Shown: one piece after another, positions 1-64,000 of the stretch | Layout of the letters: the number at the start of each line of letters is the position of its first letter | Numbering within the stretch: the stretch's first letter is position 1 | Origin: Cyanobacteria bacterium FACHB-63 | GTDB lineage: Bacteria > Cyanobacteriota > Cyanobacteriia > Leptolyngbyales > Leptolyngbyaceae | Assembly (NCBI GenBank): GCA_014695255.1 | Contig: JACJNX010000061.1 | Span: 1-64,000 of the forward strand | Length of the DNA: 64,000 bases | Reading direction: 5' to 3' | Notes under the pieces: generated by a model | Seen by the model: only the letters and a program-made list of their open reading frames with translations | What the model was told of the DNA's origin: nothing | The model's database searches: none | Position numbers and translations under genes: made by a program

Positions 1-114
1 AAAGCCAAGAGTATCTTCCGCACAGGGTTTGATCATCTCAGACAAATCTTGCTCAATCTAGAAAGCCGCAATCAGCAGTATCTACAGGTTCTAAAACTTT
101 TGTCCTGTACTTAG
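1..114 (+). pseudogene. C-terminal end of an IS4-type transposase (cut by window edge)
   Basis: The first 37 codons stay open from the window edge to a TAG at 112-114. The peptide (key parts KSIFRTGFDHLRQ and LLNLESRNQQYLQVLK) resembles the C-terminus of cyanobacterial IS4-type DDE transposases, where a Lys/Arg-Ser-x-Phe-Arg-x-Gly-hydrophobic stretch follows the catalytic Glu. Only the tail is visible, so it is unclear whether the copy is intact. Its last 24 bases overlap antisense with the end of the ParM-like gene on the other strand, which suggests the element inserted into and truncated that gene. The family call comes from a short peptide and is moderate. Confidence 0.5.
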
Positions 115-957
115 ATGGCGCGCATATAACGCTTCAGCCATCGCACATTTCAGCCAATCTTCTAGGTATTCCATATACAGCGGGAACAAGTCTTTCACGC
201 CCTCGATGTTGCAGGGCATCGTGTACTCCGGTGACTCATTCTCTATTTTTTGATAATTGCGAAGAGCGTGTCGGATGGCCAGCAAGTCCGGGGTCGTTTT
301 GAACTGACGACTCTGCCGGATCAACTTGGCGAGTTTATTCACGCCGTTTCTACCCGCTGTACTACTGATTCTCGATCCGTCCTCATCTTTAGCGGTGATG
401 AGATTGGTTAAGTAACCCAAATCGAGAATGACGTGCGGCGTGCCGGGTTTAGCAATGACAAACTCACCTTCTTGCAGCACGCCATCTGTTGGCATATGAA
501 TCACAACCTGGTAATTCACGCCTTGATATTCAATCTCATGCGCCCCGACCATCGAGTTTCTCAACTCTTCCGCCGCACCCATCGGATCATGATGCGTCAT
601 CCGTAATCGGATTCTAGTCTCACCTGGTTCGATCAACTTATGAATAATCAAACCAGACAAGTATAGGGGCAGCGCATTTGAAATCTTCAAGGAGTCATTC
701 ATCCCTACTTCTTCGTAGCGCTGCTCAGAGAACAGAATGGGTGAGGTCTTTACCGTCCAGAACTTTTTATCGATTGTCTTACAAGTCGATCTGTGACACT
801 TGAAAACGCTATTTGATAATACCAGATGCCCGGAGTAGGCATTCTCGTTACGAATAAACTGAATCGTCGAAGGCATGCAAACCGGCTTGCTTCTGCGCTT
901 AGCTAAAATCTTTAGCTGATCCGCGCCAGCATCAACAACTGAAGCTTTCTTATCCAT
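91..957 (-). pseudogene. ParM/StbA-like actin-like segregation ATPase, probably 3'-truncated
   Basis: A 288-residue product. The N-terminus carries an actin-type phosphate-1 motif (VVDAGADQLK, near residues 7-16) followed by a PSTIQFI segment. Near residues 175-185 there is a phosphate-2-like motif (VILDLGYLTNL). This order matches plasmid-segregation actins such as ParM, StbA and Alp, which polymerise with ATP and push plasmid copies apart. The expected adenosine-binding glycine motif after the helix WLKCAMAEAL is missing. The reading frame instead runs about eight codons into the end of an IS4-type transposase and stops. I infer truncation by that insertion; it may be non-functional. The region upstream is rich in palindromes, as a partition promoter/centromere would be. 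No ParR partner is visible beside it. A search against ParM-like HMMs would settle the family. Confidence 0.45.
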
Positions 958-1023
958 GCGGCTCCTCGGTTACAATAACTAATTTTTAGGGATTATTTCA
1001 GTCACTCAAAAACTCACCGATCC

Positions 1024-1063
1024 ACTAAGTACTTGCTTAGTAACTACTGGGTGACTACTTAGT
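1024..1063. repeat. Short inverted repeats upstream of the parM-like gene
   Basis: ACTAAG (1024-1029) and CTTAGT (1036-1041) form an inverted pair 6 bases apart. ACTTAGT recurs at 1057-1063, and TAACTACT/TGACTACT lie between. The cluster sits about 70-105 bp upstream of the ParM-like start codon, where an operator or centromere (parC-like) would be expected. Function is inferred from position only. Confidence 0.35.
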
Positions 1064-1103
1064 AAATTGTAGCGAACCTAGATCTTTTCGTGTGAAGAAT
1101 CGA

Positions 1104-1155
1104 TTGAAAATTCTTACGCAAAATTGATCGATCAATTTTGCGTAAGAATTTTCAA
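1104..1155. repeat. Perfect 52-bp palindrome
   Basis: The 26-base left arm (starting TTGAAAATTC, ending TTGATC) is exactly complementary to the right arm with no spacer; the dyad centre falls between 1129 and 1130. A second, imperfect palindrome with the same TTGATCGATCAA core follows at 1162-1187, flanked by TCAC and GTGTGA. No poly-T tract follows, so an intrinsic terminator is unlikely. It could be a regulator or partition-protein binding site or a mobile-element end. Confidence 0.7.
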
Positions 1156-1243
1156 CTTGAGTCACAAAATTGATCGATCAAGTGTGATTAATACAGATCG
1201 TACTCGTTAGCCGAAGCGAGTGGGCCGGGGTCGAGTGATTTAG

Positions 1244-1354
1244 CTAGTGGGTCATTTGGCATAAATATCGCCATTACTGAAAAGGTAAGTTGCCATGACA
1301 ATCGCGGATAGAGTGATTGAAGAATGGCTATATTCGAGGCAAATGACCCACTAG
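1244..1354. mobile_element. 111-bp MITE-like element with terminal inverted repeats
   Basis: The ends CTAGTGGGTCATTTG (1244-1258) and CAAATGACCCACTAG (1340-1354) are perfect 15-bp inverted repeats. Similarity continues imperfectly inward for about 15 more bases (AATATcGCCATT against AATATaGCCATT). The interior is non-coding. Size and structure are those of a miniature inverted-repeat element or a much-deleted insertion sequence. No clear target duplication is visible. The parent element cannot be named from this window. Confidence 0.5.
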
Positions 1355-1524
1355 TCGCTTCAGCAATCTGAGTCCCAGAACCGGGTCAGTGCCGTGCAGG
1401 TCCTTCAAGAACGAACTGACACCTGGCGTTAGTTTTGCTTCTGCATACGGCGATCGGTCGAAGAGGATCGCGCCTTGGCGTGTGGGATTATGCATTGCAG
1501 AACGAGCGTATGAATCATGCTGGT

Positions 1525-1706
1525 TCTGCACGTCCCAGAATTTGAGATAGTGCAGTAACGATCGTATCGAATGTCTCAGGATTTCTTCGAACTTCGACTA
1601 GCACAACGTTTTGCGATGCAACCGAGCGAGATCATGTCGTAGCCGCATGTTTTCCGATTCCACTCGTGTCATGTAGGTCTTGCTGACAATTTGATCTGCC
1701 TCAGTA
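1525..1706 (-). pseudogene. IS1-family transposase C-terminal remnant
   Basis: Read on the minus strand, the translation contains TYMTRVESENMRLRHDLAR, then LHRKTLC, an in-frame TAG at 1598-1600, then SKFEEILRHSIRSLLHYLK and FWDV. This is the conserved C-terminal block of cyanobacterial IS1-family transposases, with the stop where a Tyr codon (TAC to TAG) is normal. The 5' part is absent because an IS982 end lies at 1705. The downstream frame stays open to about 1328, but that part shows no recognisable similarity. Clearly a dead fragment. Confidence 0.6.
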
Positions 1707-2719
1707 ACGTGAGTTCGACAGATTAGAAAATGGCAGGAGGCAAAGCAGGTAAACCCTTCGGCTGCAAGTCGAGCGAGGGTAGCTTGGGCTGGTAGGTGTA
1801 GGCAATCAGCCCTGCCAACAGATTGACGAGGAAGTTCCAGCCACTGCGATGCCGCGAATGTTCGATCTGACAAATGTTCTTCAGTTGGTCGTTGACCGAT
1901 TCAATGATGGAACGCTTTCTGAGCAGGATTTTGTCGATGAGCTTGACCAGTCGCTGCTTCATGTTCTTCTTGGCTTTGGTGACCAGTTGAAGTCCACGCT
2001 GATAGAGTTGCTCGAACAACTTCTGTGAGATGTAGCCTCGGTCTCCGAACAGTTGCCCAAAGATGCCCTGGGTCATTTCCGGCACCGGCTTGCGGTCGTC
2101 GGTGTTCGCAGGCGTGAGTTTGAAGGCAAGCAATTCACTGCGCTCGTTGATGATCAGGTGCAACTTGAAGCCGAACTTCCATCCGGTCGAGCTTCTGCCC
2201 CAACCCACTTGATGCTGGAACACTCGATGAGCATGGGCACGAGCAGGATGACAGACTTCAATTGGAGTCGAATCCACAAAAGCAATGCCTGTGACCTCGC
2301 CTTTGCGTGTGTTCAGGAAGCAGCACAACAGCATCAAGCACCACGGCATCAGTTCCACAAAGCGGTTGTAGCTCACCAAGTTGGCAAACGCTTTGCGCCA
2401 GTGCGGTAGAACTACGAGCGTGTAGAAGTCCTTGAACGTTTTCATCCCAGACCCATGAAAGGCTATCACAATGGTCATCACCTCGCTCAGGCGCATCCGC
2501 GACCCACTCCGTTTCTCACCGGGTATCGACGGCAGTTGCGGCTGATTTGACCACGCTTGCTCGAACCGTTGGCAGAAGTCATCCACGTCCCAGAAGATTG
2601 CCGTCACATCCAGGCGCGATACGATCGGTTCCATAGCTGAGGCTCGAAAGAAGTTACATCTCTTTCAAACGTAGTCTCAGCTTTCCTTTCGCGCTACCTT
2701 GTCTGTCGAACTCACGTTA
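1705..2719. mobile_element. IS982-family insertion sequence
   Basis: Perfect 18-bp terminal inverted repeats, TAACGTGAGTTCGACAGA at 1705-1722 and its complement at 2702-2719, enclose a single transposase gene. The transposase stop codon abuts the left repeat. The family's typical terminal dinucleotide AC would place the ends at 1707 and 2717, about 1.0 kb, the normal size. Flanking bases show no matching target duplication beyond 2 bases, so the element may have caused a flanking deletion. On its left it truncates an IS1-family gene; on its right it abuts the promoter region of a toxin-antitoxin pair. Confidence 0.8.
1723..2634 (-). CDS. IS982-family transposase
   Basis: A DDE transposase of 303 residues, full length for IS982 transposases. 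It catalyses excision and insertion of the element at 1705-2719. Recognisable family blocks in order: LSEVMTIVIAFHGSG near residue 50, NLVSYNRFVELMP near 85, GIAFVDSTPIEVCH near 115 with the first catalytic Asp, GFKLHLIINERSELLAF near 155, LFGDRGYISQKLF near 195 with the second Asp, and RSIIESVNDQLKNICQIEHS near 240 with the catalytic Glu. The reading frame is intact and bounded closely by both terminal repeats, so the copy may be active. It starts at the ATG 68 bp inside the right terminal repeat. Confidence 0.9.
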   Translation of the reverse strand: MEPIVSRLDVTAIFWDVDDFCQRFEQAWSNQPQLPSIPGEKRSGSRMRLSEVMTIVIAFHGSGMKTFKDFYTLVVLPHWRKAFANLVSYNRFVELMPWCLMLLCCFLNTRKGEVTGIAFVDSTPIEVCHPARAHAHRVFQHQVGWGRSSTGWKFGFKLHLIINERSELLAFKLTPANTDDRKPVPEMTQGIFGQLFGDRGYISQKLFEQLYQRGLQLVTKAKKNMKQRLVKLIDKILLRKRSIIESVNDQLKNICQIEHSRHRSGWNFLVNLLAGLIAYTYQPKLPSLDLQPKGLPALPPAIF

Positions 2720-2752
2720 AACTAAGATCAAACCGCGCCCGCCAATAGCCCT

Positions 2753-2938
2753 ATGACTGTCAAAGATTTAATCATTCAAGAACTCGATCGTGTTCCTGAA
2801 GACCGCCTGCCGGAATTGCTTGAAATGATTCGACAACTGAATGCAGGTTCTGTCAGTCGCAAAGAACGATTTACGAGCGCGCTACAAGATTCCCTGAAAG
2901 AAAACGCAGAGCTGTATACGCGACTGGCCGATGCCTGA
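2753..2938 (+). CDS. Antitoxin of a Phd/Doc-type pair
   Basis: A 61-residue acidic protein beginning MTVKDLIIQELDRVPEDRLP. It resembles small antitoxins of the DUF2281-like kind in its helical N-terminus (ELDRVPEDRLPELLEMIRQL). Its stop overlaps the start of the Doc-like toxin by 8 bases, the usual order for antitoxin then toxin with translational coupling. It should bind and neutralise Doc and autoregulate the operon; both are inferred from family behaviour. The IS982 element ends only about 35 bp upstream of the start codon, so the native promoter may have been displaced. The N-terminus is closely echoed in the broken gene at 3346-3524. Confidence 0.65.
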   Translation: MTVKDLIIQELDRVPEDRLPELLEMIRQLNAGSVSRKERFTSALQDSLKENAELYTRLADA

Positions 2939-3320
2939 ATTTCTGACGCTAGAAGAAGTAATTCAGACCCATGAGGCGATCCTTGAGCAGTTTGGCGGTG
3001 CATCTGGTATCCGCGATCAAGGTCTACTCGAATCCGCGCTGGCTCAGCCCCAGGCAACCTTTGCCGGTGAACTACTTCACGTAACAGTGTGGGAACAAGG
3101 CGCAGCCTACTTATTTCACTTGGCAATGAATCACCCGTTCCTTGATGGCAATAAACGCACTGCCTTTGCTGCCGCGGATATCTTTCTACGATTAAACGGA
3201 TTCATTCTGAATCTCAGCCAGGATGAGAAGTTCGAATTCGTCATTCGTGTTGTAACCGGCGGGCTCGATAAAGAAGCCATCGCCGCTTACCTTGAACAAG
3301 TGTCTGTACCTCGCGCCTAG
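2931..3320 (+). CDS. doc: Doc-like toxin, Fic/DOC family
   Basis: A 129-residue protein with the Fic/Doc active-site signature HPFLDGNKRTA at residues 68-78 (His68 and the glycine-rich anion-binding turn followed by Lys-Arg). Doc proteins phosphorylate elongation factor EF-Tu and stop translation, unlike most Fic proteins, which AMPylate. The length and the compact family sequence (EEVIQTHEAILEQFGG at the N-terminus, ADIFLRLNGF after the motif) fit Doc. It overlaps the antitoxin gene by 8 bases. The motif is complete and the toxin looks active. Confidence 0.88.
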   Translation: MPEFLTLEEVIQTHEAILEQFGGASGIRDQGLLESALAQPQATFAGELLHVTVWEQGAAYLFHLAMNHPFLDGNKRTAFAAADIFLRLNGFILNLSQDEKFEFVIRVVTGGLDKEAIAAYLEQVSVPRA

Positions 3321-3345
3321 CCCCGCTCCAACCATAGAGGATATC

Positions 3346-3524
3346 ATGACAATTCGAGAACAACTTCACGAGCTGGTCGATCGTATACCCGAAGACCTCT
3401 TGCCTCGCGCCCTTGAGTGGATTCGGCGGTTAATCGCAACAGGTGATGCGATTGGTCAGGTGATTTGCTAGATGATTCCGATTACCTAGCCGAGGATGAA
3501 TACGACTTCCTAGACGACAACTGA
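3346..3524 (+). pseudogene. Frameshifted orphan antitoxin gene
   Basis: An ATG at 3346 opens a frame reading MTIREQLHELVDRIPEDLLP, clearly related to the antitoxin at 2753 (MTVKDLIIQELDRVPEDRLP). It stops after 41 codons at 3471. In another frame the sequence goes on as DLLDDSDYLAEDEYDFLDDN to a TGA at 3522-3524, an acidic tail typical of an antitoxin. One indel near 3455-3465 would rejoin both halves into one protein of nearly 60 residues. No toxin follows. It looks like a decayed duplicate antitoxin whose toxin has been lost. Confidence 0.5.
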
Positions 3525-3572
3525 CCGCGCCTGATCGCACACAAATCAATCCTGCTAAACCAGTACAAATAG

Positions 3573-3603
3573 AGCCGCCCACCAATCATTGGGGCGGCTT
3601 TTT
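3573..3603 (+). terminator. Rho-independent terminator
   Basis: AGCCGCCC (3573-3580) pairs with GGGCGGCT (3592-3599), with an inner CCAAT/ATTGG pairing, followed by a T-rich tail. It closes the toxin-antitoxin transcription unit. Because it lies just before 3622, it argues against starting the next gene upstream of the ATG there. Confidence 0.8.
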
Positions 3604-3621
3604 AGTATTCGTCCAGAAATT

Positions 3622-4029
3622 ATGTCAAAGAAAATCGTTCGCCCGGCCGAATATCAAATCTGGGCTCAAATGAAAGCACGCTGTAGCAATCAAAGACATC
3701 CGAAGTTTACCCTGTATGGTGCCCGTGGCATAAAAGTCTGCGATCGTTGGTCAAAGTTCGAGAGCTTTATTGAGGATATGGGCCCGCGTCCTTCTGCCGA
3801 ATACTCAATTGATCGCATCGATGTTGATGGAAACTACGAACCACGAAATTGCCGCTGGGCAACTCCAAAAGAGCAAAATCGGAACAAGCGATCGAATCGA
3901 TTCCTGACTTATCAGGGGCAGACCTTAACCGTACAGGGTTGGAGCGATCAGCTTGGATTCTCGCGGGGCAAGCTCCGCCAGCGTCTTGAGCGAGGCTGGG
4001 ACATCGAACGCGCACTAACGACTCCCTAG
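3622..4029 (+). CDS. Phage-type HNH-like/AP2-associated hypothetical protein
   Basis: Starting at the ATG after the terminator gives 135 residues. The pattern YQIWAQMKARCSNQ, YGARGIKVCDRW, FIEDMGPRPS, SIDRIDVDGNYEPRNCRWAT and KEQNRNKRSN is that of a large phage-borne family seen in tailed-phage genomes and genomic islands, related to HNH-type homing-endonuclease proteins. The C-terminus (VQGWSDQLGFSRGKLRQRLE) looks like a small helix-turn-helix that may recognise DNA. The precise biochemical role is unknown to me. It converges with the gene on the other strand, overlapping by 15 bases. Its presence supports a mobile origin for this region. Confidence 0.6.
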   Translation: MSKKIVRPAEYQIWAQMKARCSNQRHPKFTLYGARGIKVCDRWSKFESFIEDMGPRPSAEYSIDRIDVDGNYEPRNCRWATPKEQNRNKRSNRFLTYQGQTLTVQGWSDQLGFSRGKLRQRLERGWDIERALTTP

Positions 4030-4590
4030 AATCAGTCGACAATATTCGTCCGCTGTAATTTGAATCCAAACCAAGCGACTACGGTTGAGGGGCATCCAAC
4101 TTTTCTGTTCAGGGTCGAGCCGCCGCGTCACTTCCTCAACCCGAATCGCTTTAGAAAGGTCTCCCTCAAACAGAGAACCATCCCTGCCCCCTAGCTGACA
4201 GAGCCGCGCCTTCAAGCTGGGACTCCCGCCCAGACGCTCAACTAATTTATCCAAAGATATTTGTTCGTGACTCGATTGAACGACTGGCTCTGCGCTCTGC
4301 TTGAACGTTTGAGGAAAGAGTTCAGCTTGAACCCGCTTTTGACCCTTCGTCGGTGCAGCTTCTGAGTTTTCATCTCGTCCCACACTCGTCTCAAGTGTCC
4401 GCAGCTTCCGTTCGAGCGCGGCTAATCGCGTTGTATCGCTCACACGACCACCCAGGTACGTTTTCACCGCCGCATTTAGAAAAAGACCACTCAGGCTGTA
4501 ACCTTGCTCATGAGCAACGCTTCGCAGAGCCTCCAACGTCGACTCCCGGATATAAATCTTCACACACTTGGTGCCTTCTGGTAACGCCAT
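4015..4590 (-). CDS. Ribbon-helix-helix-like hypothetical protein
   Basis: A 191-residue protein. The N-terminus (KCVKIYIRESTLEALRSVAH then SLSGLFLNAAVKTYL, residues 8-45) has the strand-helix-helix layout of ribbon-helix-helix DNA-binding proteins, including plasmid CopG and ParR types. A short coiled-coil segment follows (TTRLAALERKLRTLETSV). The C-terminal part (SLDKLVERLGGSPSLKARLC and RSRLVWIQITADEYCRLIL) looks like a second helical domain of unknown function. It may be a plasmid-type regulator. It is too far from the ParM-like gene to be called its ParR partner. Confidence 0.5.
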   Translation of the reverse strand: MALPEGTKCVKIYIRESTLEALRSVAHEQGYSLSGLFLNAAVKTYLGGRVSDTTRLAALERKLRTLETSVGRDENSEAAPTKGQKRVQAELFPQTFKQSAEPVVQSSHEQISLDKLVERLGGSPSLKARLCQLGGRDGSLFEGDLSKAIRVEEVTRRLDPEQKSWMPLNRSRLVWIQITADEYCRLILGSR

Positions 4591-4712
4591 GCCAATCTCC
4601 TCGTAGGCCCACCCCGGTCAGAATTCTCAGTCCAGATTTAGTCCAAAAGAGTTGGGCCCGTTGATTTCAGCGCTTACCCAAAAAAGGTGAAAACAAGTGA
4701 CAGAGATCGCGC

Positions 4713-4718
4713 TATAAT
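4713..4718 (+). promoter_or_regulatory. -10 element of the tRNA-Pro promoter
   Basis: A perfect TATAAT lies 16 bp upstream of the tRNA 5' end. No good -35 hexamer is visible at 17 bp spacing, so only the -10 box is supported. Confidence 0.5.
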
Positions 4719-4733
4719 GGCAGAGCTTGGTTA

Positions 4734-4807
4734 CGGGATGTAGCGCAGCTTGGTAGCGCGCCTGCTTTGGGAGCAGGATGCCGCAGGTTCAAATCCTGTC
4801 ATCCCGA
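4734..4807 (+). tRNA. tRNA-Pro (anticodon UGG)
   Basis: The 74-base cloverleaf folds completely: acceptor stem CGGGATG/CATCCCG, D stem GCGC/GCGC, anticodon stem CCTGC/GCAGG with loop TTTGGGA (anticodon TGG), T arm GCAGG-TTCAAAT-CCTGT, discriminator A. The 3' CCA is not encoded. It is a single gene between the mobile region on its left and core genes on its right. No direct repeat of its 3' end was seen nearby to suggest use as an attachment site. Confidence 0.97.
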
Positions 4808-4936
4808 TAGGTTTCAGGGGTTGAGTTTAAAGGCAGAATGAAGCAACATTCTGACAGTAGGTTATGAGCAAGAAACACCGGACTGAAATGCTCAATCCGG
4901 TGACTTGATAGATCGATGGAAACTAAGGAGTAGGGA

Positions 4937-5719
4937 TTAGGGATCAGTTTGCAACACTTGAGGGTGAAGCAATCCCACCATTTGTTGGATGCCGCGATGA
5001 ATGCGACGAGTCACCGTCATCGGACTGACTCCGATTTGCTCAGCCACTTCTTTACGCGACAAATCATGCAGGAAAACATATTCGATCGCTTGGCGCGTTT
5101 TATCTTCAAGCTGGTTGAGCGCCCTTTGCAACTGCTGACGGTCTTCTTCCAGCACTTGTAAGGCTTGATATCGTGCATCAGGCAGCGTGTCTCCTAGCGT
5201 CATCGGCGAATCTAACTGTTGGCAAACGGTTGCATCCAAACTGAGCGGTAAGCGATTCTTCGCCGCTAGTTTGCTTTCTCGCCATTCGTTAACGGACACT
5301 TTCAGAACATCTGCAATTTCTTCGTCACTCGGTTGACGACCGAAGGCTTCCATCAATTGTTCGCGGACTCTTTGCCCCTCTTTGTTGAGTTGCTGCCAGC
5401 GGCGGGGAATCTTGACTGTGCCTGCACGATCGCGCAGGAAGTGCAGCATTTCACCGCGAATATAAGGAACCGCAAATGAGCTAAAAGCGCAGCCTTGGTT
5501 TGGGTTGAACCGTTCGATCGCTCGAATCAATCCTAAATAGCCGATTTGTTCAAGGTCTTCGTAGGGTTCTGCGCATTGATGACTTACCCGATGAGCAATT
5601 TTACGAACCAAACCTGCATTCATTTGTACCAACTGATTGCGGAGTCTCACCGAGGGATTTTGGTGATACGAAACCAGTAATTCCATCCCGCGAGAACGTA
5701 AAGAAGATTGAGTTGCCAT
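4937..5719 (-). CDS. sigF: RNA polymerase sigma factor SigF-type (group 3)
   Basis: An alternative sigma-70-family factor of 260 residues from the ATG at 5719. The ATGs are clustered: the longest frame adds MILWWM, and MATQSSLRSR is the natural start. Region 2 is complete (EDLEQIGYLGLIRAIERFNP, then FSSFAVPYIRGEMLHFLRDR), region 3 follows (FGRQPSDEEIADVLKVS), and region 4 ends in a helix-turn-helix (LSRKEVAEQIGVSPMTVTRR). Region 1.1 is absent, as in group 3 factors. In cyanobacteria SigF controls type IV pilus, motility and some stress genes. No anti-sigma gene is adjacent. It is transcribed away from the small acidic protein gene at 6031. Confidence 0.9.
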   Translation of the reverse strand: MATQSSLRSRGMELLVSYHQNPSVRLRNQLVQMNAGLVRKIAHRVSHQCAEPYEDLEQIGYLGLIRAIERFNPNQGCAFSSFAVPYIRGEMLHFLRDRAGTVKIPRRWQQLNKEGQRVREQLMEAFGRQPSDEEIADVLKVSVNEWRESKLAAKNRLPLSLDATVCQQLDSPMTLGDTLPDARYQALQVLEEDRQQLQRALNQLEDKTRQAIEYVFLHDLSRKEVAEQIGVSPMTVTRRIHRGIQQMVGLLHPQVLQTDP

Positions 5720-6030
5720 CATCCACCACAAGATCAAGGTTCACATCAGCGTTGAATCTATTTTCTGTAGAGAGGCATTCTAAAACCATCGTCGATCTAC
5801 GGTACTGATCGAATTTATGCTGGTACGAATTCGGCAAAATTACGCAGATCTTCAGCCTTTGTATGGACGGCATTTGAATTAGTTTTTCGCTGTGATCTCC
5901 GTCATGTTTTTAATGTGATTGTGCTCTATCTAGAGTGTGATCGAGATCGCTTCTTTTGACGGAGGGAAATCGATGTAACGAATTTTATTGTGATGCTATA
6001 TCTCAATGAAATTTAGAAGGAATCGAATTT

Positions 6031-6489
6031 ATGGCAGCCAAAGACGAAAAAACAATGCAACAAGAAGCGCATTCTTCTGAAGTTGAAAAAGAGCCGAAAA
6101 CTGTAAAACAATCAGAAGTTGCTGAAGCGGAGAACGCACCTGATATTGAATCTTTGACTGAAATTTTGCATAGCGATCCGGCTGAAATTGAGTCCGAAGA
6201 AGCGATCGATTCGATCGACGAATGGGTGGATTTTCTCAAGGGTCACAAGGAAGAAAACATCAAAGAATTGTCAGCATCCCTGAAGGAATTGAAAAAACTT
6301 CTGAAGGGTAAAAAGACCGAAGCAAGCCAAATTGTAGAAGTGCTGGCGAAACTGGGCGAGCAAACCAATGCGATCGGTGACGAAGCTGGTCGTGGTGTGA
6401 AAGGCCCGACGCATACGCTGGGTAAAGCGTTGATTACGTTTAGCCACAAGATTGAGCGGGCTGCGACAAAGGCAGAGAAAGAAGCATAA
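6031..6489 (+). CDS. Conserved acidic hypothetical protein
   Basis: A 152-residue charged protein preceded by an AGAAGGA ribosome-binding site 12 bases upstream. Residues 1-60 are Glu-rich and probably disordered. The rest is helical (EEAIDSIDEWVDFLKGHKEE, ELSASLKELKKLLKG, EVLAKLGEQTNAIGDEAGRG). There are no membrane segments or known catalytic motifs. It resembles small conserved cyanobacterial proteins of unknown function. It ends at a strong terminator and is divergent from sigF, with about 290 bp between them that holds the promoters. A stress role near a sigma factor is possible but unsupported. Confidence 0.65.
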   Translation: MAAKDEKTMQQEAHSSEVEKEPKTVKQSEVAEAENAPDIESLTEILHSDPAEIESEEAIDSIDEWVDFLKGHKEENIKELSASLKELKKLLKGKKTEASQIVEVLAKLGEQTNAIGDEAGRGVKGPTHTLGKALITFSHKIERAATKAEKEA

Positions 6490-6512
6490 GCTTAGATTTC
6501 GAGTCAATAAAG

Positions 6513-6555
6513 AGGGGCGATCGAGGCTTTTGAATTTCGATCGCCCCTTGCTTTT
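6513..6555. terminator. Bidirectional terminator
   Basis: AGGGGCGATCGA (from 6513) pairs with TCGATCGCCCCT (ending 6548), with a 12-base loop, followed by TGCTTTT. It lies between the converging genes at 6031 and 6564 and probably serves both. Confidence 0.75.
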
Positions 6556-6563
6556 GAATAAAG

Positions 6564-7442
6564 TTAGTCTTCGCTTTCTAAAAGTTTTTTGACTTCAAGT
6601 AGGTCTAATCGATGCTGTTCGCTGATTTCGGGATAGGACAAATTCAGCGATTTAAGTTTACCGACGATGATGTTGGAGACTGCGAGACGAGTAAACCACT
6701 TATGATCGGCTGGAATGATATACCAAGGCGCGTGTTCTGTGCTGGTGTGGCTGAACATCTCTTCGTAAGCCTCCATATACTCGTCCCAATGTTGCCGCTC
6801 TTTTGCATCCGTAGCGGAAAATTTCCAGTTCTTTTCGGGCTGCTCAATTCGATCGAGAAATCTCTTTTTCTGCTGGTCTTTTGAGACATTTAGGAAGAAC
6901 TTTAGAACAATGATTCCGTTGTTAACTAAGTATTCCTCAAAGTGATTAATTTGCTTAAATCGCTTCTCCCAAAAATCTTTGCCTAGTGCTTCTTTGGGCA
7001 GCTTTTGTTTTGCTAGGAACTCTGGATGAACCCGCACGACTAGAACTTCTTCATAATAAGAGCGATTGAAAATTCCAATGCGCCCGCGTTCGGGTAAAGC
7101 TTTCGTCGATCGCCACAAATAATCATGATCTAAATCCTCTGATGAGGGTGCTTTGAAGCTGTAAACTTGGCAGCCTTGCGGATTTACACCCGACATCACA
7201 TGCTTAATAGTGCTGTCTTTTCCGGCCGCATCCATCGCTTGAAATAGAATGAGCAGGGCATAAGAATCTTGAGCATAGAGAATGTCTTGATATTTTGCCA
7301 GCTTCTGAACGCCTGTCTGAAGCTCGGCTTGAGCCGCAACTTTATCTTTCAAGCCATCTGTATAACCTGGATCGTAATCCTTGAGCTTAATTTTCTGATT
7401 GGGCGGCACTGTGAATTGATCGTGTTTCATAAGACTTCTCAT
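6564..7442 (-). CDS. ppk2: PPK2-family polyphosphate kinase
   Basis: It transfers phosphate between polyphosphate and nucleotides (ADP/GDP or AMP, depending on class). The Walker A-like loop is DAAGKDSTIKHV within FQAMDAAGKDSTIKHVMSGV, followed by the family signatures NPQGCQVYSFKAPSSEDL, ALPERGRIGIFNRSYYEEVL and LKFFLNVSKDQQKKRFLDR. The length, about 290 residues, is that of single-domain PPK2 proteins. I place the start at the ATG 7442 or 12 bases later (MKHDQF); longer starts would run into the gene upstream. It forms a run of same-strand genes with the Ap4A phosphorylase, so both nucleotide/polyphosphate enzymes may be cotranscribed. Confidence 0.92.
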   Translation of the reverse strand: MRSLMKHDQFTVPPNQKIKLKDYDPGYTDGLKDKVAAQAELQTGVQKLAKYQDILYAQDSYALLILFQAMDAAGKDSTIKHVMSGVNPQGCQVYSFKAPSSEDLDHDYLWRSTKALPERGRIGIFNRSYYEEVLVVRVHPEFLAKQKLPKEALGKDFWEKRFKQINHFEEYLVNNGIIVLKFFLNVSKDQQKKRFLDRIEQPEKNWKFSATDAKERQHWDEYMEAYEEMFSHTSTEHAPWYIIPADHKWFTRLAVSNIIVGKLKSLNLSYPEISEQHRLDLLEVKKLLESED

Positions 7443-7464
7443 GGAGGCTATTCCCCAATTATGG

Positions 7465-8400
7465 TTAGCCTGCTGAAGATGAGGACGCGATCGCAACGTT
7501 CTTTAAAAAATTTAGTGGGCGCAATTGTTTTAGCGTTTCGAGTTGCTCGGAGTTTCGGACTAAAAGCGCACCTGCAAATGCAAGAGAATTCACGGCGATC
7601 GCACTATACTCGGCTTGCGATCGTGGCACAATCATCATCCATTCTCGCGTTGCTAAAAAGTTATAGGGAGCAGATTGCATAATTTGATTAGAATTGATTT
7701 CTACGGCTTCTAATAATTCCCAGTAGCGTTTTAGAAGTTGTTCCGCAGTATCAATTCGATCGAGTTTTGTGAACGCATGAACAAAGGGAAATTCGGGAAT
7801 TGTGGTAATGCGATCAGTAGAATTTACAGCATTAACCAAGGGATCGATTGGCAAGCGAATTCCCTCGACAAATGGAAATGGAACCAGTTGTAGATGCTTG
7901 TGACGCTGGCTTGCCCCTGCTACTGATCCGGCATTATAAAACGCTAATCCATCCACTTCGGCTAAACATGCCCCTAGTGCTGCAAAATCGCCCAGCGTTA
8001 ATAAAGCTTCTTGTTCTTCAAAGGCACGAGTGATAATTAACAGATGATGATCAGCAACGTTGAATTTATTCAAAAGACAAACGTGAGTGTCAGAAATATC
8101 AACGACAAACAAATCGCGATCGTAAGGAAGAAACGGATTAATCGGTTTTCCAGTTGCAATCTCTTCTTGTTTTTGTTTCAGATCCGAGACTTCTTTGCGA
8201 ATCAGATTGGTGACAGTGCGGACAAGAAATTTAGCGCCCGCTTGCTCGATAAATTCGTGAGTCGTTGGAATTGAAAGGAGTGCGCCACAAGAAAGCGCGT
8301 GTTGCGTTTGCGCAATCGCGCGTTGCCACAGAATTCCGGGGTTTTCTAACAGCCGAAGATGCACAGGGTCAGATACAAATTCAGACACAAATTCAGACAT
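7465..8400 (-). CDS. apa: ATP adenylyltransferase / Ap4A phosphorylase
   Basis: It cleaves diadenosine tetraphosphate with phosphate to ATP and ADP, lowering this alarmone. The HIT-like signature HKHLQLVP sits near residue 165, after VAGASQ. The N-terminal region contains FLPYDRDLFVVDIS and FNVADHHLLIITRAFEEQE, both typical of the Ap4A phosphorylase family, and the C-terminus has APYNFLATREWMMIVPRS. It has 311 residues from ATG 8400; an upstream TTG gives four more. It is in the same direction as ppk2, about 20 bp apart. Confidence 0.9.
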   Translation of the reverse strand: MSEFVSEFVSDPVHLRLLENPGILWQRAIAQTQHALSCGALLSIPTTHEFIEQAGAKFLVRTVTNLIRKEVSDLKQKQEEIATGKPINPFLPYDRDLFVVDISDTHVCLLNKFNVADHHLLIITRAFEEQEALLTLGDFAALGACLAEVDGLAFYNAGSVAGASQRHKHLQLVPFPFVEGIRLPIDPLVNAVNSTDRITTIPEFPFVHAFTKLDRIDTAEQLLKRYWELLEAVEINSNQIMQSAPYNFLATREWMMIVPRSQAEYSAIAVNSLAFAGALLVRNSEQLETLKQLRPLNFLKNVAIASSSSAG

Positions 8401-8428
8401 AGTAAAGCGCAAGGATTAACACCTTTCA

Positions 8429-8884
8429 CTATTTCACATCTTCGTAGCGTTGACGATGCGCGGTTAGTTGTGCGATGTAGTCGGAGTCAAGTTTTGCAAG
8501 CTGCCACTTTTCGTAGAAGATCTTGGCAGATTCGGCTTTAATCGGGTCTTCTTCGCGGGGTAATATGGTTTTGTCTGTGGCGTATTTGCGGCCGGATTTG
8601 TGATTGGCGTAACGGCGCGATCGCGTGTATCCCATCTGCAAAAATTTTCGCGCCATGTCCATCCCGACAAAATCACCCTGCGCTTTGTAGTCTTGAAAAA
8701 GCTGATAGATTTTATCGGCTGAAACTCGTGCAATCTCTGGAGTCTTGAATCTCCAGTGCGGCAGAATCTCGCTTTTGTAAGGCTCGACTAACAGAACGCC
8801 TTGTTCGCCTTTTCCGACACGGTAGAGTTCCGGGTGTTCTCTGAAGTTGACTTGAGTAAAATCAATCGAGTAATCAAATGCCAT
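8429..8884 (-). CDS. DUF4385 family protein
   Basis: A 151-residue cytoplasmic protein with the continuous family signatures FREHPELYRVGKGEQGVLLV, EPYKSEILPHWRFKTPEIAR and GDFVGMDMARKFLQMGYTRS. DUF4385 proteins are found in cyanobacteria and proteobacteria and have no established function. I start it at the ATG 8884 (MAFDYSID); a longer version with ten more residues is possible. It lies 28 bp upstream of the Ap4A phosphorylase gene in the same direction, so the two are likely cotranscribed. Confidence 0.85.
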   Translation of the reverse strand: MAFDYSIDFTQVNFREHPELYRVGKGEQGVLLVEPYKSEILPHWRFKTPEIARVSADKIYQLFQDYKAQGDFVGMDMARKFLQMGYTRSRRYANHKSGRKYATDKTILPREEDPIKAESAKIFYEKWQLAKLDSDYIAQLTAHRQRYEDVK

Positions 8885-8933
8885 CAGTGAAAATTCGACT
8901 CTAACCCGATTCAAACAGGTGCAAACTTTCTAG

Positions 8934-9713
8934 TCATGCCCCGCGGGAACGATTTTTAGAAATAAACAGCAGAACCAACGCGATCGCGCTACCAATTGCC
9001 GCGACTGAAATGGCAAATTGAGCAAACTGACGAACGGCGATCGCTAACAGCGCCCAAACAATCACACCTGTAAATGCAATATCTCGATATCGAATTACGA
9101 TCGCGGCTGTAATCGCTGCGGCAATCAAAATCATGATCACGGTCGCGATCGTGCCATCAACGCCCGATCCAGTCCAGCCCGAAGCATACAAAGCAGAGGC
9201 AACATTCACGATCGATGCCACACTGATCCAACCGAGGTAAATACTAATCGGAACCTGAGCTAACCATTTTTCCTCACGCGGAACGCGGCTATCAGGGAAC
9301 CTAGACCACAAATAGGCAGCAATCAGGTTAATCAGAATTCCGAACATCACCGCAACAGATAACCAAAACTGCTGCAACTGAAACGCATACACCCAAACAA
9401 TTTGAAACAGAGATGCCCAAATGATTGGAGCGCGTAACTTCAGCAAATGGGAATTAAAACGCTGAGACGGTAATGCCTGATAAATTCCGAAACCAATCAG
9501 CCCCAGATAAATCACACCCCAAATCGCAAAAGCGTAATTTGCTGGCGTAATCCGTACACCGCCTAGAATCGTGTTCGCTACCGCCCCAATGCTCAATCCT
9601 CCCAACGGAAAGAAATTAGAGAGCGCGTTGATGACGATCGCAGCCAAAATTGCGGCAACGGTTCCAAATTGAAGCGCAACCGTAACCGAAGAATTTCGCC
9701 CAGATTCCTGCAT
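8934..9713 (-). CDS. TspO/tryptophan-rich-sensory-like membrane protein
   Basis: A 259-residue integral membrane protein with about seven hydrophobic helices and almost no soluble part. The segment ITPANYAFAIWGVIYLGL near residue 55 is the hallmark of the long TspO-related tryptophan-rich sensory proteins of cyanobacteria and plants, as are WASLFQIVWVYAFQLQQFWL and ISIYLGWISVASIVN. Classical TspO has five helices and binds porphyrins; this longer version may differ. Ligand and role are unknown. It is followed by the DUF4385 gene after about 50 bp. Confidence 0.75.
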   Translation of the reverse strand: MQESGRNSSVTVALQFGTVAAILAAIVINALSNFFPLGGLSIGAVANTILGGVRITPANYAFAIWGVIYLGLIGFGIYQALPSQRFNSHLLKLRAPIIWASLFQIVWVYAFQLQQFWLSVAVMFGILINLIAAYLWSRFPDSRVPREEKWLAQVPISIYLGWISVASIVNVASALYASGWTGSGVDGTIATVIMILIAAAITAAIVIRYRDIAFTGVIVWALLAIAVRQFAQFAISVAAIGSAIALVLLFISKNRSRGA

Positions 9714-9779
9714 ATCACCTCTCGGAACTCGCTCTTATACGGTAGCGATATTTTGGGCTACGATCCTCTTTCTGATTGT

Positions 9780-10187
9780 TTAAGATTTCTCACTCGGTTC
9801 AATCCACTTCCACAGCGGGTGGCTTTGCCCTTGTTGACGAATTTTTAAGACGGTTTGTTCGAGCTTTTGCTGCTCCTCGATCGGCAACCCAAACAGAATA
9901 TTTCGGCTCTGCCAAATCAAAACGCTCAGCGTCATTCCGATACAGAGTCCGAGTCCGACAGTCGCAGGCAAATTCGAGATTAGCCCATGTCTTAGGGCTG
10001 CCCAAGTGAAATAGTCCCGCATGAGTGAAATCGGGTAGCGCAGTTCCCAAAGGCTCCACACCCCGATCGTTAACCACAACCCAATCGCCACAAGCCACCG
10101 CCCGATCACCGTTGATCGATGCAGACGTTGAACTGCCGCTTGAAATTTTGGATCAAGTTCGATTTCAGGTGAGTCAGGAGGTGTCAT
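9780..10187 (-). CDS. Conserved membrane protein downstream of secF
   Basis: About 135 residues from ATG 10187 (an upstream TTG gives three more). Two membrane helices are evident (VIGRWLVAIGLWLTIGVWSL and NLPATVGLGLCIGMTLSVLI). The C-terminal tail is cytoplasmic and charged (EEQQKLEQTVLKIRQQGQSH). I know of no function; similar small proteins are conserved in cyanobacteria. It begins 10 bases after the secF stop, so it belongs to the secDF transcript. Confidence 0.65.
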   Translation of the reverse strand: MTPPDSPEIELDPKFQAAVQRLHRSTVIGRWLVAIGLWLTIGVWSLWELRYPISLMRDYFTWAALRHGLISNLPATVGLGLCIGMTLSVLIWQSRNILFGLPIEEQQKLEQTVLKIRQQGQSHPLWKWIEPSEKS

Positions 10188-10197
10188 ATTCTTCAAT

Positions 10198-11157
10198 CTA
10201 ATCGCTAGTCGCCTCAGCCGTCACAGGCGCAAATGCGCGTCCCCGCTTTTCCCGCCACAGTGCTAACAATGTACTCGCAATAAAGATGCTTGAATACGCT
10301 CCCATAGTAAATCCGATAATCAACGCGAGCGCAAAGTTCTTTAGCGTTTCTCCTCCGAAGAAAAAGAGCGCAAACAGCGTTAACAAGACGGTTAATGTTG
10401 TGTTGATCGATCGCGTTAAGGTTTGATTCACGGCATCGTCCACAATCTCGTTAATATGCCGACCCGGATTAAGTTGGATTGTTTCACGGACGCGATCGTA
10501 AATCACCACCGTATCGTTGACCGAGAAACCGACGATCGTTAACAGCGCCACGACGAATAAGCTATCGACTTCAGTTTTCAGTGGAGTAAGTCCGAGAATC
10601 GCGAAGAAGCCGATCGTGATCAAAACGTCGTGGAACAGCGCGACGATGGCAAAAAGCGCGTAATCCAATTCAAAGCGGAACGTCATGTAGAGCGTAATTC
10701 CGGCAAAGGAAACGATCAGTGCAATCAGGGCAGCTTGAAAGAGTTGTCGTCCGATCGTGGGTCCAACCGTATCAATCTGCGTTTTTTTGGCATCGAACTT
10801 ACCGAGCTTTGATTCGAGTTCTGCTTGCAGTCGGGTGCGCTGATCCACACTGAGCGTATTCGTCCGAATCAATGCAGCGCGTTGATCTTGGCCGACAAGT
10901 TGCAAACTGGCATCTCCTAGATTCTCAGCGCGCAGCACTTCACGGATCGCATCAAGGCTGATCGGTTTGTCGCAGTTTCCAGGCTGGCTGCAATCGAGTT
11001 CCACCTGAAGCCGCGTTCCGCCTTTGAAGTCAAGTCCCGGACGCAACGGCGTACCAATTTGAGTTTGCAGAATCACCATTGCAATGATGCCTGCAAGAAT
11101 ACAGACGGCAGAAATCGTCCACCACAATCCCCGTTGGCGAATGACATTCAGTTTCAT
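10198..11157 (-). CDS. secF: Protein translocase subunit SecF
   Basis: A membrane component that uses the proton gradient with SecD to complete export through SecYEG. It has 319 residues. The N-terminal helix ([20 protein letters not shown]) is followed by the signature [15 protein letters not shown], a periplasmic/lumenal P1-like head, then five helices with [25 protein letters not shown], which matches the conserved D-x-x-R-x-x-E region. Its ATG overlaps the secD stop by one base (TGATG), so translation is coupled. Confidence 0.96.
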
Positions 11158-12578
11158 CAAGTGGTCTCCGAGATCGATTGTTTAGCTTTATGAAGATTGG
11201 GACAGAACCATTCCGGCTTGCGGAGTCCCGGAAACGTAATTGCATACATCATCAATGTGCGGCTGCAAGTAACGGCGGTGAACATACTGATCGCAACTCC
11301 TAACAGCAGCGTTACGCCAAATCCTTTGACTAGTCCTGAACCGAACCAAATCAAGGCAATACAAGCGATCGCAGTGGTCACGTTACTGTCAAGAATGCTG
11401 GAGAAGGCTCGGAAAAAGCCAGATTCGACCGATCGATACAGCGTTTTCCCAGCAAGCAACTCTTCACGAGTCCGCTCAAAAATCAGAATGTTCGCATCAA
11501 CCGCCATCCCAATACTAAGAATGAATCCCGCAATTCCAGGCAGCGTTAGAGTGACTCCCAGCAGCTTGAATCCGGCGTAAGTTAACAGTGCGTAGATGAT
11601 TAAAGAAATCGCGCTGATCACACCCGGCAATCGGTAATACACAATCATGAAGCCGAGAACCAGCAGCAATCCACCAATTCCCGCATAAATACTGCTCTGA
11701 ATACTATCGCGTCCCAGAGTTGCGCCAACAGTGCGGTTTTCAACGACTTCGACTGGGAATGGTAACGCACCCCCACGTAGTTGCACTGCTAAATCGGTTG
11801 CTTCTTGAGCGGTAAAACGTCCGGTAATCGTCGCTCCTCCACCTGTAATCCCAGTTTGAGCGAACTCTGCACCTACAGACGGGTAGCTGATTAAGCCGTT
11901 ATCGAGGAAGATTCCTAGCGATCGACCCGTTCCCGCTAAACTCTTGGTCAGTTGGGCAAATTTATCGCCGCCTTCCTGGTCGAATTTGAGACCGACGCTA
12001 AACGCATCTGAGCCAGGGGCGGATTCTGCAAAAGCGTTCTGTAAATTCTTACCAACTAGCGCGGGCGGCTCAAACAGGGTCGCGATCGCTTCGTTGCTGC
12101 GTTTGATGGCGGCTTGATTTTCTTCGATCGCTTTTGTGTCGCCGGATTTACGCAGTTCGTTCTGCTTTCTGAGGAGTTCTTGGCGGATGGATTGTTCGAT
12201 CGGGAGTCGGGCTTCGGTTCCGGCTTTTTGTGCTCGGAAGTCAAGCTGTGCGGTTCCGCCTAAAACGCGCTCGGCTTGTTCCGGGTCGTTGACTCCGGGC
12301 AATTGGACTAAAATTTGATCTTCGCCAGCGGTTTGAACGAGCGGTTCGGACACGCCCAATCCGTTAATCCGACCTTCGATTACGCGCTGCACGTCTTCAA
12401 GTTGCTGCTGCGTGATTCTTTGCACATCGCCGGTTGGCTTGACCTGAATCGTAATTTGCGATCCGCCACGCAAATCCAAGCCGAGCAATGCTGGAAAGTG
12501 GCGCTGATCAAAGACGATATAGAGCGAGCCAAGCACCAGCACCAAAATCAGTAACAATAATCCTCGTTGCCGTCCCAT
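11157..12578 (-). CDS. secD: Protein translocase subunit SecD
   Basis: The partner of SecF in the accessory translocase complex. It has 473 residues, a normal length for cyanobacteria. The order is an N-terminal helix ([18 protein letters not shown]), the signature [16 protein letters not shown], the P1 head domain, then [18 protein letters not shown], and finally the membrane region with [20 protein letters not shown]. It is the first gene of the secD-secF-membrane protein unit. In many cyanobacteria secDF lies beside pdhB; here pdhB is about 5 kb away, separated by accessory genes. Confidence 0.96.
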
Positions 12579-12776
12579 AGCCAGTCTTTATTATGACAAA
12601 GGCTATGATAGCGCTTTCTTTGCAGGACGTTGCATTCGATACGGTTTCAGCAACAAAAACGCCGAACTAGAAAAATGAGCGATCGCGCTTTGTGTTGGCA
12701 TTTCTAGAGAGCAAGGAAAAGAATCTGAGAAAATGCAATCCTCCACTAAGATCGGGGAGCGATTTTTCTCAACAGT

Positions 12777-13118
12777 ATGATGAGTGGTATTGATCGTGAA
12801 ATTTTCCTTGATTCTAGACACACCGCAAAACATTTACCCGGAACTGCTCAAGTGCAACGATTGTTGAGGAGAGGAAGATCGGCTCACGTCTTTCATGATG
12901 CAGCAACAATGGAGCGAGTGGCTCAAGCGGTGATTTCGGGTGGAGAATTCATAGGTATCATTCGAGAATATGAGCGTTATGGGCTGTTATTTTCAGAGTC
13001 GATCGGAGATCGAATTGATCCAGATGGCTCAACCATTCCTTTGTTCTACGGAGAGGTGAAGATTGATGCAGAAAACCGATATCACGTTATTCCCCGTACC
13101 GGACGCAGTGAAGGATAA
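12777..13118 (+). CDS. Hypothetical protein, possibly a nuclease-toxin-like domain
   Basis: A 113-residue protein. The N-terminal block (DSRHTAKHLPGTAQVQRLLR, then GRSAHVFHDAATMERVAQAV) has the conserved His/Lys-His and Arg spacing often seen in small polymorphic-toxin RNase domains, followed by GGEFIGIIREYERYGLLFSE. I recall similar cyanobacterial proteins grouped as a DUF, but I am not certain of the number. The next gene overlaps by 53 bases, giving a two-gene unit like a toxin with its immunity protein. The function is inferred and weak. Confidence 0.5.
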   Translation: MMSGIDREIFLDSRHTAKHLPGTAQVQRLLRRGRSAHVFHDAATMERVAQAVISGGEFIGIIREYERYGLLFSESIGDRIDPDGSTIPLFYGEVKIDAENRYHVIPRTGRSEG

Positions 13119-13332
13119 GTGGCAGTTTGCTGAAGTCTGGATTGAGCCGATGCTTTCTCCGCCCTATATTCTCCTGTTACTGGGAGATGTGTCGGGCAGT
13201 TGTCATATTTTTGATCCCGCAAAGGGCTATGCAGTTATTTTCAAGAGTTCGAGCTATGAGGAAGCGCAACACTGGTTGCTAGAAGATGAGTATGAACCGA
13301 TCGAAGGTCGGCTTTCGTCTTCTGAGTTGTAG
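13066..13332 (+). CDS. Small hypothetical protein paired with the gene upstream
   Basis: An 88-residue acidic protein starting at ATG 13066, inside the end of the preceding gene (53-base overlap). Features: KDKWQFAEVWIEPMLSPPYI, then LLLGDVSGSCHIFDP, then SYEEAQHWLLEDEYEPIEGR. The central LLLLGD stretch is hydrophobic, but there is no clear membrane helix. The acidic charge and overlap suggest a partner or immunity-type protein for the 12777 product. I do not recognise the family. Confidence 0.5.
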   Translation: MQKTDITLFPVPDAVKDKWQFAEVWIEPMLSPPYILLLLGDVSGSCHIFDPAKGYAVIFKSSSYEEAQHWLLEDEYEPIEGRLSSSEL

Positions 13333-13354
13333 GCTGCGATCGCGTTTCTATTCA

Positions 13355-13795
13355 TTAACTGGGAATCTGTACAAGCCGAGCAATCTCTGTTCCCAGTCCG
13401 ATGAAATGACGAGCATTGAACGTCAAGAGTGAATCCACATTTGCTTTGAGCGCAGCTTGAGCAATGAGCGCATCATAAATTCCACCGCCTGAAATATTCA
13501 GTTGAACCACCTTCTGAATGACGGCTTGATAATCTTCAGCCGTTAAGCTGATTTTGGTGAATTGGGCTAAGTTTTCGATTAGAAGATAATTAGCAGTCGC
13601 TGGACTAATTCGATAAGGAGGCGGTAGTCGCGTGAGAATGCTGTAGGATTCCGCCAAACTGTGAGTTGAGATGAAGCCTTCGATCGTTCGCTCCACCGCG
13701 ACGCGATCCAACCAAGCTCGACAACGGGAGTACATTTCATGACCCTGAGTGAGAGAAGCGACAATGATATTTGTATCAAATAACACTCTCACCAT
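13355..13795 (-). CDS. PIN-domain toxin (VapC-like)
   Basis: A 146-residue PIN-domain ribonuclease. The first catalytic Asp is in VRVLFDTNIIVASL (residues 2-15), the conserved Glu in STHSLAESYSILTRL, and the last acidic cluster in GGGIYDALIAQAAL with TFNARHF following. These are the usual PIN positions, so it is probably active on RNA. The start ATG overlaps the end of the antitoxin gene by 7 bases, giving a coupled pair. It converges with the 13066 gene. Confidence 0.88.
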   Translation of the reverse strand: MVRVLFDTNIIVASLTQGHEMYSRCRAWLDRVAVERTIEGFISTHSLAESYSILTRLPPPYRISPATANYLLIENLAQFTKISLTAEDYQAVIQKVVQLNISGGGIYDALIAQAALKANVDSLLTFNARHFIGLGTEIARLVQIPS

Positions 13796-14082
13796 CCACC
13801 GAGTTCCCGAATCCTTTCTTCTCGCATATCGTCCACAATGGGTGCCGGAATTTTAACGCCATAAGATTTGATAACGGGTAGACCGTTCACGTATTCCAGT
13901 TCTGCTTCTGGTTGATCTGATTCAAACTCGTCTTGTGATGTCTCCTGTGCGGCTTCGGGTGGTTGAGTTTCCGAAGCAGTGCCAAGAAGTTGCTCAATCT
14001 GCTCAAATTGGTCGATCGGAATCTGCACGGCGATCGTTTCACCTTGCTCGTTAAAGATGTATTTCTTATTGATGTCTAGCAT
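13789..14082 (-). CDS. Antitoxin partner of the PIN toxin
   Basis: A 97-residue acidic protein. The N-terminus (MLDINKKYIFNEQGETIAVQ, then IPIDQFEQIEQLL) is like short antitoxins that bind DNA and PIN toxins in cyanobacteria. The middle (residues 37-65) is Glu/Gln-rich and probably disordered. The C-terminus (VKIPAPIVDDMREERIRELG) is likely the toxin-binding helix. The order antitoxin then toxin with a 7-base overlap is standard. It probably represses its own promoter. Confidence 0.7.
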   Translation of the reverse strand: MLDINKKYIFNEQGETIAVQIPIDQFEQIEQLLGTASETQPPEAAQETSQDEFESDQPEAELEYVNGLPVIKSYGVKIPAPIVDDMREERIRELGGW

Positions 14083-14184
14083 CTTGCAAGCTCCAGGATG
14101 ATTGTGAATTAATCCTATCTCGCGATCGCAAACTTGTACTGGCAGTGCTTCTCGATCGATTTGATCTAGGTCAATAGAGGTCGA

Positions 14185-16509
14185 TTAGTCGGGGTTGAGG
14201 AGTGCTTGGAATCGCTCGTCTTGCCGAATCAGATCGAAGTCTGCGTCTGTCTTTGCCTTTTCTCGGTATTTGGAATCTAAGAGAATTGCTTGTTGCAGGG
14301 TGGCGATGGATAAATCAACCTGCTCCTGCAATCCATAACAACGGGCTTTGTTGTACCAGGCTTCATGTAAGTCTGGTTTGTATTTTAGCGCTTGGTCATA
14401 ACTAGCGAGCGCTTCTTCGTTGCGTCCTAATAAAGACAGAACAACTCCGCGGTGGAGCCAAGCTTGGTGATGATCGGGTTTGATTTCTATAGCTTTGTCA
14501 TAACTCTTAATTGCCTCTTCATAGCGTCCTAGTGCAAGCAGCACCGCACCGCGGGCATACCAAGCCCCATGATTGTCTGCTTTGATTTCCAAGGCTTTGT
14601 CATAACTTTCGATCGCCTCTTCATAGTGTCCTAGCATAAACAGCCCAGCACCGCGGGCATACCAGGCTTCGTGATTGTCTACCTTAATTTCCAGTGCTTT
14701 GTCATAACTTTCGATCGCTTCTTCGTAGCGCTTCAACGCAAATAGCGCCCTACCATATTTATTCCAAGCTCTGTAATAGTCCGGTTTGATTTCCACAGTT
14801 TTGTCCCAACTCTCGATCGCCTCTTCGTAGCGCCCCAGGTTAGACAGCGCATCACTGCGGACGTACCAAGCTTCGTGATTGTCCACTTCAACTTCCAGAG
14901 CTTTGTCACAGCTCTCGATCACCTCTTCGTAGCGCTTTAATATAAGCAGCGCCGCACCGCGGCAGAGCCAAGCTTCGTGGTGGTCGGGTTTGATTTCTAC
15001 AGCTTTGTCATAACTCTTGATCGCGTCTTCATATCGCTTTAATGTAAGCAGCGCCACACCGCGGTAGAGCCAAGCTTCGTGGTGGTCGGGTTTGATTTCT
15101 ACAGCTTTGTCATAACTCTTGATCGCGTCTTCATATCGCTTTAGTTCATGTAGCGCAATACCACAATCAAAACATTCATCGACCACAGGATAGGTAGAAT
15201 CTTGTTTTGCTATGTGATCCAGTTGCTTCAAGATTGCAGGCAGATAGCGCTCCACATCCACCGCACCTGTTTTCTTCCCTTCAATCTGCCCATCCTTCGG
15301 CTCCAGAATCTTCTCCGTCGTCACCAAATAGCCCAGCACCCGCCGCAACTGCCGTTCTTGCCACCACTTCCGCACCCCGCGCCCCAGCAACAATCGCTTC
15401 GTTGTCGCTTCAAGCATCGGAACCGTCAACGCCAAATTCAAAGTTCGCAACAACTCCACCGCATCATACGCATACACCGCCAGCGGATAGAGCCGCACCA
15501 CCCGGTTATATTTCTGCCGCCACGTCTCATCCAACTTGGGCGAAAACTCCTGAACATTTACCGCCTGCCCGCGACTCTGGGCACTCTCCAAGTTCAGCGT
15601 AATATTCCGAAACGTCCGATCGTTGCGCCGCGCAATCTGCCCATACTCCTCTGGAACGCCCCGCCACCCCGCCTCACCCACACACTCGGTGAGCAATTTT
15701 ACGATCGCCCCTTCAAACGGTTCAACCAACTCATAGCAGTGAAACTGCTGCCAAAACGAGTTGTACTTCTCCCATTGCAGCTTGTCCCACGGTGCGGTGT
15801 ACCCTGGCTTATCCGGTTCTTTCTCGTTCCGCGCTGTCGCAATCACCCGCACATAACCCGCCCTGCACTGCGTCTCGAAGTAGCGCAAAAGTCGCTCTAA
15901 CCGTTCCTGTACTGGCTCCCGGAGCGGTCGCGCCAAATCTTCTGCTGCGGTCGGATGAATTTCGTGCAGATTGCCTGGTTCCACCCAGCGATTCAAATCA
16001 TCCAAGAAAAACAGCAACTTATCATCGGGGCGAATCTCACTCGGAAATTCCTTCGGGATATCCAACCATTCCCCCACTTGCTCTACCAGCTTCAGGACTG
16101 TCCACCCTTCCTGGTTCAGCAAATTCGCCAGGTGCGCCGCTTCTCGCGTTTTGCCCAATCCCGACTTACCCAAAATCAAGACCCAGTTCTTTTCGGTAAA
16201 GGCACGCTCTAACTCGTTGCGAATATTGCGATCGGGCTGCCGCTCTTGGTACGGAATCTTGTAATCCGCCAACGGGTTATTCTCATCACCGCCCATGATT
16301 TGCTTCAACAGATCAGGGCTGCGGGGCTGGATCACCTCGAATGGAAAGCCACCTCTAGGAATGTGGCGAAGGCGATCGATTTTGCGGCGGTTTTGCCATT
16401 CCACATATATTACGCCGCCGATTCCGCTGCCACCGAGGATTACAACGATCGCCAGCAGGAGTTCCCATTTTTCCGTAATGAGCTTGGCAACTTCATCAAG
16501 ATTCGGCAT
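14185..16509 (-). CDS. Membrane-anchored P-loop NTPase with TPR repeats
   Basis: A 774-residue protein. One membrane helix at about residues 17-36 anchors it, with the rest probably cytoplasmic. The NTPase has Walker A GKSGLGKT at residues 114-121 and Walker B LLFFLDD at 165-171, followed by an Arg-rich sensor-like segment (AGYVRVIATARNEKE). After a helical region (RQLRRVLGYLVTTEKILEP) come eight 34-residue tetratricopeptide repeats from about residue 450 (type KRYEDAIKSYDKAVEIKPDH, HEAWLYRGVALLTL), plus degenerate end units. The plan resembles STAND-type signalling NTPases, in which repeats sense a ligand, but no effector domain is visible. It lies beside toxin-antitoxin genes. A defence or signalling role is conceivable but unproven. 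Confidence 0.75.
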   Translation of the reverse strand: MPNLDEVAKLITEKWELLLAIVVILGGSGIGGVIYVEWQNRRKIDRLRHIPRGGFPFEVIQPRSPDLLKQIMGGDENNPLADYKIPYQERQPDRNIRNELERAFTEKNWVLILGKSGLGKTREAAHLANLLNQEGWTVLKLVEQVGEWLDIPKEFPSEIRPDDKLLFFLDDLNRWVEPGNLHEIHPTAAEDLARPLREPVQERLERLLRYFETQCRAGYVRVIATARNEKEPDKPGYTAPWDKLQWEKYNSFWQQFHCYELVEPFEGAIVKLLTECVGEAGWRGVPEEYGQIARRNDRTFRNITLNLESAQSRGQAVNVQEFSPKLDETWRQKYNRVVRLYPLAVYAYDAVELLRTLNLALTVPMLEATTKRLLLGRGVRKWWQERQLRRVLGYLVTTEKILEPKDGQIEGKKTGAVDVERYLPAILKQLDHIAKQDSTYPVVDECFDCGIALHELKRYEDAIKSYDKAVEIKPDHHEAWLYRGVALLTLKRYEDAIKSYDKAVEIKPDHHEAWLCRGAALLILKRYEEVIESCDKALEVEVDNHEAWYVRSDALSNLGRYEEAIESWDKTVEIKPDYYRAWNKYGRALFALKRYEEAIESYDKALEIKVDNHEAWYARGAGLFMLGHYEEAIESYDKALEIKADNHGAWYARGAVLLALGRYEEAIKSYDKAIEIKPDHHQAWLHRGVVLSLLGRNEEALASYDQALKYKPDLHEAWYNKARCYGLQEQVDLSIATLQQAILLDSKYREKAKTDADFDLIRQDERFQALLNPD

Positions 16510-16659
16510 TGCGGCAGGGATCGAGAACGCTTGTACACAATCTTATCGTGAAATATTAGTTGGGCATGGGCACTCTCAAGCTATGTAATCCGCTGCCTTG
16601 CTCGCAGGCAAACAGATTGCATTCACCCAGCAAACATTCGTAAAAGGAACTCTAATCCT

Positions 16660-17148
16660 GTGCCCTACCAAAATAGTTCTGCCCAACTCACAGAAGCCGA
16701 TCTCCAAGAAATCAAAGCCGCCCTTACTACGATCGAAACCAACCTGCCGTTTCTAGTGCATCTCACTACCGAAGAACGCCGCAAGCTGTTCAAGATGGGC
16801 AACAAAAGCCTCTCGTTTGTCAACAACAGCCTAATCGCCGCTCAATCCAATCCCGATATTCTCCCTGCCAGCTTCGACCTCGACAAGTTCAGCAGCAACT
16901 ACGAACTTGCGACCACCCTGACCGAAGTGCTTCTGAGACTGCAACAACTCACCGAAAAAGTAGATGATACCTTAATGTCTGTGAGCAGCGAAGCGATGAC
17001 CGATAGCCTCACTGTCTACGACTACATCAAAACCGCCTCCAAAAAAACTCCGGGACTCAAAGCGGTTGCCGATCAATTAGGCGAACGCTTCAAAGCCACT
17101 CGCTCCAAAGCATCGAAAGAAGCTCCGACTCCTGCATCCGTTTCTTAA
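16660..17148 (+). CDS. Conserved cyanobacterial hypothetical protein
   Basis: A 162-residue soluble helical protein starting at GTG 16660 after AAAGGAAC. Segments: LTEADLQEIKAALTTIETNL, LVHLTTEERRKLFKMGNKSL, then SNYELATTLTEVLLRLQQLT and VYDYIKTASKKTPGLKAV. The tail is Ser/Ala/Lys-rich. I recall proteins with the pattern LTxEERRxLxKMGxKSxxFV in several bacteria, all without known function. It is divergent from the TPR-NTPase, and its stop is followed immediately by the 21-bp repeat array. Confidence 0.65.
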   Translation: MPYQNSSAQLTEADLQEIKAALTTIETNLPFLVHLTTEERRKLFKMGNKSLSFVNNSLIAAQSNPDILPASFDLDKFSSNYELATTLTEVLLRLQQLTEKVDDTLMSVSSEAMTDSLTVYDYIKTASKKTPGLKAVADQLGERFKATRSKASKEAPTPASVS

Positions 17149-17160
17149 TCAAGCTCCAAT

Positions 17161-17391
17161 ACTCGCTGATGAATCATTTAATCTCGTTGGCGAGTCTTGA
17201 TCACTCATTCACGAGTCTTTATGACTCACGCACGAGTGTTTGATCCTCGTTGGCGAGTGATCAAGACTCATTCACGAGTTTTAGATCGTCGTTCACGAGT
17301 GTTGATCACTCATTCACGAGTCTTTGCAACTCACGCACGAGTGTTTGATTCTCATCAATGAGTCTTTACTCCTCGCGCATGAGTCTTTGAG
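17161..17391. repeat. Degenerate 21-bp tandem repeat array (11 units)
   Basis: Units of exactly 21 bp start at 17161, 17182, 17203, 17224, 17245, 17266, 17287, 17308, 17329, 17350 and 17371, with a twelfth decayed partial unit at 17392. The typical unit is ACTCATTCACGAGTCTTTGAT. Most units contain the inverted pair ACTC-N6-GAGT, so each can form a small hairpin. There are no unique spacers, so it is not a CRISPR array. It fills the gap between the hypothetical gene ending at 17148 and the 3' end of pdhB at 17418. One frame would give a 7-residue repeat (THSRVFx), but it lacks a credible start. Confidence 0.85.
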
Positions 17392-17417
17392 GCTCACTGT
17401 TCTATCTCTTCACCAGA

Positions 17418-18401
17418 CTAGACTTTCAGCGGAACCATATTCCGAACCGCTTCCACAATCTGCGGCGGTTGCACGATCGTTAACGCCTCAAGCGTTCCAT
17501 TATAAGGAGTCGGAATATCTTGAGACGACATCCGCAGCACCGGGGCATCGAGTTCATCGAAAAAGCGATCGTTAATCGAAGCCGTCAATTCCGCACCAAT
17601 TCCACCCGTTCGCATACACTCTTCAACGATAATCACGCGATGGGTCTTGCGGATTGATTCGCCGATCGTGTCAAAATCCAACGGTTTGAGCGAAAGCAGA
17701 TCGATCACCTCGCAGTCATAGCCTTCTTTGTCTAAAGTCTTCATCGCTTGCATCACATGGTGACGCATTCTCGAATAGGTGAGAATCGTAACATCTTTTC
17801 CTTTGCGAACAACTTCCGCTTTATCCAACGGCAAGTAATATTCCTCGCTGGGCAAATCTTCTTTCAGGTTGTAAAGCAGTACGTGCTCAAAGAACAGAAC
17901 CGGATTATTGTCTCGAATCGCCGATTTCAGCAATCCTTTCGCATTGTAAGGAGTTGAACACGTAACGATCTTCAATCCGGGAACGGCTTGGAAATAAGCT
18001 TCAAGGCGTTGAGAGTGTTCTGCACCTAAGCGACTGCCAACTCCACCAGGACCACGAATCACGATCGGAATCTTGAAGTTCCCACCCGACGTATAGCGCA
18101 ACATCCCCGCATTATTCGAGATCTGATTGAACGCCAGCAGCAAAAAGCCCATGTTCATGCCTTCGATAATCGGGCGCAACCCGGTCATTGCCGCTCCGAT
18201 CGCCATTCCGGTAAAGCTGTTTTCAGCGATCGGCGTATCGAGCAGCCGCAGATCCCCGTACTTCTTATATAAATCCTTCGTGACTTTGTAGGAGCCGCCA
18301 TAATGACCGATATCTTCTCCCATCACCAAAACCGTCGGGTCTTTTGCCATTTCTTCGTCGATCGCTTCCCGAAGGGCATTAAAGAAGAGTGTCTCTGCCA
18401 T
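17418..18401 (-). CDS. pdhB: Pyruvate dehydrogenase E1 component, beta subunit
   Basis: Part of the thiamine-diphosphate-dependent E1 that decarboxylates pyruvate for acetyl-CoA synthesis. It has 327 residues, a normal length. Signatures in order: [79 protein letters not shown] and the C-terminal [17 protein letters not shown]. The E1 alpha gene is not adjacent. The fermentation island at 43-55 kb offers an oxygen-sensitive alternative (pyruvate formate-lyase) for the same step. Confidence 0.96.
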
Positions 18402-18549
18402 TGCGTCTCAATCTAAATAAAGTACGTGCAAGGTCTCATTTTATAAGGAGCGAGGACATTCCGTATAGTGATCTCGCAACAAACAGGATTTCCCGCGAAT
18501 GCCAGCCTTCCCATAAAATTGAAGATCTGTCGTGAATGGGTAAAAAGCT

Positions 18550-19848
18550 GTGGCGTTTAAAGTCGGTTTGTTGGGATTGGGAACGGTCGGGACTGGAACA
18601 GTTGAAATTCTCCGTGATCCGGCTCAACGTCACCCGTTACTGCAAGATCTTGTGATTCATAAAGTGGGAGTACGCTCAATTGACAAACCCCGCATCGTTC
18701 CGTCAGAACTGCTCACGACCGATTTAGAGTCGATCGTCACTGACCCAGAGATCGATATCGTGGTCGAAGTGATGGGCGGTTTAGAACCTGCTCGATCGCT
18801 GATGCTCAAAGCAATCGCCCACAAAAAGCACGTCGTTACGGCAAATAAAGCTGCGATCGCCCGATTTGGCGATGAAATTTTTACAGCCGCATCGGAAGCG
18901 GGCGTTTACGTCCTGCTAGAAGCAGCAGTCGGCGGTGGAATTCCAGTAATAGAACCGCTCAAACAATCACTCTGCGCGAATCGAATCAACACCGTAACAG
19001 GAATCGTCAACGGCACGACAAACTATATCCTCACCCGGATGCAGCTAGAAGGCGGCGACTTTGCCGAAATTCTTGCCGATGCTCAAAAGCTCGGATATGC
19101 CGAAGCCGATCCCACTGCCGATGTCGAAGGATTAGATGCTGCCGATAAAATTGCAATTCTGGCATCCCTCGCATTTGGCGGACGGATCAAACTGCCAGAA
19201 GTCTACTGTGAAGGAATTCGGAACGTGAGCGCGATCGAAATCGCCTATGCCGAGAAACTCGGATTCGTGATCAAACTGCTGGCGATCGCGAATCGCAAAT
19301 CCAGCGATGAACTCGAAGTCAGAGTCCACCCTACGCTAGTTCCAAAAGCCCACCCATTAGCGAGCGTCAACGATGTTTACAATGCAATCTTGATCGAAGG
19401 CGATCCGATCGGTCAGGTCATGTTTTTTGGACGGGGAGCGGGCGCAGGACCCACCGCCAGCGCTGTGGTTGCAGATGTCCTTAATATCGCAGCATTGCTG
19501 AAAGTCGAGCGCACCACTCAGCGTGGCGAATCTGCTGTGCTTGATCCGCTCTTAGCGTGCTCACATCAGCATTACTGCACGATCGCGCCCATGAAAGAAC
19601 TCTCAACCCGCTTTTATGCAAGGTTCTTAACGCGAGATTATCCGGGAGTTATTGGAAAACTTGGCACCTGTTTTGGAGATCATGAGGTCAGCCTAGAATC
19701 TGTCGTTCAGGCGGGAATTCGAGATGGAGCCGCCGAAATCGTGGTCGTGACCCATGAAGTTCAGGAAGGAAATTTCCGCGCAGCACTTAGCCAAATTGAG
19801 CAGATGGACACGGTTGAAAAAGTAGCGAGCGTTTTACGAGTGCTGTAG
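18550..19848 (+). CDS. hom: Homoserine dehydrogenase
   Basis: Reduces aspartate semialdehyde to homoserine for threonine and methionine synthesis. It has 432 residues from GTG 18550 (VAFKVGLLGLGTVGTGTV). The Rossmann motif is GLGTVGTGTV. The catalytic region includes LLEAAVGGGIPVIEPLKQSL and GIVNGTTNYILTRM, then LGYAEADPTADVEGLDAADK, which carries the conserved Glu/Asp and Lys. A C-terminal ACT domain (DYPGVIGKLGTCFGDHEVSL) suggests threonine feedback control, as in related enzymes. It stands alone, divergent from pdhB. Confidence 0.96.
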   Translation: MAFKVGLLGLGTVGTGTVEILRDPAQRHPLLQDLVIHKVGVRSIDKPRIVPSELLTTDLESIVTDPEIDIVVEVMGGLEPARSLMLKAIAHKKHVVTANKAAIARFGDEIFTAASEAGVYVLLEAAVGGGIPVIEPLKQSLCANRINTVTGIVNGTTNYILTRMQLEGGDFAEILADAQKLGYAEADPTADVEGLDAADKIAILASLAFGGRIKLPEVYCEGIRNVSAIEIAYAEKLGFVIKLLAIANRKSSDELEVRVHPTLVPKAHPLASVNDVYNAILIEGDPIGQVMFFGRGAGAGPTASAVVADVLNIAALLKVERTTQRGESAVLDPLLACSHQHYCTIAPMKELSTRFYARFLTRDYPGVIGKLGTCFGDHEVSLESVVQAGIRDGAAEIVVVTHEVQEGNFRAALSQIEQMDTVEKVASVLRVL

Positions 19849-19956
19849 ATTAACTTTTGAAAGCGAATCTTGGGTAAACGCCCCACACCCCTGCTTCTTT
19901 CTAAGCCTTCAGAATCAAGCAAAAGTTCGAGGTCGCCCGCAAGATTAGAAACAGAC

Positions 19957-20154
19957 TTAGATTGTCGACGAATCGGGTTCCAGGCCCCACTGCTGTTTGA
20001 GGAAGTGACGATACATCGTCTCACGCATCAGCATCTGCTCGTAGAGTTTCACAAGAAATTCTTGCGCTTGCTCACGGCTCATTTGCTGAACCTGAGTTTC
20101 AAACGATCGAATGCTGAATTGTTGTTCCAAGGAAAGTTCAACAGGTTGACTCAT
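19957..20154 (-). CDS. nblA: Phycobilisome degradation protein NblA
   Basis: A 65-residue adaptor that targets phycobilisome proteins for proteolysis during nitrogen or other nutrient starvation. The family core is complete: LSLEQQFSIRSFETQVQQMS, REQAQEFLVKLYEQMLMRET and MYRHFLKQQWG. I start it at ATG 20154 (MSQPVELSL), where GGAGCG lies upstream; a longer frame adds 12 unlikely residues. Upstream at 20204-20217 is an inverted pair TGACTT/AAGTCA that could be an operator. A near-NtcA pattern (GTA-N7-TAC) has the wrong spacing, so nitrogen control is not shown by sequence. Confidence 0.93.
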   Translation of the reverse strand: MSQPVELSLEQQFSIRSFETQVQQMSREQAQEFLVKLYEQMLMRETMYRHFLKQQWGLEPDSSTI

Positions 20155-20380
20155 AGCAATTACGCTCCAGATAAAGAGAGAGTAGACCAATTACAGGATT
20201 CAATGACTTAAAAGTCAATGGGGTTTACCCTGAACAAACTCGGTTGATTCTTTTGAGGATTCCCTAAAATAAATCTAAATTCCGAACTTGATATTAAAAA
20301 AGATAACAAGCATTTGACAAAACAACCATCCGCCACTGGGGTAATAACGTGGGGGATACCCGTACATCCGAGGGGAGACA

Positions 20381-20578
20381 ATGATTATCTTTTGGGTGAT
20401 GCTCGCCTGGATTGGCGGCACAGCGGCGATTCTGGGGAGTTTGATGACGATCGCAAGCCTGCTGCTTTGGACGATCAAGGGAAATTGGCAAGGACGGTTA
20501 AAAGTGCTGGGATTCTCGATCGGCTGTGCGATCGTGGGATTTTTGCTGTTGCGGCTGATTCCGTTCTCTGTGCTGTGA
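20381..20578 (+). CDS. Small two-helix membrane protein
   Basis: A 65-residue protein with a good ribosome-binding site (GGGGAG) 5 bases before the ATG. Two hydrophobic helices (MIIFWVMLAWIGGTAAILGS and LKVLGFSIGCAIVGFLLLRL) flank a short basic loop. It is divergent from nblA. No family is recognised. The start signal and clean hydrophobic pattern favour a real gene. Confidence 0.5.
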   Translation: MIIFWVMLAWIGGTAAILGSLMTIASLLLWTIKGNWQGRLKVLGFSIGCAIVGFLLLRLIPFSVL

Positions 20579-20737
20579 CAATCTTGCAACAGAACACGCA
20601 CAAGTCTGAGCCGAACCAGTTCAAATTCAAGTCCGACAAATTGCTGGAAATTTAGCACAAAAATTTAGCACAAATGGAAATGAGTGTTGAGCAGATCGCT
20701 CAGATTGCAGGATAGTCGATCGACCCAGTGCGATCGC

Positions 20738-21166
20738 TTATTCAATAAATGCCTGCGATTTCTGCTTCATTTTCGCAAGGATGTTATAAAACCCGTTTGC
20801 CCGCGAAGGAGTCAAACTCACATCCAGTCCCGTCGCTTTGATGAATTCCGGCGAGAGATCGACGACTTCCTGCGGGGTCAATCCGCTGAGTCCCTCAACC
20901 AATAGCGCTACTAATCCTTTCACCAACTGCGAATCCGAATCGCCCTCAAACTGCACTTTTCCATCTTCCAGATTCGCCACCACAAAGACCTGCGACGCAC
21001 AGCCTGAAACTTTGTTTTCTGGCATTTTTTCGGACTCTGGAAACGGCTTAAGACGCTGAGCCAGGGTGATGAGGAGTTCGTACTTGCGTTTAGGTTCGGT
21101 CGATCGCGCTAAGCGTTGCACGATGCGATCGAGCGCGGGGGGAAGTTGCGTGGATGACAATGACAT
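20738..21166 (-). CDS. sufE: Cysteine desulfuration protein SufE
   Basis: It accepts sulfur from a cysteine desulfurase (SufS) and passes it to the Fe-S scaffold. It has 142 residues. The signature KVSGCASQVFVVANLEDGKV contains the acceptor Cys56. The N-terminus (LPPALDRIVQRLARSTEPKR, KYELLITLAQRLKPFPE) and the C-terminus (FYNILAKMKQKS) are typical of cyanobacterial SufE. No other suf genes are near, which is common for sufE in cyanobacteria. Confidence 0.95.
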   Translation of the reverse strand: MSLSSTQLPPALDRIVQRLARSTEPKRKYELLITLAQRLKPFPESEKMPENKVSGCASQVFVVANLEDGKVQFEGDSDSQLVKGLVALLVEGLSGLTPQEVVDLSPEFIKATGLDVSLTPSRANGFYNILAKMKQKSQAFIE

Positions 21167-21275
21167 AACTCTTAGCTGATTCGGGTTAGACGACTCAGTT
21201 GAATTTCAACAAGCTCTCATGTTCCATTGTAGTATGTGGGGCTGAGCCGTTCAGCGCGGGTTTTGCAAAGATAAG

Positions 21276-21306
21276 AAAACTCTGACTCATGAAGCGTCAG
21301 AGTTTT
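21276..21306. terminator. Terminator between the CAP-domain gene and sufE
   Basis: AAAACTCTGAC (21276-21286) pairs exactly with GTCAGAGTTTT (21296-21306), with a 9-base loop. On the minus strand it lies 32 bp past the stop of the CAP-domain gene and ends in a T-run. It could work in both directions. Confidence 0.7.
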
Positions 21307-21337
21307 GCAAAAGAACTAGCGATTCAATTTGAATGAA

Positions 21338-21916
21338 TTAAGCTAATTGCATTGCTGTACCAAAGTTTTGCGTCCAGTATCCGTTATAGTATCCCACACC
21401 AATCTCCTTCAGATTGGAATTAAGGATGTTCTGCCTATGTCCGGGACTATTCATCCAACCAGTCACAACATCTTGCGGTGTCGGTTGTCCAAATGCAATA
21501 TTTTCGGCAGCTCTAGAATAGTTGTAGCCCTCAGCCCGCATTCGATCCCAAGGCTGGGAACCATCGAGTCCTTGATGACTAAAATAGTTGCGCGTTGCCA
21601 TGTCTTGACTGTGCTTTTCAGCTACGTCATTCAAGGTCAGATTGAGCGTCAGGGGTGGCAATCCTTGCTGAATCCGTTGCTGATTGGTGAGATCAAAAAC
21701 CTGCTGCTCAAAGGTACCAAATGCTGGCTCTGGAACGGCTTGAACGGGGCTAGGCGGCGGTGCAGCTTCAAGCGGTGCAGGACTGCTAGATTGAGGCTGC
21801 ACGGGCAGTACGTTGGGCTGCATTCCGAAATTGAATTGACTGAGAATTCGTCTTCCTTGAAGGGTTGGGTCGCTTTGCAGAAATCCATTCGATTGATTCA
21901 TTGAGCGAAATATCAT
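21338..21916 (-). CDS. CAP-domain (SCP/PR1-like) protein
   Basis: A 192-residue protein with a CAP superfamily domain at about residues 70-190. Signatures: FDLTNQQRIQQGLPPLTLN, DVAEKHSQDMATRNYFSHQG (the conserved His), AENIAFGQPTPQDVVTGWMN, SPGHRQNILNSNLKEIGVGY and WTQNFGTAM. The N-terminal 70 residues are Pro/Gln-rich and look like a linker; no standard signal peptide is seen. Bacterial CAP proteins are usually extracytoplasmic with unknown substrates. It follows a 670-bp stretch with no clear gene. Confidence 0.88.
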   Translation of the reverse strand: MIFRSMNQSNGFLQSDPTLQGRRILSQFNFGMQPNVLPVQPQSSSPAPLEAAPPPSPVQAVPEPAFGTFEQQVFDLTNQQRIQQGLPPLTLNLTLNDVAEKHSQDMATRNYFSHQGLDGSQPWDRMRAEGYNYSRAAENIAFGQPTPQDVVTGWMNSPGHRQNILNSNLKEIGVGYYNGYWTQNFGTAMQLA

Positions 21917-22585
21917 GCTGATTTCCCTTTAACAACAATATGCAGAAATCGCCATGCCAAATTTGACCCCAAAGCGGGATCTAAATGAGGAGAGGCATTC
22001 TGAACGATGCGACTAACTAAGCGCGATCGCAGTCTTAAACAACTAAAAAACTGAGCGAAGTCTTGAGATTGACTCTGCGCAAACCCTGATTTCTGTGCAA
22101 ACCCTGATTAGAGTGGCGCTCGATCGCAGCCTAATTTGGAATGGAAGCGATCGTTGCCTGAGCCTTGGAGTAGTAATGTGGCGGATGCACGGGGGTTAAT
22201 GTAAAGGGAAAGTAAATTTGTCGTGCTTGGGATTGTGCCACTTCTATTGTCGTAATAAGTTCGTTCACGAAGGGAAATCTTTCGCTGTGGTGTAGGTTGA
22301 GCGAGGTTTAATCCTTTCGGTAGTGGCACTAGAGGATGCAATGCCGCCTACCGTTGAACCCATACAGTTAAGTGCAAGGTAGTTGTATTGCTGCAAGTTC
22401 TTACGCTTAAACATTCACTAAAATCAAGTTTGTTTGTGCCGCTTCATTGAGTGTCCACCTTAGTTAGAGAAAGCTTAGTATCATCGCTGCGAAACTCTGG
22501 AGAAATTCGATCGCTCCCTCAGAGAACGAATTAAAAAAATGAGGGACGGTGTTTCCATCCCTCAAAACTTCAGATTGAGACTGAA
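21917..22585. other. Long intergenic stretch, one doubtful small ORF
   Basis: About 670 bp between the CAP-domain gene and the Gfo/Idh/MocA oxidoreductase gene. No RNA gene, terminator or recognisable protein is seen. Several short minus-strand frames look faintly coding (for example around 22110-22340), which could mean a decayed gene. The best candidate, at 22265-22414, is listed separately. Confidence 0.4.
22265..22414 (-). CDS. Candidate 49-residue small ORF (weak)
   Basis: Starts MFKRKNLQQYNYLALNCMGS, followed by a small-residue stretch TVGGIASSSATTERIKPRS and a TGA at 22265-22267. The balanced residue use and the switch from basic to Ser/Thr/Gly-rich sequence look peptide-like. There is no clear ribosome-binding site and I recognise no family. 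It may be chance. Confidence 0.2.
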   Translation of the reverse strand: MFKRKNLQQYNYLALNCMGSTVGGIASSSATTERIKPRSTYTTAKDFPS

Positions 22586-23668
22586 CTAGACGGCGATCGC
22601 TGCCGTTTCCAGTTCAATTACCTTAGAGTCTGGCGCAGAATGCCAAACTTTCCCATCTAGCGCCATCTGCTCGATTAAGCTTGCCAGTCTTAGAGCTTTG
22701 AGCGCTTGAATTCCTCCAACCGAAGGCGCAATCCCGCCGCGAACGCATTGTACAAAATGTTCTAACTCAGCATGAAGCGGCTCAATGTTGCTCGTCTTCA
22801 CCTTTTCGATTAATCCATCCTGGCAATACAACACCTGACCATAATCGGTCTTATAGTTGGCGGTCGTTTGACGATGAATCAGAATTTCGTTGTTGAGAAA
22901 ATCTGCTTCAGTCAAAGAGCTTCTGCAATGGGCTGAAATCCGTCGAATCTTACGATGGGTGACTTTGCTAGCGGTCAGCGTTGCCACCATCCCATTCGCA
23001 AATCCCAATGTCGCAGTCACATAGTCAAGCTGACCGGAATTCGAGGCGCGACTTCCACTCGCAGTCAGCTTAATTACCTTAGAATTGGCTAATTCCAACA
23101 GCAAATCAATATCGTGAATCATCAAGTCCAACACAACCGAGACATCATTCGCCCGATCGCTATACGGACTCATCCGGTGTGCTTCTAGCGCGAGCACTTC
23201 CTCGGTTTTCAGAACCTTGCAAAGTTCTTGGAACGCTGGATTAAACCGCTCGATATGACCCACTTGCAGAATTCGCTGGCAATCTGCGGCGGCATTCACT
23301 AATGATTCTGCTTCTGCAATACTTGCGGCGATCGGCTTTTCAATCAGCACATGAACTCCGGCTTTCAGAGCCGCCATTCCTACTGAGTGATGCAAACGAG
23401 TGGGTACGGCGATACAAACCGCGTCAACTCGCTCCAGCAAATCATGATAATTTTCAAAAAATCGAACCCGATATTTGCTGGCTGTGTCCAATCCACGCTC
23501 TACATTAATGTCAGATACGCCAACCAGCTCTACATCCTTTAACAGACTTAAGACCCGTGTATGGTGCTGCCCCATGTTGCCGACACCGATCACGCCAATA
23601 CGTAGCGGGTCTGGCTGACTCCGGGGCATACCAAACTGGGGATACCCAATTGGGATGTTATTTTGCAC
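22586..23668 (-). CDS. Gfo/Idh/MocA family oxidoreductase
   Basis: A 360-residue NAD(P)-dependent sugar-type oxidoreductase. The Rossmann motif is RIGVIGVGNMGQHHTRVLSL (residues 23-42). The family hallmark VLIEKPIAASIAEAESLVNA carries the E-K-P active-site motif, followed by LQVGHIERFNPAFQEL with the conserved His/Arg-Phe-Asn-Pro and by DLMIHDIDLLLELA with the catalytic-type His-Asp. This last set matches the WlbA/MviM-like branch that acts on nucleotide sugars. Substrate unknown. It is not in a sugar-biosynthesis cluster here. Confidence 0.88.
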   Translation of the reverse strand: MQNNIPIGYPQFGMPRSQPDPLRIGVIGVGNMGQHHTRVLSLLKDVELVGVSDINVERGLDTASKYRVRFFENYHDLLERVDAVCIAVPTRLHHSVGMAALKAGVHVLIEKPIAASIAEAESLVNAAADCQRILQVGHIERFNPAFQELCKVLKTEEVLALEAHRMSPYSDRANDVSVVLDLMIHDIDLLLELANSKVIKLTASGSRASNSGQLDYVTATLGFANGMVATLTASKVTHRKIRRISAHCRSSLTEADFLNNEILIHRQTTANYKTDYGQVLYCQDGLIEKVKTSNIEPLHAELEHFVQCVRGGIAPSVGGIQALKALRLASLIEQMALDGKVWHSAPDSKVIELETAAIAV

Positions 23669-24065
23669 TCTTACTACTCCTCCACCACCGAACTTGTGCT
23701 GATATACAGCCGTAAAATCTCCTCAGACATCCAGATACTATCACAGCGACATTATTTATGAAGAATTCCAAAGGGCGTAGCAAGTTCCCTCCTACAATAA
23801 GAGGTTCGATTTTTGATGTTTTACCTCTGGAGACGGAGTTTCACAGGGTTTCTCGATTTAACCCCCTCGGTGATTGGATTCAAGCCGTTAGTGCGCGATT
23901 TCGGTTGGTTGTGCGATCGTTTGTTCCCAACAGCGGCACAGATTTAATTTCTAGAGTGTATCCGTGAAACCACTGTATATTCTCTACAAAATTGCTAGAT
24001 GTTTTATGAAGTTTCCGATAAAATCACGGAGAACAAAGATGACTCTATTGCTATAGAGAATTAGA
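23669..24065. other. Intergenic region, nothing recognised
   Basis: Roughly 400 bp between two divergent genes (oxidoreductase and ArsR-like regulator). It presumably contains both promoters. No RNA, repeat or credible coding frame is seen. Confidence 0.5.
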
Positions 24066-24110
24066 GTGGCTAAGATTTGGGGATCAAGTCATTCTGTTGT
24101 CAAAGTTGGC

Positions 24111-24467
24111 ATGAAATCACCCGCGCAGCCCGTTCCTCTCGAAGTCGTACAACAAGTTTCTGATTATTTCAGTGTGTTGGGCGAACCGATGCGTCTTCGC
24201 ATCCTCAATTTATTACGTGATGGAGAGAAATGTGTTCAAGATTTGGTGGAGGCGACGGATACGAGTCAAGCGAACGTCTCAAAGCATTTGAAAGTGATGC
24301 TCCAGGCGGGAATCTTGACTCGTCGATCGAAAGGAACGCTGGCGTATTACAGCGTCGAGGATGATTTGATATTTGAGCTGTGTAATTTGGTGTGCGATCG
24401 TTTAGCCAGTCGCATCGAACAACAGGCGCAGCATTTCCGCGCTTTTAGCTTAGCCAGCCGTCGCTAG
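24111..24467 (+). CDS. ArsR-family winged-helix regulator
   Basis: A small DNA-binding repressor of about 118 residues from ATG 24111; a GTG at 24066 would add 15 residues (MAKIWGSSHSVVKVG) that look non-family. The winged helix is VLGEPMRLRILNLLRDGEKC, VQDLVEATDTSQANVSKHLK, VMLQAGILTRRSKGTLAYYS. The ELCVCD-type metal site of ArsR/SmtB is absent; the helix has only Cys-Val-Gln. A metal-sensing role is therefore unlikely, and the signal is unknown. No efflux or arsenic gene is adjacent. Confidence 0.88.
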   Translation: MKSPAQPVPLEVVQQVSDYFSVLGEPMRLRILNLLRDGEKCVQDLVEATDTSQANVSKHLKVMLQAGILTRRSKGTLAYYSVEDDLIFELCNLVCDRLASRIEQQAQHFRAFSLASRR

Positions 24468-24477
24468 AAGGGAAGTC

Positions 24478-25128
24478 TTATTCTTGCTTGGTGCCTGTTT
24501 CTTGCTCAAACTGCGATCGGGTGAGCGGTTGATCGATCATCAGCCCTTCCCCGCCTAATACCGTGAGCGGCTTTCCTTCAACTGACAGGAATACTTTGGC
24601 TTTGGGATTGAGGCTGGTTGCCGTGTAGAGAACTTGAGCAAGGCGACCGATCATTGATGAACTGCCACCGCCAGAAGTGAATGCTTTAGAGAGATCAACA
24701 TAGATAGAATCTGATTTTACTTTGAGGCTGCGGAGCGTTGTGCCTTTGGGAATGCCACTGCTTAAATCTTTGCTTGGTGCGGTGCTGAGCAGGGTATTGA
24801 AGGCGGCGGTGAGTCGAGCTTCATCTCGATCGACAGATTTGACCTTGACCGTAACCGGAGCGAGTTCGAGATCAGTGGCGCTATCTTTGAGCCAATAAAC
24901 TTGAGCAGTTTTCTCGGTTGTGGGGGCTTGAAGCGGATTTTGTGAGGCTGGAGCGTTAGGGACTGATTCAGGAGCGTTTGCTTGAGGGGATTTGACGCCA
25001 ACCGGAGTTGGCTGGCTGTTATGCGTGTTTTGCCAAGTGAAAAAGGCGGTGGCACCTCCCGTTGCGACGACGAGTGTAGAGAGTCCGACTACGATTCCAA
25101 GGGGAAAGCGGCGTTGATCCTTTTGCAT
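24478..25128 (-). CDS. GerMN-domain secreted/membrane protein
   Basis: A 216-residue protein anchored by one N-terminal helix (LGIVVGLSTLVVATGGATAF). A Pro/Ala/Asn-rich linker (residues 37-70) leads to a GerMN domain: AQVYWLKDSATDLELAPVTV, the FNTLLSTAPSKDLSSGIPKG block, SDSIYVDLSKAF, then MIGRLAQVLYTATSLNPKAK. GerMN domains occur in Bacillus GerM and lipoproteins, and in many cyanobacterial proteins in the periplasm. The role is probably cell-wall related but not known. Confidence 0.85.
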   Translation of the reverse strand: MQKDQRRFPLGIVVGLSTLVVATGGATAFFTWQNTHNSQPTPVGVKSPQANAPESVPNAPASQNPLQAPTTEKTAQVYWLKDSATDLELAPVTVKVKSVDRDEARLTAAFNTLLSTAPSKDLSSGIPKGTTLRSLKVKSDSIYVDLSKAFTSGGGSSSMIGRLAQVLYTATSLNPKAKVFLSVEGKPLTVLGGEGLMIDQPLTRSQFEQETGTKQE

Positions 25129-25314
25129 GAGGAAGACCTCGGCGTAAAACTGGTGGATAAGATTTGCGATAAGTGGGGTAGAGCAACATCCAGATTCTAT
25201 AAAGCTACAGAGTGTTGTAGCGTCATTTCGGAATTCTTCAGAAATTGATAGATTTGCGATCGCTTGAAACTGTCAGTTGAATTCGCTTGAATGGGGGTAG
25301 CTAGGGAATTAAGT

Positions 25315-25731
25315 ATGACGCAGTATCAGAAGATTCTTAGAATTGCAACGCAGGGAAAATCGCTGCATAAAATTACTTCGCAAGTGAGCGCGATCGTGGT
25401 GGAGTCGGGCATTAAAACGGGCTTGTGCAATTTATTTTTGCGGCACACTTCTGCGAGTCTGATTATTCAAGAGAATGCTGATCCAGATGTGCTGCGAGAT
25501 TTAGAGAACTTTTTCGCGAAGCTGGTTCCAGAGTGGGAGAACTATATTCACTGTGCGGAAGGGGCGGATGATATGCCTGCTCATATTCGGACGGTGCTGA
25601 CTCACTCTTCTGAGCAGATTCCGATTTCTCAGGGGCGATTAGTGTTGGGAACGTGGCAGGGTATTTATCTGTGGGAGCATCGCCAAGCGCGTCACACACG
25701 GGAATTAGTAGTGCATTTGATGGGTGAGTGA
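25315..25731 (+). CDS. YjbQ family protein (UPF0047)
   Basis: A 138-residue protein starting at ATG 25315 (MTQYQKILRIATQGKSLHK). Signatures: CNLFLRHTSASLIIQENADP with the conserved His, then VRDLENFF-like VLRDLENFFAKLVPEW, the GADDMPAHIRTVLTHSSEQI metal-type His/Asp pattern, and QGIYLWEHRQARHTRELVVH. YjbQ proteins show thiamine-phosphate synthase activity in complementation tests, but their main role is uncertain. It stands alone, facing the Hsp70-like gene. Confidence 0.92.
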   Translation: MTQYQKILRIATQGKSLHKITSQVSAIVVESGIKTGLCNLFLRHTSASLIIQENADPDVLRDLENFFAKLVPEWENYIHCAEGADDMPAHIRTVLTHSSEQIPISQGRLVLGTWQGIYLWEHRQARHTRELVVHLMGE

Positions 25732-25758
25732 CGACGATCGTTGTTGAGTTGACTTTGT

Positions 25759-27303
25759 TTAGCTGAGTTTCGCGATGGCACTTTGTTCCACTAGCACCTT
25801 CTGAGTTAGTAAATCTCGAATCGTTGCCCTTAAGATTCGCTGTTCTGTAACCTGCAATTCTACTGAAATGCGATCGACTCCAAGTTCTCCGGGTGGATCA
25901 AGTCGAGCAACACAGATTTGATCGAGATCGAGCGATCGATAGGTTTCTTGGGAACGCAACGGTGTACTGCTCATTCGTCCCTGGGCATCATAGGTTACTT
26001 CTGCTTCGGTCACTTGCGCCACTTCACCAATATCTAATCGAATTTCAGTTTGTCCTTCTAAGGCGGCTTGTAAGGTCAAGGGTTCTTTGCGTTTGCAAGG
26101 GTACTTTGTGCCGGGCTCAAACAAAGGAAAGTAGGTATACGATCGAGAATAAGGCTCCCACAATCGAATCGCATAACCATGTCGGAGATAGTCTTCGAGT
26201 CCAGCGATCTGTGTGAGGAAGAGCGCTCCATGCGCTACAGCTTCAAAGGGTTTATGCATCTGAACTTTTTGCCGTCCAAAATACGATATGAACAATTGTT
26301 GGATGGCTCGAATTTGACAGCTTCCCCCGACTAATAACACTTGCTCAATGTCAGACTTCTGAACTCCTTTTCGCAAGCCTAACTGCAAGGTTTCGTCGAT
26401 CGCTTGTCGCATTTGCTCCAAGAGTTGCCGAGCTTCTAGCAGGTTCTCAAACTGCGATCGCGTTAACACCAAATCGTGATAGATAAGATTCTCCTCGTCA
26501 AGCCAGCTTTCTTTCGCTTCCTCTGCACTGGATAGCCGAATTTTTAACTGTTCTGCGATCGACAATAAATTTTGCCAACCCATCTCGCCGACTGCTTCTC
26601 GCGGGGTGTTCATTTGTTGCAGATAGTATTCAGCAATCCAACGATCGAGATCTTCACCTCCAATGTAAGCATCTGATTTCGCCAACACTTCAGCCTGTAA
26701 AACTTTCTGACCGCTCGCTATCGTCGAAGTTCGCACCAAGCTTAGATCTAATGTTCCTCCGCCAAAATCAGCCACCAGCACTGTTGATCCGGGTCGATCG
26801 ACTGCATATCCCAATGCTGCGGCAGTTGACTCATCAACGAACTTCACATCGGGAAACCCAAACTTTAGTGCAGCATCCTGAAACCAGTTGAGGTATCTTT
26901 CAAATGCTCCGACCGGAACTGTGAAAATTAACAATGAAGGTTGAATCTGCGCGGCTTTAATTGCTTGCCAAATCTCACTCAAGAATTGAGCTGCGATTGC
27001 TTCCGCATCATAAACTTGTCCGTCTAATGTTCTAGCTGGAGGCTGAAAGTCTGCCGCTAAATCTCGTTTAAATGAGTGAAAGAATCGCTGGGGTTGCGAT
27101 AGTCCAAGACGCTGCGATCGCACAGGTTCCCCAACCACAAACTCTCCTTGCCCTCGCACAAACACCAAACTAGGTACAACGGCAACACCATCGAACCATT
27201 GAGAAATCTCAGGAACTCTAAATGTCATTGGAGCTTGTGTGTCAGGGTCTAAGACACTAATCACAGTGTTACTGGTACCAAAATCGATCGCAACTACAGT
27301 CAT
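25759..27303 (-). CDS. Hsp70-family protein (DnaK-like, short)
   Basis: A 514-residue Hsp70 relative. The ATPase domain has phosphate-1 VVAIDFGTSNTVISVLD (residues 3-19), phosphate-2 VLVADFGGGTLDLSLVR near 180, and the adenosine motif VLLVGGSCQIRAIQQLF near 335. After about residue 380 a short beta-rich segment replaces the usual substrate-binding domain and helical lid, so it is about 100 residues shorter than DnaK. Such proteins are common in cyanobacteria beside DnaK, with unknown clients. The start overlaps a broken gene upstream by 4 bases. Confidence 0.88.
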   Translation of the reverse strand: MTVVAIDFGTSNTVISVLDPDTQAPMTFRVPEISQWFDGVAVVPSLVFVRGQGEFVVGEPVRSQRLGLSQPQRFFHSFKRDLAADFQPPARTLDGQVYDAEAIAAQFLSEIWQAIKAAQIQPSLLIFTVPVGAFERYLNWFQDAALKFGFPDVKFVDESTAAALGYAVDRPGSTVLVADFGGGTLDLSLVRTSTIASGQKVLQAEVLAKSDAYIGGEDLDRWIAEYYLQQMNTPREAVGEMGWQNLLSIAEQLKIRLSSAEEAKESWLDEENLIYHDLVLTRSQFENLLEARQLLEQMRQAIDETLQLGLRKGVQKSDIEQVLLVGGSCQIRAIQQLFISYFGRQKVQMHKPFEAVAHGALFLTQIAGLEDYLRHGYAIRLWEPYSRSYTYFPLFEPGTKYPCKRKEPLTLQAALEGQTEIRLDIGEVAQVTEAEVTYDAQGRMSSTPLRSQETYRSLDLDQICVARLDPPGELGVDRISVELQVTEQRILRATIRDLLTQKVLVEQSAIAKLS

Positions 27304-27620
27304 GATGTTGCTCCAGCAGATACAGTTCGGCTGACTTTAGCAGGAACTAAGATTTGATAGCTCGATCGATAGCTCAGTTCCACACGCAACAGCTTCGACC
27401 AACAAACCATCCCGTAAGAAATTGTCCGCAATTTCTCTTGTTTCCTCATGTTCTTCTGGACTAATCGATAAATCCCGTCTTCTTCTAATCGTAACCCAGC
27501 TAGAATTGCTGAGGCTGCCATCAAATTCGCTTTGTGGTTGCGTCTTCAAGCTGATCCACGATTCGAGCTGCTTGCCGCAAGATCCCTGCTGAATTGCCGC
27601 TCTGTCATTGAAGCGTGCTC
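27300..27620 (-). pseudogene. Remnant of an Rpn-like (PD-(D/E)XK) protein C-terminus
   Basis: On the minus strand one frame reads ILRQAARIVDQLEDATTKRI then stops. A shifted frame continues as LMAASAILAGLRLEEDGIYRL. Both pieces together resemble the C-terminal part of Rpn-family recombination-promoting nucleases, which are abundant in cyanobacteria. At least one frameshift and internal stops break it. It lies between the UbiB-like gene and the Hsp70-like gene. Read as a decayed copy; similarity is judged by eye only. Confidence 0.35.
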
Positions 27621-27625
27621 TATCT

Positions 27626-29308
27626 CTAATCCAGCATTCGATCGACCCGATCGCGCAACATCAACCGAATTAGAGAGCGGAGCAAAAGCACTCCTGTAAC
27701 TGCCGCGATCGTAAAGGCAAAAACTGCGCCGCCGCTGATCTGACCGACCAGTAAAATTGCTCCAGTCAATCCCGCAAATCCCGACATACACGCATACAGC
27801 AGCGCTCTCACCGAAAGATTGAGCGTCTTCAAGGCACGATCGTGCTTCAGAGAATCAACCTGAATGCGGAATTCTCCTTCTTGAAGGCGGGCTTCGATCC
27901 GCTCGATCGCGCCTTGAGTTGGGTTCGGCTTACTCAATTGATACGCGAGAAAACTCTTCGCCTGCCGCGCTAACTCACCGACCCCACTCCCCTGCCGCGC
28001 TGGAAGTGTCGCTAAACTCTTAACAAACGGCTTCGCCGCAGACAGCAAGTTATATTGCGGATCAAGATCCCGCGCTACCCCGTCTAGCGTAGTCAACGCC
28101 TTGATAATAAAAGTCATTCTTGCAGGCAGTCGGAATGGCTGCTGCTCAAACACGGTGTAAAGCTCATTTCGTAAGCTCTTAAAGGCTTGCATTTCAACAG
28201 GCTTATCTGCAAAGCGCTCTACCAGCACATTCACAATCCGCTTCACCGGAGTCATATCCGCCATCGGCTCAACCAAGCCCATATCGACCAGCGTACTCAC
28301 CACCTGATCTGTATCTTTCTTCAAGACAGCAAAAAAGGTCTGTACCATCTGATTACGATTGATCGGTTGCACTTCCGCCATCATACCGAAATCGTAAAAG
28401 ATCAGCTTGCCATCGTGACTCACTGCCATATTTCCAGGATGCGGATCGGCTTGGAAAAAGCCATCTTGCAGCAATTGTTTCAAGTAGGCGCAAATGCCCA
28501 AATGATTAATCTCACGCGGATCAAGCCCAACTGCAAGCAATCCTTGGCGATCGTTCACCTTAATCCCCGGCACATATTCCATCGTCAACACGCGCCGAGT
28601 CGTGTACTTCGGATAGATTTTTGGAACGACAATGCGATCGTGAGTCGCAAAATTATGCCGGAAGCGATCGGCGTTCATCGCTTCTTGAACGTAGTCGATT
28701 TCCCGACCGAGAATTTCTGAAAACTCTGCATGAATCGCCTGAACATCGTAATGTCGCGCACTGGGCGAGATGCGATCGATCCAGCGAATGAGCCGCCCGA
28801 CAATTTGAAAGTCCATCGCGAATAGCTGATCTAAGCCTGGTCGCTGTACTTTAACCACGACTTCTTCGCCGGTATGCAGTCGCGCCCGATGCACTTGTCC
28901 TAAGCTAGCAGCCGCGATCGGAGCGCGATCGAACTCCTGATATAGCAGATGCAACGGATAACCGAGTTCGGATTCGATAATCGCGATCGCCTGATTCGAG
29001 TCAAACTCAGGCACTCGGTCTTGAAGCTGTCCCAATGCCTTGACATACTCCAACGGCAGCAAGTCTGCCCGTGTCGAGAGCGACTGTCCAATTTTAATAA
29101 AGGTGGGTCCTAAATCTAACAGCGTACCCACCAGCCACTGAGCGCGGCGATTGCGGTGATGCGCGGACTGCTGAGCAACTTGTCGATCCCACCACAGGTA
29201 AAACGTCAACTTTGCGGCCGACACGGAAATATCCACTTGTCGCGCCAGTGGAGAAGAAAGTTGCCGTTGCCAGCGCAGGGATTTGGGAGGGACAGCAGTT
29301 TGTAACAT
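27626..29308 (-). CDS. ABC1/AarF/UbiB-family kinase-like protein
   Basis: An atypical kinase of 560 residues. Signatures: LGPTFIKIGQSLSTRADLLP, the KxGQ motif of the family, and APIAAASLGQVHRARLHTGE with the Ala-rich loop that replaces the glycine-rich loop. VVVKVQRPGLDQLFAMDF carries the ATP-site Lys, and GFFQADPHPGNMAVSHDGKL with IFYDFGMM gives the catalytic loop and DFG. Two C-terminal membrane helices follow (LLYACMSGFAGLTGAILLVG and the AFTIAAVTGVLLL region). Cyanobacterial and plastid members are tied to quinone/tocopherol lipid metabolism. Exact substrate unknown. Confidence 0.93.
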   Translation of the reverse strand: MLQTAVPPKSLRWQRQLSSPLARQVDISVSAAKLTFYLWWDRQVAQQSAHHRNRRAQWLVGTLLDLGPTFIKIGQSLSTRADLLPLEYVKALGQLQDRVPEFDSNQAIAIIESELGYPLHLLYQEFDRAPIAAASLGQVHRARLHTGEEVVVKVQRPGLDQLFAMDFQIVGRLIRWIDRISPSARHYDVQAIHAEFSEILGREIDYVQEAMNADRFRHNFATHDRIVVPKIYPKYTTRRVLTMEYVPGIKVNDRQGLLAVGLDPREINHLGICAYLKQLLQDGFFQADPHPGNMAVSHDGKLIFYDFGMMAEVQPINRNQMVQTFFAVLKKDTDQVVSTLVDMGLVEPMADMTPVKRIVNVLVERFADKPVEMQAFKSLRNELYTVFEQQPFRLPARMTFIIKALTTLDGVARDLDPQYNLLSAAKPFVKSLATLPARQGSGVGELARQAKSFLAYQLSKPNPTQGAIERIEARLQEGEFRIQVDSLKHDRALKTLNLSVRALLYACMSGFAGLTGAILLVGQISGGAVFAFTIAAVTGVLLLRSLIRLMLRDRVDRMLD

Positions 29309-29399
29309 AACTCCAAGCCATTATACCCATTGTGCCCACACAAGCAGAAAAGCAATTCTGCCCGCTTTTCCAGATTCTAGACAGGAACGTGAAGAAAAG

Positions 29400-31472
29400 C
29401 TACGCTCCAGCGATTTCTAAATTCTGCGGCAGCATCACTGTAAAGCAGGTTTCGTAAGATTGAGAGTCTGGAGTCGCAACGCTGATTGCCTCGATCGTGC
29501 CATTGAGATGCTGTACCAGACTTTTGACCAGCGCTAGCCCCAATCCAGTTCCCGGCACAGCGTTTTGAGTCATACCCTGACACCGACGAAACTTATCAAA
29601 AATGTGCGGCAGTTCTTCCTCGGAAATTGGCGAACCCATATTCGATAGGGAGAGCTTAATCTGCTGACCCGGCTCCAGCGTCACCTCTAGCCCAACTGTG
29701 CTATTTGGCTCGGCGTATTTGCCTGCATTCGTCAGTAATTCCAGCAGAATTCGCTGAAAACTTGCCAAATCCGTATTAAAAACGGGCGATCGCAGAGGTA
29801 ATTTCACGTCCAGCGTTAATCCTTTTGCTGCCCAGCGCTGACTGAACGACTGCGATAACTCTTTGATCGCATGGGGTAATTCGACCCGCTGAAGCTGAAA
29901 GGCAACCTGTTTAGTCTCTAGTTCCTGTAGCGCCAGTAGATCGTTGATCAAGCTAGTCTCTTGGGCACATTGCTGCTCCAGAATATTGAGGTACTGATCA
30001 CGCCGCTCAGGAGTCAGCGTCGCCTGCCGCAACATCCGAATCGCCAGCATCATGCTGGTTAAGGGTGTCCGTAGCTCGTGGCTGAGAGTGCTGATGAACT
30101 CGTCCATCCGCTGATTCATTTCCCGTAGCTTTTCGATTTGCCTGCGGGTAATCTCGTACAGTCGCGCTTGTAGCTCTAAACTTTGCTGAAGCTGCGCCGT
30201 TCGCTCTTCGACTAGCGATTCTACCTGGCGCAGTGTTTCGGTCTGAATAATTGCGGCACTAATTTGAGCGCTCAAGAGTTCAACCAGCTCAATCTCTTCC
30301 GGGAGCCAATTGCGCGATCGACTCTGCTGGACGGCAATAAATCCAAGCAAGCGGTTTTTGCTTTCCAAGGGTACAAGCAGCAGTGCAGGCATTTTTGCTG
30401 GATCGAAAATTGCTGCAACGCCCGCCGCTTCTTCCGTCGCGATCGGAAACGCTGCGACATCTCTAAACACAAATGATTTTGCTGTACTGCAAAGCGCGGC
30501 TTGGCAAACACCGCAATCGTTCACCCAAAACGACTGACTCAAGGGTATCTCGGCTTCTGAGTCCAGCGGCAGTCGCCACTCGCTGTCGATCATGACGCGC
30601 ACTTTCGGCACTCGATTGCTGTTCGATCGCAAACTCTGGCGAGGGTCCCAGAACTTCGCCCTTAGCACAAACGCTTGATCGATTTCAAGCGATTCGGCTA
30701 ATCCTTCCAACGCCAATTGCTGAACTTGAGGCAGATCCAAAGAATTCTGAATTGCCATTGTCACTCGGCGGAGCAGCGCTTGATATTGTGCTTGCTTTGC
30801 GACTTTTTGTTGCAGCAGAATTTGTGAAATCGCGATCGCAACTTGGTCAGTAATCTGGGTCAAGGTGTCGATCTCAAGATCGCTCCACTGATGTGGCTGA
30901 GTCCGCATCAAGCTGACAACGCCATTGATTCGCCCTTGAAACCGAGTTGGCAGGCTGATTACCGATCGAATTGGCAACGCTCTTACAGCGTAATTAATTT
31001 CGCTCAGGGTCAAGTCGGAAATCAATAGTCCTGCGCGTTCTAGGGCCGCAGACTCAAGGATTATAGAGTTTGATACAATCTCTTTTTGCTGGTTGGCTGT
31101 GAACTGCGAGTGGGCAAACCAAGCCGTGAGCGATCGATCCAAAGATTCAGACTGAATTGAAATCAAGCAGGCTTGTGCGCCATAGGCTTCACCCAATAGC
31201 GCCGCTACTTCAGATAAAACGGCATCGGGCTGAGTTGCACGGCTGAGCGCCTGAACTAGCTTTCGCCCGATCGCGGCTTCTAATGTGGCGAGAGTCGATT
31301 GAAGGGCATGAGAATGCGACACAGTTTCGAGAGAATGGGTAGACGCTGAGGCAAGCCGATCCGAATCAATCCGAATCATCTCATCTCTTCTTGTAGTGTT
31401 GACAACATCCATGACCTGCCCCACAATTTCCTGCGATTTTACTGTGTCCGATCGCGAAACTTTTGCTTGCAT
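29400..31472 (-). CDS. GAF-domain sensor histidine kinase
   Basis: A 690-residue soluble kinase. Two GAF-like domains lie at about residues 70-220 and 240-410 (first with VAALLGEAYGAQACLISI, second with LEIDQAFVLRAKFW and LLGFIAVQQSRSRNWLPEEI). The HisKA dimerisation domain has the phospho-acceptor His in FISTLSHELRTPLTSMMLAI. The HATPase has an N box LLELLTNAGKYAEPNSTV and the G boxes HIFDKFRRCQGMTQ and PGTGLGLALVKSLV. GAF1 lacks an obvious bilin Cys-His pair, so bilin sensing is not supported. No response regulator is adjacent, so it is an orphan kinase. Confidence 0.93.
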   Translation of the reverse strand: MQAKVSRSDTVKSQEIVGQVMDVVNTTRRDEMIRIDSDRLASASTHSLETVSHSHALQSTLATLEAAIGRKLVQALSRATQPDAVLSEVAALLGEAYGAQACLISIQSESLDRSLTAWFAHSQFTANQQKEIVSNSIILESAALERAGLLISDLTLSEINYAVRALPIRSVISLPTRFQGRINGVVSLMRTQPHQWSDLEIDTLTQITDQVAIAISQILLQQKVAKQAQYQALLRRVTMAIQNSLDLPQVQQLALEGLAESLEIDQAFVLRAKFWDPRQSLRSNSNRVPKVRVMIDSEWRLPLDSEAEIPLSQSFWVNDCGVCQAALCSTAKSFVFRDVAAFPIATEEAAGVAAIFDPAKMPALLLVPLESKNRLLGFIAVQQSRSRNWLPEEIELVELLSAQISAAIIQTETLRQVESLVEERTAQLQQSLELQARLYEITRRQIEKLREMNQRMDEFISTLSHELRTPLTSMMLAIRMLRQATLTPERRDQYLNILEQQCAQETSLINDLLALQELETKQVAFQLQRVELPHAIKELSQSFSQRWAAKGLTLDVKLPLRSPVFNTDLASFQRILLELLTNAGKYAEPNSTVGLEVTLEPGQQIKLSLSNMGSPISEEELPHIFDKFRRCQGMTQNAVPGTGLGLALVKSLVQHLNGTIEAISVATPDSQSYETCFTVMLPQNLEIAGA

Positions 31473-31835
31473 CTTGTCACATGCCTGCTTGCGTCACGTT
31501 AGAGAAGCTTCCTTCACTAAGTTACCGTTGCTTAGTAAGGGAAACAGTGTTGCCCTGCATTGAAAAGAGAGATGGTCGTTTACCCCTGCCTCAATTCGCT
31601 TACTGCTTTGTTGCACCATTGCTTTCAGATTACAATCTGAAGACTTTAAGAGTATCCGTAAATTCCCCTGATTGCTCCTTCTAAATTGTCAAGTTCTCAA
31701 AATTCTATGCGTGATGAAATCAAGAATAGATGAAGTGTGGAAGGTATTGTACCTGATAAATTGTGGATTTACGATTGATCTTCTCATTTTTAGTAGTACA
31801 CTTGAACGAAATTCGCGCTGAGTTTCTTCCCAACT
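31473..31835. other. Intergenic region between divergent genes
   Basis: About 360 bp that should hold promoters for the kinase and the HerA-like ATPase. The part nearest the ATPase gene is AT-rich. No RNA gene or repeat is recognised. Confidence 0.5.
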
Positions 31836-33521
31836 ATGAGCCTTAAGCCTGCTTCAAATCCGACGAGCGTTGTAGGTACAGTCAAGGGACCCGGTGAGAA
31901 CGGCAACCAGTACGTTTTCATTACTTCTGATAATCGCTATGTCCGGATTGGTGAATATGTATATTACGAAGTTCGCGAGGCGGGAGCAGTCCGTAAGATC
32001 TTGGGGAAGATCTCCGATCGACGACTGACCGACCATTTGCCTGATCGCATTTTTGCGGATACCGAGATTAGCCCAGAGGCGATCGCGGCTTTGGTTGGAT
32101 TTACCTATGACAACCCGGAGATTTATGAAGTGAGCGTGGATGTGATCGGATATTTCGATCCGTCACTTGGCTTTATGAATCCGCGAAAAAGTCCTGACCC
32201 TGGTGCAAAGGTGGTATTGGCAGACGATGCCATGCTGCAGCAAATTCTCAATCGTCGGCAACCGCAAACCGTGGGGTCAGCGCATATTGGGTCGCTGCTG
32301 CTGCGGGAAATGGGGGCAGTTCCGATCGCGCTTGATGTGAAAGAGTTGGTCAGTACCCACATGGCAATTCTGGCAGGAACAGGATCAGGAAAGTCTTATA
32401 CAGCAGGCGTTCTCATCGAAGAGTTGCTGTTACCGCACAATCGCGCTGCGGTTTTGATTTTCGATCCTCACGGAGAGTACGGAACCCTAGCAGAAATGCG
32501 GGGACATCCTGCGTTTGAGGCGGCAGATGGATACTCGCCAAAAGTCAAAGTCATGACTCCAGAGGAGGTGAGAATTCGCATCTCTTCGCTCGATTATTAC
32601 GATATTTTGGCGCTGCTGCCAGAAATGAGCGATCGTCAACAAGCGATGCTGAGTAAAGCGTTTCGGATTTTGCAGCGCCATAGGCGCGGCGACTACCGCT
32701 GGGGAATTCAGGATTTGATCGCCGCCGTGCGAGAGGCAGATGTCCAAGTGGATGACGACGGCAACGAGAAAACCGGATCGTCGGCTCCTGCGCTGGAGTG
32801 GAAATTAGAGAAGATTGAGCGATCGAGCTACTTTCATACACTAGAGCATACGGTTAGTCCAAAGGAGCTATTTGAACCGGGACAAGTCACCGTTCTTCAG
32901 ATGAACGAGATTAGCCAAGAGGAACAACAGGTCATTTGTGCCGCAGTGCTGCGGCAAGTCAACCACGCTCGAATGAGTACCGAAAAAGAGCTGATTTCAC
33001 CTCAAGATGAGAATTATCTGCCTTATCCCGTGTTTATCCTGGTTGAAGAAGCGCATCGTTTTGCGCCTGCCCATGAACCGTCTCGCTGTAAATCAGTGCT
33101 GCGGACGATTTTGAGCGAGGGGCGTAAATTTGGGGTAGGCATGGGACTGATTACACAGCGCCCCGGAAAACTGGATGCAGATGTGTTGTCTCAGTGTATG
33201 AGCCAGTTTTTGATGCGAATTGTGAATCCGGTCGATCAGGAAAGTTTGAAGTATGGCGTAGAAGCAGCGGGAAGAGATTTGCTCAAAGAATTACCTGCCT
33301 TGACCAAGGGACAAATTATTATTTCTGGGGCTTGTGTGAACACGCCTGTGCTGTGTAAAGTGCGTCAGCGTTTAACCAAGCACGGTGGGGAAACGTTGGA
33401 TGCTCCCGCACTTTGGCAAAAGCACTTTGAGAGTCATCGGGTTCAAGAACGTCAAATCGAGCTTGCGCCTGTTGTAGTTCCACGCCGATCGCAGACCGTT
33501 CGCGGTAGAAGCATTGATTAA
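31836..33521 (+). CDS. HerA-like ATPase (DUF87)
   Basis: A 561-residue hexameric-type ATPase. The N-terminus (VVGTVKGPGENGNQYVFITS to GAVRKILGKISDRRL) fits a HAS-barrel. Walker A is LAGTGSGKSYTAGVLIEELL near residue 180; Walker B region AAVLIFDPHGEYG and VFILVEEAHRFAPAHEP; the arginine-finger area is FGVGMGLITQRPGKLDADVL. HerA works with NurA nuclease in DNA end resection in archaea and with Sir2/DUF4297 nucleases in some antiphage systems. No nuclease partner gene is adjacent here; the flanking genes are on the other strand. Confidence 0.88.
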   Translation: MSLKPASNPTSVVGTVKGPGENGNQYVFITSDNRYVRIGEYVYYEVREAGAVRKILGKISDRRLTDHLPDRIFADTEISPEAIAALVGFTYDNPEIYEVSVDVIGYFDPSLGFMNPRKSPDPGAKVVLADDAMLQQILNRRQPQTVGSAHIGSLLLREMGAVPIALDVKELVSTHMAILAGTGSGKSYTAGVLIEELLLPHNRAAVLIFDPHGEYGTLAEMRGHPAFEAADGYSPKVKVMTPEEVRIRISSLDYYDILALLPEMSDRQQAMLSKAFRILQRHRRGDYRWGIQDLIAAVREADVQVDDDGNEKTGSSAPALEWKLEKIERSSYFHTLEHTVSPKELFEPGQVTVLQMNEISQEEQQVICAAVLRQVNHARMSTEKELISPQDENYLPYPVFILVEEAHRFAPAHEPSRCKSVLRTILSEGRKFGVGMGLITQRPGKLDADVLSQCMSQFLMRIVNPVDQESLKYGVEAAGRDLLKELPALTKGQIIISGACVNTPVLCKVRQRLTKHGGETLDAPALWQKHFESHRVQERQIELAPVVVPRRSQTVRGRSID

Positions 33522-33536
33522 GCGGCGATCGCAGCT

Positions 33537-34376
33537 CTACTTCACGTTCTTTAACGCAATCTGTTGATTCTTGCGGTACAGGTCTGCACGATTTCGCGCC
33601 ACATCGACGCGCGGATGATTGTTTGGCACCTGAGACATCAGCAAAGATGCACTTCCCCACATCTCTGCGACCTGCTGCCATTGAGCCGGAGTTTTTGCCT
33701 CTTTCGCGCTGGTTGCGGCTCGTTCTGCGACTCGCACCGCTGTTGCAAAGGAGTCACCATCCTGCTTCACGTTTGCTGCCCACTGGGGCGGCTTCGGCGA
33801 GGCTTGCAGTTGCATCTGGGGGGTGGCAAAGAACTTACCTTGGCTCCAAGCATAAACTCCCCAGCCTGTGAGCAAAATGCCTGCACTGATCACGACACCG
33901 CCGAAGATGCCTTTGGTGAACTGGCGTTTCTCGCGCACGGCTTGGGGTGAAAGCGTTCTGGGTAAGTCATCACGATCGCTGAAGGCTTCTCGTAAGTCTT
34001 GCAGCATTCCCCGAATGAGATTTGGTCGTTTTAGAGAAATCTCTTGCGACCAGAGTAATTGTCCATCGGGATCACGATTGATTTCTTCAAACCAAAGCAG
34101 TTGCTGTTCTCTGACAATTCGACTATTGATGTTTACTCGTCGAATATTGCGCGGTGAAATCGATTCGAGAATTTTGCGGACGCGCTCAGTGAGAAAGGCG
34201 CGATCGAGTTGGTCGGAGGTGGCTGCCTCGCACAAAAGTTGCAGCACTCCGTTGGCAAAAATAGCGCGAGTTCTCACGCCAGAATCAGCCAACTTATCAT
34301 TCAGAATTTGAATGATCGCTGCGACGCTGCCTTGGTGGGCTTGCTTATAGATATCGTTGACCGCATTCACAATCAT
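33537..34376 (-). CDS. Conserved cyanobacterial membrane-linked protein
   Basis: A 279-residue protein. Residues 1-90 form a helical domain (IVNAVNDIYKQAHQGSVAAI, IQILNDKLADSGVRTRAIF), then a hinge. One membrane helix (GGVVISAGILLTGWGVYAW) lies near residue 175. The C-terminal part is periplasmic or lumenal and Ala/Lys-rich (ERAATSAKEAKTPAQWQQVA), with a helical tail of a kind seen in many cyanobacterial proteins of unknown function. It converges with the HerA-like gene, 15 bp apart. Confidence 0.6.
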   Translation of the reverse strand: MIVNAVNDIYKQAHQGSVAAIIQILNDKLADSGVRTRAIFANGVLQLLCEAATSDQLDRAFLTERVRKILESISPRNIRRVNINSRIVREQQLLWFEEINRDPDGQLLWSQEISLKRPNLIRGMLQDLREAFSDRDDLPRTLSPQAVREKRQFTKGIFGGVVISAGILLTGWGVYAWSQGKFFATPQMQLQASPKPPQWAANVKQDGDSFATAVRVAERAATSAKEAKTPAQWQQVAEMWGSASLLMSQVPNNHPRVDVARNRADLYRKNQQIALKNVK

Positions 34377-34519
34377 GAGTAGTTAACGAGAAACCCTGAT
34401 TTGGAATTTACTCCGTTAATATATCGCTTGTTTTGCATCTCAGAGCAAGTTTAACTGTTAAAAAAGAGGAATTTCTTGGCAAAAATTTGCTTTTTTACGA
34501 GAAATTAACCTCAGAATTT

Positions 34520-35260
34520 CTAATGTAAATGCCGAGAATCATTAAATCTACGAATCTGCCACAAATCGGTATTAAAACGATTTTGATTTTGCAGTTCCCA
34601 ACGCGATCGATCGACCCAGAATTCAAACAGGGCGGTATTGTGAGCGCGTAATCTCCAGGATCTATCGCTTCCAAGTAATTGAGCGATTAAATGTTGCAAA
34701 ATCCAACTGTGGCTAACAATCCAAAGCTGGTCTCCGTCGCGGTGGCGCTGCATAATTCGAGCGATAAATCGATGGGCGCGATCGCGAGCATCGTGTAGGG
34801 TTTCGGCTTCGGGGATCGGAATCCAATCGGGAGAAGTTTCTAATTTTCGGCAAAGATCGGGATAGCGGGATTGCGCTTCTGCCCAGGTTAATCCCTGAAA
34901 AATTCCGTTCTGAAATTCTTTTAATTCTTCGGCATATTCAAGCGGGATTTTTCGCGGGGTGGGTTCATCTTCGATCGGGTTTTCTAGATCGGAATCGATC
35001 AAATCGCTCACCGCAGCAGGTAAATGCGGTTCTTGAAAATAAGACAGCAGAATTTCAGTCGTCTGGGCAGCGCGCCTGAGTGGGCTAGAGTAAATGTGGG
35101 AAGGTCGCCAAGACTCAGCCCGCAGGTGTTTTGCCAATTTTTCGCACTGTTGGCGACCGAGGGGAGACAATTCGTAATCCCCGTGACCTTGCATTCGTTT
35201 TTGGATGTTGCCGACCGACTGAGCGTGCCGGATAAAAAGGAGTTTGAGGACTTTAGACAT
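34520..35260 (-). CDS. Histidine phosphatase (phosphoglycerate-mutase-like)
   Basis: A 246-residue protein starting at ATG 35260 (MSKVLKLLFIRHAQSVGN). The catalytic RHAQSVGN motif near residue 11 has the phosphorylated His. The SPLRRAAQTTEILL motif follows, and the second His is in LWIVSHSWILQHLIAQLLGS. ENPIEDEPTPRKIPLEYAEE is an insertion. Substrates in this superfamily range from sugar phosphates to proteins, so the activity is unknown. It is divergent from ndhM. Confidence 0.88.
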   Translation of the reverse strand: MSKVLKLLFIRHAQSVGNIQKRMQGHGDYELSPLGRQQCEKLAKHLRAESWRPSHIYSSPLRRAAQTTEILLSYFQEPHLPAAVSDLIDSDLENPIEDEPTPRKIPLEYAEELKEFQNGIFQGLTWAEAQSRYPDLCRKLETSPDWIPIPEAETLHDARDRAHRFIARIMQRHRDGDQLWIVSHSWILQHLIAQLLGSDRSWRLRAHNTALFEFWVDRSRWELQNQNRFNTDLWQIRRFNDSRHLH

Positions 35261-35378
35261 GAGAAAATCAATCTTAGGGATGGGAAAGGATTGATAGGTG
35301 AATTGGGCGCGATCGAGAAATTTGGCGACCGAGTACAATTACAATTTCAAAAGTAAGCTACGGAATCCAGGTCAGTTT

Positions 35379-35714
35379 ATGTTACTCAAATCTACAACTC
35401 GCCACATTCATATTTTCTCGGCAGAAGTACAAAATAATGAGTTGATCGAAAGTGATAAGGTTCTGACGCTGGATGTTGATCCAGATAATGAATTGGTCTG
35501 GAACCAAGATGCACTGCAAAAGGTGTACAGCAAGTTTGATGAGTTGGTTGAGTCTTACAGCGGGCAAGCGCTGACGGACTACAATTTACGGCGGATCGGA
35601 TCGGATTTAGAGCATTTGGTGCGATCGTTGCTTCAGAAAGGTGAGATTTCTTACAATCTGGAGAGTCGGGTCTTGAACTATAGTATGGGATTGCCGCAGG
35701 TGAAGCCGGAGTAG
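35379..35714 (+). CDS. ndhM: NAD(P)H-quinone oxidoreductase subunit M
   Basis: A peripheral subunit of the cyanobacterial NDH-1 complex on the thylakoid membrane, needed for cyclic electron flow and respiration. It has 111 residues from ATG 35379 (MLLKSTTRHIHIFSAEVQNN). Family blocks: ESDKVLTLDVDPDNELVWN, LQKVYSKFDELVESYSGQAL, TDYNLRRIGSDLEHLVRSLL and QKGEISYNLESRVLNYSMGL. The full length matches the family. A dispersed repeat, probably a terminator, follows 44 bp after the stop. Confidence 0.95.
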   Translation: MLLKSTTRHIHIFSAEVQNNELIESDKVLTLDVDPDNELVWNQDALQKVYSKFDELVESYSGQALTDYNLRRIGSDLEHLVRSLLQKGEISYNLESRVLNYSMGLPQVKPE

Positions 35715-35758
35715 AGCGATCGACATTGAGGGGTTCGCTTCGGTTCAGTCGTGTTGCA

Positions 35759-35790
35759 GCCCCCTAAATCCCCCATTCTGGGGGACTTTT
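35759..35790. repeat. Dispersed cyanobacterial palindrome (CCCCCTAAATCCCCC type)
   Basis: GCCCCCTAAATCCCCCATT, then CTGGGGGACTTTT. The TCCCCCA/TGGGGGA hairpin followed by CTTTT could act as a terminator for ndhM. The same sequence, inverted, occurs inside menD at 40069-40101, and this short repeat is widespread in cyanobacterial genomes. Confidence 0.75.
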
Positions 35791-35901
35791 AGTTTATGGG
35801 AACGGAGACGACACTAGACCGTTTTGAAGAATTTGGAACTTCTCACATAGAGCCGATCTAAATTCCTTAAACTAGAGACAGCGTGTATTACCAGTAATCT
35901 G

Positions 35902-37278
35902 ATGACGTTACCGCCCGGATTGCGTTCTCCTGCTCTTGTTCAAACTCTGTCGCTCGTTGCTGATCCGATCGCGTTTTTCGATCGTGCGTCGGCTCGATAT
36001 GGAGATATCTTTACCACGCGAGTTTTGGGGCTGAATTCCCCGCCTGTGGTCTTTCTTAGCAATCCTGATGCGATTCAAGCGGTGTTTACGACACTGGCGG
36101 ATGCGTTTGAGTTTGGTAAGGTTACGCACGTTTTTCGACCGTTGGTGGGCAATGAGTCGCTGATTATGCAGGAAGGTGCGCGACATCAGCGACAAAGACA
36201 GTTATTGATGCCCGCTTTGCATCGAGAACAACTGCACAGTCAGGGGCACTTGATTTGTCAGTTGACGCAGAAACGCATGATCGAATGGAGCGTGGGAGAG
36301 ACGATCGCGATTCGCTCTGAAATGTCGGAAATCTCGCTGCAAGTGATTCTTCAAGTGGTGTTTGGTTTGGTGCCCGGAGCTCGCTATGAGCGTCTGAAGC
36401 AGCTTTTGGCGCAATTGTTAGAAGCCATCACATCGCCACTGTATTCGACGCAATTCTTTTTCCCGATGCTTCAGCAGAATTTGGGGCGCTGGAGTCCTTG
36501 GGGACAGTTTTTAGAGCAAATGGCGCAAATTGATGCGCTGATTTATGCGGAAATTGCCGATCGACGATCGCAATCGCTGCAAAATCGTACCGATATTCTC
36601 TCGGTGCTGATGATGGCGCGGGATGAACAGGGCGAGTCGATGAGCGATCAGGAGTTGCGCGATCAGTTGATGACGCTGCTGCTGTTGGGACATGAAACCA
36701 CGGCATCGGGTTTGACGTGGGTGTTTTACTGGCTGCATCGGTATCGGGGATCGCTCGATCACTTGCGTCAAGAATTAGAAAGCTTGGGCGAGAATCCCGA
36801 TCCGGTCGCACTCTCACAAGCACCTTATCTCACCGCAGTTTGTAAGGAAGCGCTGCGGGTTTATCCGATCGCGCTGATTTCACAACCCCGTAAGGTGAAA
36901 CGAACGATCGAGATTGAAGGCTACACCTACGAGCCGGGAACGATTCTGATTCCGTGTATTTATCTGGCGCATCGGCGCGAGAAAACCTACGAACACGCCG
37001 ATCAATTTAATCCCGATCGATTCATCAATCAGAAGTTTTCGGCGTATGAATACTTGCCGTTTGGCGGTGGGAGTCGCAGTTGTGTTGGAATGGCGCTCTC
37101 CATGTTTGAAATGAAGCTTGTATTGGCTACCGTGCTATCTTGGTACGATTTTGAAACGACGCTCGATCGTCCAGTTCATCCAGCACGGCGGGGAATTACT
37201 TTTGTGCCACCGGATGCGTTTCGATTGAAAGTGGTACGCGATCGGGCAACGATCCCTGAATTGATTCACAATCCGTAA
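35902..37278 (+). CDS. Cytochrome P450, CYP110-type
   Basis: A 458-residue haem monooxygenase. The I-helix oxygen-binding motif is LLLLGHETTASGLTW (near residue 260), the K-helix EALRVYP, and the haem ligand loop FGGGSRSCVGMALSMFEMKL with the Cys thiolate near residue 398. The proline-rich start (LPPGLRSPALVQTLSLVADP) is typical of CYP110 of filamentous cyanobacteria. CYP110 enzymes have been linked to fatty-acid and aromatic hydroxylation, but this one's substrate is unknown. There is no reductase next to it. It precedes the men operon by 100 bp on the same strand. Confidence 0.93.
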   Translation: MTLPPGLRSPALVQTLSLVADPIAFFDRASARYGDIFTTRVLGLNSPPVVFLSNPDAIQAVFTTLADAFEFGKVTHVFRPLVGNESLIMQEGARHQRQRQLLMPALHREQLHSQGHLICQLTQKRMIEWSVGETIAIRSEMSEISLQVILQVVFGLVPGARYERLKQLLAQLLEAITSPLYSTQFFFPMLQQNLGRWSPWGQFLEQMAQIDALIYAEIADRRSQSLQNRTDILSVLMMARDEQGESMSDQELRDQLMTLLLLGHETTASGLTWVFYWLHRYRGSLDHLRQELESLGENPDPVALSQAPYLTAVCKEALRVYPIALISQPRKVKRTIEIEGYTYEPGTILIPCIYLAHRREKTYEHADQFNPDRFINQKFSAYEYLPFGGGSRSCVGMALSMFEMKLVLATVLSWYDFETTLDRPVHPARRGITFVPPDAFRLKVVRDRATIPELIHNP

Positions 37279-37380
37279 TAAACGAGGCGGAAATGCTTCA
37301 CTTCATTACAAATTACAAAGGATGAATCCCCAAGTGCTTTAAGATCGGCTTAATGGTTGCCGACGTTTGGGACAATTGTT

Positions 37381-38787
37381 ATGCCTGCGATCCAGTATCA
37401 GCTTCAGTCACAGCTTGATCCTCAAGGTCTCTATCAGTTTCTTCTCAGGTGTAAACAATCTATCTCTCAAACGCTTAATTGTTGCATTGCTAGTATTTCT
37501 CTGAGCGTTGAAGAGATTGATTTGCTTGCGGTTCTAGAAGCATTGGTCAAGCCGGATCAAAAGCATTTTTATTTTGAGAACACAGAGGCAGTTTTAGCAT
37601 TTGATCCGGTTTTAGAATTTCAGGCTGAGGGGTGCGATCGATTCACCCAAGTTAAAAAGTTCATTCAAGCGACGTTAGATCAAACTCACCAAATTGGAGC
37701 GCTCAATACCGAATTTGCTGGAGCGCATTTTTTTTGTAACTTCTCTTTTTTTGAGCAAACAGCCGATCCATTATTTCCAGCAGCGAGTGTGTTTCTCCCT
37801 GGATGGCAAATTTCACGCGCTCAGGATCGATCGACGATTACAGCAAACCTAAAAATCTCAAAGACTTCCGACTTAAAGGCAACCGTAGACCAAACATTTG
37901 AAACGATTCAGCGCATTCGATCGATTAAACATAATGTGATTCGATTAGCGATCGACGCACCGAAATCTTTTTTCAAACAACAATCCGTTTCACAGTCCGG
38001 GCACTATCAAAAATCTGTTACTGCAGCGTTAAAACTGATTCAGCAAGAGCGATTTAACAAAATTGTTTTAGCCGATGCTTTAGATGTCATCTCACCATTA
38101 CCGTTTAATTTAGTTAGATCGTTGAGCAACTTACGATCGCGCTATCCCAACTGCTATATTTTCTCGGCAAGTAACGGCAAAAATGCAGCCTTTATCGGTG
38201 CAAGCCCAGAGCGGTTGGTTAAAATTCAGCACGATCGATTACTGACTGAGGCTCTAGCAGGTTCGGCTCCACGGGGTAAAACTCGGGCTGAAGATGCTCG
38301 ACTGGCAGCTGCACTCCTCAACAGTCAGAAGGAAAAACGAGAACATCAAGTTGTGATTGATTCGATCGCTCAACACCTCAGAAATCTGAATCTCACACCG
38401 CAATTTTCGCCGCCACGATTGCTGCAACTCCCAAACATTCAGCATTTACAAACTCCGATTCGGGCTGTAATTAAATCCGATGTACATCTGCTCGATGCAG
38501 TCGCAGAACTTCATCCGACACCCGCCGTTGCAGGTGCGCCCAAATTAACCACCTGTGAACATCTGCGCTCGTTTGAGGCATTCGAGCGATCGTGGTATGC
38601 GGCTCCGATCGGTTGGATCGATGCTCAAGGCAATGGTGAATTTGCAGTTGGAATTCGCTCTTGTATCTTGCAGGGGAATCGGGCGCGATTGTTCGCAGGC
38701 GCGGGAATTGTGTCAGGATCAGATCCAGAGAAGGAATTCGCTGAAGTTCAACTCAAACTCAAAGCTCTGTTAAATGCTCTTGTATGA
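37381..38787 (+). CDS. menF: Isochorismate synthase MenF
   Basis: Converts chorismate to isochorismate, the entry to phylloquinone (vitamin K1) synthesis for photosystem I. It has 468 residues from ATG 37381 (MPAIQYQLQSQLDPQGLYQF). The chorismate-binding domain is C-terminal: FNKIVLADALDV, FIGASPERLVKIQHDRLLTE, ALAGSAPRGKTRAEDARLAA, the HPTPAVAGAPKL motif and FERSWYAAPIGWIDAQGNGE. Its stop overlaps the next start as ATGA, so translation is coupled to the Uma2 gene. Confidence 0.94.
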   Translation: MPAIQYQLQSQLDPQGLYQFLLRCKQSISQTLNCCIASISLSVEEIDLLAVLEALVKPDQKHFYFENTEAVLAFDPVLEFQAEGCDRFTQVKKFIQATLDQTHQIGALNTEFAGAHFFCNFSFFEQTADPLFPAASVFLPGWQISRAQDRSTITANLKISKTSDLKATVDQTFETIQRIRSIKHNVIRLAIDAPKSFFKQQSVSQSGHYQKSVTAALKLIQQERFNKIVLADALDVISPLPFNLVRSLSNLRSRYPNCYIFSASNGKNAAFIGASPERLVKIQHDRLLTEALAGSAPRGKTRAEDARLAAALLNSQKEKREHQVVIDSIAQHLRNLNLTPQFSPPRLLQLPNIQHLQTPIRAVIKSDVHLLDAVAELHPTPAVAGAPKLTTCEHLRSFEAFERSWYAAPIGWIDAQGNGEFAVGIRSCILQGNRARLFAGAGIVSGSDPEKEFAEVQLKLKALLNALV

Positions 38788-39449
38788 ACACTCCTGTAAG
38801 CCAAATTCCGCCGCTTGAGAATGGCGATCACTTAACTCGCGCAGAGTTCGAGCGCCGATATGCTGCTTCTGACATCAAAAAAGCTGAATTAATCGAAGGA
38901 ATTGTTTACGTGGCTTCTGCCTTACGCTTTGAACCTCATGCTGAACCGCACAGTAATCTTAATGGTTGGTTGCTTATCTACAAAACATTTACTCCTGGGG
39001 TTCGACTAGGCGATACTCCGACATTACGGCTTGATCTCGATAATGAGCCTCAACCTGATTTGGTGATGTTTCTTGACCAAGAAGCAGGGGGACGAGTGAC
39101 GATTAGTGCAGACGGGTATCTAGAAGGTGCGCCAGAATTGATTGTTGAAGTTGCGGCAAGTAGTGCAGCGATCGATAGTGGCGCGAAGAAGCGAACTTAT
39201 CGACGCAATGGTGTTCAAGAGTACATTATTTGGCAGTCTTACGAGCAGCGTTTGGATTGGTTTCAGTTAGTTGAAGGTGAATATCAATTACTGCTGCCTG
39301 ATGAAACAGGGATTATTCGATCGCGCATTTTTCCCGGTCTTTGGCTCAGCGTCGATGCCTTGTTGCGGGGAGATATGATCACAGTATTGGAAACCGTTCA
39401 GGCAGGAGTGCGATCGCCAGAACATCAAGCTTTTATCAATCGGCAATGA
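38784..39449 (+). CDS. Uma2-family (DUF820) restriction-endonuclease-like protein
   Basis: A 221-residue protein with the PD-(D/E)XK-like Uma2 fold, greatly expanded in cyanobacteria. Blocks: LTRAEFERRYAASDIKKAEL with the usual first acidic Glu in IEGIVYVASALRFEPHAEPH, then LRLDLDNEPQPDLVMFLD, APELIVEVAASSAAIDSG, and TYRRNGVQEYIIWQSYEQR. The catalytic positions P-D and E-V/I-A appear present. Its role is unproven; nuclease activity is inferred from fold. It is placed exactly between menF and menD, with an ATGA overlap on both sides. Confidence 0.9.
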   Translation: MNTPVSQIPPLENGDHLTRAEFERRYAASDIKKAELIEGIVYVASALRFEPHAEPHSNLNGWLLIYKTFTPGVRLGDTPTLRLDLDNEPQPDLVMFLDQEAGGRVTISADGYLEGAPELIVEVAASSAAIDSGAKKRTYRRNGVQEYIIWQSYEQRLDWFQLVEGEYQLLLPDETGIIRSRIFPGLWLSVDALLRGDMITVLETVQAGVRSPEHQAFINRQ

Positions 39450-41173
39450 CTTTAGATTTTCGCAATGTAAATACGCTTTGGGCTTCGGTTTTAGTCGAAA
39501 CTTTAGCCAGATCAGGCTTAAAAACCGCAATTATCTGTCCGGGATCGCGATCGACCCCTCTAACCATTGCATTTGCGCGTCATCCTCAAATCGAAGCGAT
39601 CCCGATTTTAGATGAACGATCGGCTTCCTTTTTTGCGCTGGGAATTGCTCGAAGAACTCATAATCCTGTAGTTTTAGTCTGCACCTCCGGATCAGCAGGA
39701 GCAAACTTTTATCCCGCAGTGGTCGAAGCGCGAGAAAGTCGAGTCCCGTTGTTAATTCTGACCGCAGATCGCCCACTGGAGTTGAGAAATTGCAACGCAG
39801 GACAAGCGATCGATCAGCAAAAACTATTCGGTTCATACGTCAATTTCTATACAGAGATGGCAATTCCTTCAACGGAATTATCAATGCTGCGATATTTGCG
39901 CCAGACAATGCTAAACGCAATGCAGCAAACACAATATCCGATTCCAGGAGTTGTCCATCTTAACTTGCCGTTTCGTGAGCCTTTAGCTCCGATCGAGCAA
40001 CCGGGAATGTCGATCGAGATTCCCAATGATTTCTTCGATCACATTCACCCTAAAGTTTTAGCACAATCAAAGTCCTCCATTCATGGGGGATTTAGGGGGC
40101 CAATCAACCCTGCCACCCAACGCGGAATCATTATTGCTGGAGTTGCCCAACCAGAGTCACCAAAACAGTATTCTGAAGCGATCGCCCATCTCGCCAAGTC
40201 GCTCTCGATGCCTGTTCTGGCTGAAGCACTTTCACCTGTACGGAACTATGCCAGCCTCAATCCCTATCTGATTTCAACTTACGACACAATTCTAAGAAAC
40301 AAAACGCTGGCTAAAAACCTTGCGCCTGAAGTTGTGATCCGAATCGGAGAAATGCCGACTAGCAAGGAATTACGGCTATGGCTGGATGCAGTTCAACCGA
40401 TGCAGATTGTGATTGATCCGAGCGATCGTAGTCTCGATCCCCTTCACGGCAAAACTATTCATCTTCAATGCCCGATCGAATTTCTCGGCTCAATTCCAAG
40501 CATTGAGCCATCTGACTTTCTGCATGATTGGCTCAGTGCTGAATCGAAAATGCGAGGAACGATCGATCAGTTCCTCACAAAAGAAACTGCATTATTTGAA
40601 GGCAAAGCGGCGTGGATATTGTCACAATTTCTTCCTGCTGAAACGCCGCTATTCATTGCAAGCAGTATGCCTGTGCGCGATGTGGAATTCTTCTGGAAGC
40701 CTGGAAATTCGTGGATTCAGCCGTTTTTTAATCGCGGCGCAAACGGCATTGATGGAACACTTTCAACCGCTTTAGGAATCGCGCAGCATCAGCAGGCAGT
40801 CATGCTTACAGGAGATTTAGCCCTCTTGCATGACACCAATGGATTTTTGATCCGATCGCACTTCAAAGGGCATTTAACCATTGTTTTAATCAACAACAAC
40901 GGTGGCGGAATTTTTGGAATGTTACCGATTGCACCCTTCGACCCCCCGTTTGAAGAATTCTTTGCCACCCCGCAAAACATTGATTTCTCCAAACTTTGTC
41001 AAACATACGACATAAAACATGAAATCATCGAGAATTGGGAGCAATTGCGCGATCGCATTCAATCGCTTCCTGATCATGGCATTCGGGTACTTGAACTAAG
41101 AACCGATCGCCATCATGATGCCAACTGGCGCAAAACCAACTTCAGAACATTCGCGGACTCGATAGAACTATGA
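39446..41173 (+). CDS. menD: SEPHCHC synthase MenD
   Basis: A thiamine-diphosphate enzyme that adds succinic semialdehyde (from 2-oxoglutarate) to isochorismate. It has 575 residues from ATG 39446 ([20 protein letters not shown]), overlapping the Uma2 stop. Signatures: [76 protein letters not shown] and the ThDP site [18 protein letters not shown] with [13 protein letters not shown]. Longer in-frame starts exist inside the Uma2 gene but are not needed. About residues 208-219 are encoded by a dispersed palindrome (see 40069). The stop overlaps menB as ATGA. Confidence 0.95.
40069..40101. repeat. Dispersed palindrome inside menD coding sequence
   Basis: AAAGTCCTCCATTCATGGGG continuing as GATTTAGGGGGC is the inverse of the repeat at 35759-35790, with a few changes in the loop. 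It lies in frame in menD and adds a Ser/Gly-rich peptide ([11 protein letters not shown]) without breaking the frame. It lies in the region linking the N-terminal and middle domains. Confidence 0.75.
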
Positions 41174-42003
41174 CGATTGAATGGCATAGCGTAAAAACCT
41201 ACGAAGATATCCTTTATCACAAAGCCGACGGCATCGCCAAAATTACAATCAACCGTCCGCACAAGCGAAATGCCTTTCGCCCGAAAACGATTGTTGAACT
41301 GTATGATGCTTTCGCCAACGCCCGCGAAGATAGCCGCATCGGAGTTATTCTCCTTACAGGGGCAGGACCTCACACCGATGGTAAATATGCCTTCTGCTCA
41401 GGCGGGGATCAAAGCGTTCGGGGTCATGCAGGCTATGTCGATGAAGCAGGAGTGCCGCGATTAAATGTACTCGATTTGCAGCGATTGATCCGATCGATGC
41501 CGAAAGCCATTATTGCTCTGGTTGCGGGATATGCGATCGGGGGTGGTCATGTATTGCATTTACTGTGTGATCTAACGATCGCGGCTGATAACGCCATCTT
41601 TGGTCAAACAGGTCCGAAAGTGGGCAGCTTTGATGGTGGCTTTGGGGCAAGCTACATGGCACGAATCGTTGGACAAAAAAAGGCGAGAGAAATTTGGTAT
41701 CTTTGCCGCCAGTACAATGCTCAGGAAGCCTTAGAGATGGGATTGGTGAATACTGTGGTTCCGATCGATCAACTCGAAGCAGAAGGCATTCAGTGGGCGC
41801 AAGAAATTTTGGAAAAAAGCCCGATCGCAATTCGATGCCTCAAGGCTGCATTAAATGCTGACTGCGATGGACAAGCTGGACTTCAAGAACTCGCAGGAAA
41901 CGCCACTATGCTTTATTACATGACCGAAGAAGGCTCAGAAGGCAAACAAGCCTTTCTGGAAAAGCGCAAACCCGACTTTCGCAAATATCCCTGGTTGCCT
42001 TAA
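41170..42003 (+). CDS. menB: 1,4-dihydroxy-2-naphthoyl-CoA synthase MenB
   Basis: A crotonase-fold enzyme that closes the naphthoquinone ring. It has 277 residues. Signatures: [40 protein letters not shown], the oxyanion-hole region, [40 protein letters not shown] with the catalytic Asp/Tyr area, and [20 protein letters not shown]. It overlaps menD by ATGA and is the last gene of the operon. MenC, MenE and MenA are not in this window. Confidence 0.97.
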
Positions 42004-42242
42004 CTTTTCTCTGAGCTATCACAATCTAGGGTTGTAACAGTTCTGAACATTTAAGGGTTTCTTCACAGTCTTTCATAGCTCTGATTTCTTCCTATTCTTT
42101 TACTTCAGGTAACTATACGGCGGTAAAAGTAATCACCTTGTAGCAGGATGTGAAACGACTAGGATGAGGTTGTTGAGCAATTCAACCTGAATCAGTCAAG
42201 ACTGGCAGATTCAGCAAGTGAGTTTGTTGGGAGACTGTGAGA

Positions 42243-42944
42243 ATGATTCGTTTATTAGTTGGCATTTTGGCGTTCGTGATCAATCAGGTTTATCGAGATC
42301 GACCCATGCCGCGCTTTTATGTCCTAGAAACAGTAGCAAGAGTTCCTTACTTCTCCTATTTGTCTGTGCTGCACCTCTATGAAACATTAGGTCTTTGGCG
42401 CAAAGCAGATTGGCTGAAAGTACACTTCGCCGAATCCTGGAACGAACTCCATCACCTGTTAATCATGGAAGAATTAGGAGGAAGTCGAAACTGGGTCGAT
42501 CGAGTGCTTGCCCGTAGTACTGCATTAATTTACTACTGGATTGTGGTTGGACTGTACGTGGTTCATCCAAAAGCGGCTTACAACTTTATGGAGCTTGTCG
42601 AGCGCCATGCGTATCACAGCTATGACAAGTACCTTAAAGAAAATGCACAATACCTGAAAGGACAACCTGCACCACAAGTCGCGGTGAACTACTACCGAGA
42701 TGGCGATCTGTATATGTTTGATGAGTTCCAAGCCAGCAGAAAGCCTGAAGAACGTCGTCCGAAGATCGACAGCTTGTATGATGTTTTCGTGGCAATTCGA
42801 GACGATGAATCAGAGCACGTCAAAACGATGATTGCCTGCCAGCACCCTAATGCACAACTGACGCTTCAAAGTCCGCATACGGCTTGCGCGATCGAGGACA
42901 CCACAGACGGCACTGCTCAAAACGACGAGGCGTTTGCTGCTTAA
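42243..42944 (+). CDS. ptox: Plastid-terminal-oxidase-like (PTOX/AOX) diiron oxidase
   Basis: A membrane-bound quinol oxidase that reduces oxygen to water, taking electrons from plastoquinol. It has 233 residues from ATG 42243 (MIRLLVGILAFVINQVYRDR). The diiron ligands appear in VLETVARVPYFSYLSVLHLY, FAESWNELHHLLIMEELGG (ExxH), LVERHAYHSYDKYLK (ExxxH-type) and VFVAIRDDESEHVKTM (ExxH). The membrane-binding helix is ALIYYWIVVGLYVVHP. It lies immediately upstream of the oxygen-sensitive pyruvate formate-lyase cluster, on the same strand but about 400 bp away. It could lower local oxygen or relieve over-reduction; this is inference. Confidence 0.92.
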   Translation: MIRLLVGILAFVINQVYRDRPMPRFYVLETVARVPYFSYLSVLHLYETLGLWRKADWLKVHFAESWNELHHLLIMEELGGSRNWVDRVLARSTALIYYWIVVGLYVVHPKAAYNFMELVERHAYHSYDKYLKENAQYLKGQPAPQVAVNYYRDGDLYMFDEFQASRKPEERRPKIDSLYDVFVAIRDDESEHVKTMIACQHPNAQLTLQSPHTACAIEDTTDGTAQNDEAFAA

Positions 42945-42965
42945 CTTCAAAGCAGAGCTTCGCTG

Positions 42966-43024
42966 ACACTAGCAGACTTTGAATAGGCTATTTTCTTAAC
43001 GATCGTCTGCATTGCTGCTAGTGT
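42966..43024. terminator. Inverted repeat after the oxidase gene
   Basis: ACACTAGCAG (42966-42975) pairs with CTGCTAGTGT (43015-43024) around a 39-base loop that contains an alternative pair AGCAGAC/GTCTGC. It has no strong T-run, so it may be a terminator or an RNA structure. It lies 22 bp past the oxidase stop. Confidence 0.4.
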
Positions 43025-43043
43025 TACCTTTCGGCTTTTGAGT

Positions 43044-43159
43044 GTGTTGATCAACACCTTAAGTTTTTGAAATTGTTAGCCAATGATACAGAAATAAGCG
43101 ATATCGTGCGGAAGGATTTAGAGGCTTGCTGTCCAGTAATCTAGTGTCCAGTCATCTAG
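43044..43159. promoter_or_regulatory. Palindrome and tandem repeat in the pfl upstream region
   Basis: A 14-bp perfect palindrome GTGTTGATCAACAC (43044-43057) and a 15-bp direct duplication TGTCCAGTaATCTAG / TGTCCAGTcATCTAG (43130-43144, 43145-43159) lie 190-300 bp before pflB. TGTGATAGC occurs twice nearby (43162 and 43231). They could bind a redox or carbon regulator, but none matches a standard FNR or NtcA box. Confidence 0.4.
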
Positions 43160-43346
43160 TGTGTGATAGCTCCTTTTCCGGAACTGAACCAACTTAAGCT
43201 TTAGAGGTATCTCTGTGATTGTTTAGGCCTATGTGATAGCGAACATACTAAATTGAGCCAGTCGATCGCTACAGAGTGCCCTCTCTTCCGTTCAGAAACC
43301 CTGCACGTTGCACACAGAATCACCATTTACAAGAGGTCAGATCAGT

Positions 43347-45575
43347 ATGGTGGAACAATGGAAAGGCTTTAACTCAGGAAAATGGATCACAGAGATTGAT
43401 ATCCGCGATTTCATTCAAACGAATTACACTCCTTATGTTGGAGATGCTTCGTTTCTAACAGGCACAACAGAGGCAACCGATGCCCTCTGGAGCCAAGTCA
43501 AAGATCTGATGAAGTTAGAGCGCGAAAGAAACATTCTGGATGCAGACACCTCGGTTGTTTCAACAATTACGTCTCATGCTCCAGGCTATATTGATCGCAC
43601 CTTAGAGAAGATTGTCGGACTACAAACCGACTACCCTCTCAAACGATCGATCATGCCGTTTGGTGGAGTTCGTGTGGTGAAAGCTGCCCTCAAAGCTTAT
43701 GGCTATCAGCTTGATCCCAGCACTGAAGCAATTTTCACTAAATATCGGAAAACGCACAATGATGGTGTGTTTGATGCTTACACACAGGAAATGCGCTTAG
43801 CGCGGCATTCGGGGATTATTACAGGTTTACCAGATGCCTACGGTCGGGGTCGAATTATTGGGGACTATCGGCGAGTTGCCCTTTATGGAGTCGATCGCTT
43901 AATTGATGACAAGAAAGCACAACTGAAGTCGCTGGAATTGGACACCATCGACGAGACTGTGATTCGATCGCGTGAGGAACTGTCTGAACAGATTCGCGCC
44001 CTGTTTGAACTCAAAGAAATGGCAGGAATATACGGCTTTGATATTAGCCAGCCTGCACAAACAACTCAAGAAGCCGTTCAGTGGCTCTATTTTGGCTATT
44101 TGGCAGCCGTTAAGGAGCAAAATGGAGCGGCAATGTCGATCGGGCGAATCTCAACGTTTCTCGACATCTACTGTGAGCGCGATTTAGCACAGGGAATTGC
44201 AACCGAAACCGAACTTCAAGAACTGATCGATCATTTCGTCATGAAGCTGCGAATGGTGCGCTTCTTGAGAACTCCAGACTATAACGAACTATTTTCAGGT
44301 GATCCCACTTGGGTAACAGAAAGTATCGGTGGTATGGGCGAGGATGGTCGTCCATTGGTGACAAAAAATAGTTTCCGGTTCCTGCACACATTGCACAATT
44401 TGGGACCTGCACCAGAACCGAATCTGACAGTTTTATGGTCGGAACAGTTACCGAGAGGATTCAAAGAATTCTGTGCGAAGACCTCGATCGTCACCAGCGC
44501 CATTCAGTACGAGAACGATGATTTAATGCGTCCGGATTGGGGAGATGACTATGCGATCGCATGTTGTGTTTCAGCCATGCGAGTCGGCAAGCAGATGCAG
44601 TTTTTCGGCGCACGGGCAAATTTAGCGAAATGTCTGCTTTATGCCATTAACGGCGGTAAGGATGAAAAATCGGGTGAACAGATTGCCCCCGCAGTTGCGT
44701 CGATTACCTCTGATCAACTGGATTACGAGGAAGTGATCCGCAAATTTGAGTCAATGATGGCATGGTTAGCAAAAGCCTACATCAATACGCTTAATGTCAT
44801 TCACTTCATGCACGATCGATACTGTTACGAACGTCTAGAAATGGCGTTGCATGACAGAGATATTCTCCGAACGATGGCTTGTGGCATTGCAGGCTTATCG
44901 GTGGCAACAGATGCGCTATCGGCAATTAAATATGCCAAGGTGAATGTCATCCGCAATGCTGAAGGTTTGGCGGTTGATTACAACATCGAAGGTGATTTTC
45001 CAAAGTACGGCAACAATGACGATCGTGCTGATGATATTGCAGTGAATCTCGTTACTCAGTTCATGCGGGAACTGCGGAAACACAAAACTTATAGAGATGC
45101 TGTACCCACGCAATCGGTGTTAACCATCACCTCAAATGTGGTTTACGGTAAGAAAACAGGCAGCACTCCGGACGGTCGAAAAGCAGGTGAGCCATTCGCT
45201 CCGGGCGCAAATCCGATGCACGGTCGGGATACCAAGGGAGCCATTGCTTCACTTGCTTCAGTGACGAAAATTCCGTACTCAGAAGCCCAAGACGGTATCT
45301 CTAATACATTCTCGATCCTACCAACGGCACTGGGTAGAAGTGATGTCGATCAGGTTAACAATCTGACTGGGATGATTGATGGGTATTTCAATCAGGGCGG
45401 ACATCACATCAATGTCAACGTCCTCGATCGAGAAATGCTGTTAGATGCAATGCAGCATCCAGAATTCTACCCGCAACTCACCATTCGGGTTTCTGGATAT
45501 GCGGTGAACTTCATTAAGCTGACGCGAGAACAGCAGTTAGATGTGTTAGAGCGAACATTCCACGATCGCTTCTAG
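43347..45575 (+). CDS. pflB: Pyruvate formate-lyase
   Basis: An oxygen-sensitive glycyl-radical enzyme that converts pyruvate and CoA to formate and acetyl-CoA. It has 742 residues from ATG 43347 ([20 protein letters not shown]); a TTG further up adds 13 unlikely residues. Key residues: the active-site Cys pair in [20 protein letters not shown], and the C-terminal radical site [20 protein letters not shown] with the Gly of [25 protein letters not shown]-like and [18 protein letters not shown] blocks are typical of PflB. It heads the fermentation cluster and is followed by its activase after 139 bp. Its presence in a cyanobacterium is restricted to some lineages. Confidence 0.97.
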
Positions 45576-45714
45576 GGTGAGTTTTAGAACCTTCTGGGGG
45601 CGGGAGTGAACGAAGCGAGGAACTTTAAAGCACGCCCTGAGCTATAGAGATTGATTAATATTTCAGTATTGTCATAGTTCTGCAAAGCTTCAACTGAGTG
45701 AAGAGGTACAACAG

Positions 45715-46461
45715 ATGGTTAGCAATCTTTCCACGGCAACAGGCTATATTCACTCGGTCGAAACTTGTGGCACAGTGGACGGCCCCGGTATTCGGTTTAT
45801 TGTGTTTACTGCGGGTTGTCCGCTGCGCTGCTTGTGCTGCTGCAATCCCGATTGTCGCCATTTAGAAGATGGTCATCCGGTGAGCGTAGATGAATTAATC
45901 AATGAAATTCAGAAGTACACCCCTTACATGAAAGCCTCTGGCGGTGGAGTTACAGTCTGTGGGGGTGAACCTTTGTTTCAGCCTCAATTTGTGCGGGAGA
46001 TTTTTAAACAATGCAAAGCACTGAATATCCATACTGCTCTTGATACTTCTGGCTTTTGTGAACTATCGAATGCAATTCCTGTCCTCGAATTCACAGATCT
46101 TGTGTTGCTAGATATTAAATCATTCGATGCAAACACTTACCACAAAGTAACAGGTGTTAGCATTGAGCCAACCCTAACGCTTGCACGCTACCTCAATCAA
46201 ATTCACAAGCCTGTTTGGATTCGATTCGTTCTCGTACCAGGATTAACTGACGACCCACAAAATATTGCTGATTTGGCAGATTTTCTTGCCACATTCACCA
46301 ATGTTGAAAAAATTGATGTTTTACCGTTTCACAAGCTGGGCGAATACAAATGGGAGCAATTGGGATACGAGTATTTGTTAAAAGATACATCTCCCCCAAC
46401 CCCGGAGCAAGTTAAAGCGGCAATAGAGATCTTTAGAAGTCGCAATCTCAATGCAATGTAG
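45715..46461 (+). CDS. pflA: Pyruvate formate-lyase activating enzyme
   Basis: A radical SAM enzyme that makes the glycyl radical on PflB. It has 248 residues and is preceded by a GAAGAGG ribosome-binding site. The CX3CX2C cluster motif is C35-C39-C42 in GCPLRCLCCCNPDCR, with an unusual run of Cys (C41-C43). KASGGGVTVCGGEPLFQP is the SAM-binding GGE motif. ETCGTVDGPGIRFIVFTAGC is the family start. It would need reduced flavodoxin or ferredoxin. The order pflB-pflA is standard. Confidence 0.96.
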   Translation: MVSNLSTATGYIHSVETCGTVDGPGIRFIVFTAGCPLRCLCCCNPDCRHLEDGHPVSVDELINEIQKYTPYMKASGGGVTVCGGEPLFQPQFVREIFKQCKALNIHTALDTSGFCELSNAIPVLEFTDLVLLDIKSFDANTYHKVTGVSIEPTLTLARYLNQIHKPVWIRFVLVPGLTDDPQNIADLADFLATFTNVEKIDVLPFHKLGEYKWEQLGYEYLLKDTSPPTPEQVKAAIEIFRSRNLNAM

Positions 46462-46508
46462 CCGCTCATGATCGATTGTTTAGACGCTACTCTCAAGGGA
46501 TAAGATTT

Positions 46509-49145
46509 ATGAACGTTGTAGTCGAGAAAAAACAAGACCTCGAAGCGCTAATCCAGAAGGTCAAAGCTGCACAAGCAGTTTACGCGACCTACACTCAAGA
46601 ACAGGTCGATCGCATTTTCAAAAAAGCGGCTCAAGCTGCGAATGAAGCTCGAATTCCGTTAGCAAAGCTAGCGGTTGCTGAAACAGGAATGGGCGTTGTG
46701 GAAGATAAAGTGATCAAAAATCACTTTGCTTCAGAGTTTATCTACAACAAGTACAAACACGAACAAACCTGCGGCATTCTGGAAGATGATCCCGCTTTTG
46801 GCTATCAACGTATTGCTGAGCCTGTGGGCATTCTTGCGGGCATTGTGCCTGTTACAAATCCAACCTCTACCACGATCTTCAAGGCGTTGCTGGCACTCAA
46901 AACCCGTAACGCCATTATTTTCTCACCGCACCCCAGAGCAAAACAATGTACGGCAGCAGCAGCAAAGATTGTTCTAGATGCGGCGATCGCAGCAGGTGCG
47001 CCTGCGGATTTAATCGGCTGGATTGAAGACCCAACCATTGATCGATCGCAAGCTTTAATGCAGCACCCAGATATTAAGTTGATCATCGCGACAGGTGGTC
47101 CCAACATGGTGAAGGCTGCTTATTCATCGGGACATCCTTCGCTAGGAGTTGGCGCAGGCAATACTCCAGCAATCATTGATGAAACCGCAAACATTAAGAT
47201 GGCAGTTTCCTCGATTCTGCTGAGCAAAACCTTTGATAACGGCATGATCTGTGCCAGCGAACAATCGATCGTGATTGTCGATGCGGTGTATGAAGCCGTG
47301 AAGCAGGAATTTATCGATCGCGGAGCCTATTTTCTCGATGGCGAGGAGCGCGATCGCTTGCGTCTGTGTGTGCTCAAGGATGGGCATCTCAATGCAAACA
47401 TTGTTGGACAATCTGTAGAACGCATTGCCCAGCTTGCCGATCTGCACCTTGAGCAGGCTTCTCCAAAAGTCTTGATGGCAGAAGTTGAAGCAGTCGGAGT
47501 TCAAGAGCCGTTATCTTACGAAAAACTTTCTCCGATTTTGGCAGTCTATCGAGCTACAACCTTTGAAGATGCAGTTCTGCAAGCTGAGCAAATCGTTGAG
47601 TTTGGCGGCTTAGGGCATACTTCGGTACTTTATACTCAACCAGGAAACACAGCGCACATTCATCAGTTTGAGAGTGTGCTGAGAACATCGCGAGTTTTGA
47701 TTAACACGCCTGCATCTCAAGGTGCGATCGGAGATCTGTACAACTTCCGGCTTGATCCCTCCCTCACTTTGGGCTGTGGTAGCTGGGGCGGTAATACGGT
47801 GTCTGAAAACGTCGCTCCGCACCATCTACTCAACGTCAAAACAGTCTCGCAGCGACGAGAAAATATGTTGTGGTTCCGCGTGCCACCGAAGGTTTACTTC
47901 CGCGATGGATGCTTACCTGTGGCATTAAAAGAGCTAACGGGTAGAAAGCGGGCGTTTGTCGTGACCGATAAGCCACTGTTTGATCTGGGTGTTTCAGAGA
48001 AAGTGACGCATATCTTAGAGGGGATCGGCATTACTCATCAAACCTTCTATGATGTTGAACCTGATCCGTCGCTTGATACGATCGAGAAGGGATTAGCCCA
48101 AATCAAGCTATTTGAACCGGATGTGATTATCGCGATCGGCGGCGGTTCTCCGATGGATGCAGCGAAAGTGATGTGGTTGATGTATGAACAACCCGAAACT
48201 GAGTTCGAGGGCTTGGCAACTCGATTTATGGACATTCGCAAGCGAGTTTATGAAGTGCAGCCCCTGGGACAAAAAGCAGATATGATCTGTGTTCCGACAA
48301 CTTCGGGTACAGGTTCGGAAGTAACACCGTTTGCGGTTGTGACTGATCAGAAGACGGGAATTAAATATCCCTTAGCAGACTATGCGCTGACTCCAAACAT
48401 GGCGATCGTTGATCCCGATTTGGTGATGAATATGCCGAAGCGATTGACGGCGTATGGTGGATTAGATGCTTTAACTCATGCGATCGAAGCTTATGTTTCT
48501 GTGTTCGCGTCTGAGTTCACAAACGGACTCGCTTTAGAAGCCATTCGATTGTTAATGAAGTATCTGCCTGCGGCATACCAAGAAGGTGCAAACAATCCCA
48601 AAGCGCGGGAAAAAGTCCATTACGCTGCAACAATGGCAGGAATGGCATTTGCAAACGCATTTTTGGGCATCTGTCACTCGCTGGCACACAAACTCGGTTC
48701 AACCTTCCATGTGCCCCACGGACTCGCAAACGCATTGTTAATTCCTTATGTGATTCGCTACAACGCCACTGATATTCCGTTTAAGCAAGCGATCTTCCCG
48801 CAGTACAAGTATCCGAATGCAAAATGGCGATATGCCCAGATCGCGGACTATGTGGGACTGACAGGAGCGAATGACGACGAGAAGGTTGAACAGTTGATCG
48901 GTGCGATCGAGGCGCTCAAGGCTCAACTCGATGTTCCCAAAACAATCAAAGAAGCGCTATCGGAAGGTGAGCAAACGTTCTACACTCAGGTTGAATGGAT
49001 GGCAGAACAAGCCTTTGATGATCAGTGTACAGGGGCAAATCCCCGCTACCCGCTGATTGAGGATCTAAAATCGCTTTACATTCAAGCGTATGAGGGCGAT
49101 CTAGCTCCTCGTTCTAGCCAAGACAATGTTTTGGTGACGCAGTGA
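46509..49145 (+). CDS. adhE: Bifunctional aldehyde-alcohol dehydrogenase AdhE
   Basis: Reduces acetyl-CoA to acetaldehyde and then to ethanol, regenerating two NAD+. It has 878 residues from ATG 46509 ([20 protein letters not shown]). The N-terminal CoA-acylating aldehyde dehydrogenase carries the catalytic Cys in [19 protein letters not shown]. The C-terminal iron alcohol dehydrogenase has [37 protein letters not shown] and the metal-ligand helix [20 protein letters not shown] with [12 protein letters not shown]. AdhE forms long filaments (spirosomes). It sits 47 bp after pflA and only 16 bp before the next gene, so the cluster is probably one operon. Confidence 0.97.
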
Positions 49146-49161
49146 GGCAGAGGGTAGGAAT

Positions 49162-51885
49162 ATTGTTTCCTTTGCAAACCATCAGAACAATTCTGTTCAT
49201 GATATTTGGCGCACTGAACGTCATCCGCTCGATGCGATCTTCACGCCTAAAACGATCGCAGTCATTGGTGCAACTGAGCGAGAAGGCAGCGTTGGCAGAA
49301 CGGTTCTTTGGAATCTGATCAGTCATCCATTTGGCGGCACAATCTTTCCAGTCAATCAAAAACGATCGAGTGTGTTAGGCATCAAAGCTTATCCGTCGAT
49401 CGCTGAAGTTCCCGAAGCGCTTGATCTTGCAACCATTGCAACGCCGGCGCCGACTGTTCCTGATTTAGTCGGTGAGTGTGTAGATGCGGGGGTGAAGGGT
49501 GCGATTATCCTTTCTGCTGGCTTTCGGGAAGTGGGAGTGATCGGCGCGGAACTCGAACAGCAAATTCGCGCTCATCTTCAACGAGGACAGCTTAGACTAA
49601 TTGGTCCAAACTGCTTGGGCGTGATGAACCCTCATCTCGGCTTGAATGCCACCTTTGCAAACTCAATCGCACATCCTGGAAAAGTCGGATTCATTAGTCA
49701 AAGTGGTGCATTGTGTAGTGCGATTCTCGATTGGAGCTTGCATGAGAATGTTGGCTTTAGTTCGTTTATCTCGATCGGCTCAATGCTTGATGTCGATTGG
49801 GGCGATCTCATCTACTATCTCGGTGATGATCCCCGCACTGAGAGCATTGTGATTTACATGGAATCGATCGGAGATGCACGATCGTTTCTCTCGGCAGCGC
49901 GAGAAGTCGCACTCACAAAACCAATCATTCTAATCAAGGCTGGACGCACTGAAGCCGCCGCACAAGCCGCAACCTCTCATACAGGGGCGATGGCAGGAAG
50001 TGATGCAGTGTTTAATGCGGCACTGCGGCGCTGTGGTGTGCTACGGGTCGATAGCATTTCTGATCTATTTGACATGGCGGAAGTGTTAGCAAAACAACCC
50101 CGCCCGAAAGGATCACGACTCACCATTATTACCAATGCAGGCGGGCCTGGTGTTTTAGCGACGGATGCTTTAGTGGCAAACGGTGGAACTTTAGCAGAAC
50201 TATCGCCAGAAACAATTGCAGCGCTTGATCAACACCTCCCCGCTCACTGGAGCCACCACAACCCGATCGATATCCTTGGAGATGCTGATCCCGATCGCTA
50301 TGCGAAAGCGTTAGAAATTGCTGCAAATGATCCCAATAGCGATGGATTGTTAGTGATTCTCACACCGCAAGCGATGAGCGATCCAACCAAAACGGCTCAA
50401 CAGTTACAGCGTTATGCTCAATCTGGAAAGCCGATTCTTGCAAGCTGGATGGGCAATGGTGAAGTTGCAGCAGGCGCAGAAATTCTCAACCAAGCAGACA
50501 TTCCGACCTTTGCTTATCCCGACACTGCGGCGCGATTGTTTAACTATATGTGGCGTTATAGCTACAATCTGCGCGGCATCTATGAAACACCAACTCTAGC
50601 CGAAGCTGAAACCGTCGATCATGATGCGATCGCAACGCTAATCAACACTGCAAGAACCGCAGGACGCACTCTTTTAACTGAGTTTGAATCTAAGCAAATT
50701 CTTGCGGCTTATGGCATTCCCACCGTTGAAACTCATGTTGCTCGGAGTGCTGATGAAGCGGTGCATATTGCTGAAAAACTCGGTTATCCAGTTGTTCTCA
50801 AACTCTACTCAGAAACCATCACCCATAAAACCGATGTGGGCGGAGTGCAGTTAAATCTATTGAATGCGGACGCAGTTCAAGAGGCTTACAGCACGATCGC
50901 AACCACAGTCACACAGCGAACCCAGGATCCCGATGCTTTCCTTGGTGTTACCGTTCAACCGATGATTCGGCGTGAAGGATATGAGTTAATTGTGGGTAGC
51001 AGTCTGGATGCTCAATTTGGCTCAGTCATGCTATTCGGTTCTGGGGGTCAGCTAGTCGAAGTATATCAAGACCGGGCGATCGCGCTTCCACCCTTGAATA
51101 CAACTTTGGCGCGACGCATGATGGAGCAAACCCTCATTTATCAAGCCCTTCAGGGTGTGCGAGGACGTAAAGCCGTTGACATCGCTGCGCTTGAAAAGCT
51201 ATTGGTGCGATTTAGTCAGTTAGTGGTTGAACAGCGCTGGATCAAAGAAATCGAAATCAATCCGTTACTTGCTTCGGCGAACAATCTAACGGCTCTAGAT
51301 GCGCGAGTTGTTCTTCATGATCCAGAGGTTACAGAACTGCCAACCTTAGCCATCCGACCTTACCCCAGCCAATTCACTTGGCATTACACTTTACCGAATG
51401 GCAAAGAGATCACGGTACGCCCGATTCGTCCAGAAGATGAACCCCTGATGATTCAGTTTCACAGAACTTTGTCAGAAGAAAGCGTTTATTTCCGGTATTT
51501 TCATCTCATTGCCCTAAAACAGCGTATTGCTCACGATCGTCTGACTCGCCTTTGCTTTATTGACTACGATCGCGAACTTGCGCTCGTTGCAGAACACACA
51601 GACCCCGAAACTGGGCACTCGGAAATTATGGCGGTCGCTCGACTGAGCAAATTACATGCCGCGAATGAAGCTGAATTTGCTTTGCTGGTAAGCGATCGAC
51701 ATCAACACCAAGGGTTAGGAACACTCCTGCTGAAGTGTTTATTAACGGTGGGACGACAGGAGCGATTAGAGCGGATTCGGGCTGAAATTCTGTTTGAGAA
51801 CGGAGCGATGCAGCGAGTTTGCGAAAAGCTAGGCTTTCAGTTACATCGCAGCCCGGATGTAGTGAAAGCTGAGATTTCGCTGTAA
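49162..51885 (+). CDS. ADP-forming acetyl(acyl)-CoA synthetase fused to a GNAT domain
   Basis: Converts acetyl-CoA, ADP and phosphate to acetate, CoA and ATP, giving ATP in fermentation. The frame is open from the adhE stop region, and the first Rossmann motif ([20 protein letters not shown]) lies well before the first GTG (49372). That GTG cannot be the true start without losing this motif. No ATG, GTG or TTG is in frame between; the best candidate is ATT at 49162 behind GAGGGTAGGA. This gives 907 residues. Order: CoA-binding domain, ligase domain with phospho-His [16 protein letters not shown]-grasp ([40 protein letters not shown]), then a GNAT domain ([20 protein letters not shown] onward). 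The GNAT may acetylate a lysine. It closely follows adhE. Confidence 0.88.
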
Positions 51886-51986
51886 TTATGTCCCTACAAA
51901 GCTCAACTGGACACGCGCTCCAGATTACTAGAGCACCCCCTAGAAGCGCGAGACAATCATGAATCACTCAACTTAGGAGAAGCACT

Positions 51987-52610
51987 ATGCGGCACTCAAA
52001 ACCAGATGCTTACCAAGAACTGCTAGAGATTCCCCCTGGCTATCTCAACATCATGGGCTATGTGGATGAGTCCGAAGTTAATGGACCTGGATGTCGGGCT
52101 GTGATTTGGGTACAGGGATGCTTGAGAGAGTGTCCGGGGTGCTTTAATCCTGCCTCTTGGTCGTTTGAAGCCAATCAGCTAGTGACGGTTGAAAGCTTAG
52201 TTGAGAAGATTTTGAGCAACGATCGCAACGAAGGCGTAACCTTCTCTGGTGGAGAACCGTTCTGGCAAGCCCCAGCACTGGCAAGCTTAGCGCGTCAAGT
52301 GAAAGCGGCTGGACTGAATGTGATGTCTTTCACGGGCTTTACGCTGGAACAACTGCAATCGGAGTATGCACCCGCAGGTAGCCAGGATCTACTCGCACAA
52401 CTCGATCTATTGATTGATGGTGCTTACATTGAATCGTTAGCAATCCATAGTCCTGAGTCTCTTGTTTCTTCTAGTAATCAACGGGTACATATCTTTAATC
52501 CTGAGTTTCAGGATCGTCTCACCTGGGCAAGCGATCAAGTCGAAGTTCACATTTTCAAGAACGGCAATCGCATCATCACAGGGTATCAAGGTCAGATGTC
52601 TTTAGCCTAA
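51987..52610 (+). CDS. NrdG-like radical SAM activase
   Basis: A 207-residue radical SAM protein. The cluster motif is C45-C49-C52 in WVQGCLRECPGCFNPASW. VTFSGGEPFWQAPALASLAR is the SAM-binding GGE motif. The start (LNIMGYVDESEVNGPGCRAV) resembles anaerobic ribonucleotide reductase activating proteins (NrdG) that install a glycyl radical. There is no nrdD here, so the target may be PflB or another glycyl-radical enzyme elsewhere. It is in the same direction as the cluster, about 100 bp after the synthetase gene. Confidence 0.85.
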   Translation: MRHSKPDAYQELLEIPPGYLNIMGYVDESEVNGPGCRAVIWVQGCLRECPGCFNPASWSFEANQLVTVESLVEKILSNDRNEGVTFSGGEPFWQAPALASLARQVKAAGLNVMSFTGFTLEQLQSEYAPAGSQDLLAQLDLLIDGAYIESLAIHSPESLVSSSNQRVHIFNPEFQDRLTWASDQVEVHIFKNGNRIITGYQGQMSLA

Positions 52611-52675
52611 GTTCGCCGAGTTTTCCCGGAAGGCAACCCGGATTCAATAGATTGCTTGCATGAATACAAGATTGC

Positions 52676-52712
52676 CCTCATCCCCAACCCTTCTCCCTGA
52701 GGGTTCACGCAC
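52676..52712. repeat. Partial dispersed repeat (CCTCATCCCCAACCC type)
   Basis: CCCTCATCCCCAACCCTTCT, then CCCTGAGGG. This sequence type is a common short interspersed repeat in cyanobacteria, often with GGGAGAAGGG arms; here only part remains. It lies upstream of the phosphoketolase gene. Only one copy is seen in the window, so the call rests on general knowledge. Confidence 0.45.
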
Positions 52713-52780
52713 TAAGTTCAATATCGCAGCGATCGCTTTCTATCAAACTTTCGTATCTTTCAAGTTGAGGAGTAAGAATT

Positions 52781-55216
52781 ATGGTAGCGACCCCGAACAG
52801 ACCCACAGTAGAGAATTCGATTAGTCCGTATGGTGAAGCGCGATCGACCGTAAAAGGATCGCCGCTCAGCCAAGAAGAAGCCCGCAAAATTCATGCCTTC
52901 TGGCAAGCCTGTAACTATCTTGCAGCAGGCATGATTTATCTACGCGCCAATCCCCTTCTAAAAGAGCCGCTCCAGCCCGCACACATCAAGAATCGCTTGT
53001 TAGGGCATTGGGGATCAAGTCCAGGTCTGAGCTTTATCTACACCCACTGCAATCGACTGATCAAAAAGCTTGACCTGAACATGATCTTTCTAGCAGGCCC
53101 TGGACATGGTGCGCCTGGGGTACTTGCTCCTATTTACCTGGAGGGAACCTATTCAGAAGTCTTTCCCGACAAAAGCGAAGATACAGAAGGACTATTGCGA
53201 TTTTTCAAACAGTTCTCCTTCCCAGGCGGCATTGGTAGCCATTGCACACCCGAAACACCCGGATCAATTCATGAAGGCGGAGAGTTAGGCTACAGTGTCT
53301 CTCACGCCTATGGAACTGTCTTTGACAATCCGGATCTGATCAGTGTTGTCGTCGTTGGAGATGGGGAATCAGAAACAGGACCATTAGCCACGGCATGGCA
53401 CTCGAATAAATTCATCAATCCGGCACGAGACGGCGCAGTACTGCCGATTCTGCATCTCAATGGCTACAAAATCAATAACCCGACTATTCTTTCTCGCGTC
53501 ACGCACGAAGAACTTGCAGACCTCTTCAGAGGCTATGGCTACAAGCCCTACTTTGTAGAAGGGAGTGACCCAGAAACAATGCACCAAGCAATGGCGGCGA
53601 CACTAGAACATTGCATCAGTGAAATCAAAGCCATTCAGTCTGAAGCCCGCAGCGGTGGTGTTGTTCAACGTCCTCGCTTTCCGATGATTGTTCTTCGCAC
53701 TCCGAAGGGCTGGACAGGACCAAAAGAAGTGGACGGACATAAAGTAGAAGGATTTTGGCGATCGCACCAAGTCCCTCTCACCAAAATGCACCAAAATCCT
53801 GAGCAGCTACAACAGTTAGAAGCCTGGATGAAAAGCTACAAACCCGAAGAACTGTTTGATCAAAACGGTTGTCTGATTCCCGAACTCAAAGATATCGCTC
53901 CCACAGGCACCTATCGCATGAGTGCCAATCCTCATGCCAATGGGGGAGCATTGCGACGATCGCTGAAAATGCCAGACTTCCGCGACTATGGCATCGACAT
54001 TCCCAAACCGGGTCAGCTTGAAGTCGAAAACACCAAGCCGCTTGGAAGGTTTCTGCGGGACATCATGCAGCTCAATCCAACGAACTTCCGAGTCTTTGGT
54101 CCTGATGAAACCACATCAAACAAGCTTGATGCAATCTACGAGGTCAGTAAAAAGCTTTGGCTTGCTGAGTATCTGCCGGAAGACGAAGACGGTGGCGAGC
54201 TTTCTCCAGACGGTCGAGTGCTGGAAATGCTGAGCGAACACACTTTAGAAGGCTGGCTAGAAGGCTACCTACTCACAGGACGACATGGATTCTTCTCAAC
54301 CTATGAAGCATTCGTTCACGTGATTGATTCCATGTTCAACCAGCACGCAAAATGGTTAGAGATCTGCAACCATCTTTCGTGGCGTGAGGACATTGCATCT
54401 CTGAATTTACTGATTACCTCTACCGTATGGCGACAAGATCACAACGGCTTCACTCACCAAGATCCAGGCTTTCTTGATCTAGTTGTCAACAAAAGCCCCG
54501 CCGTAACCCGAATCTATCTACCCCCTGATGTCAACTCGCTGCTATCTGTTGCCGATCACTGTTTGCAGAGTACAAACTACATCAATGTAATTGTGTCTGA
54601 CAAACAACTCCATTTCCAATACATGGATATGGATACTGCAATCAAGCATTGTACAAAAGGGATCGGGATTTGGAATTGGGCAAGTAATGATCAAGGGACA
54701 GAACCCGATGTCGTCATGGCAACAGCAGGGGATATTCCAACCCAAGAAGCATTAGCCGCAACAGCAATGCTGCGCGAGGAGTTCCCGGACTTGAAGATTC
54801 GGTTTATCAACGTAGTTGATTTGTTTAAGCTGCAACCGGATACCGAGCATCCCCATGGAATGAGCGATCGTGATTTTGACAGTCTTTTTACGATCGATAA
54901 GCCCATTATCTTTAACTTCCACGGTTATCCTTGGCTGATTCACCGTCTTGCCTACCGCCGCACCAATCATGCCAATATGCACGTCCGGGGCTACAAAGAA
55001 AAAGGCAACATCAACACACCGCTAGAACTCGCGATTAATAACAATATCGATCGCTTTAGCCTAGCAATGGATGTGATCGATCGAGTTCCAAAGCTAAGGG
55101 TTGCGGGTGCTCATGCTAAAGAGAAGTTCAAGAATATGCAGATTCAATGTCGTCACTATGCTTATGAGCATGGCGTTGATCTCCCAGAAGTGATCAACTG
55201 GCGATGGGATCTCTAA
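52781..55216 (+). CDS. xfp: Phosphoketolase
   Basis: Splits xylulose-5-phosphate or fructose-6-phosphate with phosphate to acetyl-phosphate and an aldose phosphate. It has 811 residues and a strong GAGGAGT ribosome-binding site. Signatures: [60 protein letters not shown], the ThDP motif [39 protein letters not shown], and [20 protein letters not shown] with the catalytic Glu. Acetyl-phosphate can go to acetate plus ATP or to acetyl-CoA, so it completes the fermentation cluster. An upstream spacer of 170 bp suggests its own promoter. Confidence 0.96.
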
Positions 55217-55278
55217 GTTGAAATGATGGCAGCCTTGCACCATCTCTAAATACTCACTACAGAGCCGGGTAAAGGCGC

Positions 55279-55316
55279 TCCTCGTAAAGATGCAATTAAC
55301 CGCGTCTTTACGAGGA
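55279..55316. terminator. Hairpin after phosphoketolase gene
   Basis: TCCTCGTAAAGA (55279-55290) pairs exactly with TCTTTACGAGGA (55305-55316), with a 14-base loop. There is no clear T-run. It lies between converging genes and probably ends transcription or stabilises the 3' end. Confidence 0.55.
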
Positions 55317-55385
55317 TGCTGATGTGTGGCAGGGCTTTTAGGGACTGGTATTAGGGGCTTTTATTCATCAATACAGCCTAAGTGA

Positions 55386-55892
55386 CTAATTTAACGTGAG
55401 CTTCACGTCTTCAGTTAAGTCCTCAGTTTTGCCTGTGGTTGCCGCTTTTACAAAGCCATAAGCTTTCGCAACGATGCCAGCAGGAGCATCCCAGTATTCT
55501 GCTTTCGTTGCATTCACTTTTAGTAAGGCGATATCAGGTTCATCAAGTTCTTTGGGAAACCAGGCTTTTAATTCTGGTGTCCAAAGTTCTTCCATTTTGG
55601 CGCGATCGCGCACCAGTTCCGCTGTTCCTGAGAGCGACACATAGTGCTGTTTATTTGGAGCAGAAAAGCTAACATTCACCTGATGATGGTGATTCACTTC
55701 GGTCACTTTGTGCGAACTCGCGTAGGTAAAAAACCAGAGATCGCCATTGGCTTCGACCTCACTATTGACAGACATGGGGCGACTGCGAAGGCTGCCATCG
55801 TCCTCGATCGTGGTTAGCATACAGAAGTTAATGTCCTTGATGATGTTGCGTAGCTTTTGTAAGGATTGATCAGAGTCGGTTGCAAGCGTCAT
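55386..55892 (-). CDS. Pyridoxamine-5'-phosphate-oxidase-like (general stress) protein
   Basis: A 168-residue split-barrel flavin-type protein. Signatures: IIKDINFCMLTTIEDDGSLR, SRPMSVNSEVEANGDLWFFT, VNHHHQVNVSFSAPNKQHYV and LSGTAELVRDRAKMEELW. It matches the general stress protein 26 branch, which binds FMN or FAD rather than making pyridoxal phosphate. Substrate unknown. It points toward the fermentation cluster and is divergent from the four-gene cluster beginning at 56139. Confidence 0.85.
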   Translation of the reverse strand: MTLATDSDQSLQKLRNIIKDINFCMLTTIEDDGSLRSRPMSVNSEVEANGDLWFFTYASSHKVTEVNHHHQVNVSFSAPNKQHYVSLSGTAELVRDRAKMEELWTPELKAWFPKELDEPDIALLKVNATKAEYWDAPAGIVAKAYGFVKAATTGKTEDLTEDVKLTLN

Positions 55893-56138
55893 TTTGTGGA
55901 TTCCTTCTTAGCATCATTTCTCACGATGCCGTAATCGAAAGAATTTTTCTCAAGCCTTTAGAAAGGAGTTCGGCTCTATCAATGGACAGAGGTTGTTTGA
56001 AATGTGCAGTTCGCATCGCGGTCTGCAACAGTACCCGGTTGGGCACTGTCAGAACAAATCTCAATCAGCCATCTTAGATGCAGTTGAAGCAAGCGAACTG
56101 CTTGACATTGACCGAATCCCTGTCATGAGGTCACTGGA

Positions 56139-56771
56139 ATGGAAACCACAATTCCTATTTCCATCACGATCGTGGGGCATCCATTGATTGAATCAGTAAC
56201 GGTAGCATGGTCGGCGGACACTGGCATGGTTCCTAAAGCGCTTTCTTTCCCATCCACAGGAGGAACGGCGGAAGCTGAACTAACAAGCGAGAATCCCGCG
56301 ATCGCCAGAATTCATGGTCAAGCTCAAGTGAACTTTGCCATGTCAAATTGGGAGATCATTGACTGGGACGTGATCCAATCGGTGCAACAGGGAGGCGATC
56401 GCATTGTGATCGATCCGGGACAGTGGATTCAGTCTCTCAATCTGCAATTTGAAATTGCAGCCGATGAACGCGAGGAAAAGACGAATCGCAGCGATTTGGT
56501 AATTAACCTCAATTGGCAAGCTCCTCATCTTTCCCGTCCGGTCAAGCTCTCGCACCGCCTCGCACCCAATCAGAACTGGAAAGTGCCGTATCTGCTATTC
56601 CCTGAAGAACAGACGGTCTTTAGCATTACTGCATTTGGTGTGGTCAATCAACAACTGATCAAGATGCCACCTCAGTCGCTTGAATTGGACCGATCGCAAA
56701 AGCTCCCTTCAACATTGATCTTGCTTGCCAAAGATCAAGAGCTTCAGCTGTTCGATGCAATGTCTGTATAA
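56139..56771 (+). CDS. 210-residue protein related to the C-terminal half of the next gene's product
   Basis: I do not recognise the family. The protein is beta-rich, with no membrane helices or signal peptide. Segments (ARIHGQAQVNFAMSNWEIID, VIDPGQWIQSLNLQFEI, HLSRPVKLSHRLAPNQNWKV, FPEEQTVFSITAFGVVNQQL) align by eye with residues about 350-550 of the 676-residue protein downstream (VRINYQAQIDFNNAKFPIIN, VTIKPSARLGRVNIYLYTF, HLKNPIKESARIKPF, GTQPIVTFSAMGVIGTKLVR). It is thus a one-module paralogue of that larger protein. It starts at ATG 56139 after GAGGTCACTGGA. The next gene starts 49 bp after its stop. Confidence 0.65.
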   Translation: METTIPISITIVGHPLIESVTVAWSADTGMVPKALSFPSTGGTAEAELTSENPAIARIHGQAQVNFAMSNWEIIDWDVIQSVQQGGDRIVIDPGQWIQSLNLQFEIAADEREEKTNRSDLVINLNWQAPHLSRPVKLSHRLAPNQNWKVPYLLFPEEQTVFSITAFGVVNQQLIKMPPQSLELDRSQKLPSTLILLAKDQELQLFDAMSV

Positions 56772-56820
56772 AGTCGCTTCGTTTTTAGATACTTTACTTA
56801 CCACAAACCCAGGAGGTTTT

Positions 56821-58851
56821 ATGGTTTCTAGCCTGTCTTCTCAATATTGCGTTGCTTTGTCTGGTCAGAAATGGGATGTCGGTAACTTCACGCTTTGGCA
56901 AAGCTCAGATGATGATGTCATTCTGTTTAGTCCCAAACAAGCAACTCTGGCACGAGACTTTAAAACGGGACGCTATCAAGCTGCGATTAGCCAATTTCGA
57001 GTGCAGAAAGATGGAGCTTACAAAACCGTTGGTGGTGGCGCACTCTTCACTCTCTCTACAGGAATTGAATTTGATGCAGACACCTACAAGCAAATCGAAC
57101 AGCAATGGCGCGATGAGATCCTCAAATCAGGACGCGCAAAATCAAAAAATCCCCGCTTTGTTCCCTTGATCACTCGCAAAGGAACAGTCGAGTTATTGAT
57201 TCCCGAAGTGATTGGTAAACCGAGCCAATCGACGATCGACAATAAAGAATTCGGCGTGATTGGGTCTAAGGTGTCTTTGCTGGCAAACTTAACCGCTGAA
57301 GGGGCACAAGCACTAGCGCAGGCCGTTCGGAATCGGGAGAACACACCGATCGGAGTCATGGTGCGGTATGAATATCTGCAATCGATTCCGCAATGTATTG
57401 TCGAAGTGGAAGTGAATGGAAGCCGCGTGTTTAAGCATCTATCGGCTCAGCTAAAAGCGAGCTATGACGGATGGTTCTACGGTGCCAGCTTGGATCTGCA
57501 AGCACAATGGGAAAGCATGGTGCGGAATGGTGCCATTTCTGTAAAAGTGCAAGGCTTGGATAAGCTGCCAGACGGGATGGAGGAAGTTAAGCAAAACCTG
57601 CTGACGACCTTTATCGATCAGGCATTCAAGAACTTCTTCCCGATGCTGTTTGAGAAAAAGCCAGATGTTAAACCCGCTGAAGCAGGCAACACTTCTGGAT
57701 GGTATGGCGGTGCAAATTTCGCGCTGAAATGGCGGAAAGAGTCTGATGTGACCAATCTTTCCTTGAAGATGGAGTTTAACGGATTCTCCTGGCTCAAAGG
57801 TGCAATGGACACAGGTGCAACGTTCCTCTCTGAGTTGGATGCAAGCTATCTCAATGAGGTGAACACAGAGCTAACCTTCCCGTTACTCATGAGTGTTTCT
57901 CCTGATGAGATGGTGAAGTCGGTTGCACTGTCTTGTTCTGCCATGGAAGATGGTCGCCCTGTGATGATTCCAGCTTCTGATCTGTTTGGTGCAGATGTGA
58001 CATCCAAGCAGTATCTGCTCACCAGCCAGAAGCCCGATAAAGTCCGGATTAACTATCAGGCGCAAATTGACTTCAACAATGCGAAGTTCCCAATCATTAA
58101 CGAAAAGGGTTCTACCACTGGGGCACAGCCTTCTGTCACTATCAAACCTTCTGCTCGTCTGGGTCGAGTGAATATCTATCTCTACACCTTCGACAGCGAC
58201 AATCAGCTTAACCTGATGCCGGGTGACAAGGATGAGTTAGTCGTGAATGTTTCGGTTGGAGGAACACATCTGAAGAATCCGATCAAAGAATCTGCTCGGA
58301 TTAAGCCGTTCCCGAATGGAGAACCGATTACTTTCACCTATCCAATGCCGATCGATGGCACTCAACCGATCGTCACTTTCAGCGCAATGGGAGTCATTGG
58401 CACTAAGTTAGTCCGCGCCAAAGAACAGCCGATTACTTTAACCGAAGAATCAGTGTTTATCGTGGTGGATAAGAACGGGGTGCGACTGATTTCTAAAGAA
58501 GCTGATCTTCCCGAAAGCGATCCGATCGCAGATCGCCTGCTTACCGCAGGAACCAATCCGGTGATCAATCTCAGCGAATCTGAAAACAAGCAGCCTGAAT
58601 CTGAAAAGACTGAGCCTAACGGCAATGGTAACGGAACTAAAGGCAAAAAAGCGATCGCTGGAACATTAACCGCAGTGGAATACGGCAAATTTGGTCCGGC
58701 ACTGTGGATTGAGGAACTCAGTGGCAGCAAGCAGCGAGTCATGCTGCATGATGTGGAAGAAGCTGATCCGTTTGATGATGAAGGTCGCAAGAAGGTCAAA
58801 GTTCTGATCGATGAAACAGGCTACGCAGAATCGATCGTGGTTGAACTGTAA
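56821..58851 (+). CDS. 676-residue modular hypothetical protein
   Basis: Function unknown. A textbook AGGAGG ribosome-binding site precedes ATG 56821. Residues 60-215 form module A (AYKTVGGGALFTLSTGIEF, then SLLANLTAEGAQALAQAVRN, RENTPIGVMVRYEYLQSIP), which recurs in the partial gene at 62753. Residues 245-280 are helical and amphipathic (GMEEVKQNLLTTFIDQAFKN). Residues 350-550 are module B, shared with the 210-residue neighbour. Residues 575-640 are a low-complexity Glu/Gly/Asn linker (NKQPESEKTEPNGNGNGTKG), and a small C-terminal beta domain follows (IAGTLTAVEYGKFGPALWIE). No signal peptide or membrane helix, so probably cytoplasmic. It looks like a structural or scaffold protein. Confidence 0.7.
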   Translation: MVSSLSSQYCVALSGQKWDVGNFTLWQSSDDDVILFSPKQATLARDFKTGRYQAAISQFRVQKDGAYKTVGGGALFTLSTGIEFDADTYKQIEQQWRDEILKSGRAKSKNPRFVPLITRKGTVELLIPEVIGKPSQSTIDNKEFGVIGSKVSLLANLTAEGAQALAQAVRNRENTPIGVMVRYEYLQSIPQCIVEVEVNGSRVFKHLSAQLKASYDGWFYGASLDLQAQWESMVRNGAISVKVQGLDKLPDGMEEVKQNLLTTFIDQAFKNFFPMLFEKKPDVKPAEAGNTSGWYGGANFALKWRKESDVTNLSLKMEFNGFSWLKGAMDTGATFLSELDASYLNEVNTELTFPLLMSVSPDEMVKSVALSCSAMEDGRPVMIPASDLFGADVTSKQYLLTSQKPDKVRINYQAQIDFNNAKFPIINEKGSTTGAQPSVTIKPSARLGRVNIYLYTFDSDNQLNLMPGDKDELVVNVSVGGTHLKNPIKESARIKPFPNGEPITFTYPMPIDGTQPIVTFSAMGVIGTKLVRAKEQPITLTEESVFIVVDKNGVRLISKEADLPESDPIADRLLTAGTNPVINLSESENKQPESEKTEPNGNGNGTKGKKAIAGTLTAVEYGKFGPALWIEELSGSKQRVMLHDVEEADPFDDEGRKKVKVLIDETGYAESIVVEL

Positions 58852-58860
58852 TCCATGACT

Positions 58861-58893
58861 TGTGAGGATGAGAGCTATTCTTTCATCCTCACA
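58861..58893 (+). promoter_or_regulatory. Intercistronic hairpin before the protease gene
   Basis: TGTGAGGATGA (58861-58871) pairs exactly with TCATCCTCACA (58883-58893), with an 11-base loop. It starts 9 bp after the stop of the 676-residue protein and ends 27 bp before the protease start. With no T-run, it may be an attenuator, processing site or mRNA stabiliser that sets the ratio of the two proteins. Confidence 0.55.
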
Positions 58894-58919
58894 CTTGAGA
58901 ATAGAATGGTGAGCAATCT

Positions 58920-61900
58920 ATGTCTGATACTGAACGAACAATCTTAGTTCCTGCAAACTGCGAAATTCTCAGTCATGCTACCACCGAGATTTTGCATACC
59001 TATCGCAACGGTGAAGTTTTAGTCCGAACTGCCGCACCGATTGAGCCAACGGAAACACTAATTAATCCGGGAATTTGTTTAGAGAGTCCAACCAATCGGC
59101 TCCTCGAATCTAACCGATCGCGCTTAGACTCATTTAGCGATCGTGACATCATTACTGCCTATCTCGAACTAATTGGCCCGCTTGATCCAGACTGGTTATT
59201 GATTCTTCAACAATTAGAAATCGAATTACTACAATTTCAGCCTGAGCATAGCTTTTTGAGTCGGGGTTCTGTCCAAGCGTTTCGGCAGGCATTAAAGCAG
59301 TCTTTTGTGATTGATGTGGTGCCGATCGGAGCTGAAACGAAGCCTCAACCGCCAGCACCCGAAAGCGGAGTAGAAGAGGTCTGGATTATTGTGCAGGATC
59401 AGCCCGATCGCACTGCTCTAATTCAAGAACTCAATTCGATTCCTGAAGTTTCCATTGATCCAAATCAACCAATTGAGACAGTTGGATTTTATCTGCGGTT
59501 GCGAGGTCAGGTTTCCGCTCAAGGACAAGCCGCTCTGCTACATCATCCTCATGTGTTAGCCGTAGAACCCTACAGCCCCGTACAGCCCGAAGATGAAGTT
59601 GCAGGACTGATCTTAGCTGGACAATACAATAGTTCGGGACAACCTCAAGGATCATATTTACGATGGCTTGAGGATCATGGCATTAATGGTGCGGGAGTCA
59701 CGATCGGAATTGTAGATGCAGGGGTTGAAACAAACCATTCAGCCTTTACTGGACGAATTAAGCAACTGAATCCTGAGCGTAGATCCTGGCACGGTACGTT
59801 TGTGGCGGGTCATGCAGCAGGGTGCTATCTACAAGAAAAAGATAGCAACCAATTCATCTATGGATTAGGCATAGCTCCCAAAGCGGAATTACTGATTCAA
59901 GATAACCAATCAACCCCGATCGCACTCTGCCGCGAAACCGTCACCGAGAAAAGCCCATCCGGTCAAACCGGGAGCGTCCAGAATAACTCTTGGGGAGCGG
60001 GAACTAAAAACCCAATGGACTATGGATCACAAGAGGCAACCTACGATCGTTTAGTTCGCAATGCCGATCCAGATGGCGCGATCGCAAAGCCCTTAACCAT
60101 TTGCTTTTCGGCGGGTAACTCTGGTGTCAATGGTTTAACACGCCCAAAAGCTGCAAAAAATATTATTGTCACCGGAAATTCAGAAAACTATCGTCCTACG
60201 ATCGGCAAAGACCAAAGTGATAGCATCGATCAGCTTTATCAAGGCCCGCGAGGCAGCAGTCATGGTAACTGTGGGGATGGTCGCATTGCACCTCATCTTG
60301 TCGCACCCGGAGAATGGACAGCTTCTGCAAACTATGATTCTAATCCGGGAGATCGTGAATATATTAGTTCACAGTTGACTTGGGGAAGCGGCACATCTGC
60401 GGCAAGTCCCAAGACGGCTGGAGCATGTGCCCTCTTGATTCAATGGTGGCGACACCATCACTACAATCAAGACCCATCGCCTGCACTGCTGAAAGCAATG
60501 TTAGTCAATGGGGCTGAACCCTTGAAAGCAAGCGGATTTATCCCCAATATGCAGCAAGGCTGGGGCAGACTTAACTTAGAGAATGTTCTGCGCCCAGATG
60601 TGCAACGCATTCACGTAGATCAATCCATCCGACTAAAGCAGCGCGGCGACAATCAAACCTGGAAAATTCGAGTTGCAAATCCGAATCAGCCTGTGAAAGT
60701 GACTCTGTGCTGGAGCGATCCACCGGGAGCATTGGGAACTGGAACCAGCACTGCCTCTGCGATCGTCAATAAGTTAGCGTTACGCTTAGAAGCAAACGGC
60801 GAAACTCATCGAGGCAACCAATTCCAAAATGGATGGTCTTATCAGAATGGAAGCCGCGATCGTGAAGGCTGGGATAATCTACAAAATATTTTTCTAGCAC
60901 CCGGAACTGCAACAGGCACGTTACAGGTAACAGTCACCGCACTGGAAATTACGACGAATTGCTTGACTGGAAAGATTGATATTCCGCAGCAGGACTTTGC
61001 TTTAGTCATTAGCAATGCAGCGATCGAAACCGAGCAGACCAGTGTATTTGTGAGTGTCGATCCAGCGACTCAGACCAAGCCCAGTGCTTCAGGGGACTAT
61101 TGGGCAGGAGGAAACCAGGATCGTCAAACTCTAGACTATGACTGGTGGCAGAAAATTGATACAAACCCCACAAAACCCAATCAAAAGCCCGCAACTCAAC
61201 AGCAGGTCGATGCTTGGTGGATGAGAGAGGATATCGGATTCTCTAAGCCGGAAAGCGATCGCGCACTTCCGCCTGCGATCGTTCAATCTCTAGAAGCCAG
61301 CATCACAGCCATTACAGCAGGACAATCACACCAGATTGTCATGGCAAATAGAACCGAATCAGAAAGCAGTCGATCGAACCGATCAGAAGGACTCATCACG
61401 ATTGGGGGTGAAAAAATTGCTGAAAGCACAAAGAATATCACTCCGCTCCTTCAATATCCAGTCGATCTCAGTCGTGCACTGCTGCAATTGATGCAAAATT
61501 GGACTCAGTTCGGATCGCTTCAGCAGAAGCGAGTTGCAGTCCTACTTGTCGGAGCAGGAACACGAGTAACAGCAGAGGATCTTCTCGCATTGCGACGACT
61601 CGCACAGTTGGGACAACTGTATCTGATTTCAAGCGATGCTGCGTTGCTATCGTTTTTGGTGCAACGGGTGCATTGCTCTCCCAATTTATTCTGTCGTTTA
61701 GCAAAAGATGTGAATGCTTTACCGACTTTATTGCGCGATACGATCGTCGAAGCTAGTGGGGGACAGCAATGTGCGATCGACGCGAACTCTATAGTTATTG
61801 AGGACAAACGACTCAGTTATTACAGCTTCAACGTCACACACCTCGATCGTCATTTAACTATTCGACTGCAATTCTCACCTCAGCAAGCGCTACCTAAAAT

Positions 61901-62732
61901 CGCGCTATATCGATCTGGACAAGAAACGATCGACCTTTCTTCCAGCACTTCAGGAATTCAGATGACATCGGGCGAGGACTTTTTACAGATAGATTGCGAG
62001 CAACAATCGATCAGTGCAGGCGCGTGGAAACTACTGTTCCAACAGGCAACACCCGATGATACTTACCGGATCAGAGTGTGGGCATGGACTGATCTCTGTA
62101 TTTCCGTCAACCAAAAAACGCTCAGCGTCTCTGATCAAGAATTGAATTTTCTCATGACTGTGCAGGGTGGAGAGGGCATTACATTTCAGCGACTACAAGG
62201 GCAGCCGCGCCTGATTCAGGAAACTACAAGCGCCAATGAAGCAGAGTCCGATCGCTCCATCGAAGTCACTGCGATCGCGCCACGGGAGGGACAGCGACAG
62301 CCTGAATCAAGCCGCACAGTTGATGCAGCAGAATTGGGAACTGTGATTCGGGTGATGCCTTCTCAGACAGGAGCAATTGCCTTAGATGTGCCCCTGTGGG
62401 TTGAGGGTACTGATCCGCAGGGTGCTCCGTTCACGCGATTGATTCGGCAGAGTTTGATTCAGCTTGAACCCCGATCGCAGTGGCGACAACGCCTTGTAGA
62501 AGAAGCGGAACTTTTTTTCACGCCAGCCCAAATCCTGGGCGTAGAGCGAGAAGCGGGAGAAATTGTTCGCTTAAAGCTCCAACGCGGCGATCGCACTCGA
62601 TGGGTTTCTATTGCCTCACCTTCTCTGAGAACTCAACTGGAGTGGATTTTGCAGCAATCTTGGTCTACTCAGGAATGCTTAGTTGGCATTACAGGAGATG
62701 AAGTGTACGGACTCTATCGATCGCTGAAATAA
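58920..62732 (+). CDS. Giant intracellular subtilisin-like protease (S8, KP-43-like) with C-terminal extensions
   Basis: A 1270-residue serine protease without a signal peptide. Two N-terminal inhibitor-like modules (DIITAYLELIGPLDPDWLLI and EVWIIVQDQPDRTALIQELN) precede the catalytic domain. The triad is Asp266 (TIGIVDAGVETNH), His291 (SWHGTFVAGHAAG) and Ser493 (WGSGTSAASPKTAG), with the oxyanion Asn400 (CFSAGNSG). Residues 565-700 match the beta-sandwich of KP-43-type subtilisins (VKVTLCWSDPPGALGTG; QDFALVISNA). A Gln/Thr-rich linker leads to a vWA-like half domain at 845-935 (RVAVLLVGAGTRVTAEDLLA), then a beta-sandwich at 945-1045 and a final beta domain. All catalytic residues are present. 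The substrate may be the neighbouring modular proteins. Confidence 0.9.
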   Translation: MSDTERTILVPANCEILSHATTEILHTYRNGEVLVRTAAPIEPTETLINPGICLESPTNRLLESNRSRLDSFSDRDIITAYLELIGPLDPDWLLILQQLEIELLQFQPEHSFLSRGSVQAFRQALKQSFVIDVVPIGAETKPQPPAPESGVEEVWIIVQDQPDRTALIQELNSIPEVSIDPNQPIETVGFYLRLRGQVSAQGQAALLHHPHVLAVEPYSPVQPEDEVAGLILAGQYNSSGQPQGSYLRWLEDHGINGAGVTIGIVDAGVETNHSAFTGRIKQLNPERRSWHGTFVAGHAAGCYLQEKDSNQFIYGLGIAPKAELLIQDNQSTPIALCRETVTEKSPSGQTGSVQNNSWGAGTKNPMDYGSQEATYDRLVRNADPDGAIAKPLTICFSAGNSGVNGLTRPKAAKNIIVTGNSENYRPTIGKDQSDSIDQLYQGPRGSSHGNCGDGRIAPHLVAPGEWTASANYDSNPGDREYISSQLTWGSGTSAASPKTAGACALLIQWWRHHHYNQDPSPALLKAMLVNGAEPLKASGFIPNMQQGWGRLNLENVLRPDVQRIHVDQSIRLKQRGDNQTWKIRVANPNQPVKVTLCWSDPPGALGTGTSTASAIVNKLALRLEANGETHRGNQFQNGWSYQNGSRDREGWDNLQNIFLAPGTATGTLQVTVTALEITTNCLTGKIDIPQQDFALVISNAAIETEQTSVFVSVDPATQTKPSASGDYWAGGNQDRQTLDYDWWQKIDTNPTKPNQKPATQQQVDAWWMREDIGFSKPESDRALPPAIVQSLEASITAITAGQSHQIVMANRTESESSRSNRSEGLITIGGEKIAESTKNITPLLQYPVDLSRALLQLMQNWTQFGSLQQKRVAVLLVGAGTRVTAEDLLALRRLAQLGQLYLISSDAALLSFLVQRVHCSPNLFCRLAKDVNALPTLLRDTIVEASGGQQCAIDANSIVIEDKRLSYYSFNVTHLDRHLTIRLQFSPQQALPKIALYRSGQETIDLSSSTSGIQMTSGEDFLQIDCEQQSISAGAWKLLFQQATPDDTYRIRVWAWTDLCISVNQKTLSVSDQELNFLMTVQGGEGITFQRLQGQPRLIQETTSANEAESDRSIEVTAIAPREGQRQPESSRTVDAAELGTVIRVMPSQTGAIALDVPLWVEGTDPQGAPFTRLIRQSLIQLEPRSQWRQRLVEEAELFFTPAQILGVEREAGEIVRLKLQRGDRTRWVSIASPSLRTQLEWILQQSWSTQECLVGITGDEVYGLYRSLK

Positions 62733-62752
62733 AACGTTCATGCTACTTTTGG

Positions 62753-64000
62753 ATGAAACCTATGTTAAAGAACGGCTCACTTACAGAATCAGACTGGATT
62801 GCTTATCTTTCAGAAAATCTAAGTTCTTCGGATGCTGTTCCGACTGTCGAAGGCGATCGCCCGTCTTTGATTCGAGATCGAATTGCTGTCGATAGAATCT
62901 CTCCGGTTCTAAGCAAACCGATTACTGAAGTTGTCACATCTCCCATTTCAGTCATACCTATCAAAGACCAGTTCCGTGAAGGAATGATCGATCGATCTGT
63001 GTTGACTGACTTAACGACAGCAAATCTAGCAAAGTCTAATTTAGCAATTCAAGCGAAGCCAGAGTGGACGGTGACGGCTCAGCAAGTCTATCGGCAGATT
63101 CCACCTGTTCCAATGCTTGGTGATCCGATCAAAGTCGGAAATTTCTGGCTCTGGGCTGATCCGCAAGCGGATACCATTGAGGTCAAATTACCGGAGCGAT
63201 TTGCTCAAATTGATCAACGCTATGTTAAGCCTTTACCAAAGCCAATCTTAATCGATCAGCGAATCAATCCCGTCGATCGCATCATTACCCGCCCAATACT
63301 TGCTGCTAATCTAACAACAAGAGTCGATCGAGTAACCGACGATCGAATAATCGACGATCGAGTCATTCTCAAGCGCCCTGATTTAATTGATGCACTTAGG
63401 GTTCAGCAAATTAGAGTTCCAGTTCGTCGTGCTTTTTTCACAACTGTTGCACCAGAAATCCAATCCTTTCGATTGATTGTGCAACAAGGTCAACCCGGAC
63501 AAGCCACTGTCGGCACAGCGTTATTAACTGTCAGTCTATACACTAAAGATTCAGCAGAACTCTTAGAAACACATCGATTAGAGTGGACAGATGCTTTGGC
63601 TCAGGCAGGATATGGTGCTCGGATCTGGAAGTTCTTGCCAGTTAATTTACAGCAACTACAGCCCTTTCTTGACATTGATGCTCAGCAGTTACGATCGCCC
63701 GTACAAGTTTCCACCAATGCAGGCGCAGGCACCGCAACCTTTTTGCTAGAACTTTCTGAGATTGGCACTCAGATTTGGAGACAAGCGCTAGAACGCCGTC
63801 AGCCTGAGCAAATCACCGGAATTGCAAGATTTACGGCTAAATTCTATGCTCGTACCGACGATCGTTTGCAAATTCGCGAACAAAACTTTTCTGCGACTTT
63901 AGCAACCCTACTGTCCAGTTGCGGTTCAGAACATATCGAAGTCCTCAATCCGACCTTAGCCCTAACGACTTCAATTCTTGCCCAGCGTCACGCCTTTGTA
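62753..64000 (+). CDS. Large modular hypothetical protein (3' end outside window)
   Basis: The frame is open from ATG 62753 (or 62762, MLKNGSLTESDWIAYLSENL) to the window end, at least 413 residues. The first 230 residues are Pro/Ile/Asp/Arg-rich with repeated VDR/DDR motifs (TRVDRVTDDRIIDDRVILKR). From about residue 230 a domain like module A of the 676-residue protein appears: QATVGTALLTVSLYT, FLLELSEIGTQIWRQALERR, EQITGIARFTAKFYARTDDR. This is 20 bp downstream of the protease gene. No family is recognised; the missing 3' part is needed. Confidence 0.7.
   Translation, partial: MKPMLKNGSLTESDWIAYLSENLSSSDAVPTVEGDRPSLIRDRIAVDRISPVLSKPITEVVTSPISVIPIKDQFREGMIDRSVLTDLTTANLAKSNLAIQAKPEWTVTAQQVYRQIPPVPMLGDPIKVGNFWLWADPQADTIEVKLPERFAQIDQRYVKPLPKPILIDQRINPVDRIITRPILAANLTTRVDRVTDDRIIDDRVILKRPDLIDALRVQQIRVPVRRAFFTTVAPEIQSFRLIVQQGQPGQATVGTALLTVSLYTKDSAELLETHRLEWTDALAQAGYGARIWKFLPVNLQQLQPFLDIDAQQLRSPVQVSTNAGAGTATFLLELSEIGTQIWRQALERRQPEQITGIARFTAKFYARTDDRLQIREQNFSATLATLLSSCGSEHIEVLNPTLALTTSILAQRHAFV

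Follow-up and report, generated by a model that had tools for sequence, protein, structure and literature searches.

A set of four adjacent genes, encoding three modular proteins (p1, p2 and p4) and a subtilase, appears from database searches to be undescribed. It occupies the end of the window, the 64,000-nucleotide stretch of contig JACJNX010000061.1 from Cyanobacteria bacterium FACHB-63 analyzed here. We consider it rather probable that the products of the four genes form a single heteromeric complex, with the KP-43-like subtilase as its built-in catalytic subunit. In such a complex, p2 and p4 (both with modules A and B) and p1 (module B) would be paralogous beta-sandwich proteins associating through their common modules, and p4 would be the protease-docking part. 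The physical complex, its stoichiometry, its site of action and its purpose are what we infer from the data below. No paper describing such a subtilase cluster was found in the literature by title or abstract, nor was any mention of six accessions or locus tags of its relatives.

A previous sequence-only reading reported four consecutive plus-strand genes with short gaps, and all open reading frames are indeed found where it placed them, with intergenic gaps of 49, 68 and 20 bp. The last gene, expected to exceed 413 residues, continues to a stop at contig position 64654, 654 bases beyond the window. For p2, the longest open reading frame starts upstream of the ATG, at a TTG. As that reading had supposed, p1, p2 and p4 have no family match in Pfam, NCBIfam, PHROGs or PADLOC. 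The cluster genes are under purifying selection and p2 is the most constrained of the four; between two carriers (G000 and G006), dN/dS is 0.05 for p2, 0.11 for the protease, 0.11 for p4 and 0.30 for p1. A consensus scan for promoters and terminators returned sites no more numerous than in shuffled sequence, and therefore nothing was built on it.

Table 1 Features of the four-gene cluster in window coordinates.
Feature	Position	Strand	Basis or remark
p1	56139..56771	+	ORF, 210 aa; module B alone
p2	56821..58851	+	ORF, 676 aa counted from ATG
Module B within p2 (residues 349-556), paralogue of p1	57865..58488	+	phmmer, profile comparison
Hairpin, p2-S8 intercistronic gap	58861..58893	+	14 bp stem in window
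S8 subtilase, KP-43-like	58920..62732	+	ORF, 1270 aa; Pfam PF00082, PDB 1wmd
Peptidase_S8 catalytic domain, protease residues 257-549	59688..60566	+	Pfam
Protease-specific C-terminal region, residues 790-1270	61287..62729	+	No Pfam or PDB sequence match
p4	62753..64000 (window part)	+	633 aa in full; frame open at window edge

The predicted alignment of p1 with p2 at residues ~350-550 was recovered by phmmer (p2 350-541; E 3e-11 in a small set, E 4e-8 in a genome-wide search) and by profile comparison (p2 349-539; 98.7%, E 1.7e-16). A second module common to p4 and p2 was likewise borne out, with p4 241-608 matching p2 61-556 (98.5%, E 3e-15), even though the likeness of module A between these proteins is barely detectable by single-sequence search. 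By itself, p4 matches the wide module-A alignment weakly (38%, E 3e-4), so its relationship to module A is drawn from the profile match to p2 and not from that alignment. Beyond the window edge, p4 also holds a p1-type module (406-583 against p1, E 6e-7). Drawn in part from a low-confidence model, the layout of p2 is module A (residues ~1-290), module B, a low-complexity linker (~578-607) and a small C-terminal beta-rich region (608-676); p4 consists of a linker (1 to ~230), module A (from ~241) and module B. These profile comparisons relate the shared modules to one another and indicate that those of p1, p2 and p4 are paralogous.

Structure prediction, which the sequence-only reading had suggested, gave a usable model for module B but not for full-length p2. 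The AlphaFold2 model of p1 (5 aligned sequences, pLDDT 83) predicts two tandem Ig-like beta-sandwich domains, whose closest shapes (Foldseek, VIA) are those of pilins, adhesins and transglutaminase beta-sandwiches, a likeness of common arrangement only. The best structural match has a Z of 8.8 over 88 residues, and no family was assigned from it. Full-length p2 was modeled from 2 sequences with a mean pLDDT of 39.5, and the Foldseek list obtained with it was disregarded. By sequence, no solved relative of module A, p2 or p4 was found at a meaningful E-value. Paralogous subunits in fixed gene order, together with the predicted tandem Ig-like fold of p1, make a protein assembly of the kind first proposed plausible, if indirectly.

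The protease itself is readily classified. It matches Peptidase_S8 with 102.7 bits (cut-off 21.8), and phmmer aligns residues 252-672 with PDB 1wmd (E 2.9e-34). This alignment continues beyond the catalytic domain to residue 672, over a portion of 1wmd that we take to be its C-terminal beta domain. The catalytic residues, described earlier as complete, are the triad D266/H291/S493 and the oxyanion residue N400, and their motifs are kept in all four orthologues compared. Residues 61-250 presumably resemble a propeptide; no Pfam propeptide family matches them. For the C-terminal region, no solved relative was found by sequence at a meaningful E-value, and it is unrelated to p2.

The co-occurrence of the genes was assessed across 388 sampled genomes. 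The protease C-terminal region is found in exactly three of them, which are those carrying full-length p2, and independent scatter of the genes was not seen. In these three cyanobacterial genomes (G000, G006 and G021), all from one family, p1, p2, the protease and p4 occur in identical order; the cluster is rare. A more compact version is found on a plasmid of the alphaproteobacterium Indioceanicola profundi. There, a p2 homologue (42% identity over the full length) precedes one chain of 1810 aa, counted from the ATG chosen here, in which the subtilase is fused to p4. Its parts are the S8 domain (52% identity over residues 6-724), two PG_binding_1 domains, the protease-specific C-terminus and the p4 modules A and B. 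The next annotated gene encodes PG_binding_1 and TIGR02594, the latter over its family cut-off; Indioceanicola lacks p1. At all four loci found, p2 and p4 adjoin or are fused to the S8 protease. On the basis of this fusion and the co-occurrence, the modular proteins very probably have the protease as an integral partner, and the fusion is firmer evidence than was available when the link was originally proposed.

A p2-like region is also joined to a peptidase in Streptomyces canus. In WP_331722287.1 this region (matching p2 23-390; 23.9% identity, E 2e-12) shares one chain with a papain-type Peptidase_C1 domain and independently matches the module-A profile; module B was not found with the p1 profile. 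The adjoining gene carries an I42 protease inhibitor annotation, and two genes beyond it is one for peptidoglycan binding. Peptidoglycan-binding parts are thus carried by or adjoin two relatives, although none occurs in the cyanobacterial cluster. For this reason we tentatively suggest that the complex might act as a conflict or lysis effector at the cell envelope, which we regard as possible but not the likelier outcome.

These fusions bear on how the protease and the modular proteins work together. It had been proposed that the assembly is processed or triggered by its own protease. The protease would then cut p2 and/or p4 so that the freed modules become the effector, as an assembly or a pore, for instance. 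The linkage of protease and module proteins would fit such maturation, as would the low-complexity linker before the last region of p2, a possible cut site, and the different peptidase families (S8 and C1) that accompany p2-like proteins. However, in Indioceanicola and Streptomyces the peptidase and module protein are in one chain, an arrangement more in line with a structural partnership than with a diffusible processing enzyme, and the Pfam and PADLOC matches of p2 include no pore-forming family. We regard such processing of p2 or p4 as improbable; the S8-p4 fusion suggests that the protease lies within the complex rather than being just its processing enzyme.

The proteins could instead comprise an alkaline subtilase of the ordinary secreted kind and adhesin-like partners, exported by a non-Sec route and serving scavenging or biofilm turnover. 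The nearest solved relatives are indeed proteases (1wmd and 5fax), and the module B model resembles adhesin and pilin sandwiches. Yet no hydrophobic export segment is visible in any of the four proteins in a hydropathy scan, which is not a signal-peptide predictor (best 19-residue Kyte-Doolittle mean 1.05-1.44), in keeping with the earlier view that the protease has no export signal. By the same scan, signal-like segments are also absent from the Indioceanicola and Streptomyces proteins. Judged by family matches, none of the four genes is an export gene, and among the 388 genomes the protease C-terminus was found in none but the three p2 carriers. Secretion is thus unlikely in our view, and the protease may be intracellular, as originally described.

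Within the favored complex, its two halves may not be made in equal amounts. The p2-S8 gap contains a strong hairpin in all three cyanobacterial clusters (z -2.57, -5.86 and -3.65 in the three species). Between the window and G006, 14 of 14 pairs are kept, with two changed on both sides and two on one; 117 of 500 shuffles were as good, a control without power because only two sequences are alignable. The hairpin has no Rfam family and is absent from the Indioceanicola p2-S8 gap (z 0.11). Its retention in three species suggests unequal expression on its two sides, and from its position 3' of p2 it probably leaves the scaffold (p1-p2) more abundant than the catalytic arm (S8-p4).

Module A also occurs in a wider family. 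We observed six-gene cyanobacterial arrays (843-577-176-744-753-940 aa, in gene order), and plasmids of Pararhizobium and Paracoccus carry related ones. Their proteins resemble p2 in a homologous N-terminal module A, but they lack the S8 protease and have other C-terminal beta-rich repeats; module B was not found in them with the p1 profile. No peptidase gene lies inside the six-gene arrays, whose flanks were scanned in part, and the peptidase link is therefore not universal but limited to a few lineages and the branch that contains p2. In Paracoccus, one gene run contains the array together with a trypsin-EAD1 protein, an EAD1 protein and a STAND-like NTPase.

One of these arrays raises the question of whether the wider family consists of baseplate or fiber proteins, and the cluster of an accessory set to a contractile tail or injection system. 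In G004, a run of tail genes (gp25, Baseplate_J and Tail_P2_I) begins ~126 bp after the six-gene array, but the Baseplate_J frame is interrupted by a transposase-like ORF. Moreover, no Baseplate_J match was found genome-wide in G007 (array) or G021 (four-gene cluster). In G000, G003 and G014, Baseplate_J and the family genes are on different contigs, although for G003 and G014 the distance is unproven because the assemblies are fragmented. No baseplate, tube or sheath gene is among the family matches of the four cluster genes, p1, p2 and p4 have no PHROGs match, and p2 and one array protein have no phage tblastn match. With Baseplate_J absent from two carriers and tail genes elsewhere in others, this explanation was rejected as highly improbable, and for the four-gene cluster it is close to refuted. 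Phage origin was rejected as well, since phage records contain no relative of p2 or of the one array protein, and none was confirmed in viral contigs.

Defense, regulated death or a particle had been offered as the cluster's role. An anti-phage or abortive system with an NTPase sensor, like the EAD/STAND conflict systems or IetAS, a subtilase-ATPase pair, would be consistent with the Paracoccus gene run and with two AAA/STAND-like genes immediately downstream of the cluster. These genes are on the opposite strand, however, and the first is found in 8 of 8 genus genomes, while in four of the six that lack the cluster (G001, G004, G007 and G003) the two sit next to metF and trpS. As genus core genes, they were ruled out as system partners; in G021 no AAA gene is seen near the cluster. 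PADLOC reports nothing beyond a generic subtilase and a weak match to IetS (E 5.5e-4). A gasdermin-type protein beside the protease is not indicated by any Pfam or PADLOC match in p1, p2 or p4, a result at the level of family matches, as the full p2 model was unusable. The NTPase-sensor explanation thus appears quite improbable.

More speculatively, modules A and B may represent a new self-associating class. Its members would form scaffolds of up to six paralogues in fixed order that various bacteria arm with wall-binding parts and unrelated peptidases (subtilisin, papain or trypsin-EAD), a modular machine for which no counterpart has been described. If the interpretation offered here is right, the modules would mark an undescribed protein family in three bacterial phyla, fused to or beside unrelated peptidases. 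The two Indioceanicola genes would then offer a compact case of how a subtilisin with no obvious export signal is held, controlled and aimed in a multi-protein complex.

Among known systems, IetAS has a dedicated ATPase partner gene, which the window cluster lacks. According to Kaur et al. 2020 (PMC7159879), System 3 couples peptidases to a NucA endonuclease. Its operons are mostly alphaproteobacterial and combine EAD1 and peptidoglycan-attacking domains with several peptidases, S8 sometimes among them. The Paracoccus array resembles it in its trypsin-EAD1 and EAD1 proteins, whereas in the four window proteins neither a NucA endonuclease nor a trypsin or EAD domain was found, and module A/B proteins are not recognizable in its description there. 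The Streptomyces canus protein resembles the cluster in joining a p2-like region to a peptidase, but the latter is of the papain family rather than a subtilase, and an I42-annotated gene adjoins it. Finally, KP-43-type subtilases (PDB 1wmd; SubHal, 5fax) are alike in the catalytic and following regions, with triad motifs intact; in contrast, the protease described here is without a signal-like segment, adds the C-terminal region 790-1270 and has p2 and p4 as neighboring or fused partners.

Four consecutive ORFs, p1 (210 aa), p2 (676 aa), an S8 protease (1270 aa) and p4, lie where the sequence-only reading placed them, with intergenic gaps of 49, 68 and 20 bp. The contig runs on for 502 kb beyond the window, and the complete p4 has 633 aa, with its stop at contig position 64654. 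Sharing of modules between these proteins had been proposed and was borne out by sequence search, in which p1 matched p2 residues 350-541 and p4 residues 406-583. Profile comparisons gave 98.7% for p1 against p2 349-539 and 98.5% for p4 241-608 against p2 61-556. These sequence and profile matches indicate that p1 is a stand-alone module B, that p2 comprises modules A and B with a small C-terminal region, and that p4 comprises a linker followed by A and B.

As had also been noted, p1, p2 and p4 fall in no known family: none gave a match above cut-off in Pfam or NCBIfam (E up to 1; full-length p4 included), PHROGs (E up to 1) or PADLOC (E up to 0.01). The sole row listed for the three was p2 against CsoSCA_C (E 0.21, below cut-off), and the module families are missing from the libraries searched. 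The model of full-length p2 was unusable (pLDDT 39.5 from 2 sequences). Module B, modeled from five divergent copies, forms two beta-sandwiches (pLDDT 83). The closest shapes, all Ig-like, are those of the PepT2 extracellular domain (Z 8.8 over 88 residues), pilins, Bacteroides adhesins and transglutaminase beta-sandwiches; the modeled shape is a common arrangement that points to no function.

The protease matches Peptidase_S8 (102.7 bits), and its closest solved structures are 1wmd (residues 252-672) and 5fax (residues 253-675). Its catalytic residues are complete (D266, H291, N400, S493), as expected from the earlier reading, and the same motifs are present in 4/4 orthologues. A propeptide upstream of the catalytic domain seems likely to us, and no Pfam propeptide model matched there; residues 790-1270 matched no Pfam family and no PDB sequence. 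No hydrophobic segment of the export-signal kind was seen in any of the four proteins, which agrees with the proposed lack of such a signal in the protease.

Matches to p2 were found in 8/97 relatives' genomes. Full-length p2 occurs in three of these, namely the window genome, G006 (96%) and G021 (78%; Synechococcales MAG JANXWB01), and in each it is accompanied by p1, S8 and p4 in identical order. Among 388 genomes, the protease-specific C-terminus matched in exactly these three. When 386 phylum genomes, a sample not shown to include G006 or G021, were searched with the p2 profile, the window genome alone matched. The cluster is accessory, because genus members without it exist, and the GC of its portion within the window (0.482) equals that of its surroundings (0.475-0.486), leaving no compositional trace of recent arrival. 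Compared with G006, dN/dS is 0.05 for p2, 0.11 for S8, 0.11 for p4 and 0.30 for p1, versus 0.08-0.09 for three reference neighbor genes; thus p2 is the most conserved of the four and p1 the fastest. Two AAA genes downstream were rejected as partners, both being genus core genes; in 6/8 genus genomes the two are found next to metF and trpS.

Coordinates of the features discussed (L numbers are extracted loci with their own coordinates)
Feature	Location	Remark
Two AAA/STAND-like genes	L002 10767-14040	First has TPRs, in 8/8 genus genomes
Hairpin, p2-S8 gap	window 58861-58893; L021 9997-10066; L022 8278-8372	Three species
Caspase-domain (C14) protein with TPR repeats	L003 3278-5029 (contig ~77.3-79.0 kb)	~13 kb downstream of p4
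Tail-like cluster (gp25, Baseplate_J, Tail_P2_I-like genes)	L090 3058-13793	Window genome, contig C6; different contig from the four-gene cluster
Gene block between menB-like and PNPOx genes	window 42237-55216	
CHAT-AAA-TPR gene	L025 904-4641	G007; ~2.4 kb from module-A array
gp25, Baseplate_J, Tail_P2_I genes	L024 12988-17521	G004; immediately follow module-A array; Baseplate_J frame interrupted by transposase-like ORF
Trypsin-EAD1, EAD1, STAND-like NTPase genes	L094 9957-14844	Paracoccus plasmid; overlapping starts; directly upstream of module-A array

The gene block upstream of the cluster contains ORFs that we read as pyruvate formate-lyase with its activase, AdhE, acetyl-CoA synthetase with acetyltransferase, a second radical-SAM activase and phosphoketolase. 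It looks like a fermentation island, since in G006 (L021) the flanking genes are ~1 kb apart.

A strong hairpin was seen in the p2-S8 gap of 3/3 cyanobacterial clusters (z -2.57, -5.86, -3.65; 2, 0 and 0 of 200 shuffles folded at least as well). Between the window and G006, 14/14 stem pairs are kept, with 2 two-sided and 2 one-sided changes, versus 39-61% pairing and no two-sided changes in each slid control; a shuffle control, powerless with two sequences, was as good in 117/500. The G021 hairpin differs in sequence and gave no useful alignment to the others. The hairpin has no Rfam match and is not a standard terminator, because no T-run follows it in the window; it may have a role in unequal dosage. 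The p1-p2 gap is unfolded in two species (z 1.01, 1.33), as is the gap in Indioceanicola (z 0.11).

Module A is more widespread, its profile matching in 14/388 class genomes and 9/42 order genomes. The remaining carriers hold arrays of related genes, in the order 843-577-176-744-753-940 aa in G004, G007, G218 and G103. This order recurs with split frames in G245, which has one gene extra, and in G014, where it spreads over two contigs; G003 has five of the six genes across two short contigs, divergent arrays occur in G027, G373 and G137, and G008 has a fragment. No recognized peptidase lies inside the arrays, as examined in G004. Array flanks were scanned in part; in G103, an M1 peptidase carrying RTX repeats is encoded ~1.6 kb away from the array. 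The Paracoccus array also includes a PLD-like gene, and no peptidase is named in annotations adjoining the Pararhizobium array.

Outside cyanobacteria, tblastn against plasmids returned two records for p2, five for the protease (four matching the catalytic part alone), one for p4 and three for one array protein. At the Indioceanicola profundi locus (NZ_CP030129.1), the gene after p2 encodes a single protein of 1810 aa, counted from the ATG used, 51 bases downstream of the RefSeq CDS start, in which S8 is joined to a pair of PG_binding_1 domains, the protease-specific region and the A and B modules of p4; p1 was not found at this locus. The annotated gene after the fusion carries PG_binding_1 and TIGR02594, which we take to be a wall-hydrolase-like family. 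Streptomyces canus has a p2-like protein with a terminal Peptidase_C1, adjoining a gene annotated as an I42 inhibitor.

Given the fusion and the co-occurrence, the protease is probably an integral partner of p2 and p4. The sequence-only reading proposed an assembly processed or triggered by its own protease, and cleavage of p2 by this partner is possible. The presence of paralogous modules within one gene run suggests binding between the subunits, and wall-binding parts in two distant relatives hint that the cell envelope may be the site of action. No paper containing the relatives' accessions was found. The four-gene cluster does not qualify as a tail system, nor as System 3 as described in the consulted passages of Kaur et al. 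(PMC7159879); it is a real, uncharacterized cluster, more coherent than could be known from the first reading.
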